Positions 1 through 64,000 of a stretch of DNA of 64,000 nt are shown here, one piece after another. Every line of letters starts with the position of its first letter. The first letter of the stretch is position 1. The position numbers were made by a program, and so were the translations under genes. Source of the DNA: Rhizobium sp. 32-5/1 (lineage in GTDB: Bacteria > Pseudomonadota > Alphaproteobacteria > Rhizobiales > Rhizobiaceae); NCBI RefSeq assembly GCF_029537235.1, contig NZ_CP120638.1, positions 372,001 to 436,000 of the forward strand, in the 5' to 3' direction. The notes below the pieces were generated by a model. That model was not told the origin of the DNA. It saw only the letters and a program-made list of their open reading frames with translations, and searched no databases.

Positions 1-48
1 CGAGGCGGGCAGGATACGTCGCCAAACGATGCCGAGCTTGTCCATCAT
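1..48 (-). CDS. 5' end of an unidentified gene, continues beyond the left edge
   Basis: Sixteen codons are present, reading MMDKLGIVWRRILPAS. The first ATG (46-48) overlaps the TGA of the caspase gene (45-47) in an ATGA arrangement, so the two are probably translationally coupled and belong to one operon. The short basic start followed by hydrophobic residues could be the beginning of a signal peptide or membrane anchor. Too little is visible to name a family; its position suggests a further component of the caspase/cytochrome operon. Confidence 0.6.
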   Translation of the reverse strand, partial: MMDKLGIVWRRILPAS

Positions 49-1668
49 GGCTTTTCCTGTGTGTAGAGAGGCTGGATCGCGATGCTGCTGTCTGTTGCAT
101 CGATCCGGGTCTGAAGAACCTTCAGCAAGGCAGCCGCATCAATTTCAGGATTGGCCAGCACCGCAGCGATCGCATCGACCGGCTCATTGGTTGCGATCAC
201 GACGAGATGGTCGGCACCGAACGGCTCGACAACCTCCAGATTCGGCAGCTTGAATTCATCCTCGCTTCCGGCCGACTGCACCTCGATGAGCTGAACTTCA
301 CCGGTATTGGCCAGATTGAAGATGATGCGGCTGGTATAGCCCGAGGCCGGGGCTTCGAATGTCAGCCTGTCACCGCTCCGATACAGTTCCTTGACCGGCG
401 TCAGCGAGACGGTTCCAGCCTTCTGGCTGGCCAGTGCCTTCAGGAAGTCGAGCAGGACGAACTTGTCGACCACGCCCTGGACCTTGGTGTCGGTGATGTT
501 CTGGCCGGCGATATCGCCGTTCGGCGTGTAGAAATTGCCGCTCGCCGCATCCCAGCGATAGGGTACGCCCGTGCCGCCGATATTGGTGATCTCGGCGCTC
601 GAGCCGGAAACCGAAAGAGCAAGCTTGTCCGTCCAGCCAAGATCGCGCGCCGATTTCAACGCATTTCCGGGATCGGTATTTGTTTTGGCGCCCATGTCGG
701 CGTCGGTCGCATCATTCACGGGCGCAGCGGCGTTGTCGATGACCACCTCGGCCTGTGTGCCCTGATCGTCGGGGACGGGCTGCACCACGCTGCGTGTTAG
801 GGAAACCACGACCTCGCTTTCGGAGCGCGGCACCTGCGGCGTAAAGTTGGGCACCTGCAATGCCTCGGACTGGTTCTTCACATTGGAAAACACATAGTCT
901 TCCAATTCGAGCCGTGAAATCTTGCCATCGCCGTCGCGGTCGCCGGCGCCTTCAAGCGCGCGCGCGAAACTCCAGCTCAAAGCCCCCTCGGTTCGCCACC
1001 GATGATCACTTCCGGCGTGGGCTGGCTTTCCAGGAAGCGGCAAGCACCGTCACGTCGCGGAAATCCCGTTCACGCAGCTTGGCGCCGGAAATGGCCTGCT
1101 CGGACGGCGCAGGCAATTTCACCGTCACGGCCGGCGCCAGCCGCGTCTTGCCGGAAAAGGACCGGCTCATGCCACCGGAATGGCAGCTGTCCGACACGAA
1201 GAGTACGCGTATGCCCTTGGCTTCCGCTTCGGCAAACCAGGCATTCATTTCGTTATCGACAATGATTTCGTGATCGGTTTCCGCAGCCCGCGCACGGTCG
1301 AAACCCGGCAATTGCAGGAATTCATCAAGCCCGTCTTCCTCATCGCCTGCGACCAGTTCCGGCATCTGCGATCCATGTCCGGCATAGGTGAAGATGATCG
1401 TATCGTCCTTGACAGCCTTTTCGACAAGCTCCGTCCACGCAGTGCGAATGGCATCCTTGCTGGCGGCTTCGTTGACGAATTTCGCGACATTGGTGATGCC
1501 CGCCTTATCAAGGGCGGCCGCGACGTCCTCCGCATCCTTCACCGCGCCGTCAAGATTGCTTTCGAAGGGGTACATATCGACCCCGACCACCAGCGCATAG
1601 GTCTCGGCTGCCGCATCCTGCAGGGGCAGCGCGCTCAGCGTGGCAGCCATGAGGATCCGGCGAAACAT
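45..1668 (-). CDS. Periplasmic caspase-like (peptidase C14) protein with EF-hand-like and DUF4384-like regions; two frameshifts
   Basis: Predicted secreted cysteine peptidase of the caspase/metacaspase fold. An N-terminal signal peptide (about residues 1-22) precedes the caspase domain, whose catalytic pair is visible as His98 in YAGHGSQ and Cys162 in SDSCHSG. An EF-hand-like loop DRDGDGKISRLE lies near residues 244-255, suggesting calcium binding. The C-terminal half contains a stretch resembling DUF4384 (YRSGDRLTFEAP). The start is ATG 1668 with a GGAG nine bases upstream, only three bases after the OmpA stop; TTG 1671 is an alternative. The frame is broken twice: near the GG at 1033-1034 and at the C run 983-987. 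Adding one base at each restores a continuous protein of about 541 residues. The gene is last but one in the visible operon. Substrate is unknown. Confidence 0.8.
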
Positions 1669-1671
1669 CAA

Positions 1672-2570
1672 TTATTTCTCCACGTCGATTTCGACGCGAC
1701 GGTTCAGCTGGTGGAGCGTCGCCTCGTCATAGGCGCTGGCATCATCCGGCTTGAAGGGCTCGTCTTCGCCCAGGCCGACACTCTTCCACTTGCCCTTGTA
1801 ACCAGCGGAAACAAGATAGTTTCCAAGCGCGTCGGCCCGCTCAAGCGACAGTATACGATTGGCCTCCGGCGATCCAACCGGATCGGTATGACCGATCAGC
1901 GTGATCGACGAGGGATTGACCGACTTCAGACATTCGCTCACGTCCTTGGCGGACTGCAGGCCCTCCGGAGTGAATTCCGCGGTCCCGAAGACATAGCGCA
2001 CCGGTGTCGATTTCTTCTTCAAGGACACGCCGCGATAATTTACCTTGCAGGGGCCGCGCATCGCCAGTTTGATCGGCTTGGCCGCCACAAGCCGCATTTC
2101 TCCGGCCAGATGATCAAGCCTGCGGATGTAATCAGCGTCCGGTGCCATCCAGTCTGGTGTCAGCGTTTCGTTTGACGCATCTTCCAGCGCCAGTTGGTAA
2201 TATTGGGCCGCGGATTCGTAGTTCTTTTTTCGCGATTGATGTCCCCCAGCGCATCGAGCACCTGCCAGGGCGCTGCCACCGTTTTCTGCAGCGTCTCCAG
2301 TTCACCATCAAACTCGACAAGCTTCTTGCCTTGGCCAACAGCCCCGACGATGCGGTTGAAAGACGTCAGCGCCGCGACGCGGTCAATGACCGCCATTTCA
2401 TCGGGTGAGCAACTGTCTGCAACATTCGCAGCCGCAATCGCCTGGGCTCCGGCCTCGTCGCCGGCATTCATCTTGTTGACGACATCGGTCAGCGCCGAGC
2501 AGGCGGCCGCTGCCGGAAAAGCGGAAAACGCCGCAAACATGGATGCAAAAACAACCGTTCTCAAAGCCAT
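1672..2570 (-). CDS. Secreted OmpA-family peptidoglycan-binding protein, one frameshift
   Basis: Predicted periplasmic protein with a signal peptide ending near AAAACS, a helical, cysteine-containing N-terminal half and a C-terminal OmpA-like domain. The OmpA domain is recognised by the pattern FTPEGLQSAKD, then IGHTDPVGS and the closing NRRVEIDVEK; such domains bind diaminopimelate in peptidoglycan. The frame breaks at the T run 2225-2230; one extra T gives about 299 residues and joins the N-terminal part (starting 2570) to the C-terminal part (ending 1672). It sits between the cytochrome c gene and the caspase gene, all in one direction. It might tether the module to the cell wall, which is inference. 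Confidence 0.8.
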
Positions 2571-2604
2571 GGCCTGTCCTCTCCCCTATTCCTCAGTGAT
2601 CAAC

Positions 2605-2640
2605 GAACAGGGGTCGGCCTTTTCCAGCCGACCCCTGTTC
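2605..2640 (-). other. Strong intercistronic hairpin between the cytochrome c and OmpA genes
   Basis: A perfect 14-bp inverted repeat (2605-2618 against 2627-2640) with an eight-base loop fills the gap between the cytochrome stop (2648) and the OmpA start (2570). No T run follows on the minus strand, so it does not look like a full rho-independent terminator. It may be an attenuator or an mRNA-processing or stabilising element. Confidence 0.6.
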
Positions 2641-2647
2641 CTGCATG

Positions 2648-5600
2648 TCACTTGATCTCGAACGTCACCATCTGGACGCCGCTTGCACCATTGTCGTTTT
2701 CCGCCTGCTTGGCCAGGTTAATCGCCAATCCACGCGTTGCCGGCTGGTGAGAGGCCTTCACCATTTCACGAGCCTTTTCGGCCGACAGCTTGGCATCCCC
2801 CAGCCCGCCAGCGCGGCAATAGGCGATCATCGTTTCGGCCGGCGCCGGCGTATCGAAGGTCAGATTGCCGCTGCCCGGTTGCGGGATCAGGCGTTTTTCA
2901 CCCGCCTGCAAGGTCGTATTGCCGATCATCGCATCGGGAATGACCTCGACATTGCCGGTCTCTTCCACATAGAGCACCTGAAGTTCACAGGCCTCGTTGG
3001 AACTCAACTCGAACGTCAGGTAGTCGCCCACCTTGGCCGTCGTCGAGTTGACGTAGAGTGCCAGCTCAAGCTTCTTGTAGTCCTTCGGCTTCTCCTGGCG
3101 GTAGGCCGGTGCAGCCTCGGCGAGGCTGGCCGGTTTCACATAGGCCTCCTCGTTCTTGACTGGCGCGACATAACCTTCTTTGTAGTCGATCTTGTCTGCC
3201 GGCTTGGCGTCAGCAGCCGCTTGATAGGCGGGATCAGCCTTGTTTTCAGCCTTGTTCTCGACCTTGCCCGCCTCGCTGCTGCCCTGGATTTCCACCTGCT
3301 CCGTCGCCGCGGCCTGATAGACATTGCTGACATCAAGCGGCTCAAGCTGCATCAGCGGGTAGAGCAGCAGCGGATATTGCTGCTCCAGTTCGATGCGCGG
3401 GATCGTGCCGCCGGCCTCCAGCGTCGTTACCCAGTCGATACCGAGGCGAAGTGCATCAATATCCGTAACCCGGCGGATCGCCTCGGAAAACTCATCCGGG
3501 GTCATGTCGAACTCGGATGCCAGCGCATCGAAATCGAGTTCGTCCTCGTACTTGTCAGCGAAGTAGGTGAAGAGTTCCGTGTTGCCGGGGGCAAGGATGC
3601 TCTGTTGCCCGCTATCCGGTGTCGGTTCCGTGACGCCGAGCTTTTCGAGCGCGGCGACAAAACGTTCGCGGTCCTTGTTATAGGCCTCGTCCAGTTCCTC
3701 CTGCGGAACATACATGGATAGCAGGACATCCTGCTGATCCTTGCTGAACAGCGTCGACGTCTGGATGTGCTCGCGCAGTTGATCGCGCTTCGAGAGAATG
3801 CCGTTTGCATGGCAGTCGAAGCAGGACCGGGCGTTGATGATCTCCACGCCCTTGCCGATCGGCCGTTCGCGGAACGAGACGATGGCGGTTGGCCCGATAT
3901 CGAGCTGTTTGCCCTCGGCGGTCGACAGGTAGTAGCCCTGCAGCCCGTTCGGCAGCGAGAAGATCATTTCACCACCGTCATGCTCGAACGAGGTCAGATG
4001 CTCGTCGAGTGGCTCCAGTTCCTTCGGGCCATGCGGAAAGCGCTTCAAGACCTGCTTGCCGACGTCACCGCCAAAGTCATAGGACTTCCAGTAGTAGCCG
4101 CCGAAGGGCATATCATGGCGTTCCAGCATGCGGTTGTGGTCCGACACGCCCGAAGATCCATCGGCAAAGCCCGCGCGGATCACCTTGCGGCGGCGGATAT
4201 TCTCATCCACATCGATCTTGAAGCGATGCTCCAGATCACGGATCTGCGTCGGCAGTTTCATCAGGTAATTGTAGATGTTCGGTCGTGCGCCAAAGCTCAT
4301 GAACCAGTCGATGCGCATGATAGGCAGGACCGTATTGGTTTCCTTGCTCAGCGCCCGCAGCGACGCATCGCTGCCCGGATCGACACCGTAGAAATACTGG
4401 CTGATCAGGAAGTTGTAGTCCTGGTCAGACCATTCCAGATCGCGTAGATCGACGCGCACCAGCAACCCGTTGGTGTCTTCCACTTCCTCGGGCAGAACCA
4501 GTTCTGGACCGTAGGAGAGCGAGTTCAGGAGTTTCTTGAATCCACCGGCGAGAATGTCCATGCGCTTCATGAAGGTATCGTCGTCTTCGCAACCCATCAT
4601 TCCATTATACTGGTTGCGATAGGAGAAGTAGCGCATATACGGACGGTCGAGCTCGTTGACATTGGAAATGTCTTTGAGTGCCGCTTCGATGAAGTCGTCA
4701 TAGGACAGCATCGGACGCACACGGTCCGGCTTGCTTGCCGCCGTTTCCGGCAGGTCCTTCTGCGTCAGCGAGTTGATCCAGTCCTCAAGACTCTTGACCT
4801 CCTCGGCTGTCGGACGCTTGCCAAGCGGCATGCGCCCGCTGGTAACAGAGGTGAAAAGCCGGGACTTGGACGCATCACCAGGTGTCACGAAGGTTGCGTC
4901 GGCAGCAATGGAGGCAAGATCGCCTGCCGGATAGCTGCCTTGCGATCCCTCGCCCGGTCCATGGCAATTGCGGCAATATTTTCCTATGAAGGCATCGGCC
5001 GCTCCGGCAAGCGCCGCATTGTCTCCCGAAAGGGCGCTTGCTGGCGTGCTTTCCTTGCAAACAGCCGTGGTCGATTGCTGCACCGGCTCCGGCGCCTTGA
5101 CCTCCCGGTCCGCCAGATAGGCATACATGGCCGTGCGATCATCTTCGGACAGCGCCGCGAGGCCCTTGGCGATCTCGCGCATGACCGGGTCGTTGAGCGG
5201 AGCGCCGGAGAGCTTCTTGCCTTCTTCGATCAGCCCGACGGTGAACACCTCCGGCGATGCCAGAGAGCCCATCTTCGCCTTGGTGATGTCAGGAGCCACT
5301 GCACCTGTCAGGCCCTTTTCGCCCTCAAAGGCCCGCTCCATGTCGAGACCGTAAGTCGTGGTGCGCGGCGTGTGGCAATCGCCGCAACCGCCGACATTCT
5401 CGACCAGATAGCGGCCGCGCTCCATCTGCGTCTCTTCGCGCGGCTGATAGGCATCGACATTGAAATGGCTACGCTTCCACAGCGTGATCGTCGTCTGCCG
5501 GCTGAAGGGGAACGCGATTTCGTGTTCCTTCGACACGGCATCCGCCTGCGGCAGCGTTTCGATGTAGGCCTTGATATCCAGGACGTCTTCCGGCTTCATG

Positions 5601-6022
5601 CCACCGTAGGACGTATAGGGCATAACCGGATAAAGATTGTTGCCCTCGCCATCAAGGCCGACCATGACAGCATTAAGGAAGCGGGCATTGCCCCAGCCGC
5701 CGATACCGTTGGAATGGGGCGAAATGTTCGGCGCGTAGAACTTGCCGATCGCCGTATCCATGGCCATGCCCCCGGAGAGCAGCGTCGTATCCGAGCCGGA
5801 TCCGTGGCAGGCGCCGCAACCGGCGGCACCGAACAAATACTTGCCGTTATCCACATTCGCCTTGTAGGTCGAATAGGCGTCATCAGCGAAAGCGTCCCTC
5901 GCCGAGGCCGTGGACGGACACTGGATCATCGCAACGGCGACCAATGCCAGTATCCACGCCGGCCGCATCAGACGGGACCGCGTATTAAAGAGGCTTTCAG
6001 GCAGTTTCCCGAACATGCTCAT
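2648..6022 (-). CDS. Large four-haem periplasmic cytochrome c with C-terminal DUF4384-like domain
   Basis: A 1124-residue exported protein. A hydrophobic signal sequence (about 20-42) is followed by three CXXCH haem sites at about 69-73 (CGACH), 213-217 (CGDCH) and 350-354 (CRNCH) in two or three cytochrome c domains. A long central region (about 435-740) follows, carrying the motifs LPNGLQGYY and the fourth site CFDCH (about 734-738). A Lys/Ala/Glu-rich linker (about 905-980) leads to a DUF4384-like beta domain (GDYLTFELSSNEACELQVLYV). I chose ATG 6022 because AAGGAGA lies just upstream and the signal peptide then begins normally. The upstream neighbour is a ferric-reductase-like flavoprotein that could feed electrons to it; downstream are OmpA and caspase genes. 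The electron acceptor is unknown. The central region resembles uncharacterised bacterial multi-haem proteins. Confidence 0.85.
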   Translation of the reverse strand: MSMFGKLPESLFNTRSRLMRPAWILALVAVAMIQCPSTASARDAFADDAYSTYKANVDNGKYLFGAAGCGACHGSGSDTTLLSGGMAMDTAIGKFYAPNISPHSNGIGGWGNARFLNAVMVGLDGEGNNLYPVMPYTSYGGMKPEDVLDIKAYIETLPQADAVSKEHEIAFPFSRQTTITLWKRSHFNVDAYQPREETQMERGRYLVENVGGCGDCHTPRTTTYGLDMERAFEGEKGLTGAVAPDITKAKMGSLASPEVFTVGLIEEGKKLSGAPLNDPVMREIAKGLAALSEDDRTAMYAYLADREVKAPEPVQQSTTAVCKESTPASALSGDNAALAGAADAFIGKYCRNCHGPGEGSQGSYPAGDLASIAADATFVTPGDASKSRLFTSVTSGRMPLGKRPTAEEVKSLEDWINSLTQKDLPETAASKPDRVRPMLSYDDFIEAALKDISNVNELDRPYMRYFSYRNQYNGMMGCEDDDTFMKRMDILAGGFKKLLNSLSYGPELVLPEEVEDTNGLLVRVDLRDLEWSDQDYNFLISQYFYGVDPGSDASLRALSKETNTVLPIMRIDWFMSFGARPNIYNYLMKLPTQIRDLEHRFKIDVDENIRRRKVIRAGFADGSSGVSDHNRMLERHDMPFGGYYWKSYDFGGDVGKQVLKRFPHGPKELEPLDEHLTSFEHDGGEMIFSLPNGLQGYYLSTAEGKQLDIGPTAIVSFRERPIGKGVEIINARSCFDCHANGILSKRDQLREHIQTSTLFSKDQQDVLLSMYVPQEELDEAYNKDRERFVAALEKLGVTEPTPDSGQQSILAPGNTELFTYFADKYEDELDFDALASEFDMTPDEFSEAIRRVTDIDALRLGIDWVTTLEAGGTIPRIELEQQYPLLLYPLMQLEPLDVSNVYQAAATEQVEIQGSSEAGKVENKAENKADPAYQAAADAKPADKIDYKEGYVAPVKNEEAYVKPASLAEAAPAYRQEKPKDYKKLELALYVNSTTAKVGDYLTFELSSNEACELQVLYVEETGNVEVIPDAMIGNTTLQAGEKRLIPQPGSGNLTFDTPAPAETMIAYCRAGGLGDAKLSAEKAREMVKASHQPATRGLAINLAKQAENDNGASGVQMVTFEIK

Positions 6023-6083
6023 GGCTTGTTCTCCTTGCTTTCTGAAATGAACAAAACGTCTCTGCGTCTGTCGGAACTGAATA

Positions 6084-7357
6084 TTATCGGAACTGAAACT
6101 GTTCGAACTCGACACGCCGCGGCGTCTTGCCCAGCGCTTTCAGTCCTTTTTCAATAGCTGCCCTCAAAGGCGGCGGGCCACAGAACCAGAGGTCTGCCTC
6201 GCCGGGGTCGAACGCACTGGCCGCCACTATTTTTTCGGCATCGAGCCGACCATCCTTGGCGGAATCATGCAACACGAAACTGAAATTCTGCAGCTTGCCG
6301 GCCTGCGTCTCGAAAGTCTCCAGCCCGATCGCCTCGCTGCGGTCGCGCACGCAATAGACCAGATGAATGTCCTGGCCTTCGTCGCCCTTGAGGCGGCTCG
6401 CCATGGCGAGAAACGGCGTGATGCCGATACCGCCCGCCAGCCAGATCTGCTTCTTGCCGCCACGTCGATGATTGAAATGTCCGTAGCCGCCCTCGAGCGT
6501 CACCGAATCGCCAACGGCAATGCCCTCGCGCAGTGCCTTTGTATAGTCACCGAGCGCCTTGATCGCGAACCTTACGACGCCGTCGTCATCGATCCCCGCG
6601 ATCGTGAAAGGGTGCGGTTCCCGCAGGCCTGACTTGTTGACGCGGAAAAAACCGAACTGGCCGGGTTTCGCCTTGAGCGGGCGGCCGGTCGGTCGCGCCG
6701 ATATGATCGTCGCCCCCTCATGCCGGTTGACGTCGAAGACCTCGTAACTGCGGGTCCGCAGCCACGGCAAGAGCTGGGTATAAATATAGCTGCCGATACC
6801 GATCAGCGCAAAGATATTGAGATAGCTGGCCAAAAGAGCCGTGCCGTCATAGGGCCGCTTGATGAACATCTGGTGGAATGCAACCAGGATGAAAAGAACA
6901 CCGATGAAGCGGTGGGTGATGCGCCAGATGTGATATGGAATTTCGATCTTCGTGCGCGGAATGATCTTGACGAGGCTGAAAATCAGAAGAACGACGAAAC
7001 CATAAAAAGCGTATTCGCCGAACATGGCGGCGAGCTGATTTAAGCCGCTGGTCAGTGACAACCCCTTGAAGTCCGGCGTAATGAAATAATGCACCAGGAT
7101 TAGTACAAGAACGGCGATACCGATCTTGCGGTGCACCTGGTATATTCTGTCGAGCCCGCCGAACAGGCGCTCGATGAAGGGGGCCGCGTCGCCAAGAACT
7201 GGGCGATCCCCATACCGACAAAAGCCATGGACGATGCGACAAGCGAAAACGTCGTTCCTGCATTGGTGTGACTGACGGCGGGTATGGCAAGCAAGCCCGC
7301 AAAACCAATCAATGTCCAGACGATGTATGCACCCGCAGTCAATTTGCGCCCCCACAA
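6084..7357 (-). CDS. Ferric-reductase-like transmembrane NAD(P)H oxidoreductase (FRE/NOX type), one frameshift
   Basis: Predicted inner-membrane flavohaem protein moving electrons from NAD(P)H to membrane haem. The N-terminal half has several membrane helices of the ferric-reductase-like type, with paired histidines such as RKIGIAVLVLILVHYF and ITHRFIGVLF that suit haem ligation. The C-terminal half is a ferredoxin-reductase module: HPFTIAGI (FAD), GGIGITPFLAM (nucleotide) and WFCGPPPLR. The frame is broken at the G run 7179-7183; one extra base gives about 424 residues. The start used is TTG 7357, the only start in the restored frame before an upstream TGA, so it is uncertain. The gene leads the operon, 61 bases before the cytochrome c gene. 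Confidence 0.78.
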
Positions 7358-8075
7358 ATATCACCGAAAGTCGACAGTTCCTCTTGGATCAAGACTGGCA
7401 AGGCCCATAAGGTTCGTCAACTGCTATTGTAGCTGTTACGGATTGCTCAGCCGCTTTATTCGCCCCGGCGAAATTTTATGCTTCAGAAAACCCTGGTAAA
7501 AATACGAGACAATAATTTTTCAGAATATCAAAGATTCTGCATTGCGACAGCTGCCACAAGATTACATCCAAATAGTTTTCAGCCGCCCTTCAGCGACGAC
7601 AATGCAGACTAACTGCGTCAGCGCATTGGTCAAGAGCGGAAATATCTGCCAACAGGCATAAACTGTGTGAAATCAAGGATACAAGTTGGTTTCGTCTAAT
7701 AAAAAGCAATCCCCCGGCTCCTGAGGAACGACGTACTTCCGTTCGTTTTGGGTATTTATAGTCAACGCTTGCAGCGAACAGCAACCCTGCGTAGCACATG
7801 CTTTTGCAGGCCCTCCTCAGCAGCGGTTTGCTCTCCGCGACCATCTTCGCTTTTTTGCATGGCCTAATCAAGAAAGCCACGAAGGATCGTGCGATCGACG
7901 GTGGTGTTGATCAAAATGCAAGACAACGCGCCATTTCGACCCTCTCGCGCTTGCCTTTAGCGTCAATTTTTGTCGTTAGTGCCCGGGACAGTCAACATGG
8001 CCGTGACCAATCATATCTTTAGCGGTTTGATTCTGCTGCTGTAGATATGCGATTTATCACGAAGGACGATCTTTC
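7358..8075. other. 718-base intergenic region without a convincing gene
   Basis: This stretch separates the minus-strand redox/caspase operon from the plus-strand GntR gene and should hold both promoters. It is more A+T rich than its surroundings. I see no Fnr/FixK box (TTGAT-N4-ATCAA). A seven-base inverted repeat CATATCT / AGATATG (8012-8018 and 8043-8049, 24 bases apart) lies just before the GntR gene and could be part of its operator. A 96-codon open frame on the minus strand (7590-7880) has no signal I trust. Confidence 0.5.
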
Positions 8076-8696
8076 ATGACGAACCCATCTTCCCAGGCGC
8101 ATCTAGCCTATCTGGCGCTGGAAAGCTTGATCGTTACGCTGAAGCTGGAGCCGGGATCGCTGGTGACGGAAAAACAGCTGATTGATCTGGCCGGCCACGG
8201 GCGGACACCGGTGCGAGAAGCGATCCAGAAACTGGCCTGGCAAGGCCTGATCACGGTGCGGGCCCGGGTTGGCCTGCAAATTTCCAAAATCAAGGCCGAC
8301 GACCATCGCCATGTCATGGAGACGCGCAGCATTTTGGAGCCGCTCGCTGCAGCCCTTGTCGCCGAGCATGCGAGCCCGGATCAACGCGCCGACATGATCG
8401 AATGCGCCCAGAAGATGACCGCATGTTCGATCAATGCTGACATGGAGGGCTTCCTCTCGGCGGACAAGGCGTTTGACGAGATCATGGAGGCCGCATGCCC
8501 CAACGCCTTCCTGACCGCCGCACTTGCATCTTTGCAGACCCACGCCCGCCGCCTCTGGTTCAGGGCCGCATCGACGGACCATATGGACCGGTCGGTTGAC
8601 CTGCACGTGAAGGTGATCCGTGCCATTCACCAGGGCAACGCGGACGCAGCCTCCGCGGCCATGGTGCAACTGATGGGTTATCTCGCGGGCCGCTGA
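8076..8696 (+). CDS. GntR-family transcriptional regulator, FCD subfamily
   Basis: A 206-residue DNA-binding regulator. The N-terminal winged helix-turn-helix (about 10-75) shows the family pattern VTEKQLIDLAG, GRTPVREAIQKL and GLITVRARVGLQI. The C-terminal all-helical FCD effector domain (about 80-200) carries RSILEPLAAAL and the closing LHVKVIRAIHQGNADAA, with acidic and histidine residues typical of metal-assisted ligand binding. Members usually respond to small organic acids. Its target is not evident: it is divergent from the redox/caspase operon and convergent with fpr. The start ATG 8076 has AAGGA upstream. Confidence 0.85.
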   Translation: MTNPSSQAHLAYLALESLIVTLKLEPGSLVTEKQLIDLAGHGRTPVREAIQKLAWQGLITVRARVGLQISKIKADDHRHVMETRSILEPLAAALVAEHASPDQRADMIECAQKMTACSINADMEGFLSADKAFDEIMEAACPNAFLTAALASLQTHARRLWFRAASTDHMDRSVDLHVKVIRAIHQGNADAASAAMVQLMGYLAGR

Positions 8697-8725
8697 ACGA
8701 CGGGCAGAGTGCCGGCAATGCAAAA

Positions 8726-8751
8726 GGGCGGTCTGCCATCGCAAACCGCCC
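8726..8751 (-). terminator. Terminator shared by fpr and the GntR gene
   Basis: GGGCGGT (8726-8732) pairs with ACCGCCC (8745-8751), with further pairing inside the loop. On the minus strand, downstream of fpr, the stem is followed by TTTTGC, a rho-independent pattern. It also lies just after the plus-strand GntR stop and may serve both genes. Confidence 0.75.
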
Positions 8752-8776
8752 CTTCCCTATAGCTGTATTCTAACGA

Positions 8777-9592
8777 TCAGCCGACGAAGGCGCGCTCGAT
8801 GACGAACTCGCCCGGCTTGTTGTTCGCACCTTCTGTCAGGCCGGCTGCCTCGAGAATTTCCTTTGTTTCCTTCAGCATCTCTGTCGAGCCGCAGATCATG
8901 GCGCGGTCGATCGCCGGATCGAAGGCTGGCAGGCCAAGATCGGTGAAGAACTTGCCGTCACGCATCAGGTTGGTGATACGGCCTTTGAACGGATAGTCCT
9001 CGCGCGTCACCGTTGCGTAATGGCGCAGCTTGTCGCCGACAAGCTCGGCCAGGAATTCATGGTTGCGGATTTCCTCGATCAGGTCGAAGCCGTATTTCAG
9101 TTCCGCCACGTCGCGCGTCGTGTGCGTCAGGATGACTTCCTCGAACTTCTCGTAGGTTTCCGGATCGCGGATCAAGCTTGCAAAGGGCGCTATGCCGGTG
9201 CCAGTCGAGAACATGTAGAGGCGCTTTCCAGGGGTCAGCGCGTCGAGCACCAGAGTGCCGGTCGGCTTCTTGCGCATCAGCACCTGATCGCCCGGCTTGA
9301 TACCCTGCAGGTGCGAGGTCAGCGGACCGTCCTGTACCTTGATCGAGAAGAATTCGAGCTCATCGTCCCAGGCCGGGCTTGCGATCGAATAGGCACGGTA
9401 GATGGGCTTGCCATCCACCATCAGTCCGATCATCGCGAATTCGCCGGAGCGGAACCGGAATTCGGTCGGACGCGTCATGCGGAAGCTGAACAACCGGTCC
9501 GTATAATGCGTCACCTTCGTCACCGTTTCGGCAAAGACGCCGGCGGGGACAGCTGCGGGAACAAATTCTTCGACCTTGGCAGGAGCATTCAT
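8777..9592 (-). CDS. fpr: Ferredoxin--NADP(+) reductase
   Basis: A 271-residue cytoplasmic flavoenzyme exchanging electrons between NADP(H) and ferredoxin or flavodoxin. FAD binding is shown by RAYSIAS (about 85-91), NADP binding by STGTGIAPFASLIRD (about 130-144), and the end by GEFVIERAFVG, the usual C-terminus of the bacterial FprA class. Length and start are normal for the family. It is transcribed alone, 141 bases downstream of the cys operon. That neighbour encodes a sulfite reductase haemoprotein with no flavoprotein subunit, so fpr plus a ferredoxin is a plausible electron source; that is inference. Confidence 0.93.
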   Translation of the reverse strand: MNAPAKVEEFVPAAVPAGVFAETVTKVTHYTDRLFSFRMTRPTEFRFRSGEFAMIGLMVDGKPIYRAYSIASPAWDDELEFFSIKVQDGPLTSHLQGIKPGDQVLMRKKPTGTLVLDALTPGKRLYMFSTGTGIAPFASLIRDPETYEKFEEVILTHTTRDVAELKYGFDLIEEIRNHEFLAELVGDKLRHYATVTREDYPFKGRITNLMRDGKFFTDLGLPAFDPAIDRAMICGSTEMLKETKEILEAAGLTEGANNKPGEFVIERAFVG

Positions 9593-9733
9593 CTTGGTCT
9601 TAGTCCTGTAATGGTGAGTAGAGCGATCATCTTAGGCGGATAGAGCACTGGAACGGCGAAAGAAAGGAAATCTGTTCCAATTATACGCCTCTTTGCATGA
9701 AATGCCTTGCTTCAGACTGTCGCGGGCCAATTT

Positions 9734-10234
9734 TCAGGAAACCCGACGCCAGCTGTAGGATCTGGCGTCCGTCGAAGGCCGCGCCGTCGGCTGATAGTGG
9801 TTGGCGATGCCCGGCAGCCGGCCTTCGGAAAGGCGCCGGATTGCAGTATCATTGGTCACGGCAAAGCTGTCGATGCCGCAACGGAGCATCAGCGGCACCT
9901 GGTCGATCAGCACGTCGCCGACAGCCCGGATTTCATTGGCGAAGCCCAGCCGCTGACGCAGCAGCGAGGCGTGACTGAACGCCCGACCATCGTTGAAGGC
10001 AGGGAACGCGACCGCAACGATATCGAGGCGAGACAGATAGGGCTCGAGCCGTTTGACGTCGTCGGCCGGCTTGATCAGCACGCCGAGACCGACATCATTG
10101 CTGGTCTCCGCCCGTGCGATCAATGCATCGATCTCCAGAAGCGGCTTCTGCTCGCCGCTTGCCGTGACGTCGTCGGTTTCGACGATCCACGGATCGTTCT
10201 CTACAAAACCGGTTTCTTTCCAGATCTTCGTCAT
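9734..10234 (-). CDS. DUF934 family protein linked to sulfite reductase
   Basis: A 166-residue cytoplasmic protein of the DUF934 family, which is habitually encoded next to sulfite or nitrite reductase genes in proteobacteria. Recognisable features are the central GLGVLIKPADDVKRLEPYL stretch, VALMLRCG-like segment VPLMLRCGIDSF, and the C-terminal YQP..DAR sequence. The start is ATG 10234 with AGGGA upstream, ten bases after the cysI stop, so it is the last gene of the cysG-DUF2849-cysI-DUF934 operon. Its biochemical role is not established; a function in sulfite reductase assembly or electron delivery is a guess from context. Confidence 0.85.
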   Translation of the reverse strand: MTKIWKETGFVENDPWIVETDDVTASGEQKPLLEIDALIARAETSNDVGLGVLIKPADDVKRLEPYLSRLDIVAVAFPAFNDGRAFSHASLLRQRLGFANEIRAVGDVLIDQVPLMLRCGIDSFAVTNDTAIRRLSEGRLPGIANHYQPTARPSTDARSYSWRRVS

Positions 10235-10244
10235 ATCTTTTCCC

Positions 10245-11915
10245 TTATGCCGCTGCTGCCGTCGAGCCATAGAGCGCATCCTTGAACGGCTGCGGTCCGA
10301 CACGGCGATAGGCTTCGAGGAAAATTTCCGACGGATCGTTGCGCAGGCCAAGATAGGTCTCAACGATGGTCTCGATCGCGTCAGTCACCTTCTCCGGCTC
10401 GAAGCCGCGGCCGATGATTTCACCGATTGAGGTATTCTCGTCACCAGAGCCGCCAAGCGTGATCTGGTAAAGTTCCGCGCCCTTCTTCTCGACACCCAGA
10501 AGGCCGATATGGCCGACATGGTGGTGACCGCAGGCATTGATGCAGCCGGAAATCTTGATCTTCAGCTCGCCGATTTCGGCCTGTCGCGCCGGATCGCCGA
10601 AGCGGGTGGAGATTTCCTGCGACAGCGGGATCGAGCGTGCATTGGCGAGCGCGCAATAGTCCAGCCCCGGACAGGCGATGATATCCGTGATCAGGCCGGC
10701 ATTGGCGGTCGCAAGCCCCGAAGACACGAGGCCGCGATAGACGGCTTCGAGATCGGCCAGCGCCACATGCGGCAGGATCAGGTTCTGCTCGTGGCTGACA
10801 CGGATTTCGTCGAAGGCATATTCTTCGGCGATATCGGCAACAAGATCCATCTGCGCGTCGCTGGCGTCGCCCGGGATGCCGCCGATCGGCTTCAGGGAGA
10901 TTGTCACCATGCCATAGTCGGGATGGCTGTGCGGCTGAACATTCTGGTCGATCCAGCGGGCGAACCCCTCGTCCGCCTTCTTCCACCGGGCGAGATTGGC
11001 CCAACCTTCCGGACGCTCGCTGAGCGCCGGCAGCGCGAAATAGGACGAGATCGCCTGGATATCGGTGTCGGGCAGTTTCAGTTCGGTGTTCTTGAGGTCC
11101 GCGAATTCGACATCCACCTGGCGCGCCAGTTCCTCAGCACCGGTTTCGTGCACGAGGATCTTGATGCGCGCCTTGTACTTGTTGTCGCGGCGTCCATGCA
11201 GATTGTAAACGCGCATGATCGCTGTGGTGTAGGACAACAAGTCCTCTTCCGGCAGGAAGTCGCGGATCTTCTTGGCGATCATCGGCGTGCGGCCCTGCCC
11301 ACCACCGACATAGACGGCAAAACCGATCTCGCCCTTGTCGTTCTTTTTCAGATGCAGGCCGATGTCGTGCACCTGAATGGCCGCGCGGTCGCGCTCGGCG
11401 CCGGTGACGGCGATCTTGAACTTGCGCGGCAAGAAGGAAAACTCTGGATGCACGGATGACCACTGGCGCAGGATTTCCGCGTAGGGACGCGGGTCGGCGA
11501 CCTCGTCGGCGGCAGCACCGGCAAAATGATCGGCCGTGACATTGCGGATGCAGTTGCCGGAGGTCTGGATGGCGTGCATCTCGACGGAGGCGAGATCGGC
11601 CAGAATGTCAGGCGTATCGGAGAGTTTCGGCCAGTTGTACTGGATGTTCTGGCGCGTGGTGAAGTGGCCATAGCCGCGATCGTACTTGCGCGCGATATGG
11701 GCCAGCATGCGCATCTGCTTGGAATTCAGCGTGCCATAGGGAATGGCGACACGCAGCATATAGGCGTGAAGCTGCAGATAGACGCCATTCATCAGCCGGA
11801 GCGGCTTGAAGGCATCCTCGGCAAGCTCTCCCGAAAGGCGGCGGGTCACCTGATCGCGGAACTGCTCGACGCGGTCATGGACAAAGGCGTGGTCGAATTC
11901 ATCGTAACGATACAT
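10245..11915 (-). CDS. cysI: Sulfite (nitrite/sulfite) reductase haemoprotein subunit
   Basis: A 556-residue siroheme and [4Fe-4S] enzyme reducing sulfite to sulfide for cysteine synthesis. The cofactor ligands are seen as CPGLDYC (about 424-430) and GCINACGHH (about 462-470), the C-x5-C...C-x3-C pattern. Two ferredoxin-like half-domains are present, including GYGHFTTRQNIQYNW early in the chain. The gene follows DUF2849 by 14 bases and precedes DUF934 by 10, in an operon with siroheme synthase. The neighbours argue for sulfite rather than nitrite as substrate. No NADPH-flavoprotein subunit (cysJ) is nearby. Confidence 0.92.
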   Translation of the reverse strand: MYRYDEFDHAFVHDRVEQFRDQVTRRLSGELAEDAFKPLRLMNGVYLQLHAYMLRVAIPYGTLNSKQMRMLAHIARKYDRGYGHFTTRQNIQYNWPKLSDTPDILADLASVEMHAIQTSGNCIRNVTADHFAGAAADEVADPRPYAEILRQWSSVHPEFSFLPRKFKIAVTGAERDRAAIQVHDIGLHLKKNDKGEIGFAVYVGGGQGRTPMIAKKIRDFLPEEDLLSYTTAIMRVYNLHGRRDNKYKARIKILVHETGAEELARQVDVEFADLKNTELKLPDTDIQAISSYFALPALSERPEGWANLARWKKADEGFARWIDQNVQPHSHPDYGMVTISLKPIGGIPGDASDAQMDLVADIAEEYAFDEIRVSHEQNLILPHVALADLEAVYRGLVSSGLATANAGLITDIIACPGLDYCALANARSIPLSQEISTRFGDPARQAEIGELKIKISGCINACGHHHVGHIGLLGVEKKGAELYQITLGGSGDENTSIGEIIGRGFEPEKVTDAIETIVETYLGLRNDPSEIFLEAYRRVGPQPFKDALYGSTAAAA

Positions 11916-11929
11916 CGGTCTTCAATTCC

Positions 11930-12244
11930 TCAGGCAGCATGTACGGGGCCGGTAAGGCCCTTGTATCCGGGGGCATATTCGATCGTCGGGCCTTCGGCAC
12001 GAACGCGTTCGCGCAGGCGCAGCGGTCGCAGAACGCCATTTACTTCTTCGATGTCGATGACGTTGACGTCAACCACCTTGTTGTCGGCAAAGGCGGTTTT
12101 GCCGGTCGCTTCCAGCGCGGCAACCGCCTCGGCATGGCGCGCGACGAAGGCGTCCTGCAGCGATTCCACCCAATTGCCGGCGGCATCCAGCCAGACGGAA
12201 ATGCCATCGGAAAGGCGGTTGGCTGTCAGCACTTTGTCGACCAT
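11930..12244 (-). CDS. DUF2849 family protein in the sulfite reduction operon
   Basis: A 104-residue protein of the DUF2849 family, typical of rhizobia and relatives, where it sits between cysG and cysI. It opens with VLTANRLSDGISVWLDAAGNW and ends with an Arg-rich region and GPTIEYAPGYKG. No catalytic motif, signal peptide or membrane segment is visible. It starts at ATG 12244, nine bases after the cysG stop. The conserved neighbourhood suggests an accessory role in sulfite reduction, but no function is known to me. Confidence 0.85.
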   Translation of the reverse strand: MVDKVLTANRLSDGISVWLDAAGNWVESLQDAFVARHAEAVAALEATGKTAFADNKVVDVNVIDIEEVNGVLRPLRLRERVRAEGPTIEYAPGYKGLTGPVHAA

Positions 12245-12253
12245 GTCAGTCCC

Positions 12254-13707
12254 TCAATTCGTCTTTTGTGTTTCGCGTCGGACCGCAGCCGGGGCAAGGA
12301 CCGCCCTGCCCGCCTTTGCCACCAGCGGTTCGGAATGTTCGAAATTGGCGCCTGCGACCGCGTCGCCGATGATCACCATGACCGGTCCGTTCAACTCGTC
12401 GCGATGCTCAAGATCGGGCAGATCGCGCAGCGTGCCATGCAGCAGGCGACGATCGGCCCGGCTGGCATTCTCGATCACCGCAACCGTCGTTTCGGCCGGC
12501 AATCCGGCCTCCATCAGCCGCCCGGCAACGGACGCGGCCACTGTGCGGCCCATATAGACGGCAATCGTCGCGCCCGATATCGCCAGCCTTGCCCAATCCG
12601 GCAAAACATCGCCCGCCAGATCATGGCCGGTGGTGAAGATCAGCGATGAGGCCACACCGCGCAGCGTCAGTGGCAGTTCGAAGTCAGCCGCAGCCGCAAA
12701 GGCGGATGTGATGCCGGGAACGATCTCGTAGGTAATCCCGGCCTCGCGCAAAGCGGCCATTTCTTCGCCTGCGCGGCCATAGACCAGCGGATCGCCGGAC
12801 TTCAACCGTACGACGCGCTTGCCTTCCGAGGCAAGACCCACCAGCAGTTGATTGATCTCTTCCTGTGACTTCGAATGGCAACCCTTGCGCTTGCCGACTG
12901 ACAGCCGCTCCGCGTCACGGCGGCCCATGTCGACGATTGCCTGGGGTACCAGCGCATCATAGACCAGCACATCGGCCTCCATCATCACGCGCTGGGCGCG
13001 CAGCGTCAGAAGGTCTTCGGCGCCAGGCCCTGCTCCAACCAGCCAGACATGGCCGGGAACCTTGTCCATGGCCTTCAGCAGCTTCGTCGCCTCGCGACGG
13101 GCGAGCGACACATTGCCGAGCGCGACTTGATCGGCCACCGCGCCGGAGAAGAAGCGGCGCCAGAACACGCGCCGGGCAACGCCACGCGGGACAAGGCGGT
13201 CTACAGCATGACGATAGGTCTGCGCGAGCGTTGCCAGAACGCCCAGCGACGGAGACAAGATCTGGTCGACCTGCGCCCTGATCATCTGGGCCAGCACCGG
13301 ACCCGCCCCTTCCGTTCCGATGGCAACGGCGACCGGCGCGCGATTAACCAGCGCCGGGGTCAGGAAATCGCAGAACTCGGGTTGATCGACTGCGTTGGCC
13401 GGGATTTTTGCGCGCGAGCAGCGGCGACAATCAATTGATCCTGCTCAGCATCACCGGTAGCGGCGAAAACGAGCACGGCGCCTTCCACCTGTTCCGGAGA
13501 AAAGGCAGCCTTCACGGTCTTGATCTCGTTTAATGTGAGATAGGCTGCAAGGTCGGCTTCCGGCTCATCGGCATAAAGGACGATATCGGCCTGCGTATTG
13601 CGCAGCAACCGCACTTTTGCAAAAGCCTCATCGCCATTGCCGAACACCGCCACGCATTTCTGCGCAACGCGGAAGAAGGCCGGAAAGACGGTCAGTTGCT
13701 CGGTCAT
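12254..13707 (-). CDS. cysG: Siroheme synthase (CysG), one frameshift
   Basis: Multifunctional enzyme making siroheme from uroporphyrinogen III. The N-terminal NAD-binding dehydrogenase/ferrochelatase part shows the dinucleotide motif VFGNGDEAFAKVRLL. The C-terminal uroporphyrinogen methyltransferase part shows VWLVGAGPGAEDLLTL, RLKSGDPLVYGRAGEE, VPGITSAFAAAA and the late VYMGR. The reading frame changes at the T run 13405-13409; one extra T gives a single protein of about 484 residues, normal for the family. It heads the cys operon and supplies the cofactor of the CysI product. The SUMT half alone would not replace the dehydrogenase step if the break were real. Confidence 0.9.
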
Positions 13708-13950
13708 GATCGAGGAGACGGATCCTGTTACAGATAATCCAGAATATCCTCCTTATAGCCAAGAAATTGAAGAAACAGAAATGCCAATGGCTTTGCCGAC
13801 ACGACTTGTTTTGCTCGACATGCCGGGAATTTGAGCAAATCTCTCCCGTTGCGGCGCATCGAAGCCTTTGCTCTCGATGGCGAAACAGGATTGCGCATCA
13901 CCGGCGTTCCCCGTTAAATGCCCTTGTCTCATCCCTGGAGCGAAATCATC

Positions 13951-14538
13951 ATGACACAATCGGAACTCGCGGAACGTCTGCTGACGGTCATCGAGCACGA
14001 CATATTGCCGCTCACCGAACGCGGCGTGGCCGCAGGCAACAAGGTGTTCGGCGCTGCCATCCTGCGCAAGTCCGATCTCTCGCTGGTAGTTGCGGAAACG
14101 AACAACGAGACCGAAAATCCGCTCTGGCACGGCGAAGTGCACACGTTGAAGCGCTTCTACGAGCAGGCGGAAAAGCCTGATACAAAGGATCTGATTTTCC
14201 TGTCGACACACGAGCCCTGCTCCATGTGTCTTTCGGCGATCACCTGGGCGGGGTTCGACAATTTCTACTATTTCTTCAGCCACGAGGATTCGCGCGACGC
14301 CTTTGCCATTCCGCACGACCTGAAGATTTTGAAAGAGGTCTTCAAGCTGGAACCCGGCAGCTATGCCAAAAACAACGCCTTCTGGCGGTCCGCAGCTATT
14401 TCCGATCTGGTGGCCACGTCAGAGCCGCAGAAGCAAGCCGCCCTGCGCCAGCAGGATGCGCGTATCCGCGCCCGCTATCAGAACCTGTCCGATGCCTATC
14501 AGTCCGGCAAGGACGACAACGCCATTCCGCTGAATTGA
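13951..14538 (+). CDS. Nucleoside/cytidine deaminase superfamily protein
   Basis: A 195-residue zinc-dependent deaminase fold protein. The zinc and catalytic residues are visible as HGEVH (His and Glu, about 69-73) and PCSMC (about 90-94), the HxE...PCxxC signature. The Trp/Tyr-rich segment after the second motif (FDNFYYFFSHEDSRDAF) and the longer C-terminal tail separate it from TadA and point to a nucleoside or guanine-like deaminase, but the substrate cannot be fixed. The start ATG 13951 has GGAG upstream. mazG follows after five bases, so the two may form a nucleotide-housekeeping operon. Confidence 0.85.
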   Translation: MTQSELAERLLTVIEHDILPLTERGVAAGNKVFGAAILRKSDLSLVVAETNNETENPLWHGEVHTLKRFYEQAEKPDTKDLIFLSTHEPCSMCLSAITWAGFDNFYYFFSHEDSRDAFAIPHDLKILKEVFKLEPGSYAKNNAFWRSAAISDLVATSEPQKQAALRQQDARIRARYQNLSDAYQSGKDDNAIPLN

Positions 14539-14543
14539 GCCCC

Positions 14544-15377
14544 ATGCAGCCTTCAAAAGACATCCAGCAATTGCTCGACATCATGGAGGCCCTGCGCCAG
14601 CCCGTCACCGGCTGCCCCTGGGACATCGTCCAGACCTTCGAGACCATCAAGCCCTACACGCTGGAAGAGGCTTACGAGGTCGCTGACGCGATCGAACGCA
14701 ACGACATGGACGATCTCTGCGACGAACTGGGCGACCTCCTGCTGCAGGTCGTCTTTCACGCACGGATAGCACAGGAATCCGGCGATTTTTCCTTCGGCGA
14801 TGTCGTCGAGGCAATCACCAAAAAGATGATCCGCCGCCATCCGCATGTCTTTGCACGCTCCGAGGCCGACACGCCCGAAGCAGTCAAGCTGCAGTGGAGC
14901 GAGATCAAGCAGGTTGAAAAAGCCGAACGCCTTGAACGGCGTGCCCGTCGCGGCCTGCCTGATGACGCAGACAAGGGCCATCTCGGCTCCGTCCAGCGCA
15001 GTTTCCCGGCCCTTGTGGAAGCGCTCAAGCTGCAGGAACGCGCCGCCAAGGTCGGCTTCGACTGGTCATCGTCGGAACCGATCCTCGACAAGATCGAGGA
15101 AGAAATCGGCGAACTGCGTGAAGCCCTGAAATCCAACGATAGGGCCAAGGTTGCCGATGAACTCGGCGACCTGATCTTCGCCGTCGTCAACATCGGCCGC
15201 CATGTCGGCACTGACCCCGAAATGGCGCTGCGCGGCACCAACACCAAATTCCGCCGCCGATTCGGTCATATCGAAACCGAACTGGAGGCATCGGGAGAGA
15301 GCCTGCAGGAGGCGACGCTGGAGCGGATGGAAGGATTGTGGCAAGCGGCAAAAGCGATCGAGCGGCGGTTGACGTAA
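14544..15377 (+). CDS. mazG: Nucleoside triphosphate pyrophosphohydrolase MazG
   Basis: A 277-residue house-cleaning enzyme hydrolysing (d)NTPs to NMP and pyrophosphate. Two tandem MazG helical domains are seen: the first (about 8-120) has CPWD and LEEAYEVADAI...CDELGDLLLQVVFHARI, the second (about 160-270) has KIEEEIGELREAL...ADELGDLIFAVVNIGRH, each with the EExxE and ExxD magnesium ligands. The end (NTKFRRRFGHIE) is also typical. It starts five bases after the deaminase stop. In many rhizobia mazG lies near hflX/hfq, as here. Confidence 0.93.
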   Translation: MQPSKDIQQLLDIMEALRQPVTGCPWDIVQTFETIKPYTLEEAYEVADAIERNDMDDLCDELGDLLLQVVFHARIAQESGDFSFGDVVEAITKKMIRRHPHVFARSEADTPEAVKLQWSEIKQVEKAERLERRARRGLPDDADKGHLGSVQRSFPALVEALKLQERAAKVGFDWSSSEPILDKIEEEIGELREALKSNDRAKVADELGDLIFAVVNIGRHVGTDPEMALRGTNTKFRRRFGHIETELEASGESLQEATLERMEGLWQAAKAIERRLT

Positions 15378-15442
15378 TTCATCGCGTAGACTGACGGAAC
15401 GGCGGCCTTTTCGGTTACGCCGGAGAGTGGGACTGCTCCTGA

Positions 15443-15994
15443 TTATTCATCGTCCAAACCTGTCCATGATGCGGAATTAAAGCTTGATCCGCCTGTCGCA
15501 CGATCGGGCTGCGGTCCGAACTTACGATGGTAAGCTCTCATCTTATCAAAAAGCTGTCTGCCGGTAGTTCCGACCATGGGCCTTAGGCTTATGGTTTCGC
15601 TGCCACCCGCCACCAGATGGAAGACAAGCACTTTGCTCTCTTTCAACTGACCACTCTCATAGAATTTAATTTTTGATACAGAAGCCCAGGACCACGTCTT
15701 CGTGACGAAGTCGGAGATCGTGACCCCGCCAGGTTCGACGATAACGATGGGTTTTTCAAAATCCACTCGTGCACGGAGCCTGGAAAATACGAATAGACAT
15801 CCAGCTGCCATCAAGCACCACGCGACCAGCGCGAAATGATGGTGAACCGACAAAGAGCCCGGCACAATCGCCTCCGCAGCTTTCAGCACCATCGATGGAA
15901 TAACTACACTCCCGGCAAAAGCAAGCAGCCGGTACGGCAACATGGAACGCTTGAACTCAAGCCTCGAAAAGCTGTCCGGAAGGCCCGCTGTCAT
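15443..15994 (-). CDS. Hypothetical membrane protein with two N-terminal helices
   Basis: A 183-residue protein I cannot assign to a named family. Two hydrophobic segments (about 20-40 and 52-71) are followed by a soluble region (about 75-160) with a PH-like pattern: VIVEPGGVTISDF, then WSWASVSKIKFYESG and VFHLVAGGSETISLRP. This layout (two helices plus a small beta domain read in the cytoplasm) recalls bacterial membrane proteins with PH-like or STM3941-like domains. It is convergent with mazG, 65 bases apart, with no clear terminator between them. Confidence 0.6.
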   Translation of the reverse strand: MTAGLPDSFSRLEFKRSMLPYRLLAFAGSVVIPSMVLKAAEAIVPGSLSVHHHFALVAWCLMAAGCLFVFSRLRARVDFEKPIVIVEPGGVTISDFVTKTWSWASVSKIKFYESGQLKESKVLVFHLVAGGSETISLRPMVGTTGRQLFDKMRAYHRKFGPQPDRATGGSSFNSASWTGLDDE

Positions 15995-16086
15995 TTATGT
16001 GCTTATCCTGCGAATTCATTCTCGACCATGATGAGTGCGAACAGATCACATCGGTTTTAAATGATCGTTATCGCCGACCTTGCGCG

Positions 16087-16174
16087 CGTCATCCTCGGTC
16101 TTGAGCCGAGGATCTTCCAGCCCGTCGCCGAGGGGAGAGGCTGATGGATGGTCGGGTCAAGCCCGACCATGACG
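16087..16174. repeat. Rhizobial intergenic palindromic element, copy 1
   Basis: The element begins CGTCAT and ends ATGACG, so its ends are inverted repeats. It holds two internal palindromes: ATCCTCGG/CCGAGGAT (16091-16113) and ATGGTCGGG/CCCGACCAT (16148-16170), the second around TCAAG. A related copy lies at 39305-39419. The pattern matches the intergenic mosaic elements (RIME-like) known from Rhizobiaceae, non-coding and probably mobilised in trans. Confidence 0.7.
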
Positions 16175-16227
16175 GAGGAGAGAGTTGCGCATTTGGAAAC
16201 AAGCTGACGGCGGCAGCCCTACCGGCT

Positions 16228-16250
16228 TACCAGTCCTGCACAGCCGACCT
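16228..16250. repeat. Imperfect direct copy of the hflX 3' end
   Basis: This 23-base stretch begins TACCAGTCCTGC and matches 16526-16548, the 3' end of hflX, at 20 of 23 positions. Read on the minus strand it still spells SAVQDW followed by a stop, like the AAAQDW end of HflX. It lies 298 bases further downstream, so the small gene at 16279-16476 is bracketed by two hflX ends. This looks like a duplication or an insertion at the hflX stop. Confidence 0.5.
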
Positions 16251-16278
16251 CAGCGCGCCACACCGCAATATGCCCAAA

Positions 16279-16476
16279 CTACGGATTGCCTGATCCACAA
16301 ACCTTCGTTCGTTCCACTGGGGCATCGATATAATTGGGCGAATAGTCGTCAGCGCAACGGTCGATTTGATCGCTGGCCTGGATCACTGGAAGGAGCAGGC
16401 GTCCGCCTTCATATAAGCACGCCAACGCCAGCAACAGGCCGGTGAATATCACAGCTTTTGTTGCCCGGACTCTCAA
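16279..16476 (-). CDS. Small single-helix membrane or secreted protein, hypothetical
   Basis: A 65-codon frame starting MRVRATKAVIFTGLLLALAC, a good signal-anchor or signal peptide: basic residues, then about 15 hydrophobic residues. A short polar tail follows with cysteines (DRCADDYSP and TKVCGSGNP). The two spaced cysteines suggest an oxidised periplasmic tail. No family is recognised. It lies directly downstream of hflX, inside the segment flanked by the duplicated hflX ends, and may have come in with it. It could also be a chance frame. Confidence 0.42.
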   Translation of the reverse strand: MRVRATKAVIFTGLLLALACLYEGGRLLLPVIQASDQIDRCADDYSPNYIDAPVERTKVCGSGNP

Positions 16477-16524
16477 ACAATGCCTCGTGCATACGTGCCG
16501 TCAAATCCAAAGATCCCGGCATAA

Positions 16525-17934
16525 CTACCAGTCCTGCGCAGCCGCCTTCGGACCATTCCCAAGCCGCCGCTCCAGCTCTTCCGACTCACTCGGCGTCATC
16601 CGAAGATCGAGGCTGACGGAGCCGTCTTCCATGTCTTCGCGGCCATCCACGACAGTGTGTTCGTAGACCCAGGACAGCAGTTGCAGCTTGTCGGCCGGAA
16701 GCACGACGTTGCATTCCATCAGCACGCCGGACAGCCGCTGGCCGATGTCGTCGAGCAGCCGGTCGACGCCCTCGCCGGTCACGGCGGACACCGCGATGGT
16801 GTTCGGCGTGTGCTCGGCTTTCTGGAGAATGCCCTCGTGGTCATCCGCATCCAGCCGGTCGATCTTGTTCCAGACTTCGATGATGCGTTCCGAACGTGCC
16901 TTCTCGTCTATGCCGAGATCGTCGAGGATGCGCTCGACGTCCTGCGCCTGCACCTGGTTGTCCGGATCGGAGAGATCACGGACGTGCAGGATCAGATCGG
17001 CCTCAAGAACCTCTTCCAGCGTCGCGCGGAAGGCGGCAACGAGATGGGTCGGCAGGTCGGAAATGAAGCCGACGGTGTCCGACAGCATGACCATGCGGCC
17101 ATGCGGCAGCTTCATCCGCCGCAGCGTCGGATCGAGGGTCGCAAACAGCATGTCCTCGGCCAAAACACCAGCGCCGGTGATGCGGTTAAACAGCGTCGAT
17201 TTGCCGGCATTGGTATAGCCGACCAGCGCCACGATCGGATGCGGCACCTTCTTGCGCTTGGAGCGATGCAGCTGGCGGGTGCGGCGCACCTGCTCAAGCT
17301 CCTTCTCCAGCTTGATGATCTTGTCCTGCAGCTGGCGACGGTCGGCCTCGATCTGCGTTTCGCCGGGACCGCCCATGAAGCCTGCACCACCGCGCTGGCG
17401 TTCAAGGTGGGTCCAGCTGCGCACCAGCCGGCCCTTCTGATAATTCAGATGCGCCAGATCGACCTGCAGCGTCCCCTCTTTGGTGGAGGCGCGGCGGCCG
17501 AAGATTTCCAGAATGAGGCCGGTGCGGTCGATGACCTTGCCGTTCCATTCCTTTTCCAGATTGCGCTGCTGCACCGGTGTCAGCGGATGATCGACGATGA
17601 CGAGACCGGCATTGTGCTCGTCGAGCAGCTGGCCGATTTCCTCGATCTTGCCGCTGCCAAGCAGCGTACCCGGCTTGGGCTGCGCCACCGGCACGATCAT
17701 GCCATGCACGATCTCCAGATCGATGGCCCGCGCCAGACCGATGGTCTCCTCCAGCCGGCTCTCATCCGACCGCGTGGTGGTCGCGGCGGCGATTTCAGCA
17801 TTCTGCCTTCCGGTCTTCTTCAGGACCGGGACGATGACGACGGCGCGAATGTCATCGCGGAGCTTTTCCAGCTCCGGGATGATCGACGACGATTTGGTAT
17901 CACGTTTGTTGGTAATTGCCTTTTGTCCCGTCAG
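16525..17934 (-). CDS. hflX: GTPase HflX, ribosome-splitting
   Basis: A GTPase that binds the 50S ribosome under stress. The N-terminal nucleotide-binding domain holds [12 protein letters not shown], the glycine-rich linker [15 protein letters not shown] precedes a coiled helical pair, and the G domain shows GYTNAGKST (G1), DTVGF (G3) and NKID (G4). Family-like coding ([13 protein letters not shown]) continues upstream of the first GTG at 17709 as far as the hfq stop. The only start-like codon there is CTG at 17932-17934, which overlaps the hfq TGA as CTGA. I take this as the start, giving about 469 residues; a CTG start is unusual and the base could be a misread TTG or ATG. Translation is probably coupled to hfq. 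Confidence 0.88.
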
Positions 17935-18173
17935 GAGGCGGATTCTTCGCTCTCGAACATCTGCATCGGCTGGCCGGGCATGATGGTCGAGATGGCGTGC
18001 TTGTAAACGAGCTGGGAGTGCCCATCACGCCGCAAAAGGACGCAGAAATTATCAAAGGACGTCACAACACCTGTCAGTTTTACACCATTGATCAGAAAAA
18101 TCGTCAAAGAAATCTTTTGCTTGCGAACCGTATTGAGAAAGAGATCCTGCAAGTTCTGAGAACGTTCCGCCAT
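17931..18173 (-). CDS. hfq: RNA chaperone Hfq
   Basis: An 80-residue Sm-like protein forming hexamers that pair small RNAs with mRNAs; in rhizobia it also affects nif regulation. The Sm1 motif region ([31 protein letters not shown]) and the Sm2 motif [10 protein letters not shown] are intact, with the lateral-face glutamine and proximal YKH residues present. The short acidic tail ESEESAS is typical of alphaproteobacterial Hfq. It precedes hflX with overlapping stop and start. Confidence 0.97.
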
Positions 18174-18283
18174 CGCGCCGCTTCTTTCTTATTTGCCGGC
18201 CCAAACAGCCGGTTGTCCCTATGATTTACTATCCCGAAACGCTGGTTCGAACCTCTCCGCTCAACGCCCCATCGGATTTGGTA

Positions 18284-19147
18284 TCAAATCGCAGTCTTTT
18301 CCGCAATGTCGAAAAAAGCTTCACGAATATTCTGTGACACGCTGCCGGGATGGCCGTTTGCAATGGTTTTTCCATCGATGGCGACCACCGGAAAACAGAT
18401 GCTGGTGGCCGCCGTGATGAACACTTCCCGCGCCGCCATCATCTCGTCGCGCGTAAAGGCCCGCTCCTCGATCACAAGCCCCACATGCTTTGCAACGTCC
18501 ATCAGCGTCGTGCGGGTGATGCCGCGCAGGATGCCGTGCTCGGCCGGCCGCGTCCGCAGATTGCCGTTTGCATCGACGATCCAGACATTGGTTGCGGCCC
18601 CTTCCTTCACCGTCCCGTCGCCATCGATATAGATCGCCTCCTGCGCCCCTTCTTCCTTGGCCTTCTGGCGGGCCATCACGTTTGGAAGCAGGCCGACGCT
18701 CTTGATATCGACCCGGTCCCATCGGTTTTCGGCAACCGTGATCGCCTTGATGCCCTGGCTGTTCTTCCGGGCAATCAGGCCGGCATCGGTGCGCTTGGCC
18801 GTAACGACAATAGTGGACGGCGTTCCCTCTGCGGGAAACACATGGTCGCGCCGCGCGCTGCCGCGGGTGACCTGCAGATAAAACATGCCGTTTCTGACGC
18901 GGTTGCGGCGCAGGACCTGCCGGATCACGACGATGAGCGCCGCACGCGCCATCGGCCAGTTGATCCGCAGTTCGGCGAGCGACCGGTCGAGCCGATCGAG
19001 ATGGCGCGTGAGATCAACGATCAAGCCATGCCTGATCTCGCAGACCTCGTAGACACCGTCGGCAAACTGGAAGCCGCGATCCTCGATGTGCACGCCCGCC
19101 TCTGCATGCTGCACATAGGCGCCGTTGACATAGGCAATTCTCGACAT
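18284..19147 (-). CDS. dat: D-amino acid aminotransferase (class IV)
   Basis: A 287-residue PLP enzyme of fold type IV, interconverting D-amino acids and 2-oxo acids. The PLP lysine is in DIKSVGLLPNV (about residues 147-157), with the class signature EGAATNVWIVD and GILRGITRTTLM further on. The N-terminal EDRGFQFADGVYEV is characteristic of D-amino acid rather than branched-chain enzymes. It lies between ntrX and hfq in the same direction. In several rhizobia a trkA gene also sits in this interval; none is present here. Confidence 0.88.
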   Translation of the reverse strand: MSRIAYVNGAYVQHAEAGVHIEDRGFQFADGVYEVCEIRHGLIVDLTRHLDRLDRSLAELRINWPMARAALIVVIRQVLRRNRVRNGMFYLQVTRGSARRDHVFPAEGTPSTIVVTAKRTDAGLIARKNSQGIKAITVAENRWDRVDIKSVGLLPNVMARQKAKEEGAQEAIYIDGDGTVKEGAATNVWIVDANGNLRTRPAEHGILRGITRTTLMDVAKHVGLVIEERAFTRDEMMAAREVFITAATSICFPVVAIDGKTIANGHPGSVSQNIREAFFDIAEKTAI

Positions 19148-19171
19148 AGGACCCCGAACGGAAAAGAGTGG

Positions 19172-20536
19172 TTATACGCCCAGCGATTTCAGCTTGCGGT
19201 GCAGGGCCGAACGCTCCATGCCGACGAATTCCGCCGTACGCGAAATATTGCCGCCAAACCGGTTGATCTGGGCAATCAGATAATCGCGTTCGAACATTTC
19301 GCGCGCCTCGCGCAAAGGCAGCGTCATGATGTGATGATCGCCCTGCGTCGAAATCTTCGGCAGGCTATCGCCGACTTCGGTCGGCAGCATGTCGGCGGAA
19401 ATCGGCGTGTCAGGACCGTCGCTGCGGGCAAGAATCATCAACCGTTCAATATTGTTGCGCAACTGCCGGATATTGCCGGGCCAACCATGGGCCTGCAGCA
19501 CGGCCAGCGCGTCCTCGCCGATCTTGCGGGACCGGATACCCGCCTGCTCGCTGATCTGGCGCATGAACATATCGACCAGGAAGGGAATGTCCTCGCGACG
19601 CTCGGCAAGCGCCGGAACGCGGACGGGGATGACGGCCAACCGGTGATAGAGATCCTCGCGGAAGGCACCTTCGGCGATCTGGCTTTCGAGGTTATAGGCG
19701 GTCGAGGAGATGATCCGCACGTCAACCTTGACGCGCTTGGAGCCGCCGACGCGTTCGAACTGCTGGTCGACCAGGACACGCAGGATCTTGTTCTGGGTCT
19801 CCCGCGGCATTTCACCGACTTCGTCGAGATAGAGGATGCCGCTATGCGCCTCTTCGAGCGCACCGGTGCGGCGCGGCTGTCCCGGCGTCGCCTCGGTGCC
19901 GAACAGCGCCACCTCCATGCGATCCGGCGTGATCGCCGCCGCGTTCAGCGCCACGAACGGGCCATTGGCGCGCGACGACTTGCGGTGAATCATGCGGGCG
20001 ACCAGTTCCTTGCCGGAGCCGGACGGCCCCTGGATCATGATCCGGCTGTTGGTCGGCGCGACCTTTTCGATCGTCTGGCGCAGTTGCGAGACCGCGACCG
20101 ACGTCCCGATCAGTTCAACAGGATCCCCGGACCGCTTCTTCAGTTCGGAGACTTCCTTCTTGAGCTTGGAGTTTTCCAGCGCCCGCTCGGCGATGAGAAT
20201 CAGGCGGTCGGCCTTGAAGGGCTTTTCGATGAAATCATAGGCACCGCGGCGAATGGCAGAGACCGCCGTCTCGATATTGCCATGGCCGGAAATCATCACC
20301 ACCGGCAGGTCGGGATGCCGGCTCTTGATCTCGTCCAGCAGCGCCAGCCCGTCCAGCCGGCTGCCCTGCATCCAGATGTCGAGAAACACCAGCCGCGGCA
20401 GCCGATCGCCAATCGCCGCCAGCGCACTGTCGCTATCGAACGCGGTGCGGGTTTCGTGTCCTTCGTCAGACAGGATGCCCGAGACGATTTCGCGAATGTC
20501 CTCCTCGTCATCCACAACCAGAATATCAGCGGCCAT
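19172..20536 (-). CDS. ntrX: Response regulator NtrX
   Basis: A 454-residue response regulator controlling nitrogen and redox-linked genes with the kinase NtrY. Receiver domain (1-120): phosphoacceptor Asp in LVFLDIWMQGS (about 53), with the closing lysine in DFIEKPFKADRL. An AAA+ domain follows with GPSGSGKEL and YLDEVGEMPRETQ. The GAFTGA loop that contacts sigma-54 is replaced by a divergent segment (TEATPGQPRRTGALEEA), as is usual for NtrX, which need not work through sigma-54. The C-terminal Fis-type HTH (FGGNISRTAEFVGMERSALH) is intact. The start overlaps the ntrY end by 11 bases. Confidence 0.95.
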   Translation of the reverse strand: MAADILVVDDEEDIREIVSGILSDEGHETRTAFDSDSALAAIGDRLPRLVFLDIWMQGSRLDGLALLDEIKSRHPDLPVVMISGHGNIETAVSAIRRGAYDFIEKPFKADRLILIAERALENSKLKKEVSELKKRSGDPVELIGTSVAVSQLRQTIEKVAPTNSRIMIQGPSGSGKELVARMIHRKSSRANGPFVALNAAAITPDRMEVALFGTEATPGQPRRTGALEEAHSGILYLDEVGEMPRETQNKILRVLVDQQFERVGGSKRVKVDVRIISSTAYNLESQIAEGAFREDLYHRLAVIPVRVPALAERREDIPFLVDMFMRQISEQAGIRSRKIGEDALAVLQAHGWPGNIRQLRNNIERLMILARSDGPDTPISADMLPTEVGDSLPKISTQGDHHIMTLPLREAREMFERDYLIAQINRFGGNISRTAEFVGMERSALHRKLKSLGV

Positions 20537-22817
20537 CTGTCCTGTCCTTGTTTTGTCTGTCGTCCGCGCCGGCGGCCTGCCCCGCCGGCGGTAGAATGAT
20601 GCGGATCATCGCGCCGTGACCGCCGTCGAAATCAGCGGGCGCGTCGTGAAGTTCCAGTTGCCCACCATGATCCTCGATGATCTTCTTGACGATCGCGAGG
20701 CCAAGGCCGGTGCCCTTTTCGCGCATCGTCATATAGGGCTCGAGAATGCGATGGCGATTTTCCGTCGGCAGCCCCTTGCCGTTGTCGATGATATCTACGA
20801 CGAACCGGCCGGTGCTTTCATTAATTTGCGAGCGGACCATGATCTTCTGCTCGGCCCGAACGGCATCCGCCGGCAAAGCTTCGATCGCCTCGACGGCGTT
20901 CTTGACGATGTTGCCGAAAGCCTGCCCCAGCATCCGGCTGTCGAACATGCCGTCCAGCGGCTCGTCGCCGAAATCCCGGATGAAGGTGATGTGGGTATTG
21001 CCCATCTCCCGCAGGAACACCGCATCCTTGAGGATATGCCGGAGATCGGCCTTTTCCTTCGTCGGCTTCGGCATGCGGGCAAAATCGGAGAATTCATCGA
21101 CCATACGGCCAATGTCTTCCACCTGGCGCACGATCGTATCGGTGCACTGGTCGAAAACCGCGCGGTCATCCGGGTCGATCTGCTTGCCGTAGCGGCGCTT
21201 CAGCCGCTCGGCCGAAAGCTGGATCGGCGTCAGCGGGTTCTTGATTTCATGCGCAATACGCCGCGCCACATCGGCCCAGGCAGTCGAGCGCTGGGCGATG
21301 ACGAGGTCGGTGATGTCATCGATGGTGATGACGTAGGATTCCTTGGCGTCGCGCGTTTCCTCGCGCGTGACCTGAACGTTCAACGTGCGCTCGGTTCCGC
21401 CGCGCATGATGTTGATCTGCTTGCGGTAATCATTGCGGTGGCGGCTTGCCGCCTCGCTCAGCACCTGATCGATTTCAGGGGCCACATCCTGCAGTTTTTC
21501 GCCCACCAGATCGAGCATCGACCGCGACAGGAAAACCTCCGAGGAGGCATTGGCGATCGTGATGCGGCGATCGTCCTCGACGCCGATGACGGCCGCAGTC
21601 ACACCGGAGAGCACGGCCTCGATGAAGCGACGGCGGTCGTCCATCTCGTCCTTCGCCTCAAGGATCTGGTCGCGCTGGGTGCGGATCTCGGCAATCATCT
21701 TGTTGAAAGTCCGCGACAGGCTGCCAACGTCGCCATCGACGGCGCGGACCGGAACGATGACGCTGAGATTGCCGGAGGCGACACTGTCTGCCGCGCCGAT
21801 CAGAAGCCGGATCGGACGGACGATGCGATCGGCCACCGCGATCGCCGTCCAGATCGCCGCCAGAAGCACGATCAGCGCGAAACCGAGATAGAGCACGCCG
21901 AAGGCGATCTGAAGCGAAGTTCGCCCGGATTCCAACGTCTTATATTCCGCGGTGTTCTCCTCCATCAGCCGCATCGAGCGCATGACCTTCGCATCGACTG
22001 TCCGGACAGTGTAGAGATAGGCGCCGGCAATATTATCGACCGGGATCACCGCACCCACGAGATTGGTTATTCCCGGCGGAATAAGCGTCGGCTGGCCCGA
22101 AACGGTGCTTTTCAGAGCGTCCATCGGGATGGCCGGCAGTGGGCGGTCGGTCGGTATATTGGCCTGCAGGATGGCCGTTCCATCGGCGCGAACCAGAAAT
22201 GCGCCCAGCATTCCACGGCCCAAGGCCTGACGCGTCATCAACTCAACGAAGCCGGTCCGGTCAAGGCTATAGAGTTGCCGGTTACGCTCGAGATCATTCG
22301 CCATGGAGACCGTCTGGCCCTGCAGGTAACTGGCATTCTCCAGCACGTAGGCGCGCGCCACGTCGAGCGATGAACTGACGATCGACTGCGTGCGCAGCGA
22401 GAACCAGCGATCCAATCCGACATCCAGCGTGATGCTCGCGAAAATCGCCACCAGAATGGCTGGCGTAATTGCAACGATCGAAAACAGCGCGACGATCCGC
22501 ACGTGCAGCCGCGCAGCGGCCCGTCCACGATTGCGCGCTTTCAGCAATCGGAGGATTTCACGGCCGATCAGGAAAAGCAGACCGAGGACGAACAGCGCAT
22601 TAACGGAAGCAGAGGCGATGACGATCGGCGTTTCCGGCCGAACGGGTGTAAGCCCGAGCAGAACAACCAGGGAGACGACCGCGCAAACAAGGGCACCCGT
22701 TGCGACCATCAGGCCCGGCAAGGCGAACAGCGCACGGCGATCATTACCGATTGCCATGCCTTCTTCTTCCGCCAATGGCAAAGTCTGCCCGTCTGCCATC
22801 AGAAATGCATCCCCCAT
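20526..22817 (-). CDS. ntrY: Membrane sensor histidine kinase NtrY
   Basis: A 763-residue kinase pairing with NtrX. Membrane helices occur near residues 30-55, 65-88 and 105-130, then a periplasmic or extracytoplasmic segment, another helix near 305-330, a HAMP domain (RPIRLLIGAADSVASGNL), a PAS domain, and the kinase core. The H box is [21 protein letters not shown]; the ATP site shows NIVKNAVEA (N box), DNGKGLP and GTGLGLAIVKKI. It is 198 bases downstream of ntrC and overlaps ntrX. In Azorhizobium and Brucella the NtrYX pair links nitrate and oxygen status to gene expression. Confidence 0.94.
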   Translation of the reverse strand: MGDAFLMADGQTLPLAEEEGMAIGNDRRALFALPGLMVATGALVCAVVSLVVLLGLTPVRPETPIVIASASVNALFVLGLLFLIGREILRLLKARNRGRAAARLHVRIVALFSIVAITPAILVAIFASITLDVGLDRWFSLRTQSIVSSSLDVARAYVLENASYLQGQTVSMANDLERNRQLYSLDRTGFVELMTRQALGRGMLGAFLVRADGTAILQANIPTDRPLPAIPMDALKSTVSGQPTLIPPGITNLVGAVIPVDNIAGAYLYTVRTVDAKVMRSMRLMEENTAEYKTLESGRTSLQIAFGVLYLGFALIVLLAAIWTAIAVADRIVRPIRLLIGAADSVASGNLSVIVPVRAVDGDVGSLSRTFNKMIAEIRTQRDQILEAKDEMDDRRRFIEAVLSGVTAAVIGVEDDRRITIANASSEVFLSRSMLDLVGEKLQDVAPEIDQVLSEAASRHRNDYRKQINIMRGGTERTLNVQVTREETRDAKESYVITIDDITDLVIAQRSTAWADVARRIAHEIKNPLTPIQLSAERLKRRYGKQIDPDDRAVFDQCTDTIVRQVEDIGRMVDEFSDFARMPKPTKEKADLRHILKDAVFLREMGNTHITFIRDFGDEPLDGMFDSRMLGQAFGNIVKNAVEAIEALPADAVRAEQKIMVRSQINESTGRFVVDIIDNGKGLPTENRHRILEPYMTMREKGTGLGLAIVKKIIEDHGGQLELHDAPADFDGGHGAMIRIILPPAGQAAGADDRQNKDRTDGR

Positions 22818-23015
22818 CCGGCGCCCGGCGTTTTTGCGCGAGCGGCGAAGATTTTTGTCTGTTTTTGGTCAAGAGTGATGACCGAACCGGAGCGGGTTAG
22901 GACGGCGAAGCTGTCCAGTCACCACGCGGCTGCGCCGGTCCTTCGGAGGTCCCGGAATGCGTATGCTGTCTAAGCAACGCATTGTGGCGAAAATGCAACG
23001 GTTATCCCTGCCAAG

Positions 23016-24469
23016 TCAAGCGCTGCGTGAGCTGCGATAAACGGAGACGCCCAGTTCGCGGATTTTCTTGCGCAGCGTGTTGCGATTGAGGCCCAGCAAG
23101 TCAGCGGCCTTGATCTGGTTGCCACGAGTTGCGGTCAGGGCTGCGAGAATCAGCGGATATTCCATTTCCGCCAGGACACGATCGTAAAGCCCTGCTGGCG
23201 GCAGCCCTTCGCCGAAGCTCGAGAAATACTGCCGCATATTCTCCTCGACAGCCTGCGAAATCGACATAGAACCGGTACGGGCGGAGGATTTCTCGATCGG
23301 GCTGTCCGGGATGTCGGAGCGCAACTCGCTTTCGATGATCTCCCGCGTGATGACATCCTGCGGATAGAGCGCGGTCAATCGACGGACGACATTTTCCAGT
23401 TCGCGGACATTGCCTGGCCAGGCATGCGCCTTCATCAGTTCCAGCGCCTCCTGGTCGAAGCGCTTGACATCGAGACCCTCTTTTTCCGCCTGCTGAACAA
23501 AATGACGAACGAGATCTGGGATGTCTTCCGCCCGGTCGCGCAGTGGCGGCAGGCGCAGGGGCACGACGTTCAGCCGGTAATAGAGATCTTCGCGAAACAT
23601 GCCTTGGTTGATCGACTGCTTCAAATCCTTGTTGGTGGCTGCAACGATGCGCACGTCGGAGCGGATCGGTGTGCGCCCCCGACCGTCGTGTATTCCCCCT
23701 GCTGCAGCACCCGCAGCAGACGGGTCTGCGCATCCATCGGCATGTCGCCGATTTCGTCCAGGAAAAGCGTGCCGCCTTCAGCCTGCTCGAACCGGCCGGT
23801 GGAGCGGTTCTGCGCGCCGGTAAACGCGCCCTTCTCATGGCCGAACAGTTCCGATTCGATCAGGTCGCGCGGGATGGCTGCCATATTGATAGCAACGAAG
23901 GGACCGTTGCGGCGCTTGCCGTAGTCATGCAGCGCCTTGGCCACCAGCTCCTTGCCGGTACCCGATTCACCGGTGATCATCAGCGTCAGGTCGGTCTGCA
24001 TCAGGCGGGCGAGTACCCGGTATATTTCCTGCATGGCGGCGGAGCGACCGACCAGCGGCATGCCATCCTGCGTATCGTCCTCCATCTTCACCGGCTTGCG
24101 CTTGGGCTCGGCAAGCGCACGACCGATGATAGCGATCAATTCGGTCAGGTCGAAAGGCTTGGGCAGGTAGTCGTAAGCGCCTTTTTCAGACGCCTTGATC
24201 GCCGTCATGAAGGTATTCTGCGCGCTCATGACCAGAACCGGCAGGTCCGGGCGCGCCTTCTTGATGCGCGGTAAAAGGTCGAAGGCGTTTTCATCAGGCA
24301 TGATCACGTCTGTCACCACCAGATCGCCATCGCCGGCGGCGATCCAGCGCCAGAGCGTCGCGGCATTCGAGGTGATTCGAACATCGTAACCGGCACGGCT
24401 CAGCGCCTGGTTGAGTACGGTACGGATGGCAGCGTCGTCGTCCGCGACGAGGATAGTGGCGCCAGTCAT
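23016..24469 (-). CDS. ntrC: Nitrogen regulation response regulator NtrC, one frameshift
   Basis: Sigma-54 activator of nitrogen assimilation genes. The receiver domain has the Asp pocket [15 protein letters not shown] (Asp about 54) and KPFDLTEL. The AAA+ domain shows [33 protein letters not shown] with the intact GAFTGA sigma-54 contact, and FLDEIGDMP. The Fis-type HTH near the end is [20 protein letters not shown]. The frame breaks at the C run 23676-23680; one extra base joins the two halves into about 484 residues, the usual length. It starts at ATG 24469, overlapping the ntrB stop by one base. Confidence 0.92.
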
Positions 24470-25632
24470 CAGGATTGTCCTTTTATCGTCATGGGCTCGG
24501 AATCTTCAGCCGATGTCCCCTTCGAGGCCGGCATCAGAACGCGAAACGTGGTGCGGTGGTTCTGGCTGTCGCATTCGACGATGCCGCCATGCCCGCCAAT
24601 GATCTTGGCGACAAGGGCAAGGCCGAGCCCGGAACCGTTCGTCTTGGTGGTGATGAACGGATCGAAGAGGTGCGGCACGAGATCGGACGGCACACCAGGG
24701 CCATTGTCGTGGACGCAAAATTCAAGCGGCAGCGAAATCTTCTCGCGCGTGCCGGCAACGGAAAGCCGGATGCCGGGACGATAGGCAGTCGTCAGCATGA
24801 TCTCGCCCTCCGGCCTGTCGGCGACGGCTTCCGCCGCATTCTTGATCAGGTTGAGGAACACCTGCACCAACTGGTCCCGATTGGCATAGACCGGCGGCAG
24901 CGAGGGGTCGTAGTTCTCGGTGATGCGGATCTTGCGCGCAAAACCAGCCTTGGCGACGGCTTTCACATGATCGAGCACCGAGTGAATATTGACCGGAACG
25001 CGGTCCACCGGCCGCTCGTCCGAAAACACCTCCATGCGATCGACCAGCGAGACGATCCTGTCCGTCTCGTCGCAGATCAGCCGCGTCAGCGCCCGGTCCT
25101 CATCATTGACGGAGGTTTCGAGCAACTGCGCCGCGCCACGGATGCCCGACAAAGGATTTTTGATCTCGTGCGCCAGCATCGAGGCGAGACCGGTAACGGA
25201 CCTCGCCGCCGCGCGGTGCGTCAATTGCCGGTCGATCTTGTCGGCCATCGAACGTTCCTGGAAAACCACGACTACGGAGCCCGGCTCGGAAAGCACCGGT
25301 GCCACATAAAGATCGACCAGCTTGTCTGCGCCGAGCCGCGGCGAGGAGAGATCGACGCGGTATTCATTGACCGGCGCGCGGCGCTCGCGCACCTGGTCGA
25401 TCAGGGTCAGAAGCGGGCTGCCGAACGGGATGAAGGCGCTGATGTCGTGCTTGGCGAGATAGTTGGAACTCGCGCCGAAAAACGCCTCCGCCTCCCAGTT
25501 GGCGAAGGCGACGAGACCGCTCTCATTAACGAGGATCACCGGATTCTGGATGGCATTCAACACCGCCATCGGCAAGGTGTTGAGGCCCTTCTTCTCGTCT
25601 TCCTTCTCGTCTTCGCGCGTTTTTCCGCTCAT
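24469..25632 (-). CDS. ntrB: Nitrogen regulation sensor kinase NtrB
   Basis: A 387-residue cytoplasmic histidine kinase/phosphatase controlling NtrC in response to PII. A PAS domain (about 20-130, [16 protein letters not shown]) is followed by the H box [22 protein letters not shown] box [18 protein letters not shown] and [18 protein letters not shown]. It has no membrane segment. I chose ATG 25632, which overlaps the dusB stop as ATGA; a longer upstream frame would run through dusB in another frame. The dusB-ntrB-ntrC order is the classical nifR3-ntrBC operon. Confidence 0.95.
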
Positions 25633-26654
25633 GCAGCCGCATCCGTTTCTCGAAGAGGAATCGCGGCGGCGAGCGCCGCCATCGTCCGTGCGATCACCGT
25701 CTTGGGGTCCATGGACGTCATGATCGCCGCCTTGTCTGCCGACGAAAGGAAGGGGGCAAATCGCTCGAGATACCAACCGAGATGCTTACGGGCGTGGCGT
25801 ATGCCCGACTCGGGACCATAGAAGTCCAGCATCATTGCGTAATGCTCCTCGACGATCGCGGCAATCTCGGCGGCATCGGGATGGGCGACAGCGCCAGCCA
25901 GAACACCGGCGTGCCATGGCCGTCCCTGCGAAGATCGTCCGATCATCACGGCGTCCGCTCCGGAGCGCCGCAGAATTTCTTGCGCGTCGGCGGCGGTCGC
26001 GACATCGCCATTGGCCACCAGCGGAATGGAAATCACGTCCCGCACCGCAGCGATCGCATCCCAGTCGGCCTTGCCGTTGTAGAACTGCATGCGCGTGCGG
26101 CCATGGATGGTGATCATCTGCACACCGGCATCCTGTGCACGCCGTGCAATCAAAGGCGCGTTGATGGACTGGTCGTCCCAGCCGAGACGCATCTTGAGCG
26201 TTACCGGAACATCGACGGCCTTGACCGTTGCCTCGATCAGCGACAGGGCATGGTCCGGATCGCGCATCAGGGCCGATCCGGAATAGCCGCCCGTCACCTT
26301 CTTGGCAGGACATCCCATGTTGATATCGACGACGGCAGCGCCATGGCCGGCAACGATCTTTGCCGCTTCAGCCATCCAGTGCGCCTCGCGCCCGGCAAGC
26401 TGCACGACATGCGGATCGATGCCGGAACTCTGCAGGCGTGACCATGATTCCGCAGCATTGCCGACGAGTTCGCGACTGGCGACCATCTCGGTGACGACCA
26501 ACCCTGCCCCGAACCGCCAGGCAAGCTGCCGGAACGGCAGATCGGTCACGCCGGACATGGGCGCGAGCACGACGCGGTTGCGGAACGTCAGCCCGCCGAC
26601 CTCGAACTGCGATGATAAAGCCGGTTTTTGCAAATGCTCATCTTTCGGGCACAT
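25629..26654 (-). CDS. dusB: tRNA dihydrouridine synthase (NifR3-like)
   Basis: A 341-residue FMN enzyme reducing uridine to dihydrouridine in tRNA. The TIM-barrel signature is clear: [14 protein letters not shown] near the start, [20 protein letters not shown] with the catalytic cysteine (about 110), [17 protein letters not shown], and [11 protein letters not shown] then [11 protein letters not shown] for FMN phosphate. It is first in the operon with ntrB and ntrC; the historical name nifR3 comes from this linkage. It is divergent from ispDF, with a 184-base promoter region between. Confidence 0.95.
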
Positions 26655-26838
26655 ACTTATACTGCACTATTTTTAGACATTGTTGATGGGCTTGCCAAGC
26701 GTTTTCGGCGGTCTTCGACAATTTTCCCTGAACAACTGGTAAAGCCGGATTCTTCGGGGTAAATCACCGCTGACATGGACCGTCATCATTGAAACCTGAT
26801 GACATCAGTGGCGCATCGGACGGGACCTCATACAGAAT

Positions 26839-28050
26839 ATGACGGCAAAAGAACAGATTTCCTGCGGGGTCGTCATCGTGGCTGCAGGACGGGGCGAAAG
26901 GGCCGGCTCCCCAACGGGCGGCCCCAAGCAATATCGCCCTATTGGCGGTCGCCCGGTCATTTGCCAGACCCTCGATGTCTTCACGACCTGGGCAAGGGCA
27001 ACACACATCGTCGTCGTCACTCACCCCGACGATGACCTGCTGCTCAAAAACGCGCTGAGCCTCAGCATTCCGAACACCGCAATCGCGGCCGTGCACGGCG
27101 GCGCTACCCGACAGCAATCGGTGCTTGCGGGCTTGCGAAAACTGGAAGGGACCGGCGTCACGCATGTCCTGATTCACGATGCCGTGCGCCCTTTCATCGA
27201 TCACGTTTTGCTGGATCGCATTGCCGGCGCCTTCGAACTCGGCGCTGAAGCCGTGCTGCCTGCAATAGCGGTGGTCGATACGCTGAAACGCGGCGATACC
27301 GCGGGTCACGTTACGGAAACCGTGCCGCGGAGCGGGCTTTACGCCGCGCAAACCCCGCAATCCTTCTGTTTTTCCGCCATCCTTGCTGCCCACATTGCAG
27401 TGGAATCGGCTGGACGTGACGACTTCACGGATGATGCCGCGATTGCGGAATGGGCGAGTCTGCGGGTGCGGTTGATTGAAGGCGCGCCGGACAACGTCAA
27501 ACTGACCACGCAACGGGACATCGCCATGGCCGACGAAAAACTCAACCGCGCCGCTCTGCCTGATGTGCGCACCGGCAACGGCTACGACGTGCATCAGTTG
27601 ATCGCCGGCGATGGCGTCACGCTCTGCGGCGTCTTCATTCCCCATGACCAGACGCTGCTCGGCCACTCCGATGCCGATGTGGCGCTTCACGCCCTGACGG
27701 ACGCGCTGCTTGCCACCTGCGGCGCTGGCGATATCGGCGATCACTTTCCACCGTCCGATCCGCAGTGGAAGGGCGCAGCCTCCCGCATCTTCCTCGAACA
27801 CGCGGCAAAAATCGTCCGGGATCACGGCGGCACGATCATGAATGCCGATATCTCGCTGATCGCCGAAGCGCCGAAAGTCGGTCCGCACCGTCTGGTGATG
27901 TGCGAAAACCTGGCGGACATGCTTGGTATTGCGCTCGAACGCTGCTCGGTCAAGGCGACGACCAACGAGAAGATCGGCTTTGTCGGCCGGCGCGAAGGCA
28001 TCGCCGCCATCGCCACGGCGACAGTCGTCTTCGCAAAGACTCCCGCATGA
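26839..28050 (+). CDS. ispDF: Bifunctional IspD/IspF of the MEP isoprenoid pathway
   Basis: A 403-residue fusion of two MEP-pathway enzymes, typical of alphaproteobacteria. The N-terminal cytidylyltransferase (about 10-235) has [28 protein letters not shown], and the later [12 protein letters not shown]. The C-terminal 2C-methyl-D-erythritol 2,4-cyclodiphosphate synthase (about 245-400) has [27 protein letters not shown] (metal ligands Asp/His), [12 protein letters not shown] and [19 protein letters not shown]. The ATG at 26839 gives the standard length. pncC overlaps its end as ATGA. Confidence 0.95.
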
Positions 28051-28550
28051 GCGGCTGGCCGGAGGAGATCGAAGACCGCGCCCGCGCCGTCATCGCAACC
28101 TTTGTCGAAACCGGGCAGATGGTGGCGACGGCGGAATCCTGCACGGGCGGGCTGATTGCCGGTGCGCTCACGGAAATCGCCGGCTCCTCTGCGGTCGTCG
28201 ATCGCGGTTTCGTCACCTATTCCAACAGGGCGAAGGTCGAGATGCTCGGCGTCGATCAGGCGACACTGGACGCCTTCGGTGCTGTGTCGCGGCAGGTGGC
28301 GCTGGAAATGGCCAAGGGCGCTCTCGCCCACTCGCAGGCGGATGTGGCGGTCGCGGTCACCGGCATTGCCGGCCCCGGTGGCGGCTCAGCTGAAAAGCCT
28401 GTCGGGCTCGTGCATCTGGCAGCCGCCAGCCGTGACGGTAAATCGGAGCATCGCGAAATGCGCTATGGCGAGATCGGCCGCGACAATGTCCGCATGGCAA
28501 CGGTGCGAACCGCGCTGGACATGCTGACGGAGATCGCCGGGGCCAGTTGA
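28047..28550 (+). CDS. pncC: Nicotinamide-nucleotide amidase, CinA C-terminal family
   Basis: A 167-residue protein consisting of only the CinA C-terminal domain, which deamidates nicotinamide mononucleotide in pyridine nucleotide recycling. Motifs: [21 protein letters not shown] (about 27-47), [14 protein letters not shown], and [21 protein letters not shown]. The start ATG 28047 overlaps the ispDF stop as ATGA, indicating coupled translation; ispDF-cinA is a frequent rhizobial pair. Its stop abuts the stop of the convergent gene at 28551 with no space between. Confidence 0.92.
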
Positions 28551-29383
28551 TTACTTCGCACCCGGCGGGCATATCTGGTAGACATTCATCGCCTGCTCAT
28601 CGGGAGCACTGAAAGGCTCCGTTTCCCAGAAGGCCGTGCCCTCGCCCGGAAACGCGTCTGCCATGTACTTGTCAGACCCTTCGCGCTGGCGGCGGGCTTT
28701 TTCCAAGTAGTCCGGCGCCTTGCGCTTCTCCTCAAGGCAGCGGGTCAGATCTGGCAGGATATCGATGCGGATCATGTAATCGATATAAAAATCGCCGCTG
28801 CTCAACGCCTCGCCGGATGCGATGCTTTCCACGCGTGCCGCAGCGTCGTCCGACAAGTCCATGTCCAGCGTTTCGATGTAGACGCGCTTGCCCCATTGCG
28901 CGTCGGGTACCTCAAGGTCGTTGCGCTCGATCGTGTAGAAGTGATTGATGAGATCGATCCCATCCAGCCTGGAGCCAAGCGTCCCGTGGAGGGTGTAGCG
29001 GATCATCAGGTCATCGGATCGAAGCATGGCTGCCAAAGGACCGATCGGTGTTGCTTTCCGCGCGATCACCTGCGTCTTGCCGATGCCGACAGAGGATGGC
29101 TCAGGGCTGTAGCTATAACGGTGATTGATCATCCGCAGCATCGCGCCTCGGCGCATCGGGAAAAATCCCGGTCTCGGAATTCCGGCTCCGTCGGCAAGGC
29201 ACCTTCACGCGAATGCACGCTGACCTTCAGCTCCGGTGAAAGCCAATAGCTGCCCGCAACCGGCTTTCCCTCCTTGTCCAGCAGAAGGATATAGCGACCG
29301 GCCTTGCGGATCACAGCATCCGCCGCCTGCGCCGAAAGCGGCACAACCGTCATGATAACAAGGAGAAAAAGGCGCGAAATCAT
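28551..29383 (-). CDS. Secreted hypothetical protein, one frameshift
   Basis: I do not recognise a family. The N-terminus is a good signal peptide (MISRLFLLVIMTVVPLSAQA, cleavage about residue 20), so the product is probably periplasmic. The mature part is mixed alpha/beta with GRYILLLDKEGKPVAGSYW early, a long central segment (INHFYTIERNDLEVPDAQWG), and a C-terminus ending in NVYQICPPGAK. The frame is interrupted at the A run 29161-29165; one added base gives about 277 residues. It follows the COQ10/RatA gene in the same direction after 64 bases, and its stop abuts pncC. Confidence 0.65.
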
Positions 29384-29447
29384 GCCCCTATGACGCGCCG
29401 GGATCGGCGAACATTCAAGGCGTCTTGAAAAAATAAGCGGAGACGCC

Positions 29448-29900
29448 TTACGCGGAAGCGTAGATCGTGTCGGCGCGCTTCTCGAAGGCTTCCGAAAACA
29501 TACGGAAGGCTCGGTCGAACATCGAACCCATGAGGGCGCCGAGGATGCGGCTCTTGAACTCGTAGTCAATGAAGAAGTGGACAGAACAGCCGCCATCCGG
29601 CAACGGCTCGAACCGCCAGCGATTGTCGAGATATTTGAACGGCCCATCGATATACTTGACCTCGATCACGCGCTCGGCCTTGTTAAGGAGTACCTGTGTC
29701 GTGAAGGTCTCGCGGATCGCCTTGTAGCCGACGGTCATGTCGGCCAAAAGCAATTCCTTGCCGTCCCGCTCCTTGCGCGAACGAACCGTCAGCCCTTCGC
29801 AGAGCGGCAGGAATTCCGGGTATTTCTCGACGTCGGCGATCAGATCGAACATCTGGTCGGGCGAATGCTTCACGGGGCGTCGCGTTTCGAACTGAGGCAT
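29448..29900 (-). CDS. COQ10/RatA family START-domain protein
   Basis: A 150-residue single START/polyketide-cyclase-like domain. Family motifs are VEKYPEFLPLCEGLTV, DMTVGYKAIRETFTTQV, FKYLDNRWRFEPLPDGG and VHFFIDYEFKSRILGALMG. Mitochondrial Coq10 binds ubiquinone, and the E. coli homologue RatA was reported to bind 50S subunits; for alphaproteobacteria the quinone role fits better. In related genomes it normally follows lipA directly; here a higBA pair lies between. Start ATG 29900 is six bases past the higA stop. Confidence 0.88.
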   Translation of the reverse strand: MPQFETRRPVKHSPDQMFDLIADVEKYPEFLPLCEGLTVRSRKERDGKELLLADMTVGYKAIRETFTTQVLLNKAERVIEVKYIDGPFKYLDNRWRFEPLPDGGCSVHFFIDYEFKSRILGALMGSMFDRAFRMFSEAFEKRADTIYASA

Positions 29901-29906
29901 GCGATG

Positions 29907-30203
29907 TCACGCGGCCTGCACGGGGACGATGGCGTTCAAATCTCCGGCATTCTTTGCTGCAAGAGCAAGATCATAGGTTCGCTGCAGGTTGAGCCAGAAT
30001 TCGGGACTGTTTCCGAAATAGCGGGCAAGACGCAATGCTGTGTCAGCAGTGATGCCGTTTTCACCGCGCAGGATGCGCTCAAGGCGCGTTCGCGGCACAC
30101 CAATGCTTTCAGCGACCCGATAGGCCGTCAACGCATACTCCTTCAGAAACTCCTCCTTCAGAATTTCGCCGGGATGAATCGGGTTTTCCATGACGAATTG
30201 CAT
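29907..30203 (-). CDS. higA: HigA-family antitoxin, XRE helix-turn-helix
   Basis: A 98-residue antitoxin that binds HigB and represses the operon. The HigA signature NPIHPGEILKEEFL opens the protein and the HTH is AYRVAESIGVPRTRLERILRG with the following ITADTALRLARYFGNSPEFWLNLQ, a hallmark of the VapI/HigA family. ATG 30203 has AGGA seven bases upstream; an internal ATG at 30191 is an alternative. It begins nine bases after the higB stop in the toxin-first order characteristic of higBA. Confidence 0.92.
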   Translation of the reverse strand: MQFVMENPIHPGEILKEEFLKEYALTAYRVAESIGVPRTRLERILRGENGITADTALRLARYFGNSPEFWLNLQRTYDLALAAKNAGDLNAIVPVQAA

Positions 30204-30212
30204 GTGCGTTTC

Positions 30213-30494
30213 CTAGTGGTAGTCACAAATTTCAACCTCATGGGCATGGCCGTTGTCCCAGACGAAGCAGATACGCCATTGGTCGTTTATCCGTATCGAA
30301 TGCTGCCCTTGTCGGTTACCGCTTAACAGTTCCAACCGGTTACTGGGTGGAACCGTCACATCGGCGAGCTTGAAAGCAGCATCCAGAACCAGAAGCTTGC
30401 GTCGAGCACGCGGGACGATATCCGGCGGAAAACGACTCCGTCCATTCGACCGGAAAAGGATCTCTGTTTCCTTGTTGCGAAAGCCCTTGATCAT
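30213..30494 (-). CDS. higB: HigB-family toxin, RelE-like mRNA interferase
   Basis: A 93-residue RelE-fold toxin expected to cleave mRNA on ribosomes. It opens with IKGFRNKETEILF, has the middle LPPSNRLELLSGNRQGQHSIRINDQWRICF-type segment (residues about 52-77) and ends in HAHEVEICDYH, matching HigB/RelE-like proteins. The catalytic-type residues (Arg in INDQWRI and the C-terminal Tyr-His) are present, so it looks functional. The gene lies 36 bases after lipA and before higA. The pair is a compact insertion in the lipA-RatA interval. Confidence 0.9.
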   Translation of the reverse strand: MIKGFRNKETEILFRSNGRSRFPPDIVPRARRKLLVLDAAFKLADVTVPPSNRLELLSGNRQGQHSIRINDQWRICFVWDNGHAHEVEICDYH

Positions 30495-30530
30495 CCAGCA
30501 ACGGTATCTAAAACAGATACTAAAGCAACA

Positions 30531-31508
30531 CTACTCCGCAGCAATCATCAGCTTCTTTTCCCGCGCCGCACGAAGCCTTGCGAAATCGTCGCCGGCATGG
30601 TGCGACGAGCGGGTCAGCGGGCTGGAGGCTACCATCAGGAAGCCCTTTGTGTAGGCGACGGTCTCGTAGGACTTGAATTCCTCCGGCGTGACGAAGCTCA
30701 TCACCTGGTGGTGCTTACGGGTCGGCTGAAGATACTGGCCGATCGTCAGGAAATCGACATCGGCGGTTCTTAGGTCGTCCATCAGTTGCAGCACTTCGTT
30801 GCGCTCTTCGCCAAGCCCGACCATGATGCCCGACTTGGTGAACATCGTTGGATCAAGCTCCTTGACCCGCTGCAGAAGCCGGATCGAGTGGAAATAACGC
30901 GCGCCCGGCCGGACGGTGAGGTAATTACCCGGCACGGTTTCCATATTGTGGTTGAAGACATCAGGCTTGGCTGCGACCACACGCTCCAGCGCGCCGGGCT
31001 TCTTCAAGAAATCCGGCGTCAGGATTTCAATCGTCGTCATAGGCGACGCGGCACGAATGGCCCAGATCACTTTTTCAAAATGCTCGGCGCCGCCATCGGC
31101 CAGATCGTCGCGATCGACCGAGGTGATCACGACATGGGACAGGCCCATCTGCTTGACGGCTTTGGCGACGTTTTCCGGCTCGGCCAGATCGAGCGCGTTC
31201 GGCTTGCCGGTGGTGACGTTGCAGAAGGCGCAGGCGCGGGTACAGATCTCGCCCATGATCATGAAGGTGGCGTGCTTCTTGTCCCAGCATTCGCCGATAT
31301 TCGGGCAGCCTGCCTCCTCGCAGACCGTGACGAGCTTGTGCTCCTTCACGATCGACTTGGTCTCGGCATAGCCCTTGGATGTCGGCGCCTTGACACGGAT
31401 CCATTCCGGCTTGCGCAGCATCTCGGTGTCGGGCTTGTGGGCCTTTTCCGGATGCCGGATGCGCTTGGCGTCCGGGTCGAACGTGGTGCGGTCGAGAATG
31501 GTGACCAT
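30531..31508 (-). CDS. lipA: Lipoyl synthase
   Basis: A 325-residue radical SAM enzyme inserting two sulfurs into protein-bound octanoyl groups. The auxiliary cluster cysteines are in [12 protein letters not shown] and the SAM cluster in [10 protein letters not shown] (C-x3-C-x2-C). Other motifs are [30 protein letters not shown] and the end [10 protein letters not shown] carrying the conserved RSSY/H-type serine. I chose ATG 31508 since upstream residues are unlike the family. It lies downstream of lpd and the pdh genes, whose E2 and E1beta lipoyl domains are its substrates. Confidence 0.95.
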
Positions 31509-31591
31509 CGTGACTTCAACTTTCTTCGAGCAATCCGGGCCTTCAGGCAGGAAAACTGCCCGCCTTAAGATGGAGGCGAGCCATACAGCAA

Positions 31592-33036
31592 TCAAGCGTT
31601 CAGTGCACGCCCATAGGCGTCGAGCACGCTTTCCTTCAGCGTTTCCGAAATCGTCGGATGCGGGAAGATCGTGTGCATCAGGTCTTCTTCCGTGGTCTCA
31701 AGGTTCATCGCGACGACAAAGCCCTGGATGAGTTCTGTCACTTCGGCGCCGACCAGATGCGCGCCGAGCAATTCGCCCGTCTTCTTGTCGAAGATGGTCT
31801 TGACCATGCCCTGGTCTTCGCCGAGCGCAATCGCCTTGCCGTTGGCGACGAAGGGAAGCGACCGACGCGGATGTCACGGCCTTGTTCCTTCGCCTTGGCT
31901 TCCGTGAGGCCGACAGAGGCAACCTGCGGGTTGCAATAGGTGCAGCCCGGAATCTTCAACTTGTCCATCGGATGAACATTCGGCAGGCCGGCGATCTTTT
32001 CGACGCATATGACGGCTTCATGCTCGGCCTTGTGCGCCAGCATCGGCGGGCCGGCGACGTCGCCGATCGCATAGATGCCAGACACGTTGGTCTTGCCATA
32101 GCCGTCGATGACGATGCAGCCGCGATCGGTCTTGATGCCGAGCGCTTCCAGTCCGAGGTTTTCGATATTGCCCTGCACCCCAACAGCCGAAATCATCCGG
32201 TCTGCGGTGATTTTCTCGACCGAGCCGTCCTTCTTCTCGACATGGGCGGTCACCGAATTGGCGGATTTCTCGACCTTCGTCACCTTGGCTTCGAGGATGA
32301 TCTTCATGCCCTGCTTGTCGAACTGCTTCTTGGCGAAGGCGGAAATCTCGGCATCCTCGACCGGCATCACCGTCTTCATCACTTCGACGACGGTCACGTC
32401 GACGCCCATGGTGCGGTAGAACGAGGCAAACTCGATGCCGATCGCGCCCGAACCCATGACCAGCAGCGATTTCGGCATTTCGTCGGGCTTCATTGCCTCG
32501 AAATAGGTCCAGATCAGCTTGCCATCCGGCTCGATGCCCGGCAGTGCGCGCGGTCGTGCGCCGGTGGCGATAATGATGTGCTTGGCGGTATAGGTGCCCT
32601 CGCCCTTGGTGTTCTTCGGCAATGGTGCCTGCGGTTGAACGATTGCCTTGGTGGTCTTGGACACGACGATTTCGCCGGGCTTGGTCAGCTTTGCCTCGCC
32701 CCAGATGATATCGACCTTGTTTTTCTTCATCAGGAAGCCGACGCCGCCGTTCATGCGCTCAGCAATGCCACGGGAGCGGGCAACGATGGCCTTGAGGTCC
32801 GGCGTGATCTTGCCTTCGAGCGTCAGTCCGTAATTCTTGGCGTGTTCGGCCAGGTGCAGCACTTCGGCCGAACGCAACAGCGCCTTGGTCGGGATGCAGC
32901 CCCAGTTGGAGCAGATGCCGGCTAGATGCTCGCGCTCGACGATGGCCGTCTTCAGGCCAAGCTGGGCAGCCCGGATGGCGGCGATATAACCGCCGGGACC
33001 CGAACCGATAACGATGACGTCGTAAGTCTCAGCCAT
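31592..33036 (-). CDS. lpd: Dihydrolipoyl dehydrogenase (E3), one frameshift
   Basis: FAD disulfide reductase of the pyruvate dehydrogenase complex. N-terminal FAD motif [19 protein letters not shown]; redox pair in [18 protein letters not shown] motif [18 protein letters not shown]-binding [20 protein letters not shown]; and the dimerisation end with [11 protein letters not shown] containing the His of the His-Glu pair. The frame is broken at the G run 31853-31855; one added base gives about 481 residues, the family norm. As this enzyme is normally indispensable, a sequencing error is likely. It overlaps the GNAT gene by eight bases. Confidence 0.93.
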
Positions 33037-33637
33037 TTTGTTTCCTGCCTCTTCCTTCAGGCGCGTTCCGGGTCAACAGAACCCAGTCATGCCTTTTGCT
33101 ATTCTCAAAGAGCGGCACGGCGGCAAGCCTTGCCCGCTCGACAAATCCGTGGGCGCCGTAAAGTCGAAGCGCCGTATCATTGTGGCTTTCGGTAATCAGG
33201 CTGACTTGCCTGCCGTTTGCCTTGTCGATCTCATGGGCGAGCAAAACCCGCCCGATACCCTTGCCGCGATGGTGCCGGTAGACACCGAGACTGTCGATGA
33301 ACCGGCTGCCGATCACCTGCACCTGCAGAACCAGGAGCGGCGCGAGGACGGGATGTGGTGCAGCGATCCCGCGCACGCTTTCATCCAGGTCGTAGCCGAT
33401 CGAGACACCGGCGATTTCGCCGCCATAGTCCGCGATCGTTGCATCCTGCCACGCCCCCGGCGCGCCGTCCTGCCGCATCATCGTCCGGCCGCGTTCCAGA
33501 GCCGTATCGCTGATGCCCGCCTTGACCGCACCGGACCAGAGCCAGCCAGCAAAACCGTGGGAGGCGATATCGACGAGGATGGCAAGCTCGCCTGCGTCGC
33601 GCTTTTCCGCCGGACGCAGGAGGATCTCACCCGTCAC
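33029..33637 (-). CDS. GNAT-family N-acetyltransferase
   Basis: A 202-residue acetyltransferase. The acetyl-CoA site is seen as DSLGVYRHHRGKGIGRVLLAHE (R/Q-x-x-G-x-G/A type; about residues 115-136), followed by SLITESHNDTALRLYGAHGFVERAR, the usual beta5-alpha4 pair. The substrate is unknown. It sits between a SGNH hydrolase gene (one base away) and lpd (eight-base overlap), so it is co-transcribed with the pyruvate dehydrogenase genes, an arrangement I recall from other rhizobia. Confidence 0.88.
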   Translation of the reverse strand: MTGEILLRPAEKRDAGELAILVDIASHGFAGWLWSGAVKAGISDTALERGRTMMRQDGAPGAWQDATIADYGGEIAGVSIGYDLDESVRGIAAPHPVLAPLLVLQVQVIGSRFIDSLGVYRHHRGKGIGRVLLAHEIDKANGRQVSLITESHNDTALRLYGAHGFVERARLAAVPLFENSKRHDWVLLTRNAPEGRGRKQNG

Positions 33638-33638
33638 C

Positions 33639-34280
33639 TCAAAGCCCCAGCATCATCCGCACCATCGGCTCCAGACCACGCCCGACAGCGCGCGTATTTT
33701 CCGCATCGAGATGCACCCCATCGAGCGGCGTGGTTTTCGCAACCGAGCCCGCATCGAAAAATCCGCAGCCCTTCTCGTCCGCCAGATCGGCATAGAGCGA
33801 GGCCAGCATGGACGACTGTTCGACGCCGCCCGCAAACATCGATGCGAAGGCCGCATTCGCCGTTTCGCACAGAACCGGCGGCGAAACGACCAGGATTTCC
33901 GGCTGTTCGCCGGTGTCGAATGACCAGGCATGATGGCGCACCAGTTCGATCAGTCGCTCCATGCCCTGCACGGCGCCGAAGGCCGTGCCGCAGATCACCG
34001 GCTTCATGTCGTTGGCGCCGAGCATGATGATCACCAGATCGATCGGATCATGGCTGTGCAGAATCGTCGGCAGGATGCGCGCGCCGTTGCGGTCGCAATC
34101 GGCCAGGTGATCATCATAGGCGGTCGTGCGCCCGTTCAGCCCTTCCGCAATCACATTCACGCTGTCGCCCAGAGCCGCCTGCAGCACGCTCGGCCAGCGA
34201 TCTGCGAAGTCATGCCGCCCGAGGATCTCGGCGCTATACCCCCAGGTCAGGCTGTCGCCGTAGCAGAGGACTGTTTTCAT
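33639..34280 (-). CDS. SGNH/GDSL-family hydrolase (arylesterase-like)
   Basis: A 213-residue cytoplasmic esterase of the SGNH fold. Block I is CYGDSLTWGY (nucleophile Ser about 10), block II glycine in EGLNGRTTAYD, block III GANDMK, and block V DGVHLDAEN with Asp and His. There is no signal peptide. It resembles the rhizobial arylesterases described from Sinorhizobium and Agrobacterium, which act on short acyl or aryl esters. It lies in the pdhC-lpd interval, four bases after the preceding hypothetical gene. Confidence 0.9.
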   Translation of the reverse strand: MKTVLCYGDSLTWGYSAEILGRHDFADRWPSVLQAALGDSVNVIAEGLNGRTTAYDDHLADCDRNGARILPTILHSHDPIDLVIIMLGANDMKPVICGTAFGAVQGMERLIELVRHHAWSFDTGEQPEILVVSPPVLCETANAAFASMFAGGVEQSSMLASLYADLADEKGCGFFDAGSVAKTTPLDGVHLDAENTRAVGRGLEPMVRMMLGL

Positions 34281-34284
34281 GGTC

Positions 34285-34800
34285 TCAATTCCGTCCCAGC
34301 AACTGGTCTACCTCGGCTAGGTCGTTGACAACCTGCGGTAGCGGCGCCTGCATGCGCGTCACCCCGGTGAGATCGTATGGGTCGCCATCCCGCGCATCAC
34401 GGATTCCAGCCTCGATAACGTCAAGGCCGTCACACATTCTCAGATCCTGCGCGATACCGATATCGGAGCCTTTGAACAGCAAGCAGAATGCCCCCTTGTC
34501 ATCGTTCCCGTTGCTTGCGGTCCATGCGACAGGCACCACCTTGTCGCCCAAGGCCGCCGACCAGACGACACCTGTGCCGTCGGCACGAAGATATTCGAGC
34601 TGGGGGATGCGATCCGTGTCATTGCGGAACAAAAGCGTCTTGCCCGTCATCTGCTCGATGCGCTGGGTGACCTGTTCGTTCAGAACCTCCGCCTGCGCCG
34701 AGGCAGCGAAGATCATCGGCAGGACGGAAACGACACCTGCAGCAACGAAGCGCTGCAAGGTCAGTCTCAATTCCGTTGCGTTCCAAACCGTAACAGCCAT
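34285..34800 (-). CDS. Secreted hypothetical protein in the pdh region
   Basis: A 171-residue protein with an extended N-terminus and a hydrophobic stretch ending SAQAEVL (cleavage about residue 37), consistent with a signal peptide; the real start may be a later codon. The mature part contains RIEQMTGKTLLFRND and DKGAFCLLFKGSDIG, with cysteines CLL and MCDG that could form a disulfide. No family is recognised. It precedes the SGNH hydrolase gene in the same direction and follows pdhC by 83 bases. Confidence 0.65.
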   Translation of the reverse strand: MAVTVWNATELRLTLQRFVAAGVVSVLPMIFAASAQAEVLNEQVTQRIEQMTGKTLLFRNDTDRIPQLEYLRADGTGVVWSAALGDKVVPVAWTASNGNDDKGAFCLLFKGSDIGIAQDLRMCDGLDVIEAGIRDARDGDPYDLTGVTRMQAPLPQVVNDLAEVDQLLGRN

Positions 34801-34853
34801 CGCAGCGCCCTCACCTTTCCGCGTTCAATCCACCCCGTCCGCTGTGCGGACAT

Positions 34854-34873
34854 CCTCCTCCCGAAGGAGGAGG
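34854..34873 (-). terminator. Hairpin downstream of pdhC with UUCG-type loop
   Basis: CCTCCTCC (34854-34861) pairs with GGAGGAGG (34866-34873) around CGAA, read on the minus strand as a TTCG tetraloop. It begins eleven bases after the pdhC stop. No T run follows, so partial termination or 3'-end protection of the pdh transcript fits better than complete termination. Confidence 0.5.
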
Positions 34874-34883
34874 AAAAGTGCGG

Positions 34884-36215
34884 TCAGACCAACATGCCCA
34901 TCGGGTTTTCGATGTAGCGCTTGAAGGCGCCGAGCAGTTCGGCCCCAAGCGCACCATCGACAGCGCGGTGGTCTGTCGAGAGCGTCACGGTCATGACGTT
35001 GGCGACAACCATCTGGCCCTTCTTGACGACGACCCGTTCCTCGCCCGCGCCGATCGCAAGGATCGTTGCATGCGGCGGATTGACCACCGCGGCGAAGTTC
35101 TTGACGCCCATCATGCCCATGTTGGACACGGCGGTCGTGCCGCCCTGATATTCCTCGGGCTTCAGTTTGCGGCCCTTGGCGCGGGCGCCGAGGTCCTTCA
35201 TCTCGTTGGAGATGGTCGACAGGCTCTTGGTCTCGGCCGAGCGGATGATCGGTGTGATCAGGCCGCCCGGGATCGACACGGCCACGCCGACATCGGCATG
35301 CTTGTGCTTGACCATGTTGGTGTCCGTCCAGGACACGTTGGCATCCGGAACGTCGCGCAGGGCCAAGGCGAGCGCCTTGATGACCATGTCGTTGACCGAG
35401 ATTTTGAAGACCGGCTTGCCGTCCTTCTCCGGTGCAGACGCGTTGATCTGGGCACGCAGGGCCAGAAGCGCATCCAGTTCGCAATCGACCGAGACGTAAA
35501 AATGCGGAATGGTCTGCTTGCTTTCCTGCAGGCGCTTGGCGATCGTCTTGCGCATGCCGTCATGCGGCACGAGATCGTAGGAGCCCTCGGCGAAGTTCTT
35601 GAGAACCGCTTCCTCGGATGCACCCTTCGGCAGGGCCGGAGCCGGCGCTGCAGCTGTGGTCGAAGCAGCGGCCGCTGCCGGAGCAGTCTTGGCGCCACCA
35701 CCGGCAACAGCCGTTTCGACGTCCTTCTTCACAACGCGGCCATGCGGGCCGGTGCCGGAAACAGCGGCAATATCGATGCCGGCTTCCTTGGCCAGACGCC
35801 GTGCCAGCGGCGAGGAGAAGGTGCGGGCGCCGGTCGATGCCGATGCGGCAGCCGGTGCTGGAGCAGCAGCAGGCGCTGCCTCCGCCTTTGCCGGAGCAGC
35901 TTCGGTCTTTGCAGCCTCAGCCTTCGCGGCTGGAGCAGCCCCGCCGCCGGAGGCGGCAGCCGATACGTCTTCGCCCTCGGCAGCAAGGATTGCGATGACA
36001 GCATTGACCTTGACGCCTTCGGTGCCGGCCGGAACGACGAGCTTGGCAACGGTGCCCTCGTCAACCGATTCGACTTCCATCGTCGCCTTGTCGGTCTCGA
36101 TCTCGCAGAGAACGTCGCCGGAGGAGACCTTGTCGCCCTCCTTGACCAGCCATTTGGAAAGGTTGCCCTCTTCCATGGTCGGCGAAAGGGCGGGCATTGT
36201 GATGTTGATAGGCAT
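34884..36215 (-). CDS. pdhC: Pyruvate dehydrogenase E2, dihydrolipoamide acetyltransferase
   Basis: A 443-residue core component of the complex. A lipoyl domain (1-80) has the modified lysine in [12 protein letters not shown]. An Ala/Pro/Glu-rich flexible linker (about 85-130) follows, then the E1/E3-binding domain (SPLARRLAKEAGIDIAAV, GPHGRVVKKDVE), a second Ala-rich linker, and the catalytic domain ending with DHRAVDGALGAELLGAFK (His and Asp of the HxxxD motif). One lipoyl domain on E2 plus one on E1beta is the alphaproteobacterial pattern. The gene is 15 bases after pdhB. Confidence 0.96.
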   Translation of the reverse strand: MPINITMPALSPTMEEGNLSKWLVKEGDKVSSGDVLCEIETDKATMEVESVDEGTVAKLVVPAGTEGVKVNAVIAILAAEGEDVSAAASGGGAAPAAKAEAAKTEAAPAKAEAAPAAAPAPAAASASTGARTFSSPLARRLAKEAGIDIAAVSGTGPHGRVVKKDVETAVAGGGAKTAPAAAAASTTAAAPAPALPKGASEEAVLKNFAEGSYDLVPHDGMRKTIAKRLQESKQTIPHFYVSVDCELDALLALRAQINASAPEKDGKPVFKISVNDMVIKALALALRDVPDANVSWTDTNMVKHKHADVGVAVSIPGGLITPIIRSAETKSLSTISNEMKDLGARAKGRKLKPEEYQGGTTAVSNMGMMGVKNFAAVVNPPHATILAIGAGEERVVVKKGQMVVANVMTVTLSTDHRAVDGALGAELLGAFKRYIENPMGMLV

Positions 36216-36230
36216 CTCTTCAACCCTCCC

Positions 36231-37652
36231 TTATTTGTAGCAGACGGTCTTCACCGCCTGGACGACGTCGCCGACATTCGGCAGGGCCAGCTTTTCAAGG
36301 TTGGCGGCGTAAGGCATGGGAACGTCCTTGCCGGCGATCGTCAGGATCGGCGCATCGAGATAATCGAAGGCCTGCTGCATGACGCGGGCGGCAATTTCGG
36401 TGCCGACGGATGACTGCGGATAGCCTTCCTCGACGGTCACCAGACGACCGGTCTTCTTCACCGATTCCAGCACTGTCGGCAGGTCCATCGGGCGGATGGT
36501 GCGCAGATCGATGATCTCGACGTCGATGCCTTCCTTTTCAAGCAGGGCCGCCGCCTTGACTGCATAGGTCATGCCGATGCCGAAGGAGACGATCGTCGCG
36601 TCCTTTCCGACCCGGTGAACACGCGCCTTGCCGATCGGCAGGACAAAATCGTCCATCTTCGGCACATCGAAGGACTGCCCGTAGAGGATTTCGTTTTCAA
36701 GGAAGATCACCGGGTTCGGATCGCGGATCGCCGCCTTCAAAAGACCCTTCGCGTCGGCTGCCGTGTAGGGCATGACGACCTTGAGGCCCGGAATGTGGCT
36801 GTACCAGGCGGCGTAGCACTGGGAGTGCTGGGCGCCGACACGGGCAGCAGCGCCCGACGGTCCGCGGAAGACGATCGGCGCGCCCATCTGGCCACCCGAC
36901 ATATAGAGCGTCTTGGCAGCCGAGTTGATGATGTGGTCGATTGCCTGCATGGCGAAGTTGAAGGTCATGAACTCTACGATGGGCCTGAGGCCCGTCATTG
37001 CCGCACCGACGCCGACGCCGGCAAAGCCGTGCTCGGTGATCGGCGTATCGACGACGCGGCGGGGACCGAATTCCTGCAAGAGCCCTTGGGTGATCTTGTA
37101 GGCGCCCTGATATTCGGCGACTTCCTCGCCCATGACGAAGACGTCTTCCGAGCGGCGCATTTCCTCGGCCATCGCATCGCGAAGCGCTTCGCGTACGGTG
37201 GTCGAGACCATTTCAGTACCGGCCGGAATATCCGGATCGGACGGGATGTCGGCCCTTGGCGCGGCGGGCACCTTGCTGTCGGCCTTGGCGGTCGGCTCAT
37301 CGCTCGATTCGCGTGCCTTGCCGCCAGCATCGCCGGATGCGGCGGCCGGGGTTTCGGCATCGGCCTTGGGCGCTGCTGCCTTCGGTTCAGCCGCAGCATC
37401 GGCACTTTCGCCGTCCTGCAGCAGAATGGCGATCGCGGAGTTGACCTTGACGCCCTCGGTGCCGGCAGCGATCAGCAGCTTGCCGATCACACCTTCATCG
37501 ACGGCTTCCACTTCCATGGTCGCCTTGTCGGTTTCGATCTCGGCGATCACATCGCCGGAGACGACCTTGTCGCCCTCGTTTTTCAGCCATTTGCTCAGCG
37601 TGCCTTCTTCCATCGTCGGCGACAGAGCGGGCATCAGAATTTCGATCGGCAT
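36231..37652 (-). CDS. pdhB: Pyruvate dehydrogenase E1 beta with N-terminal lipoyl domain
   Basis: A 473-residue subunit binding thiamine diphosphate with E1alpha. Residues 1-80 are a lipoyl domain (lysine in [12 protein letters not shown]), absent from E1beta of most other groups but normal in rhizobia. An Ala/Glu-rich linker follows, then the transketolase pyrimidine domain ([47 protein letters not shown]) and the C-terminal domain ([19 protein letters not shown]). It is 21 bases after pdhA. Confidence 0.96.
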
Positions 37653-37673
37653 GATGTTTTCCTCGTCCCGGAC

Positions 37674-38720
37674 TTAAAGCAGAATGTCGGTATAGAGCTC
37701 GGATACATCCGGCTCCGGATCGGACTGGGCAAAATCGGCACTGTCGGCGACGATGTCGCGGACGTCCTTGTCGATTGCCTTCAGTTCGTCCTCGCTCGCC
37801 CATCCGTTTTCGAGGATGCGCGCCTTTACCTGTTCGATCGGGTCGTGTTCCGACCGCATCTTCTGCACTTCATCCTTGGAGCGATACTTCGCCGGGTCGG
37901 ACATGGAGTGGCCGCGATAGCGATAGGTCTGCATTTCAAGAATCATCGGGCCATTGCCGGCACGGCAATGCGCCACGGCTTCGTCGCCGGCCGCCTTGAC
38001 GGCGCGCACATCCATGCCGTCGACCTGAAAGCCTGGAATGCCAAGCGCGACGCCGCGCTGCGAGAAATCGTGACCGGCAGACGCGCGCGACACAGAGGTG
38101 CCCATGGCGTAGCGGTTGTTCTCGACGATGTAGATCACCGGCAGCTTCCAGAGTGCCGCCATGTTGAAGCTCTCGTAGACCTGGCCCTGGTTGGCCGCGC
38201 CGTCGCCGAAATAGGCGAGCGAAACATTGTCATTGCCGCGGTAGCGATTGGCGAAGGCAAGACCTGTTCCGAGCGAAACCTGCGCACCGACGATGCCGTG
38301 GCCGCCGTAGAAATTCTTTTCCTTGGAGAACATGTGCATCGAGCCGCCCTTGCCGCGGGAAAGCCCGCTGCGGCGACCGGTCAGCTCGGCCATGACGCCG
38401 CGTGCACTCATACCGCAGGCGAGCATGTGACCATGGTCGCGATAGGCGGTAATGACCTGATCGCCTTCCTTCAGCGCCATCTGCATGCCGACGACGACAG
38501 CTTCCTGACCGATATAGAGGTGACAGAAACCGCCGATGAAGCCCATGCCGTAAAGCTGGCCGGCCTTTTCCTCGAAGCGGCGGATGAGGAGCATCTCCCG
38601 ATAGGCCTTCAGGTCGGCATCGCGATCGAAATCGGCGACGGTGCCGTTGACGAAGTCCTTCTTCGCGGGCTTTGCCGCTGTCTTGCGGCTTGAAACGGAC
38701 GCGGATTTTCGCGGAGCCAT
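37674..38720 (-). CDS. pdhA: Pyruvate dehydrogenase E1 alpha
   Basis: A 348-residue subunit decarboxylating pyruvate. Motifs: MLLIRRFEEKAGQLYGMG, ITAYRDHGHMLACG, SRGKGGSMHMFS, and the thiamine diphosphate motif GDGAANQGQVYESFNMAALW ending in NN (about residues 173-200); the phosphorylation-loop-like RYRGHSMSDP is also present. It heads the pdhABC operon. Upstream, an A+T-rich 148-base gap holds GCTAT (38782-38786) and ATAGC (38793-38797), a weak candidate operator. Confidence 0.96.
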   Translation of the reverse strand: MAPRKSASVSSRKTAAKPAKKDFVNGTVADFDRDADLKAYREMLLIRRFEEKAGQLYGMGFIGGFCHLYIGQEAVVVGMQMALKEGDQVITAYRDHGHMLACGMSARGVMAELTGRRSGLSRGKGGSMHMFSKEKNFYGGHGIVGAQVSLGTGLAFANRYRGNDNVSLAYFGDGAANQGQVYESFNMAALWKLPVIYIVENNRYAMGTSVSRASAGHDFSQRGVALGIPGFQVDGMDVRAVKAAGDEAVAHCRAGNGPMILEMQTYRYRGHSMSDPAKYRSKDEVQKMRSEHDPIEQVKARILENGWASEDELKAIDKDVRDIVADSADFAQSDPEPDVSELYTDILL

Positions 38721-38868
38721 TCATTCCTCCCTATGGTTTGCTTTTGCAGGTACCATAGGCAAAGAATGCCGTGACAGCAATGCTATATTTGCATAGCTAA
38801 TATTCTTGTTAAGCCATTGAAATAATGAATATATATTAGATTAACGTGTTTTCGGTTAATCCGAAAAA

Positions 38869-39177
38869 TCAATGAAAGATCACGATTTCGTCGGCTCGGG
38901 ACATATTCAGCGAAAAACGTGCTTTTTCGTCCAGGATGTCGCGCTCCAGCGAACCGTCGCTCATCAGCGCGACCTCCCGCTCGAGCGTCTCGCGCTGGGC
39001 GACCAGTTCGGACAGGCGCGCCTGCCGCTCGGTGCGTTGACGATCGAACATCTCGGTTGCCCGCAGCCCGAAATCGCCGTGGATGGAATGATAGCCGAAA
39101 TAGGAAAGAAACGCGACCGTGATGAGCGGCATGACAAACCGCCCCAGCTTCCGTTTCTTATGATGTTTGGTCCACAT
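38869..39177 (-). CDS. FtsB/DivIC-like septum formation initiator
   Basis: A 102-residue bitopic membrane protein. A basic cytoplasmic tail (WTKHHKKRKLGR) precedes one helix (about 14-33), then a coiled coil (RQRTERQARLSELVAQRETLEREVALM region, about 45-72) and a closing segment ILDEKARFSLNMSRADEIVIF, the usual end of FtsB proteins. It would act with FtsL and FtsQ at the division site. Position between eno and pdhA is standard for rhizobia. Confidence 0.9.
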   Translation of the reverse strand: MWTKHHKKRKLGRFVMPLITVAFLSYFGYHSIHGDFGLRATEMFDRQRTERQARLSELVAQRETLEREVALMSDGSLERDILDEKARFSLNMSRADEIVIFH

Positions 39178-39257
39178 CGCTCATGCCCTGATACGCAATA
39201 CAGGACTGAAGCTAGCAGCCATTGATTAACCGAGCGTTGACCATAAGGCCACGAACG

Positions 39258-39288
39258 AAAAAACCCGCATCCGTTTCGGGATGCGGGT
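39258..39288 (-). terminator. Rho-independent terminator downstream of eno
   Basis: A ten-base-pair stem (39263-39272 with 39279-39288, arms ACCCGCATCC and GGATGCGGGT) is followed on the minus strand by six T residues (39258-39263). It lies about 150 bases downstream of the eno stop, beyond the palindromic repeat, and before the FtsB-like gene. Confidence 0.75.
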
Positions 39289-39304
39289 CTGTATCAACCC
39301 CGAC

Positions 39305-40728
<1,424 letters not shown>

Positions 40729-40835
40729 TTAAACATGCCCGCTTCAGACATGGTTGTGAACGGATGGCCTGTCATAATTCATGGCCCGGAAATTACAATG
40801 GCGGGCGCATGCAACGCCGCGCCGTCAAGAAAAAT

Positions 40836-41680
40836 TCACACGCCTCGCTTGGAGACTGCATCGAAGGCAAGCAATGTCTCGAGCAGCCGCGGCATGTCCT
40901 TGAGATGCACCATGTTCGGTCCATCGGACGGCGCATTGTCGGGATCCTCGTGGGTTTCAATGAAGACGCCGGCCACGCCAACGGCAACGGCTGCCCGCGC
41001 CAGCGTCTCGACGAATTCGCGCTGACCACCTGACGATGCGCCCTGCCCGCCCGGCTGCTGCACGGAATGGGTCGCGTCAAACACAACAGGCGCACCAAGC
41101 CCCGCCATGATCGGCAGCGAACGCATGTCGGACACCAGCGTGTTGTAGCCGAAGGAGGCGCCGCGTTCGCAGAGCAGGACGTTCGGATTGCCGCTTTCGG
41201 TGAATTTGGCCAGCACGTTCTTCATGTCCCAGGGGCAAGAAACTGACCCTTCTTGACGTTGATGACGCGGCCGGTCTTTGCAGCGGCGATCAAAAGGTCT
41301 GTCTGGCGGCAGAGGAAGGCCGGAATCTGCAGGATATCGACGGTCGGGGCGACGAGGCCGCACTGTTCTTCCGTGTGGATGTCGGTCAGCACCGGAAAGC
41401 CGTATTCCGTCTTGAGGTCGGCGAAGATTTCCATTGCCTTTTCAAGGCCGATGCCGCGCTTTCCGGCGATCGACGTGCGGTTGGCCTTGTCGAAGGACGA
41501 CTTGTAGACGAGGCCGATGCCGAGCGACTTGCACAGCTCTACCATGGTGCCGGCGATCATGAAGGCATGGTCGCGGCTTTCCATCTGGCAGGGGCCGGCA
41601 ATCAGCGACAGCGTCTGCGCATTGGAGAAGACCACCTGGGCCGCGCCGCTGCCGGCCACCACGTTTGCATTTGTCTGCAT
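40836..41680 (-). CDS. kdsA: KDO-8-phosphate synthase, one frameshift
   Basis: Enzyme joining phosphoenolpyruvate and arabinose 5-phosphate for lipopolysaccharide KDO synthesis. Motifs: [69 protein letters not shown] spanning the break, and [12 protein letters not shown], then [18 protein letters not shown]. The frame breaks at the G run 41232-41235; one extra base gives 281 residues, the usual size. It lies upstream of eno in the same direction. Confidence 0.94.
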
Positions 41681-41682
41681 GC

Positions 41683-42571
41683 CTATTCTCCGAATGCGAA
41701 AATGACACCCTGCCCCGGCGCTTCCGGAACGATCAGGCGCTTGTCTTTTCTGATAAAATCGACCGAGTTCGCGGTCAGATGCCGCTCCGTCGCCGACAGA
41801 TCGGCGACCTTCAGGACAATCGCCCGGCCGCGCAAGCCGCGGGCATGCGTGCTGGTCCGACGATCGAAAAAGCCCTGCATGCCAGCCGGATTGAGAACGG
41901 AGATCTTCACGTTCGCCGTTTCGATGTCCATGCCGAAGGAATGGGCGCTGACCTCGCGCTCATCCACCACTTCCTGCAGGATGTATTGAAAATCCGTCGG
42001 GTTGGGTTCGGACAGAACGACGTCCGACATGCCTATGACGCCATTGGCATGGCTTTCGAGCACCGAGCGGTCCGCCGGCAGCGGCTGGACGCGTTGGCAG
42101 GCAAAAAGAAAAATCCGGCGCGCGCAGGTCAGCGGCAAACGCCAGCTTGAAGCTTCCAGTCGCTTGCCGGCCATCCGGAAGCTTCATCGGCCGCGAAAAC
42201 TCCAGCATGTCGCCGCCCGACAGACCCGCCTTGCGGAAGCGCACGCCATCCGCGCCGGCATCGTTCGAACTGACGACGATGGCGGAAAAACCGTCCTGGC
42301 CACGGCGGAAACGATGAGCCTGGTCACGCGCTACGAAGACGTTGCCGGCAATGGCCGCGGCTTCGCAATCCTCGCGACTGCCGATGGCGAGCGGCTCCAG
42401 ATAGGTCTTGTCGGCAAAGAAGACACAGGCATTTTCGGTCCCGAACGGGTGGCGCGCATCGGCAGCCACCGTAAACCCGAGCGCTTCGAAGCGTTGCCGC
42501 GTGACAGCGAGATCGCCGACCGGCAGAACAAGATGATCGAGCAGACGGGGCATGCGGGGAGCTGCGGTCAT
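41683..42571 (-). CDS. VOC/glyoxalase-like protein, one frameshift
   Basis: A predicted cytoplasmic protein of the vicinal oxygen chelate fold, glyoxalase-like subgroup. It opens [26 protein letters not shown], with [12 protein letters not shown] and YLEPLAI typical of the first module; the second half has [18 protein letters not shown]. The frame shifts in the A run 42103-42107; here one surplus base must be removed, giving about 295 residues. It ends two bases before the kdsA start, so the two are probably co-transcribed. Substrate unknown. Confidence 0.78.
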
Positions 42572-42712
42572 GGATTTCCCTGAAACTGGCCTATGGCAGG
42601 TGCTTTGCCTGCTTTGCACGACATTTTCAAGAAAATGTTCTTCCTGAGTGAAATTGGTCGATGCCTAGGCAAAAAGGTGCGACGCGTTACACTTGCGCCG
42701 CACCCGTCCGTG

Positions 42713-43453
42713 TCAAAGATTGCTCATCCCGCCGTCAATGATCAACTCGCTGCCGACCGAGAAGGCGGCTTCATCCGAGCCCAGGAAGACGACGGCCTTG
42801 GCTATCTCGCTTGGATCACCAAATCGTCCAGCGGGGATTTTAGCATCTGCCATGGCCTTGGTATCAGCGGCGGTCATCCCGAGCTTGCCATACAGCGGGG
42901 TCGAGATCGGTCCGGGACTGATGGCATTCACTCGTATGCCGCGGCCGATCAACTCTCCCGAAAGCGTTTTGGCAAAAGATAGTAGCGCCGCTTTCGTCAA
43001 AGCGTAGACACTTGTGTTCGGCATACCGATATGCGCGTTGATCGAGGTGTTAAGCACGATAGACGCCGGATTGGACAGGATCGGCAAAAGCGCCTGGATA
43101 AGAAAGAATGGACCTTTGACGTTGATCGAGACCGAGCGATCAAAAGCGTCCTCGTCGACCTGCTCGATGGGCCGGAAATCGGCCGCACCGGCATTGATGA
43201 ACAGGATGTCGAGATGACCGAAAGCGGCCTCCACGGCTTCGGCAACCGCCCTCTGTCCAGCGATATCGCCGGCGTCAGCCTGGATGAACAGCACATCATC
43301 GCCCAGTTCGGCGCGGGCCTTTTCGATACTGGCCGGATTCGTGCCGGTGACCGCGACCCGCGCGCCCTCGGCCAGAAACTGACGGGCCGTCTCAAGGCCG
43401 ATGCCGCTGGTGCCACCGGTTATCAGGGATGTTTTATTTTGAAGACGTAGCAT
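42713..43453 (-). CDS. Short-chain dehydrogenase/reductase
   Basis: A 246-residue classical SDR. Cofactor motif LITGGTSGIGLETARQF (about 10-26), NAG in FINAGAADF, catalytic Ser in NTSINAHIGMP and YALTK (Tyr, Lys), then ISPGPISTPLYGK. The basic-residue position after beta2 is Thr-Gly-Thr-Asn, which leans toward NADP. ATG 43453 is chosen because upstream residues are not SDR-like. It lies 46 bases after a second SDR gene and both are divergent from a LysR gene, the usual layout of a regulated detoxification or catabolic operon. Confidence 0.88.
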   Translation of the reverse strand: MLRLQNKTSLITGGTSGIGLETARQFLAEGARVAVTGTNPASIEKARAELGDDVLFIQADAGDIAGQRAVAEAVEAAFGHLDILFINAGAADFRPIEQVDEDAFDRSVSINVKGPFFLIQALLPILSNPASIVLNTSINAHIGMPNTSVYALTKAALLSFAKTLSGELIGRGIRVNAISPGPISTPLYGKLGMTAADTKAMADAKIPAGRFGDPSEIAKAVVFLGSDEAAFSVGSELIIDGGMSNL

Positions 43454-43499
43454 GATTGGGCTCCTTTTTGAGATATTTGGTATGAACGCTTGATGGTTT

Positions 43500-44264
43500 T
43501 CAGGTCCGGGTGATCGAAGCGCCTCCATCGACGAGCGATGCGATTCCGGTCACGAAAGTGGAATCGTCGGATGCGAGATATAAAACCGAGCGGGCGAGTT
43601 CATCGGCTGTAGCAACACGCTTCAAGGCGTGCAGACTGGTAACGAAAGCCTGCTTTCCGTCCGTGTCGTTCATCTCGCGATACATATCGGTATCGACCGC
43701 GCCCGGCAGTATTGCATTGACACGAATGGACTGCGGACCGAATTCTGCAGCGAGCGCCTGGGTCAGGCCGATAAGGCCGGATTTGCTCGCGGCATAGGCG
43801 GCGACGCCCGGGAAGGCGAAGCTATAGCCAACGAAGGTCGAGGTGAAAATCACCGAACCGCCGCCATGCTTGACCATTTCGGCGATTTGATGCTTGGCGC
43901 CAAGGAATGAACCCGTCAGGTTGATTGCGATAGCATCGCTCCAGCCTGCCTCAGAAACTCCCGTGCTAGGCCCTGCCTCGCCCAGCGTGCCGGCATTGTT
44001 AAAGGCGATATCGAGACGACCGTAGGTATCGACGGCGAGCGCCACCAGACCCCTGGCATAATCCTCCGAGCGGACGTCCCCGGCCAGTGCCACGGCCTTG
44101 CCGCCTGCCTCTTCGATTTCGGCGACGAGTATATCGAGTTCGCTTTGTCGGCGCGCACCGACCACGAGTTTTGCACCTTCTGCTGCAAAAAGTTTTGCGG
44201 TTGCGCGACCAATGCCGGCGCTGGCGCCCGTGACGATTGCGACTTTGTTGTTAAGGCGATCCAT
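43500..44264 (-). CDS. Short-chain dehydrogenase/reductase
   Basis: A 254-residue classical SDR. Cofactor motif IVTGASAGIGRATAKLF; ARRQSEL after beta2 suggests NADP preference; NNAGTLGEAGP; the catalytic serine region is FTSTFVGYSFAFPG and the YAASK motif carries Tyr and Lys; ILPGAVDTDMYREM follows. ATG 44264 starts a standard-length protein. It is the first gene after the divergent LysR promoter region (138 bases) and is probably co-transcribed with the next SDR gene. Confidence 0.9.
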   Translation of the reverse strand: MDRLNNKVAIVTGASAGIGRATAKLFAAEGAKLVVGARRQSELDILVAEIEEAGGKAVALAGDVRSEDYARGLVALAVDTYGRLDIAFNNAGTLGEAGPSTGVSEAGWSDAIAINLTGSFLGAKHQIAEMVKHGGGSVIFTSTFVGYSFAFPGVAAYAASKSGLIGLTQALAAEFGPQSIRVNAILPGAVDTDMYREMNDTDGKQAFVTSLHALKRVATADELARSVLYLASDDSTFVTGIASLVDGGASITRT

Positions 44265-44353
44265 GATCTTGTCCTCTTGAGCCGAGCGGTCGAGGCGCCG
44301 TGCTGGCGTCTCTTCAGGCCGTTGCTTGACGCGAATATGGATTTGTTTGATCG

Positions 44354-44369
44354 TTCGGATTAGTCTGAA
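44354..44369. promoter_or_regulatory. Candidate LysR operator between the LysR and SDR genes
   Basis: TTCGGATTAGTCTGAA is an inverted repeat of the form TTCnGA-N4-TCnGAA. It lies 33 bases before the LysR start and 89 bases before the divergent SDR start. The T-N11-A character and position match the binding sites of LysR-type regulators. Confidence 0.5.
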
Positions 44370-44402
44370 AATATTGGAACTCGCATCCGGAAAAGCCGAA
44401 CG

Positions 44403-45314
44403 ATGATCAAGCTCGACGGCATCGCCACCTTTGTCGCCATCGCAGAAGGCGGATCGATCAGCGAGGCGGCGCGACGCCTTAGGCTGTCGAAATCCGTGGT
44501 CAGCGAGCGGCTCGCCGAGCTGGAGCGCAGTCTCGGCGCAAGCCTCCTGCACCGGACCACGCGCAAGCTGACATTGACAGAAGATGGCGCAGCGTTTCTC
44601 GAACGGGCGTCGCGCATCGTCCAGGACGTCGAGGACGCAGCCACCGACATGGCGGAACGGCGGGGGACGCTGGCCGGGTCCCTTAGGATTTCAGCGCCGG
44701 TGACTTTTGGCCGCCTGCATCTTGGACCGGCGCTTTACCCGTTCCTGTGCGCCAATCCGAAGCTGGAACTTACGCTCGATCTCGACGATCGCAGGGTCGA
44801 TGCCGCAGCCGATGGCTATGACGCGGTGCTGCGGCACGGGCCGATCCTCGATTCGCGCCTGATGGCCTGGCGTCTGGCGCCGAGTCGCCGCGTCCTCATC
44901 GCTTCACCAGACTATCTGGAGAAGAATGGCCGCCCCTCCTCCATTGCCGAACTGGAAGAACACAGGGGCATTTTCTACACAAATCGCGGCATTGCCGACT
45001 GGCGATTTCCGTCACCCGGCGGAACCATCGTCGTCCGCGGCCAATTCGGTCTCGGCCTGAACAATGGCGACATGATCCGCGATGCAGCGATTGCCGGCCT
45101 CGGCATTGCGCTGATGCCGATGTTCGCCGTCTGGCAGGCGATCGAGACCGGAGAACTCGTCACCATCGACATCGGCGTGACAGCGGAACTCGAATATATC
45201 TACATGGCACACCCCGAGGGCCGGCGTGCGCCGGTGAAATTGCGCGCGCTCGCAGACCATCTGCGAGCGGCCTTCGGCGCCCCGCCCTATTGGGACACGA
45301 AGATCACCTCGTGA
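44403..45314 (+). CDS. LysR-family transcriptional regulator
   Basis: A 303-residue regulator. The winged HTH (1-65) shows GIATFVAIAEGGSISEAARRL, LSKSVVSERLAELERSLG and LLHRTTRKLTLTEDG, matching the CrgA/AaeR-like subgroup. The effector domain (about 90-295) has GSLRISAPVTFGRLHLGPAL, VRHGPILDSRLMAWRLAPSRRVL and IAGLGIALMP. It is divergent from two SDR genes, which it probably controls. The inducer cannot be read from sequence; relatives often respond to aldehydes or aromatic compounds. Confidence 0.9.
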   Translation: MIKLDGIATFVAIAEGGSISEAARRLRLSKSVVSERLAELERSLGASLLHRTTRKLTLTEDGAAFLERASRIVQDVEDAATDMAERRGTLAGSLRISAPVTFGRLHLGPALYPFLCANPKLELTLDLDDRRVDAAADGYDAVLRHGPILDSRLMAWRLAPSRRVLIASPDYLEKNGRPSSIAELEEHRGIFYTNRGIADWRFPSPGGTIVVRGQFGLGLNNGDMIRDAAIAGLGIALMPMFAVWQAIETGELVTIDIGVTAELEYIYMAHPEGRRAPVKLRALADHLRAAFGAPPYWDTKITS

Positions 45315-45340
45315 CGCTTCGAGACCGCCTATAACTTGGC

Positions 45341-45913
45341 TCAATCACAACTGCGCAGTTGCTGCGCGTAGGTTCTGGCCAGATTGGCGGAGCGCTGGGC
45401 GGCCTGCTTGATGCGGCCATTCGAGCGCCACTTGCCCTGGCGGTAACCTGCATCGCCGGAGTAATAAGCGAGATAGAGGTTGTAGGCATCGTTGAGTGCG
45501 ATACCGTTCTTCAGGTGGCTGTTGAAATGATACCAGCCGACGAAATGCACTGCGTCGGCGAATTTCGTGCGACGCGCGCCCCAGCGGCCGGTTTCCTTCT
45601 TGTAGCGGCTCCAGGTTCCGTCGAGCGCCTGCGAATAGCCATAGGCTGTCGACAAGCGCTTCCAGGGAATGAAGCCGAAGAGCTTGGTGCGCGCCGGTCT
45701 TGCCTTGGCGCGAAAACCGGATTCAGTATAGATCGTCGCCATCAGCACGGAAACCGGAACACCGAATTCCCGCTCCGTCTTTCTGGCGGCACGCTCCCAA
45801 TTGTCGAAAAGCCCGTCGCGCTGCTCGAAAACGGCACAGGCATCTCTCGTATGGCGCGGCGCGGTCGCGCAGCCGGCCAGCAACATGATGGCGATGATGA
45901 ACGCAATACGCAT
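45341..45913 (-). CDS. Lipoprotein lytic transglycosylase, SLT-like
   Basis: A 190-residue predicted lipoprotein; the lipobox is LLAGC (Cys about 15). The body resembles lysozyme-like transglycosylases: SVLMATIYTESGFRAKARP holds the catalytic Glu (about 64), with STAYGYSQALDGTWSRYK and NLYLAYYSGDAGYRQGKWR after it. It would cut peptidoglycan glycan strands at the inner face of the outer membrane. It stands alone between the LysR gene (convergent) and pyrG. Confidence 0.88.
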   Translation of the reverse strand: MRIAFIIAIMLLAGCATAPRHTRDACAVFEQRDGLFDNWERAARKTEREFGVPVSVLMATIYTESGFRAKARPARTKLFGFIPWKRLSTAYGYSQALDGTWSRYKKETGRWGARRTKFADAVHFVGWYHFNSHLKNGIALNDAYNLYLAYYSGDAGYRQGKWRSNGRIKQAAQRSANLARTYAQQLRSCD

Positions 45914-46025
45914 CGCAGGTGTCTCTCGGTTTCCAAGAGATTACTAACCCGTAAATCTTAAAAAGACGTTTTTATGCAAATTGGCAGCAAGCGCCGACGC
46001 CGGCCAACAGGACTGCTGAGACTCA

Positions 46026-46049
46026 AAAACCCGGCGTTCACCGGGTTTT
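46026..46049 (-). terminator. Terminator downstream of pyrG
   Basis: AAAACCCGG (46026-46034) pairs with CCGGGTTTT (46041-46049), loop CGTTCA. On the minus strand the GC stem is followed by five T residues, so it fits a rho-independent terminator about 32 bases after the pyrG stop. Confidence 0.8.
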
Positions 46050-46080
46050 CGCAATTCAGACAGCTGTCAAAGTCCGCCCC

Positions 46081-47763
<1,683 letters not shown>

Positions 47764-47813
47764 TCAGAATTTTTCGGTTGAAATGTTCAAAAGGCGAAAT
47801 GCAAGCAAAGAAA

Positions 47814-47840
47814 ACCGGCGGAAGTAAAGCTTCCGCCGGT
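47814..47840 (-). terminator. Terminator downstream of secG
   Basis: An eleven-base-pair stem (47814-47824 with 47830-47840, arms ACCGGCGGAAG and CTTCCGCCGGT) with a five-base loop starts about 20 bases after the secG stop. On the minus strand it is followed by TTTTC. Confidence 0.8.
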
Positions 47841-47860
47841 GGGTTCATTGAGACCACACC

Positions 47861-48352
47861 TTACTGTCCGGTCGGGACGTCCGAACCGGATGTCGCCGGC
47901 TTGGTCTCGGTTCCCGTGGTCACGGCACCGGCCGGAGTCTGGGTCGTCGTAGCTGGGGTCTGCGTTGTCGTCGTAGCTGGGGTCTGAGTCGTCGTCGCAG
48001 CGCCGGAATCGGTCGGAACCGCATTGTTGCCCTCGGTTGGGGTCGGCGTCGTCGTGCCGCCAAGCGAATCGAGAACGCCATTGCCGTTGTTCGTGGTGCC
48101 CGGGATACGGTCGAGAACGTCAGTCGCGCTCGGCTCATAGCGCGACAGGATGCCCATGCCGAGCGCCAGAACGAAGAACAGCGTCGCCAGGATTGCGGTG
48201 GTGCGTGTCAGTGCATTGGCCGCACCGCGCGCCGACATGAAGCCGGAGCCGCCGCCGATGCCCAATCCACCGCCCTCGGAGCGCTGGATGAGAACCACGC
48301 CGATCAGCGCGAGAACGACCATGAGATAGATGACGAGCAATACGGTCTGCAT
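47861..48352 (-). CDS. secG: Preprotein translocase subunit SecG with Thr/Pro-rich tail
   Basis: A 163-residue membrane subunit of the SecYEG channel. The core is normal: helix 1 (about 2-20, VLLVIYLMVVLALIGVVLIQ), the conserved QRSEGGGLGIGGGSGFMSARG loop, and helix 2 (about 52-70). The C-terminal tail (about 75-163) is long and low in complexity, with three tandem copies of a Thr-Gln-Thr-Pro-Ala-Thr-Thr unit, encoded around 47934-48000. Such tails vary among rhizobia. It lies between tpiA and pyrG in the same direction. Confidence 0.93.
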   Translation of the reverse strand: MQTVLLVIYLMVVLALIGVVLIQRSEGGGLGIGGGSGFMSARGAANALTRTTAILATLFFVLALGMGILSRYEPSATDVLDRIPGTTNNGNGVLDSLGGTTTPTPTEGNNAVPTDSGAATTTQTPATTTTQTPATTTQTPAGAVTTGTETKPATSGSDVPTGQ

Positions 48353-48498
48353 TTTGTCCAGTCCTGCCTTCGATCACGTAGAAGTTTCATGCGGGCGAAA
48401 CGCCTCACACTTTTCGCTTGTACGGCTCAATATAAGTGTTGGCGGCTGCATATACCAAGCAACCGCGCATTCCAAGCCCTGCCCGTGATCAAATCCCG

Positions 48499-49269
48499 TC
48501 AGGCCGTCAATTCTTCATACGCGCCGTAAATGGCGAGGAAGTCCTGCGCTTTCAAGCTTGCGCCACCGATCAGAGCGCCATCAACGTTCAACACACCCAT
48601 CAATTCCCGGGCGTTGGCGGGCTTGACGGAGCCGCCATAGAGAATACGCATCTTGCCGCCAGCTGCGCCGAAACGACCCACCAGTTCGGCGCGCATGAAA
48701 GCGTGCGCCTCCTCGACGTCCTCGGTCGTCGGCGTCAGGCCCGTGCCGATCGCCCAGACCGGCTCATAGGCGATGACGGTGTTTTCAGCGGTCGCCTCAT
48801 CCGGCACGGAGCCCGCAAGCTGAGTCTTCAGCACATCCAGCGTCCTTCCGGCCTTGCGTTCGTCGCCCGTCTCGCCGATGCAGATGATCGCGACCAACTC
48901 AGCCGCAAAAGCCGCGGTCGCCTTGGCCCGGACGAGCGCATCGCTCTCGGCATGATCGGTGCGACGCTCGGAGTGACCGACGATCACATGGGTTCCGAAG
49001 CAATCGGCGATCATCTCTGCCGAAACGTCGCCGGTATGGGCGCCGGCAGCATCCTGATGGCAATCCTGCGCGCCGATCAGAAGCGGGCTGTCGTCGCAAA
49101 GCGCCGTCGCAACATAGAGCAGGGTTGCCGGCGGGCAGATCAGGGTCTCCACCTTTTCCGACAGTGGGCCCTTGACGCCTTCCGCCATGGCTTTGACCTG
49201 GTCCAGCGAACCGCGCAGACCATTCATCTTCCAGTTTCCGGCAACAAGCGGGCGTATTTCGGGCGTCAT
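48499..49269 (-). CDS. tpiA: Triose-phosphate isomerase
   Basis: A 256-residue TIM barrel enzyme of glycolysis. Motifs: [11 protein letters not shown] (Lys about 14), [30 protein letters not shown] (catalytic His about 97), and [11 protein letters not shown] (catalytic Glu about 169), then [12 protein letters not shown] for the phosphate. It starts at ATG 49269 and is divergent from the OmpA/caspase module, with a 193-base region between. secG follows after 146 bases. Confidence 0.96.
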
Positions 49270-49462
49270 GAATTCTCCTCCGAGGCTGCTTTTTCAAGCA
49301 TTGGCCCTAGCAAATAAGATAATGAAAGAAAAGTGCTTTGCATGCCGATGAAAGCAGTGAGTTGAAACGTTTAGAATTGACGGGAAACAAAGCTTAACAT
49401 AGTCTTTCGGCATTCGGAAAATTAGGGTTTTCCACGATGCGCGAAGCCAAGGGAGCATGCCG

Positions 49463-50135
49463 ATGCAAGGCAGGGTTGGCGTTTCACTTATAGTATTTCT
49501 TTTTCGTTTTATGGTGCGGCAAATGCACAGGATTTGTTGACGACCACGTCGCCCGAAGATCTCGTCCGGTCGCTGACACCGGGGGAGGTTCATCGGGTGG
49601 AAGCGGTGCTGAAATCGAGGACGGCACGCGTGGGCTGAAGCCGGCGCACAAAGGGGTGCTTATCCAGGGTGGAGAGGGCACCGAGACGGCTCACGAAAAG
49701 CCTGCCGATTCCTATCAGCAACCAGCCGATTCCTACGAAAAACCGGCTGACAACTACGCAGCCGCAACGACAAACAGCTATGGCGACAAGGTGTCCGCCA
49801 CAGTCAACCTCGCGGTCACGTTTCGGCTCGGTTCCGCCGAATTGACCCCGGATGCCCGCGACCTGCTCGACAGCGTCGGCAAGGCGTTGCAATCCAGTGA
49901 ATTGTCAAATTACCGCTTCCTGATCGGCGGCCATACCGATGCAATCGGCAGCGACTATTCCAACTTGGAGCTGAGCCGCCGTCGTGCGGAATCGGCGACG
50001 AGGTATCTGGTCGAATATTATCATGTCGATCCGCATCGTCTTGTCGTGCGGGCTTTCGGCGAAGATGCGCTGCTTTATCCAGACTATCCGGACGACGGAC
50101 GAAACCGGCGCGTCGAGATTTCGACCCTACAGTAA
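49463..50135 (+). CDS. Secreted OmpA-family protein of the second caspase module, two frameshifts
   Basis: Predicted periplasmic protein. Restoring one base in the T run 49500-49504 and one in the G run 49581-49585 gives about 224 residues: a signal peptide ending near AANAQ (about 22-26), a Gly/Ser-rich stretch, three tandem heptads KPADSYQ/QPADSYE/KPADNYA, and an OmpA-like domain with FRLGSAELTPDARDLL, IGGHTDAIGSDYSN, LSRRRAESA and NRRVEISTLQ. ATG 49463 is preferred for its GGGAG seven bases upstream; ATG 49457 is possible. Without the corrections only the last 159 codons form one frame. It precedes a caspase gene by 163 bases. Confidence 0.75.
49698..49760 (+). repeat. Three tandem 21-base coding repeats in the OmpA gene
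   Basis: Three adjacent 21-base units encode KPADSYQ, QPADSYE and KPADNYA. The third unit differs most at the DNA level. The units form a Pro/Tyr-rich spacer between the signal-peptide-proximal part and the OmpA domain, and their number may vary between strains. Confidence 0.8.
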
Positions 50136-50298
50136 ACGATACCTTTTTCCGGGCGGTCGCTGAACGCGCAACGACGACGACAATATCCGAAGAGGAAGAC
50201 GCGATGCGGAATTTCCTACAGCACATCCGCAGTTTGGCCTCTGTTTGAAGGACGATCCATTTTTATCGCAGGCATGAATTTTCAGGGGGCAGACAGCG

Positions 50299-51825
50299 AT
50301 GCGGGAAGGTCAGGGGCAGACGAACTGGTTGCGAACCGGTCTTTGTTTGCTATTGCTCACCGCCAGTAGCTTTCTCGCTGTTCCCGCGCTTGCCGCTGAG
50401 CGCATCGCTCTTGTTCTTGGCATGGCAAAGTACACGACAATCAGTGCGCTGAAGAACACCACCAATGATGCGAACGCGATCGGAGCGACGCTCTCAAAGC
50501 TTGGCTTCGAAACCCAGATCGCCACCGACAAGACCCTTCCCGAGCTTGTTCAAATCGTCAACGACTTCTCTTTCCGTTCCGAAACAGCCGATATTGCGCT
50601 GGTTTACTATGCCGGCCATGGCGTCGAGGTAGGCGGAGAAAACTATCTCGTCCCCATCGACATCGACATCAAGGCGCCCAACGAGATCGCCGACAAGGCG
50701 CTCAGCCTGAAGCGGCTGCTGGGCGCAGTGGATCGTGCGCGCAAGCTTCGCATCGTGATCCTCGATTCGTGCCGCAACAATCCCTTTTCCAACTGGCCGG
50801 TGAAGACGACCGATGTCGCGACGCTCGATCCGGCGGCCACCAAGGTCGTGGATACCGTGCGCGGCGCGGGTCTTGCCGCTCCGACCCCGGACCGTGGCAT
50901 GATGGTCATGTATGCCGCGAAGGATGGCGAAGTCGCGTTGGACGGGGCGGGAAACAACAGCCCCTTTGCCACGGCGCTGATGCAGTTGCTTCCGGAAAAG
51001 AACGTCGAAATCGGGCTGATGTTCAGGCAGGTGCGCGACCGCGTGATGTCCGAGACGCTCAATCGACAGCAGCCGCATTTTTACGGCTCCTTGTCCGGCG
51101 TCCCATTTTTTCTGGGTGGCTCGGATGCAGCCACCGATGGCAAGGACAAGGTTGCCGCTTGGCAATCGCTGGCCCCGGATCAGGCCGTGCAGCTGGCCGC
51201 GCTCGCGAAAGATGGCAACACGCGCGCCATGATCGGCCTCGGCTATATGTCGCTCAGCCCCGACCAGCAGCGTTATGCACCGGACAAGGCGTTTTCGCTG
51301 TTCAAATCCGCAGCCGATGCCGGCGATCCGGAAGCCATGTTCGAACTGGCCAAGCTGCATGAAAAGGGCATCGGCACCGTGCAGAACGTGGCGGAAGCGC
51401 TGAGGCTCTACCAGCAATCCGCGAGCCTCGGTTTTGCCGATGCGATCAATGATCTCGGCTTTCTCTATTATCAGGGTGCGGAGGGCCTTCCCCGCGATCC
51501 GGCCAAGGCGATCGGGCTGTTCCAGCAGGCGGCCGATCTTCGCCACCCACAGGCGATGTTCAACGTCGCTGCGTTAATCGACGACAAGGTGATCAAGGGC
51601 AAGGGTCCTGACGACGCGGCCGGTTATCTCTACCTCGCGCTGCGTTCGGGCGTCGAAGACGTGCTCAACCAACTGAGCACCAAACCGACCATGTTCACGG
51701 CGCAGACGCGGAAAGCGCTGCAGGCCAAACTTGCCGAGAACAAGTTCTACGAAGGAACGATCGACGGCGAAATTGGATCAGGAACACAACGCAGCATGCG
51801 CATAGCCTTCGGACGCAACGAATAG
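50299..51825 (+). CDS. Secreted caspase-like protein with Sel1 repeats and peptidoglycan-binding-like C-terminus
   Basis: A 508-residue exported protein. A signal peptide (about 1-32, ending ALAAER) precedes a caspase domain of the bacterial type: IALVLGMAKYTTI..LKNTTNDANAIG, the catalytic His in VYYAGHGVEV (about residue 104) and Cys in VILDSCRNNPF (about 156), then DGAGNNSPFATALMQLL. From about residue 290 to 450 come Sel1/TPR-like repeats (YAPDKAFSLFKSAADAGDPEAMFELAKLHEKGIG and relatives). The last 35 residues (LQAKLAENKFYEGTIDGEIG) resemble a peptidoglycan-binding domain 1. All catalytic residues are present. It lies between an OmpA gene and an unknown secreted gene. Target unknown. Confidence 0.87.
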   Translation: MREGQGQTNWLRTGLCLLLLTASSFLAVPALAAERIALVLGMAKYTTISALKNTTNDANAIGATLSKLGFETQIATDKTLPELVQIVNDFSFRSETADIALVYYAGHGVEVGGENYLVPIDIDIKAPNEIADKALSLKRLLGAVDRARKLRIVILDSCRNNPFSNWPVKTTDVATLDPAATKVVDTVRGAGLAAPTPDRGMMVMYAAKDGEVALDGAGNNSPFATALMQLLPEKNVEIGLMFRQVRDRVMSETLNRQQPHFYGSLSGVPFFLGGSDAATDGKDKVAAWQSLAPDQAVQLAALAKDGNTRAMIGLGYMSLSPDQQRYAPDKAFSLFKSAADAGDPEAMFELAKLHEKGIGTVQNVAEALRLYQQSASLGFADAINDLGFLYYQGAEGLPRDPAKAIGLFQQAADLRHPQAMFNVAALIDDKVIKGKGPDDAAGYLYLALRSGVEDVLNQLSTKPTMFTAQTRKALQAKLAENKFYEGTIDGEIGSGTQRSMRIAFGRNE

Positions 51826-51839
51826 ACAAAGGCAGGACA

Positions 51840-52445
51840 ATGATGCTCCAGAGCACAACCACGACCTGGCGGTCGAAACTGGTGTCGATCCTGCTGGCGT
51901 CGGCACTCTCCTTATGGCAACCGATGGGTGCGTTCGGGCAAACCACAGGTCCCAGCTCCCATGACAGGTCGGGGTCGGCGGTGGATACCGTTGCCAGCAC
52001 GTCCGACACGGCGGCGATCGTTCGCAACATCGATAGTGTGCGGAACGAATGCGGGCGCTATGATCCCGTCTACAGGATCGACTGCCTGCGGCAGGGTCTG
52101 AACAATGTGGCGAAGCGCATTCCCGCCGGTGGCGATTATGCGCGCGCCCGCTCGCTGATCCAGCGCGCCTCCGGAAAACTCAACGGCATCGTTCGCCAAC
52201 ATGCAGACAGCAGCGCGCCAAAAATCGAAAGCGAGCCCGGCGCCAACCGCCGGTTCCCTGCAAAGCGACGTTATACGGCCGTGAAGAAGACGGAACTCAA
52301 GGTCGCGATGCAGAAAGCCAATGCTGTTATAGATGAACTGCGTACCGAACTCCTGCGGTCGTCGGAGAATTCCGAGAAACGGCTGCAGCATTACCAGCAG
52401 GTCGCAACGGCTATCGGATCGACCAAGGTGCTGTTGCGGTCCTGA
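51840..52445 (+). CDS. Secreted hypothetical protein following the caspase gene
   Basis: A 201-residue protein with a signal peptide (about 10-35, ending AFGQTT) and no family I recognise. The mature part contains a two-cysteine segment RNECGRYDPVYRIDCLRQGL (about 68-87), which may form a disulfide, then basic helices and a C-terminal predicted coiled coil (AMQKANAVIDELRTELLRSSENSEKRLQ region, about 155-185). It starts 14 bases after the caspase stop, so it is almost certainly in the same transcript and may be a substrate, inhibitor or chaperone of the protease. That role is inference only. Confidence 0.75.
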   Translation: MMLQSTTTTWRSKLVSILLASALSLWQPMGAFGQTTGPSSHDRSGSAVDTVASTSDTAAIVRNIDSVRNECGRYDPVYRIDCLRQGLNNVAKRIPAGGDYARARSLIQRASGKLNGIVRQHADSSAPKIESEPGANRRFPAKRRYTAVKKTELKVAMQKANAVIDELRTELLRSSENSEKRLQHYQQVATAIGSTKVLLRS

Positions 52446-52456
52446 TGACAAACAAA

Positions 52457-52477
52457 ACGGCGGCCCTTGACCGCCGT
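52457..52477 (-). terminator. Terminator between the caspase module and the aminotransferase gene
   Basis: ACGGCGG (52457-52463) pairs with CCGCCGT (52471-52477). On the minus strand, after the aminotransferase stop, the stem runs into TTTTGTTTG, so it should end the 58285-52504 operon. It also lies just after the plus-strand gene ending at 52445. Confidence 0.75.
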
Positions 52478-52503
52478 CCTGCTGGTGTCAGACATGCATC
52501 GGA

Positions 52504-53991
52504 TCAGGCGAACTGGCTTCCCACAAAATCCTTGACGATGTGGACGATGCCGCGGCCGAGCAGGCTGTCGAGCGCATCGACGAACTGATCGACATGCTGG
52601 CGTTCGCAGACAAGCGGCGGTTCAAGCCGGATGACGTTGCGATTGTACTCGGTGAAGGCAACCAGCGTGTCGTAGTCCTTCAAAAGCAGCGCGCCGATGA
52701 AGCCGGACAGCGAGCCCTTCAGCTTGTCGTCGAGAACGCCGATCACCGGGCGAAGCACCATCGGCAGGGTCTGGCTGAAATCCTGGAATTCCAGGCCGAC
52801 CATCAGTCCCTGCCCCCGAACATCCTTGATGATCTTCGGATATTTGGCCTTCAGAACATTGAGACGCTCGAGCAGGTAGTCGCCCTGCACCGCGGCATTC
52901 TCGATCAGGTCCTCGTCATACATGATGTTGAGGCCTTCGATCGCGGTGATGCAGGCCTCGCCGATACCGCCGAAGGTGGCCTGCGCATGGATCATCGCCG
53001 TATTCTTGGTGCCATAGGCTTTCATGTAGACGTCGCGCTTGGCGATCATCGCCGCCATCGCCGTCTTGCCGCCGCCGAGCGATTTCGCAAGCGCCGTCAC
53101 ATCAGGCACGACACCGGCATGTTCGAAGGCGAAGAAGCGGCCCGAGCGGCCCATGCCGCACTGGACCTCGTCGGCGACCCAGATGACGCCATGCTTGTCG
53201 CAGAGCGCGCGAACCTCCTGCCAGAAGGCTGGTGGAGCCGAGATGATGCCGCCGCCGCCCTGTATCGTTTCGAGGACCAGCACACCGATGGTCGGATCAC
53301 GCTCGAAGGCACTGCGGATCGCCTCGATGTCGCCGAACGGAACCTTCACATTGTTGTCGAGCAGCTTGAATTCGCCGCGATAGAGCGGACCGTCGGTGAT
53401 CGACAGAACGCCCTTGGTCTTGCCGTGGAACGAATTCTCGGCATAGACGATGCGCGGGCGCTTCGGCCCGGCAGCGCGCTCGGCCACTTTCAACGCCGCT
53501 TCCATGGCTTCTGAGCCGGACGAGCCGAGAAACACCATGTCGAGGTCACCAGGTGCGATTGCCGCGAGGTTTTTCGCCAGCGCCGCTGCATATTGCGACA
53601 TGAAGGCGATCGCGATTTCGTGGCGGTTCTCGTCCTGGAATTTCTTGCGCGCAGCAATGATCCGGGGATGATTGTGACCGAAGGCGAGCGAGCCGAAACC
53701 GCCGAAGAAATCGAGGATTTTCCGGCCGTTCTGGTCGGTGTAATACATGCCCTCGGCGCTCTCGACCTTGATCTTGTTGAAGCCGAGCAGCTTCATGAAG
53801 TGCAGCTGGCCGGGGTTCAAGTGATCCTTGAACAGCGTCGTCATGTCGGCGAGGCTCATGGCCTTCGCCTGGTCGACGGTCAGAAGGTCCGGCTTGCGGA
53901 TGCTGCCGGCGGAAGCGGTGGTATCGAGCGCAGGCGCGTCGACGGCGATACGGGCTGGTTTGTCGAGCATGTTGTTTGTTCCCTCGTTCAT
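52504..53991 (-). CDS. Class III PLP-dependent aminotransferase
   Basis: A 495-residue fold-type-I aminotransferase of the ornithine/acetylornithine/GABA class. Motifs: FFGGFGSLAFGHNHPRII, VFLGSSGSEAMEAALKVA, YAENSFHGKTKG, VLVLETIQGGGGI, IWVADEVQCGMGRSGRFFAFEH and the PLP lysine in ALAKSLGGGKTAM. A second half typical of the class ends in a regular C-terminal small domain. The N-terminal 60 residues are longer than in biosynthetic enzymes. It is the last gene of the polyprenyl-pentose-like operon; its start (53991) overlaps the epimerase stop (53988) as ATGA. Substrate is unknown; an amino-sugar product is considered in the findings. Confidence 0.88.
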   Translation of the reverse strand: MNEGTNNMLDKPARIAVDAPALDTTASAGSIRKPDLLTVDQAKAMSLADMTTLFKDHLNPGQLHFMKLLGFNKIKVESAEGMYYTDQNGRKILDFFGGFGSLAFGHNHPRIIAARKKFQDENRHEIAIAFMSQYAAALAKNLAAIAPGDLDMVFLGSSGSEAMEAALKVAERAAGPKRPRIVYAENSFHGKTKGVLSITDGPLYRGEFKLLDNNVKVPFGDIEAIRSAFERDPTIGVLVLETIQGGGGIISAPPAFWQEVRALCDKHGVIWVADEVQCGMGRSGRFFAFEHAGVVPDVTALAKSLGGGKTAMAAMIAKRDVYMKAYGTKNTAMIHAQATFGGIGEACITAIEGLNIMYDEDLIENAAVQGDYLLERLNVLKAKYPKIIKDVRGQGLMVGLEFQDFSQTLPMVLRPVIGVLDDKLKGSLSGFIGALLLKDYDTLVAFTEYNRNVIRLEPPLVCERQHVDQFVDALDSLLGRGIVHIVKDFVGSQFA

Positions 53992-54997
53992 TCCGCCGGT
54001 ACGGCCGATGTGGTTGCATAGGATTGTCCGGCCTTCTTGGCGCGGTATTCGTCATAGGCTGCGATCAGCATGGCGCCATCATTGTATTGCGGCTTCCAGC
54101 CCAGCTCTCGCTTGAGCTTGCCTGTCTCGCGAATGCACATCTCGTTGGCGATCAGATACTGTTCCGGATCCATGATCGGCAGGTTGATCGCGTCGAAGGC
54201 GGCAAGCGTCGCCTTGACCGCGAAAGCCGGCGTCGGCAGCAGGAACGATTTCGAACCGGCATGCACGATCAGGTCGCCGAGCAGCTTCTTCACCGATGGT
54301 GGATTGTCGGAGCCGAGATTGTATTCCGCATTCGGCACGCCGCCCTTCCAGGCGAGACGGGCGGCTTCGGCGCAATCGAAGACCGAGATGAACTGGTACG
54401 GGTTCTTGCCCGAGCCGATCATCGGTACCGGAAGGTTTGCGTCGATCAGCTTGAACAGCTTTTCGAGAATCCCGAGGCGACCAGGGCCGATAATCAGGCG
54501 CGGGCGAAAAATCGAGATGTTCAGGCCCTGCTTGCGCCATTCGACGGCGAGCTTCTCGGTTGCCCATTTCGACTTGCCGTATTCGCCGAGCGGCTTGGCC
54601 GGATGATCCTCCGTCTGCGGCGACTGGACCGTGTGACCGTAAATCATGTCGGTGGTGAACTGCACCATCCGGTTCGCACCGGCCTTCGTCGTCGCTTTCA
54701 TGATGTTCTCGGCCCCGTAATAATTGACCGGCCAAAAAATTCCCAGCGTTTCGAGCGAATCTGGAGCGGTGACAGCATCTTGGCGGCCATGTTGTAGACC
54801 ATGTCGTCCGGACCGATTTCGACGGCAAAGACATCCTCGGCTTTCGTCACGTCGCAATGGACGAAACGGGCACGGGCGTAGTGCGGCAGATCGGACTTGG
54901 CGATATCGGCGACCAGCACCTCCTCGCCTTCATTGACGAGGCTTTCTGCCAGGTGACGACCGACGAAGCCGTCGCCGCCAAAAATGATATGTTTCAT
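53988..54997 (-). CDS. NAD-dependent epimerase/dehydratase (extended SDR), one frameshift
   Basis: An extended SDR with the dinucleotide motif IIFGGDGFVGRHLAESL at the start, DVTKAED, VYNMAAKMLSP, VNYYGAENIMKAT, the active-site region FTTDMIYG (Thr, Tyr) and YGKSKWATEKL (YxxxK), and IFRPRLIIGPGRLG. Such enzymes act on nucleotide sugars or on lipid-linked and steroid-like substrates. The frame is interrupted at the A run 54734-54739; one added base gives about 336 residues. Its start overlaps the stop of the SMR-like gene, and its stop overlaps the aminotransferase start, so translation is coupled along the cluster. Confidence 0.85.
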
Positions 54998-55431
54998 GAT
55001 GGGCTCCCGATTTTTGCTGTTGCGCCCGCTGTTTCCAGGGCACGGCCTTCATCATGCGAAGACGAGCCGGATTGGGCGATGAGTACGGTTCCGACGCAGA
55101 TGAAGCCGATGCCGGCGATGCGCCAGGCGTTGATGTCCTCGTGGAAGATGAAGTAGGCGAAGACAGCGACCGCCACATAGGCGAGGCTGAGGAAAGGAAA
55201 GGCAAAGGAAAGTTCGACTTTCGACAGCACGTAGAGATGCGATGCCATGGAGATGACGAAGGTCACGAGACCGGCAAAGATCCAGGGGCTGAAGACGATC
55301 TGAAAGATGCGAACGATGAATGTGTCGGCGGTGAAGCTGAGCGGCCCAAGATTGAGCATGCCCTGTTTCAGCATAAGCTGCGCTGCCGCATTGGTCAGCA
55401 CAGTGAAGAGAATGAATACGATATACTTCAT
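54994..55431 (-). CDS. Small four-helix membrane transporter, SMR/EamA (ArnE/F-like)
   Basis: A 145-residue membrane protein with four hydrophobic helices (about 3-22, 42-65, 70-98 and 103-123). The signatures TNAAAQLMLKQGM at the start and SKVELSFAFPFLSLAYVAVAVF and INAWRIAGIGFICVGTVLIA are those of SMR/EamA-type proteins; ArnE/ArnF and related proteins flip undecaprenyl-phosphate-linked sugars. ATG 55431 begins the standard start MKYIVFILF. Its stop overlaps the epimerase start as ATGA. A flippase for a polyprenyl-linked sugar made by its neighbours is a reasonable inference. Confidence 0.82.
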   Translation of the reverse strand: MKYIVFILFTVLTNAAAQLMLKQGMLNLGPLSFTADTFIVRIFQIVFSPWIFAGLVTFVISMASHLYVLSKVELSFAFPFLSLAYVAVAVFAYFIFHEDINAWRIAGIGFICVGTVLIAQSGSSSHDEGRALETAGATAKIGSPS

Positions 55432-55519
55432 TTCAAAGCTCCCTGTTCCGAAGAAACCAACTACACGCAAGAGCAGTATATTTCGTAAAATTCGCGCATT
55501 TATTTAGTTCAAATTGTAA

Positions 55520-56847
55520 CTAGTCTCGTTTTGGCAAAGCCAAGGCGGTACGTTTCCAGAAATTGGAGACGATCGCGGGATCGCGGAAAGCCTCCAGTTT
55601 TCGCCACTCGGGGAATGATTTTTCAAAGACTTGCGCGCTCATGCGGGCATCCTTGTAAGGATTGATCGCGCCGCCGGCGTCCGTAACGATGGCATCGAGC
55701 CGATCGAGCAGCTTAAGGGTCGGTAAACCCTGATTGGCGAAATCCAGGGTCAGGGTAAATCCGGGTCGCGGAAAGGAAAAAGACCGCGCGACTGTGTGCC
55801 GCCAAAGCGTTTGAGCACGGTCAGGAACGAGGCATGACCGGCATCCCGCGCCGTCTGCATCAGCAGCGCGGTAATCTCTGGGGCATTTTCCACGGGATAG
55901 ACGCTCTGGTGCTGATAGAGCCCCTTCGGCCCGTAAAGGCGGTTCCATCGGCCGATGGCATCGAGCGGATAGAAATAGCCGGGCCACTTGACCGTTTCGA
56001 CCGTCTCCTGCGGCTTTGCCTTGCGGAAGTAGGCCTCGTTAAAGGCCTTCAGCGTCAACCGGTTGAGCAGATTGAAAGGCGGGGCAAACGGCACGGACAG
56101 CTTCATGCCCCGCGGCATGTCGGGAAACTCGCAAGACGCGTCAGCATGGTCGCCGGCCAGAAGCAGGCCGCGGCCCATCCGCCTGCCGGTGGCCAGTTGA
56201 TCGATCCAGGCGACGGCATATTCATGCTCGTCGTCCACCTGCGCCGCGATCTCGAAGTACCGGTCAAGATGATCGAAGCGGATCGTGTGCTGCTGGATAT
56301 GGGCAGACGGAACCTTCATCATCTGCAGATCGACGGACAGAATGAGCCCCGTCAGCCCCATGCCACCAATCGTGGCGCGGAAAAGCTCAACGTTCTCGCG
56401 CATGGAGCATGTCAGGACGTCGCCGCTGGAGCGCAGCAACGTCAGCGAAACGACGTGATTGCCGAAGGTGCCCCTGATATGATGGTTCTTGCCGTGGACA
56501 TCATTGGCGACGGCACCGGCAATGGTGACGAATGCGGTTCCCGGCGTCACCGGCAGGAAGAAGCGATGCGGAATCGTCCGCGCCAGGATGTCGTGAAGCG
56601 TCACACCGGCATCACAGGAGATAATGCCGGTTCCCGGATCGAAGCCGTGGATGCGGCTGCGCCTGCGGCTGTCGATCAGCGTGCCGGCATCGTTATGGCA
56701 GCTGTCACCATAGGACCTGCCATTGCCGAACGGCAGCAAGGCCCCCGGCCCTGCCTGCCCGCGCATGTTCTCGTAAATGTCCGGCGAGATGCCTTGCCGC
56801 GTGCGGCAATCAATGCGGCCCCAGCTATCGAATGTACCGTCGCTCAT
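55520..56847 (-). CDS. FAD-linked oxidase resembling DprE1, one frameshift
   Basis: A flavoprotein of the VAO family, close to decaprenylphosphoryl-beta-D-ribose 2'-oxidase. Evidence: LPFGNGRSYGDSC (FAD loop), ISCDAGVTLHDIL, LPVTPGTAFVTIAGAVANDVHGKNHHIRGTFGNHV-type core (residues about 105-140, key residues PGT, GGA/GAV, HGKNHH), and the late KRFGG followed by the substrate-side LTLDFANQG. The break at the A run 55777-55781 needs one extra base, giving about 442 residues. ATG 56847 overlaps the UbiA stop (56844) as ATGA. The predicted reaction is oxidation of a lipid-linked pentose at C2. Confidence 0.85.
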
Positions 56848-58285
56848 TGTGGCCCCAGCGCACCGATCAATACAAGCGACGCGCCGATCGACATGGTCAC
56901 GAGGCTGCGCCAATCGCGCATGATGAAGACGACGGGATCCTCGTGCAGCATGCGGCGGCGCGCCAGCATCCAGATCCGCAGCAGCATGTAGAGCACCAGC
57001 GGGCAAAGCGGCCACAGCACCCAGGGCTGCGCATACATCTCCATCATTTCCTTGCTGTGGATGTACAGCGCCAGAACCATCGCGGCGGCAAAGGCCGAGG
57101 ATACGCCGGCCTGCCCCACCATCTCGAAATCGACGGATGTATAACCGCGACCAGGCACCTGCTGCCCGTCCCGACCGTCATATTCGTCCAGTTCGACATA
57201 GCGTTTCACCAGCGCCAGGCTGAGGAAGAAGAAAATCGAGAATGACAAGAGCCAGAACGACAGTTCAGTATCGGTCGCGGCGGCGCCTGCAACGATACGG
57301 ACCGTATAGAGGCCTGCCAGGGTAAAGACATCGACCAGCAGCTTGCGCTTCAGCACGAATGTATAGGCCGTCGTCGCCAAGGCATAGAAGCCGAGCGTGG
57401 CGGCAAACTCCCACGGCAGCATGGATGTCAGGCCGAGCGACGCGAGAACCAGACAGCCGGCGATAACAAGGCCCATAGGCACCGACATCTGGCCGCTTGC
57501 AAGCGGACGATGGCGCTTTTTCGGGTGGCGTCGATCATTGGTCAGATCAGAAAGATCGTTGATGACATAAACGGCGGACGCCAGGAAGCTGAAGGCGAAG
57601 AAAGCCATCCCCACTTTGATCAGCGCATCGAGTTGCAGGATGTCATGGTTGAGGACCATCGGCACGCCGATCAGGACGTTCTTGGCCCATTGGTGCACAC
57701 GGATCGATTTTAGCGTTGCAAGCCGGCTTGTCTTGCCCAGGTCAAGCCGTTCGGCATCATGGTTGCGGCGCCAGCGTTCCGCGGCACCATCCGGCGCCAC
57801 GACAATGGCCTTGCGGGCAACATCAAAGACCGCAACATCGTCGCGGCTGTTGCCCATGTAGTCAAAGCCCCCTCTCCGAATCGCTCGACAAGCGCTTCGC
57901 GCTTGCGCCCGCTGGTCAGGTTCAGCGTTTCTGAGCTGTGGAGCACGGAGGTAAACAGGCCGGTATGGGCCGCGACCTCCAAAGCGACGCATTCTGCAGC
58001 ACCTGTCACGAGAACAATTGGTCGGCCAGTCTCAGCCTCGCGCTTCAGGCGCTGCAGCACCGCCTCGCGGTATGGCCAATCCGCGGCTTGGCGCCCCGAT
58101 CGCCTGGCGACCTCAAACTTCAGACGCGCCTTGCTCTTTGCCAGCCAATAGACCATCGCAAACAACAGAAAGGGATTGCGCAGGAGAACAACTGCCGCAC
58201 CTTCCCACAAGGTATCTGTTGAAAGCAACGTACCATCCAGATCGACACACAACGGAATATGCCGTGTTTCTGTCCGAGCATCCAT
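56844..58285 (-). CDS. HAD phosphatase-UbiA prenyltransferase fusion (DPPR-synthase-like), one frameshift
   Basis: About 480 residues after restoring one base in the C run 57868-57872. The N-terminal HAD-IB phosphatase (1-185) has CVDLDGTLLSTDTLW (Asp15, Asp17), VLVTGAAE and GNSRDDVAVFDVA. The C-terminal UbiA domain (about 190-480) has about eight or nine helices, NDLSDLTNDRRHPKKRHRPLASG (first metal motif, about 243-265) and VKRYVELDEYDGRDG (second). The first motif is that of decaprenyl-phosphate phosphoribosyltransferases, which put 5-phosphoribose on polyprenyl phosphate; the HAD part could then remove the 5-phosphate. It heads the operon ending at 52504. Confidence 0.88.
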
Positions 58286-58402
58286 AATACAAGACCCCAA
58301 TATAAATTTGGCAGCAACGTCCCACGTCCGGCTTTCAGAAAAGCAAACGTCAGGGTTGTCGGGTCTCTAAATTGATGGGGTGGTTAATGAAACGCGGATA
58401 TA

Positions 58403-59311
58403 TTAGCTGTGTTGCCGAGCCGCGATCCAGTTCAGGGCATCGCGCCAGTCGGTCATGCGGACGGGTGTCCCGTGCGATCCGGTTTCGAAAAGAACGAGGC
58501 GCACCGGATAGCCTGTCTTTTTGAGTTTTCGATAGAACGAGACCTGTGCGGCGGCAGGATAAACGCTATCGGCACTGCCATGGCTGAAGAAAACGGGCAG
58601 TTTCGCCTTGTAGGCAGCACTTTTCAAAAACGTCTCGTCCGCTGGCCCGCCCATGATCATCATGCCGTCGAGTGCTGCCACCGCATCCGGTACCCGCGCG
58701 ATGCCCCAGCAGATGAAACTGCCCATGGAGGCACAGGCCAGCACGACCGGCTTGCCTCCGGAACTGGCCTTGGCATGCGCAATCAAGGCGGCCACATCGG
58801 CAACGCCGGCTTCATCGAAGGATCCGACGCTCGGCGCGTAATAGACGCCGCCATTCTCAACCGCGAGGTTCTTCAGCCGGTTGAAATTGCCCCCGAAGGA
58901 ATAATCATTGGCGCCAAGCCGGCGATCTCCACCACGCCCGTGCACGAAGACCACTGAAAATGCGCCGCCCGTTTCCCGGCCGACACGCATGACATCAATG
59001 GCACGACCGGCAACGGAGATGGTCTCGTTGACCTGGCTCTTTTTGACGCCAAGCGACACATAAGCCCGCTTCACCCGCCGCTCCGGGACCTGGTCGCGGC
59101 CGTTGATGTCGCGCAGTTCCTGATATTCGACCACTCGGTAGTCACCGTCATCCGCTGTTTCGAGGACGGTCTGGTATGCGAACAGCGCATCCTTGTAGGG
59201 CTGCAACATCTCGGCTTTCGCCGGCAGGCTCGACGAAACAAGCAGCGCAAGGCCCATCAGCGCGGCCCAGACGACTGCAGGCGAGACAAAATCAGTTGTG
59301 GACAGGCGCAT
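58403..59311 (-). CDS. Secreted alpha/beta hydrolase
   Basis: A 302-residue protein with an N-terminal signal peptide (about 12-33, ending PAKAEM). The alpha/beta-hydrolase core shows FVHGRGGDRRLG (oxyanion), a nucleophile elbow ACASMGSFICWG (Ser about 187), ALDGMMIMGGPADE and FSHGSADSVYP with acid residue, and GSHGTPV with the catalytic His. Resembles uncharacterised esterase/peptidase-like hydrolases of rhizobia. It is divergent from parE and stands alone. Substrate unknown. Confidence 0.82.
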   Translation of the reverse strand: MRLSTTDFVSPAVVWAALMGLALLVSSSLPAKAEMLQPYKDALFAYQTVLETADDGDYRVVEYQELRDINGRDQVPERRVKRAYVSLGVKKSQVNETISVAGRAIDVMRVGRETGGAFSVVFVHGRGGDRRLGANDYSFGGNFNRLKNLAVENGGVYYAPSVGSFDEAGVADVAALIAHAKASSGGKPVVLACASMGSFICWGIARVPDAVAALDGMMIMGGPADETFLKSAAYKAKLPVFFSHGSADSVYPAAAQVSFYRKLKKTGYPVRLVLFETGSHGTPVRMTDWRDALNWIAARQHS

Positions 59312-59463
59312 CGGGAATGTTCCTCTTTTGATCCAAGCCTTGCCATTGGCGCTTCCGCAACGCAACAGTGAGGTTATGCAAACGCCAATGACAATTCACG
59401 GAATGCGTCGACAGTTCCGGTGCGGAACGACCCATTCATCACGGGAAGACATCTGAAAGCCCC

Positions 59464-61542
59464 ATGGACGACAGCAAAGATCTCTTTTCAGCCCTGCCCA
59501 CCCCGCCGAAGCCAGTCGCTGCGGCTGCACCTCCGGTGCCGAAGCCTGCCGCAACAGCGCCCGTCGCGCAAGCGGAAGGACGGCTGGGGGCGGCCTCACC
59601 TCTGAAAAGCGACAATGGCGACTACAACGCATCGGCGATCGAAGTGCTTGAGGGCCTCGAACCCGTTCGGCGTCGTCCCGGCATGTATATCGGCGGCACT
59701 GACGAGAAGGCGCTGCACCACCTGTTTGCCGAAGTCATCGACAACTCGATGGACGAAGCGGTTGCCGGCCACGCCAATTTCATCGAGGTCAATCTCGATG
59801 CCGAAGGCTTCCTGACAGTCACCGACAATGGCCGCGGTATCCCGGTCGAGAACCATCCGAAATTTCCGGGCAAGTCGACGCTCGAAGTGATCATGACGAT
59901 CCTGCATGCCGGCGGCAAGTTCGACAGCAAGGTCTACGAAACATCAGGCGGCCTGCACGGCGTCGGCGTCTCCGTCGTCAACGCCCTGTCCGACGTTCTG
60001 GAGGTCGAGGTCGCGCGCAATCGCAAGCTCTACCGCCAGCGGTTTTCGCGCGGCGTGCCGCAGGGCGGGCTCGAAGAACTGGGTGACGTCCAGAACCGGC
60101 GCGGCACGCGTGTGCGATTCCATCCGGATCCTGAGATCTTCGGGGCGCATGCGAAGTTCGAACCGGCGCGGCTGTTCCGCATGGCCCGCTCGAAAGCCTA
60201 TCTCTTCGGCGGTGTCGAAATCCGCTGGTCCTGCGATCCTGCTCTCACAGAGGGAACAGACACACCGGAAAAGGCGGTGTTCCATTTCCCCGGCGGCCTG
60301 AAGGATTATCTGCAGGCCACCATGGGCAAGGAATTCACGGTGACCCGCGAAATCTTTGCCGGCAAGACCGAAAAGACCGGCGGCCATGGCGCCATGGAAT
60401 GGGCCGTGACCTGGTATGGCGGTGATGCCGTGCTGCACTCCTATTGCAACACGATTCCCACACCGGAAGGCGGCACGCACGAGGCAGGCTTCCGCATCGC
60501 GCTGACCAAGGGCCTCAAATCCTATGCCGAACTGACGCAGAACAAGCGTGCCGCCATCGTCACCACGGAAGACGTGATGATTTCCGCGGCCGGCATGCTG
60601 TCGGTGTTCATCCGCGAGCCGGAATTCGTCGGCCAGACGAAGGATAAGCTGGCGACCGTCGAGGCCCAACGTATTGTCGAGAACGCCATCCGCGATCCTT
60701 TCGACCATTTCCTCGCCGACAATCCCCAGGAAGCCGCCAAGCTGCTTGAGTGGGTGATCGAGCGCGCCGACGAGCGCGTGCGCCGGCGCAAGGAAAAGGA
60801 AGTCAACCGCAAGTCGGCCGTGCGCAAGCTGCGCCTGCCGGGCAAGCTGGCCGACTGCTCGCAGAACTCGGCCGAGGGCGCCGAACTGTTCATCGTCGAA
60901 GGCGATTCGGCCGGCGGCTCGGCCAAGCAGGCGCGCAACCGCTCCAACCAAGCGATCCTGCCGCTGCGCGGCAAGATCCTCAACGTCGCCAGCGCCGGCC
61001 GCGACAAGCTGACGGCCAACCAGCAGATCGGCGATCTCATCCAGGCGCTCGGCTGCGGCACGCGCTCGAAGTATCGCGAAGAGGACCTGCGCTACGGCCG
61101 GGTCATCGTCATGACCGATGCCGACGTCGATGGCGCCCATATTGCATCCCTGCTGATCACCTTCTTCTACCAGGAAATGCCGGAGCTCATTCGCGGCGGC
61201 CATCTCTATCTCGCCGTGCCGCCGCTCTATCGGCTTACGCAAGGCGCAAAGACGCTTTACGCCCGCGACGATGCCCACCGCATGGAACTGATGGAGACGG
61301 AGTTCAGCGGGCGCGGCAAGGTCGAGATCGGCCGCTTCAAGGGTCTGGGCGAAATGATGCCGGCGCAGCTCAAGGAAACCACGATGGATCCGGGCAAGCG
61401 CACCCTGCTCAAGGTCGCCATCGACGACATCGATTTTGAGGGAACGCGCGAGGCTGTGGACAATCTGATGGGCACCAAGGCCGATGCCCGCTTCCGCTTC
61501 ATCCAGGAACGCGCCGTCTTCGCCGACAATCTCGACATCTGA
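59464..61542 (+). CDS. parE: DNA topoisomerase IV subunit B
   Basis: A 692-residue ATPase subunit of topoisomerase IV, decatenating daughter chromosomes. After a Pro/Ala-rich N-terminal extension (about 1-45), the GHKL ATPase domain has EVLEGLEPVRRRPGMYIG, VIDNSMDEAVAGHA and TDNGRGIPVE, then GGLHGVGVSVVNALS. The TOPRIM domain has FIVEGDSAGGSAKQARNR and MTDADVDGAHIASLLITFF. The C-terminus is compact (GEMMPAQLKETTMDPGKRTL), which with the extension and the KYREEDLRYG region favours ParE over GyrB. Length is typical for rhizobia. Confidence 0.95.
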   Translation: MDDSKDLFSALPTPPKPVAAAAPPVPKPAATAPVAQAEGRLGAASPLKSDNGDYNASAIEVLEGLEPVRRRPGMYIGGTDEKALHHLFAEVIDNSMDEAVAGHANFIEVNLDAEGFLTVTDNGRGIPVENHPKFPGKSTLEVIMTILHAGGKFDSKVYETSGGLHGVGVSVVNALSDVLEVEVARNRKLYRQRFSRGVPQGGLEELGDVQNRRGTRVRFHPDPEIFGAHAKFEPARLFRMARSKAYLFGGVEIRWSCDPALTEGTDTPEKAVFHFPGGLKDYLQATMGKEFTVTREIFAGKTEKTGGHGAMEWAVTWYGGDAVLHSYCNTIPTPEGGTHEAGFRIALTKGLKSYAELTQNKRAAIVTTEDVMISAAGMLSVFIREPEFVGQTKDKLATVEAQRIVENAIRDPFDHFLADNPQEAAKLLEWVIERADERVRRRKEKEVNRKSAVRKLRLPGKLADCSQNSAEGAELFIVEGDSAGGSAKQARNRSNQAILPLRGKILNVASAGRDKLTANQQIGDLIQALGCGTRSKYREEDLRYGRVIVMTDADVDGAHIASLLITFFYQEMPELIRGGHLYLAVPPLYRLTQGAKTLYARDDAHRMELMETEFSGRGKVEIGRFKGLGEMMPAQLKETTMDPGKRTLLKVAIDDIDFEGTREAVDNLMGTKADARFRFIQERAVFADNLDI

Positions 61543-61813
61543 GCGTTGCCCTCACAAACCGATTCAACAGGCTGTTGAATTGATTCATGTTTCCGCTCCA
61601 AGTGACTGAGCGGAAACAGCTTTCATGGCCCCTTAAAGTATCGATTCAAGTGCGGTTCGCCACCTTGAAGGGCCGATGCCAGATCGTCAGACGCAACATT
61701 CCGAAACAATTCGTTTTTGCGGTCGCCGGTTTCGCCTTATTTCCGGAACAAAAGACGATCTATAAGAATACCGACAGATAAAGATCTCGACACAAACGAA
61801 AGACTGACGCTTC
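61543..61813. promoter_or_regulatory. Intergenic region with palindromes and GATTC sites between parE and the next gene
   Basis: Contains a perfect odd palindrome ATTCAACAGGCTGTTGAAT (61562-61580), then TGAAT-TG-ATTCA (61576-61587), and a ten-base hairpin GTTTCCGCTC/GAGCGGAAAC (61589-61598 and 61608-61617) that may end the parE transcript although no T run follows. Three GATTC (GANTC, CcrM target) sites lie at 61561, 61582 and about 61643, which may mark a methylation-sensitive promoter. No gene is supported here. Confidence 0.5.
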
Positions 61814-62254
61814 ATGAAAGCTGCCCTGATTGTTATGACCATCCTCGGCTGCGATGACAGCGCGACGCAGTGCCATTACATCTCGACGGTGGAAGGGTCG
61901 TGGCAGACCGTTGCCCTTTGCGACAATGAATCGCAAAAGCAGTTGCCGAAATTCTCCAACGATCACAACTACCCTGTCATCGTCGCGGTCTGCGAAACAG
62001 CGAGCAATGACATGACGACGATGGCCGATCCTGCGCCCTTGCCACAGTTAAACCCGGCACTGCTCGATCAGCAGCCCGAGCCCGTGCCAACCGCGCCGGA
62101 AACCGAGGCGAAACCCAACCTGCCGCGCCGGGCGCTGGCATTTATCACTGGCGCCCTTCCCGATGCGGAACAATTGCGCAATGCCGTGACCAAGCCGGTG
62201 CATTATGTCGAGGACGGTTATTCCTGGGTCGCACGCAAGTTCACCAGGGAATAA
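61814..62254 (+). CDS. Conserved hypothetical protein
   Basis: A 146-residue protein of unknown function. It starts MKAALIVMTILGCDDSATQC and has three more cysteines (ALCDNES, AVCETAS). Residues 1-70 look like a small compact domain, followed by a Pro/Glu-rich linker (about 75-105) and a C-terminal helix region (ALAFITGALPDAEQLRNAV). The short cysteine-containing N-terminal domain reminds me of small rhizobial proteins found near parE, but I cannot name a family. It lies 271 bases after parE in the same direction and probably has its own promoter. Confidence 0.7.
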   Translation: MKAALIVMTILGCDDSATQCHYISTVEGSWQTVALCDNESQKQLPKFSNDHNYPVIVAVCETASNDMTTMADPAPLPQLNPALLDQQPEPVPTAPETEAKPNLPRRALAFITGALPDAEQLRNAVTKPVHYVEDGYSWVARKFTRE

Positions 62255-62263
62255 GGTACAGAA

Positions 62264-63291
62264 TCAGACGCGTCCGGCGTCGATCAGGCTCTGGGCACTG
62301 GCGCGGATGGCTTCGTCCTCACTGCGCGGTTGCCAGCCGAGAATACGCCGCGCCTTCTCGTTCGATACCGTCGCATCCCGTCCGAGTTCCTTGAGGATCA
62401 GCTTGACACCGGGATCGAATAGCGCCGCCAGTCGCGCCATCCAGTTGGGCAGCACAAATTTCGGCATCTTCTTCGCATACGCCGAATGGGTGGTTTTCAA
62501 CACGGTGACGATGTCCTTTAAAGACATCGCCTTTCCGGCGGCAATGAAGCGCTCACCGGCCGCGTCCGGCACGATCATCGCCTGAACATGGGCGTCGGCC
62601 ACGTCGCGTGCATCGACGATGGCCACGCGGAAATCCGGCAAGGCCGGATATTTGCCCTTCATCATGCCGCGGATCAGGCCGACGGACGTGCCTGGATCAC
62701 CGCCTAAGACGGGTCCGAGAATCATGCCCGGATTGACGACCGCAAGCTCCACCCCCTCCGCCTTGGCAAATTCCCAGGCGGCACGCTCGGCAATCGTCTT
62801 GGATTTGTAGTAGGGCGTCGACAACGGACCATTGACATCCGTCCAGTCAGCTTCCGTGAACGGTGCCCTGCCCGCACCGTAATTGATGGCGGCGATCGAC
62901 GACGTCAGAACGACGCGGCGAACACCAGCGCGTTTGGCGGCCTTCAGCACGCGCAACGCGCCGTCCCGCGCCGGCTTGATCAACTCGTTTTCGTCCTTCG
63001 GCACAGAATTGGGAAAAGGCGATGCGACGTGCATGACATAATCCGCGCCCACCATCGCCGCGTCCCAGCCGGCATCGGACAGGAGGTCGGCAGCGACGAA
63101 CGTCAATTCCCCGTCTCCAGCCCCTTCTGCGCTGCGGATTCCGCTTCGATCTCCGCAGCGTTCTTCAGCGATCGCACGGTACCGCGCACGTCAAAACCCT
63201 GTCGCAACAGGCTGGCGGCGACGTGCCGTCCGAGAAATCCGCCAATGCCGGTCACGACCACCAGGTTGCGTGTTTCCATCGTTTCGATCAT
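62264..63291 (-). CDS. NAD(P)-dependent aldehyde reductase, extended SDR, one frameshift
   Basis: An extended SDR of the cinnamyl/dihydroflavonol reductase type. N-terminal cofactor motif VVVTGIGGFLGRHVAASLL with RGTVRSLKN (Arg suggesting NADP), then DLLSDAGWDAAM, YVMHVASPFP, VLTSSIAAINYG, YYKSKTIAERAAW (YxxxK) and VVNPGMILGPVL. The frame breaks at the C run 63121-63124; one added base gives about 342 residues. ATG 63291 is used because GGAG lies just upstream. It is divergent from a TetR gene with a shared operator-like sequence, so it is likely repressed by that regulator and may act on reactive aldehydes. Confidence 0.87.
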
Positions 63292-63330
63292 AGACCACTC
63301 CATATTACAAACTGACGTTTTCCGTTCATA

Positions 63331-63345
63331 ATGTCAAATTGACAT
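63331..63345. promoter_or_regulatory. Candidate TetR operator
   Basis: ATGTCAAATTGACAT is a near-perfect 15-base palindrome in the 81-base gap between the divergent SDR and TetR genes. A second half-site-like TGTCAATTC lies at about 63358-63366, next to the TetR start, and a TGACGTT at about 63313. Placement and symmetry fit autoregulation by the adjacent TetR protein. Confidence 0.6.
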
Positions 63346-63372
63346 TTTTCATCCAAACTGTCAATTCAAGCC

Positions 63373-63948
63373 ATGGACGAAAAGAAGCAACAGATTGTCG
63401 CCGCTGCCAGCGATGTCTTCATCCGCTACGGCTTCAAGAAGACATCAATGCAAGACATTGCGGATGCAGCGATGATGTCGCGCGGAGCGCTTTATCTGCA
63501 TTTCCGCAACAAGGAAGATCTGTTCCACTCGTTGATGCAATGGCATCATGCCGGCGCGCTGCAGGAAGCCGAGGACGCCTTCCGCTCGCCCCTGCCCTTT
63601 GCCGACCGTATGGAGGCGGCGCTGATGCGCTTCACCCTGGCGTTGATGGCGCCGGTCAAGGCCAGCACTCATGGAGAAGAACTGTTCGAGGCCAATATGC
63701 GCCTTGCCCCGGATATTACAGCCGCGACGTCGGCGCGCCTGAAAGCGTTGCTGGAAAGCGATGTCACACTGGCGGCCGAACGGGGTGAATTGTCGCTCGA
63801 TGCCATAGGGCTTTCCGTTGCCGCCCTTGCCGACCTGCTCTATGCCTGTGCCGATGGGATAAAGAAGGCCGATAGCGGCCTTGGGAAACTGGAAGATCGC
63901 GTCAAAGCGCTGATGCGTGTCGTCGCAGTCGCAACACGGCCAGATTGA
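63373..63948 (+). CDS. TetR-family transcriptional regulator
   Basis: A 191-residue repressor. The N-terminal HTH (about 5-50) shows QIVAAASDVFIRYGFKKTSM, DIADAAMMSRGALYLHF and NKEDLFHSLM. The C-terminal ligand domain (about 60-190) is all-helical and not similar to a named subgroup I can identify. It is divergent from the SDR aldehyde reductase gene, which is its probable target, with a palindromic operator between them. The inducer is unknown. Confidence 0.9.
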   Translation: MDEKKQQIVAAASDVFIRYGFKKTSMQDIADAAMMSRGALYLHFRNKEDLFHSLMQWHHAGALQEAEDAFRSPLPFADRMEAALMRFTLALMAPVKASTHGEELFEANMRLAPDITAATSARLKALLESDVTLAAERGELSLDAIGLSVAALADLLYACADGIKKADSGLGKLEDRVKALMRVVAVATRPD

Positions 63949-63958
63949 CCCGAAACCG

Positions 63959-64000
63959 TCAGGCCGCTTCGCGTGCTGCCGTCAGGGCATAGTCCCGCGC
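63959..64000 (-). CDS. 3' end of a gene continuing beyond the right edge
   Basis: On the minus strand the last thirteen codons before a TGA at 63959-63961 read ARDYALTAAREAA. The frame stays open to the window edge and the end is 11 bases from the stop of the convergent TetR gene, a normal spacing. Too short to assign to a family; it could be a chance open frame. Confidence 0.35.
   Translation of the reverse strand, partial: ARDYALTAAREAA

What the first reader, a model, noticed from the sequence alone, without database searches (positions are those of the whole stretch)
45..7357. Operon joining a secreted caspase-like protease to a four-haem cytochrome c and a flavohaem reductase
Four genes in one direction encode a ferric-reductase-like NAD(P)H flavohaem protein, a 1124-residue exported cytochrome c with four CXXCH sites, a peptidoglycan-binding OmpA protein and a secreted caspase with His98/Cys162. 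The start of a fifth gene overlaps the caspase stop. The layout suggests electron flow across the membrane to a periplasmic multihaem protein that is linked to a wall-tethered protease, for example as a redox-gated proteolytic switch. I know of no described system with this composition; its resemblance to the cytochrome c-caspase pairing of animal apoptosis is suggestive only.
Basis: partly seen in the sequence, partly recalled or inferred. Interest (0 to 1): 0.78.

Follow-up and report, generated by a model that had tools for sequence, protein, structure and literature searches.

The report
Bacterial cytochrome-caspase redox gene cluster
A conserved bacterial gene cluster joins an NADPH-oxidase-like membrane protein and a four-haem cytochrome to secreted caspase-type proteases, which suggests that some bacteria wire electron flow to protein cutting outside the cell membrane.

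Summary
The gene set is real, and larger than reported: the fifth gene, which starts inside the window and runs out of it, is a second secreted caspase. Three of the reported ORFs are frame-broken in this assembly; intact copies exist in relatives. The order NOX-like flavohaem protein, four-haem cytochrome, OmpA, caspase, caspase holds in 47 of 52 named loci, and one congener lacks all five. In other alphaproteobacteria the genes are reshuffled, yet 67 of 71 four-haem loci still have a caspase; of the other four, two are one contig cut at its end and two are pieces of G026, a real exception as far as seen. In nine genomes 22 of 75 caspase genes lie within 10 kb of the cytochrome; 0.4 are expected. 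A two-haem branch in another family has no adjacent NOX gene and carries a secreted trypsin-like protease instead, 10 of 10. The cytochrome holds a conserved haem domain without Pfam or PDB match. I conclude that this is a genuine extracytoplasmic electron-transfer/protease unit, not described in the papers I searched. Electron flow gating the protease is the best mechanism but is untested (about 0.4). The apoptosis parallel is analogy.

The parts
6087..7364 (-). NOX-like flavohaem protein (ferric-reductase transmembrane domain + FAD and NAD(P)H domains); frame break near 7181, conserved start region near 7341
   Evidence: Pfam Ferric_reduct, FAD_binding_8, NAD_binding_1; phmmer to SpNOX-type structures E 9e-41 to 2e-40; four haem His conserved in 46 of 46 loci with an aligned gene
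2648..6022 (-). Exported four-haem cytochrome c, 1124 aa
   Evidence: Pfam Cytochrom_C, Cytochrome_CBB3, DUF4384; four CXXCH in 47 of 47 five-gene loci
5804..5818 (-). Haem site 1, CGACH
   Evidence: sequence; C-x-A-C-H in 47 of 47
5372..5386 (-). Haem site 2, CGDCH
   Evidence: sequence; CG[DE]CH in 47 of 47
4961..4975 (-). Haem site 3, CRNCH
   Evidence: sequence; identical in 47 of 47
3323..4735 (-). Middle domain of the cytochrome (about residues 430-900) carrying haem 4; no known family found
   Evidence: no Pfam/NCBIfam match in this region; AlphaFold2 model mean pLDDT 77.8, pTM 0.82; no PDB match at E<=0.001
3809..3823 (-). Haem site 4, CFDCH
   Evidence: sequence; C[FV]DCH in 47 of 47
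2819..3034 (-). DUF4384 domain of the cytochrome
   Evidence: PF14326, 28.2 bits against a cut-off of 27, so only just above it
2605..2640 (-). Strong hairpin in the cytochrome-OmpA spacer, without a U run
   Evidence: 15-bp stem, -36.5 kcal/mol for the spacer; a hairpin of 8 or more pairs in 32 of 32 relatives' spacers examined, of 47 loci; 4 of 6 consensus pairs with two-sided changes
1672..2570 (-). OmpA-domain (peptidoglycan-binding type) exported protein; frame break near 2226
   Evidence: PF00691; open in G013
45..1671 (-). Secreted caspase 1 (Peptidase_C14), EF-hand-like motif, own C-terminal domain; frame breaks near 1033 and 986
   Evidence: PF00656; Foldseek best matches are metacaspases and Geobacter GSU0716; His/Cys dyad in 47 of 47
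1375..1377 (-). Catalytic His98 codon of caspase 1
1183..1185 (-). Catalytic Cys162 codon of caspase 1
1..48 (-). Start of secreted caspase 2 (519 aa, Peptidase_C14 + DUF4384), overlapping the stop of caspase 1; the rest lies outside the window (G000:C1:370489-372048)

Best explanation
A NAD(P)H-to-haem-to-protease unit of the cell envelope. Shown: the five genes form a conserved unit; the first protein is a NOX homologue; four haem sites and the catalytic dyad of caspase 1 are invariant in the 47 five-gene loci. Judged by eye: export signals on the cytochrome, OmpA and caspases. Inferred: the NOX-like protein passes electrons from cytosolic NAD(P)H through two b-haems to the periplasmic cytochrome (haems 1-2 as entry, haem 3 as relay, haem 4 in the new domain as the working site). 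The redox state of that domain gates the caspases, which are held near it by OmpA on the peptidoglycan and perhaps by shared DUF4384 domains. With a cysteine protease the electrons may also keep the active-site thiol reduced. Where the protease is serine-type, the adjacent NOX gene is missing, and with it the two entry haems of the cytochrome (one locus keeps two haems on a separate gene).
For: All five absent together in G012, flanks aapP and fpr present, and that genome has no C14 gene at all. Caspases in 67 of 71 four-haem loci in several gene orders. 22 of 75 C14 genes in nine genomes within 10 kb of the cytochrome, 0.4 expected (these genomes were picked after caspases had been seen there); in G1206 both C14 genes of the genome. 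Protease swap: 10 of 10 two-haem loci with flank have Trypsin_2, no NOX gene in the stretch and no caspase. Junctions within -4 to +5 nt for OmpA-caspase 1 in 43 of 46 and caspase 1-caspase 2 in 39 of 46. dN/dS 0.04-0.15 in all five genes, seven pairs. NOX homology and haem His spacing 14/13 as in SpNOX. SpNOX reduces cytochrome c directly, under argon too but less efficiently (PMC5676040 passages). DUF4384 above its cut-off in both cytochrome (just) and caspase 2.
Against: No experiment shows electron transfer, protease activity or gating. G026 has NOX gene, cytochrome and OmpA but no caspase on the flanks seen: OmpA is 274 nt from the PBP1C-like gene where its two genus-mates G542 and G612 have a caspase between, and its six C14 genes lie on other contigs. 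The NOX/caspase against no-NOX/trypsin contrast is one change on the tree, separated by long branches, so it could be inherited accident. L120 has the trypsin partner yet keeps two extra haems on a separate gene, and four of the ten trypsin genomes have NOX homologues elsewhere. In three Ensifer-group loci caspase 2 has lost a catalytic residue and in one its catalytic domain, so its proteolysis is dispensable there. DUF4384 was not detected in caspase 1, and profile comparisons of the three C-termini are weak.
Confidence: 0.4

Rival explanations
1. Envelope quality control, repair or destroy: the electron chain feeds a haem enzyme (the middle domain) that repairs or detoxifies oxidised envelope material, as MsrQ feeds MsrP, and the proteases clear what cannot be saved. 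The two halves share a stress but do not regulate each other.
For: NOX-type domains feed periplasmic repair in MsrPQ (PMC5676040 passages). The middle domain has many invariant residues, including His, Met and Asp/Glu, which suits an enzyme. Swapping caspase for trypsin suits clearance. G026 keeps NOX gene and cytochrome without an adjacent caspase.
Against: A protease stands near the cytochrome in 77 of the 82 loci examined (67 caspase, 10 trypsin), and in some there are three to five caspases, which is more than a shared stress would require; no repair-enzyme family matches the middle domain.
Confidence: 0.3
2. The NOX-like protein is a true superoxide producer; the cytochrome oxidises or senses superoxide/peroxide and the caspases respond to it.
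For: SpNOX makes superoxide (PMC5676040 passages); the NOX homology spans transmembrane, FAD and NAD(P)H domains.
Against: A dedicated multihaem acceptor gene directly downstream makes O2 an unlikely main acceptor; the two-haem/trypsin form lacks the adjacent NOX gene.
Confidence: 0.12
3. A defence or programmed-death system: infection or damage triggers the caspases and kills or arrests the cell.
For: PADLOC's generic caspase model matches both caspases; trypsin/caspase alternation is a theme of prokaryotic conflict systems (PMC7159879 passages).
Against: Shared chromosomal flanks across several genera, constant order and low dN/dS; no defence model for the NOX-like protein or the cytochrome; proteins exported by inspection, whereas the conflict systems in the passages of PMC7159879 that I saw mostly rest on NTPases.
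Confidence: 0.08
4. The window copy is decaying: three of its genes carry frame breaks, so in this strain the system is non-functional.
For: Four frame breaks in three genes.
Against: The assembly is 87% complete in 3 contigs; the 78%-complete assembly G014 (L040, the contig of L058) shows split flavohaem and OmpA genes too; the longest gene and caspase 2 are open; close relatives are open.
Confidence: 0.1

Closest known systems
Prokaryotic NADPH oxidases (SpNOX of Streptococcus pneumoniae)
   Same: Ferric-reductase domain fused to FAD/NAD(P)H domain, four haem His with 14/13 spacing; phmmer E 9e-41 to 2e-40
   Different: Here next to a dedicated multihaem cytochrome and proteases; catalysis untested
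MsrPQ periplasmic methionine sulfoxide repair
   Same: Ferric-reductase-type membrane haem protein feeding a periplasmic acceptor (PMC5676040 passages)
   Different: Acceptor is a four-haem cytochrome with a new domain, not a molybdopterin enzyme; the donor carries its own flavin domain; proteases attached
Bacterial metacaspase/orthocaspase operons
   Same: C14 genes in operons; OmpA in 14 of the metacaspase operons of a 2012 survey (PMC3501461 passages)
   Different: That main text has no occurrence of 'cytochrome'; the NOX/cytochrome part is additional
NTP-dependent conflict systems with alternating trypsin and caspase peptidases
   Same: Mutually exclusive trypsin-like or caspase-like peptidase beside a constant core (PMC7159879 passages)
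   Different: Here the core is a haem protein and an OmpA protein, exported; no NTPase among the five genes
Animal apoptosome (cytochrome c, Apaf-1, caspase-9)
   Same: A cytochrome c and a caspase in one pathway
   Different: No Apaf-1-like protein among the five genes, different cytochrome, different compartment; analogy only

Membership tests
NOX (NADPH oxidase) family | Ferric-reductase domain fused with FAD and NAD(P)H domains in one chain | tested here: met
NOX (NADPH oxidase) family | Two pairs of haem-ligating His on two helices, 13-14 residues apart | tested here: met
   His97/111/170/183 in L045 numbering, conserved in 46 of 46 loci with an aligned gene; SpNOX H69/H83 and H129/H142
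NOX (NADPH oxidase) family | NAD(P)H-dependent superoxide production | not testable with these tools
   needs biochemistry
Metacaspase/orthocaspase (C14) | Caspase domain above the Pfam cut-off | tested here: met
   caspase 1 and caspase 2
Metacaspase/orthocaspase (C14) | Catalytic His-Cys dyad | tested here: met
   caspase 1 in 47 of 47; caspase 2 in 43 of 47, lost in L065, L069, L070 and domain missing in L088
Metacaspase/orthocaspase (C14) | Caspase-type fold | tested here: met
   the nine Foldseek hits at E<=0.001 for the caspase 1 model are metacaspases and Geobacter GSU0716; the model is poor overall (pLDDT 59)
Metacaspase/orthocaspase (C14) | Calcium-dependent cleavage after basic residues | not testable with these tools
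   EF-hand-like motif only, below the Pfam cut-off
MsrPQ | Acceptor protein is a molybdopterin MsrP beside the membrane haem protein | tested here: not met
   the neighbour is a cytochrome
NTP-dependent conflict systems | STAND/MoxR-vWA/GTPase core component | tested here: not met
   none among the five genes by Pfam; genes further out were not scanned for it
Known anti-phage defence systems (PADLOC) | System-specific models for the non-protease components | tested here: not met
   none for the flavohaem protein or the cytochrome; a weak ZorB/MotB-type hit for OmpA; only a generic caspase model for the caspases

The most novel reading that the evidence does not exclude
A bacterial redox proteostat in which electrons from cytosolic NAD(P)H pass through a NOX homologue and a dedicated four-haem cytochrome c to switch caspases on or off outside the inner membrane: a cytochrome-gated caspase pathway that does not depend on Apaf-1-like proteins, with a new haem domain as the switch and the protease as an exchangeable output.
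Probability: 0.3. Interest if true: 0.93.

Novelty: categorically new. Interest (0 to 1): 0.8.

Why it matters
The physiological electron acceptor of bacterial NOX proteins and the role of bacterial caspase homologues are both open questions. PMC5676040 itself suggests acceptors other than O2 (passage), and the 2012 survey left 70 of 217 metacaspase operons without a function (passage). This cluster gives a genetically tight candidate answer to both, in bacteria of which several are named strains, with one congener (G012) that lacks the whole cluster and every other C14 gene as a natural comparison. If gating holds, it would be a direct chemical link between cellular reducing power and proteolysis outside the membrane, and a new haem domain would be assigned a role.

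Tried and rejected
Chance neighbourhood: rejected. Strain-specific oddity: rejected (24 of 25 congeners have the cytochrome). Known fold for the middle domain: Foldseek against PDB gave no match with E<=0.001; the model is moderate and the other libraries were not used, so a known fold is not excluded. Shared C-terminal domain in all three proteins: DUF4384 confirmed only in cytochrome and caspase 2; hhalign gives only weak similarity, E 0.014-0.037. General-stress (EcfG-type) promoter: the pattern GGAAC-N16-18-[CG]GTT, recalled by me, was found upstream of 0 of 46 flavohaem genes. Consensus promoters and terminators in window 1-14000: 6 and 12 found, 4.5 and 12.5 expected. Terminator between cytochrome and OmpA: the hairpin has no U run, so more likely processing or stability. 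Plasmid carriage: 1 of 72,556 plasmid records, Neorhizobium petrolearium, with caspase-OmpA-flavohaem-cytochrome order. Defence: only generic caspase hits in PADLOC. 'Not in print' rests on searches of an open-access library only; two of them returned no paper, and the one paper of one search names a single caspase gene in a Bradyrhizobium table (PMC6710368, one passage); the others were judged from listings and abstract starts except for the papers read by passage.

Dropped or not examined: of the 24 hits, G504, G586, G647, G508, G589, G650 and G673 were not fetched. The named scan used two peptide words only, so distant relatives are missed there. Of 82 loci the tree used 52 rows, near-duplicates and partial copies being left out by hand. 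L093/L101, L094/L109, L090/L107 and L076/L106 are the same contigs or identical sequences counted twice (the 67 are 64 without them). The local caspase, trypsin and flavohaem HMMs were built partly from these loci; Pfam confirmed the trypsins in all ten and C14 near the cytochrome in eight genomes besides the window's own. The counts given to one search were read by me.


Full report
What is there. The window is bases 372001-436000 of a 4.27-Mb contig of a Pararhizobium-like genome (nearest named relative Pararhizobium antarcticum). On the minus strand from 7364 to the window's left edge lie five genes. (1) A ferric-reductase/FAD/NAD(P)H protein. (2) A 1124-residue exported cytochrome with CXXCH at residues 69, 213, 350 and 734 and a C-terminal DUF4384. 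(3) An OmpA-domain protein. (4) A secreted caspase-domain protein with His98 and Cys162. (5) Starting at position 48 and running out of the window, a second secreted caspase with GHG/DACHSG and DUF4384. Export signals were judged by eye from the N-termini. The relative G013 (L024; same contig as L045) has all five open, the genome is 3 contigs at 87% completeness, and another low-completeness assembly (G014, 78%) shows split genes 1 and 3; I therefore take most or all of the breaks as assembly errors.

Conservation. In 61 genomes (the window's own and 60 relatives) the whole cytochrome was found in 24 of 25 other congeners (all but G012) and in G028, G036 and, split over contigs, G026. A scan of one genome for each of 84,980 species with the cytochrome's middle domain gave 52 named loci: 47 have the five genes in order (Pararhizobium, Rhizobium, Ensifer/Sinorhizobium, Shinella, Metarhizobium), with L054 cut by its contig end and L088 lacking the catalytic part of caspase 2. 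Of eight cluster loci checked for flanks, three have both aapP and fpr (L033, L037, L062), as the window does, four have one of the two sides (L026, L061, L076, L080) and one neither (L064); L026/L061 are one contig. G012 has aapP and fpr without any of the five genes (gene names of the flanks are by recall) and has no C14 gene in its whole genome. Gene junctions are tight: 43 of 46 OmpA-caspase 1 and 39 of 46 caspase 1-caspase 2 junctions lie within -4 to +5 nt; most of the exceptions look like over-long ORF calls. dN/dS is 0.04-0.15 for all five genes in seven pairs. Frequency of the middle domain: 24 of 247 genomes of the family, 2 of 385 of the class, 3 of 398 of the phylum, each including the window's own, and 15 of 248 of the family of G214; the hits seen lie in one class.

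Linkage beyond synteny. Outside the core genera the gene order changes but the partners mostly stay. Seen are: caspase-OmpA-NOX-cytochrome (L129); A2M-PBP1C-caspase-OmpA-NOX-cytochrome (L103; A2M, PBP1C named by recall); caspase-NOX-cytochrome-OmpA-caspase (L099); NOX-cytochrome-OmpA-caspase x3 (L115, L116); caspases on both sides (L091, L092, L094). Over 82 loci examined, 71 are four-haem or contig-truncated copies of that form, and 67 have a caspase. Of the four without, L090 and L107 are one contig that ends just upstream, where its truncated neighbour resembles the start of L094's caspase gene; L036 and L039 are two pieces of G026, where OmpA stands 274 nt from the PBP1C-like gene, no caspase lies in the 7.7 kb after the cytochrome, and the six C14 genes of the genome lie on other contigs: a real exception as far as the contigs show, since its genus-mates G542 and G612 have a caspase at that place. 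Eleven loci are two-haem: ten carry a Trypsin_2 protein near the cytochrome (nine on the same strand, L120 on the other), with no caspase and no NOX gene in the stretch, and L104 is a 5.7-kb contig with neither. Pfam confirms Trypsin_2 in all ten. Whole-genome counts show that this is not caspase abundance: in nine genomes 22 of 75 C14 genes lie within 10 kb of the cytochrome against 0.40 expected, including both C14 genes of G1206; these genomes were chosen after caspases had been seen, so the number describes strength, not frequency. The ten trypsin genomes hold 18 C14 genes, none adjacent. The tree of the middle domain puts the ten trypsin loci in one clade (100/99) with one inferred change of protease, so the swap counts as one event; several long branches make deep placements unsure. 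The tool gives that family only a code (f49).

The proteins. The first is a NOX homologue: the best PDB matches, over residues 59-444 of 445, are a set of entries of which 8qq7 is SpNOX (E 9e-41 to 2e-40; 8qq7 confirmed in PMC11031084 by passage; that 8qt6 and 8qta are SpNOX too is recalled), and His97/111/170/183 are conserved in 46 of 46 loci with an aligned gene, with SpNOX's spacing. The cytochrome's four haem sites are conserved in 47 of 47. Its middle domain (about residues 430-900, with haem 4) has no Pfam or NCBIfam match; the AlphaFold2 model (pLDDT 77.8, pTM 0.82) has no PDB match at E<=0.001; invariant His, Met and acidic residues suggest a catalytic or sensing haem site. Caspase 1 keeps His/Cys in 47 of 47, caspase 2 in 43 of 47. 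Foldseek's nine matches at E<=0.001 for caspase 1 are metacaspases and Geobacter GSU0716, although the model is weak (pLDDT 59). DUF4384 is above its cut-off in cytochrome (27.4 and 28.2 bits against 27) and caspase 2 only.

Mechanism. PMC5676040 (passages) reports that SpNOX reduces cytochrome c directly, also under argon though less efficiently, and proposes non-oxygen acceptors; here a NOX homologue is followed by its candidate acceptor. The comparison of forms suggests a constant core (haems 3-4, DUF4384, OmpA, an exported protease) and an add-on (NOX-like protein plus haems 1-2) that goes with the cysteine protease. The simplest reading is that the add-on imports electrons and the core converts haem redox state into protease control; with a thiol protease the electrons could also protect the active site. 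This is inference from one evolutionary contrast. The main rival is repair-and-clear quality control in the manner of MsrPQ. Results against the reading: G026 lacks the adjacent caspase; L120 keeps two extra haems on a separate gene without an adjacent NOX gene; four of the ten trypsin genomes (G1023, G1103, G1230, G1235) have NOX homologues elsewhere; and caspase 2 can lose its dyad in the Ensifer group.

Novelty. The 2012 metacaspase survey (PMC3501461, passages) notes OmpA in 14 metacaspase operons and a protease/inhibitor operon in four Rhizobium strains, and its main text has no 'cytochrome'. PMC7159879 (passages) describes trypsin/caspase alternation in NTP-dependent conflict systems. 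PMC8195603 was searched for four words only: no 'heme', 'OmpA' or 'NOX', one 'cytochrome' in the reference list. PMC11564096 and the other listed papers were seen as listings and abstract starts only. My searches found no description of this cluster. The component families are known except for the middle domain; the system as a whole fits no known kind that I could name, hence 'categorically new', with its mechanism open.

Noticed in passing
window 50299-51825 (+): Another caspase-domain protein with Sel1 repeats (508 aa), not part of this cluster by position; the genome has 11 C14 matches in all.
   Followed up: no
window 2605-2640 and spacers of L044-L095: A strong hairpin between cytochrome and OmpA genes; 32 of 32 spacers long enough to examine (of 47 loci) fold a hairpin of 8 or more pairs, with differing sequence and no U run in the window copy, so perhaps an mRNA processing or stability element.
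   Followed up: partly
L065, L069, L070, L088 (Ensifer group): Caspase 2 has lost a catalytic residue or its catalytic domain while caspase 1 stays intact.
   Followed up: partly
L033 (G015): Caspase 2 is interrupted by about 2.5 kb of inserted DNA.
   Followed up: no
L102, L103, L036: A PBP1C-like gene, in L103 preceded by bacterial alpha-2-macroglobulin, stands upstream of the cluster in another genus.
   Followed up: partly
L127:3886-6096 (+): A second trypsin-like protein, fused to WD40 repeats, stands beside the two-haem cytochrome cluster.
   Followed up: no
L098 (G214): All 7 C14 caspase genes of this genome lie within about 13 kb of the cytochrome.
   Followed up: partly
G012 (L130): The one congener without the cluster has no C14 gene at all in a 99%-complete genome.
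   Followed up: partly
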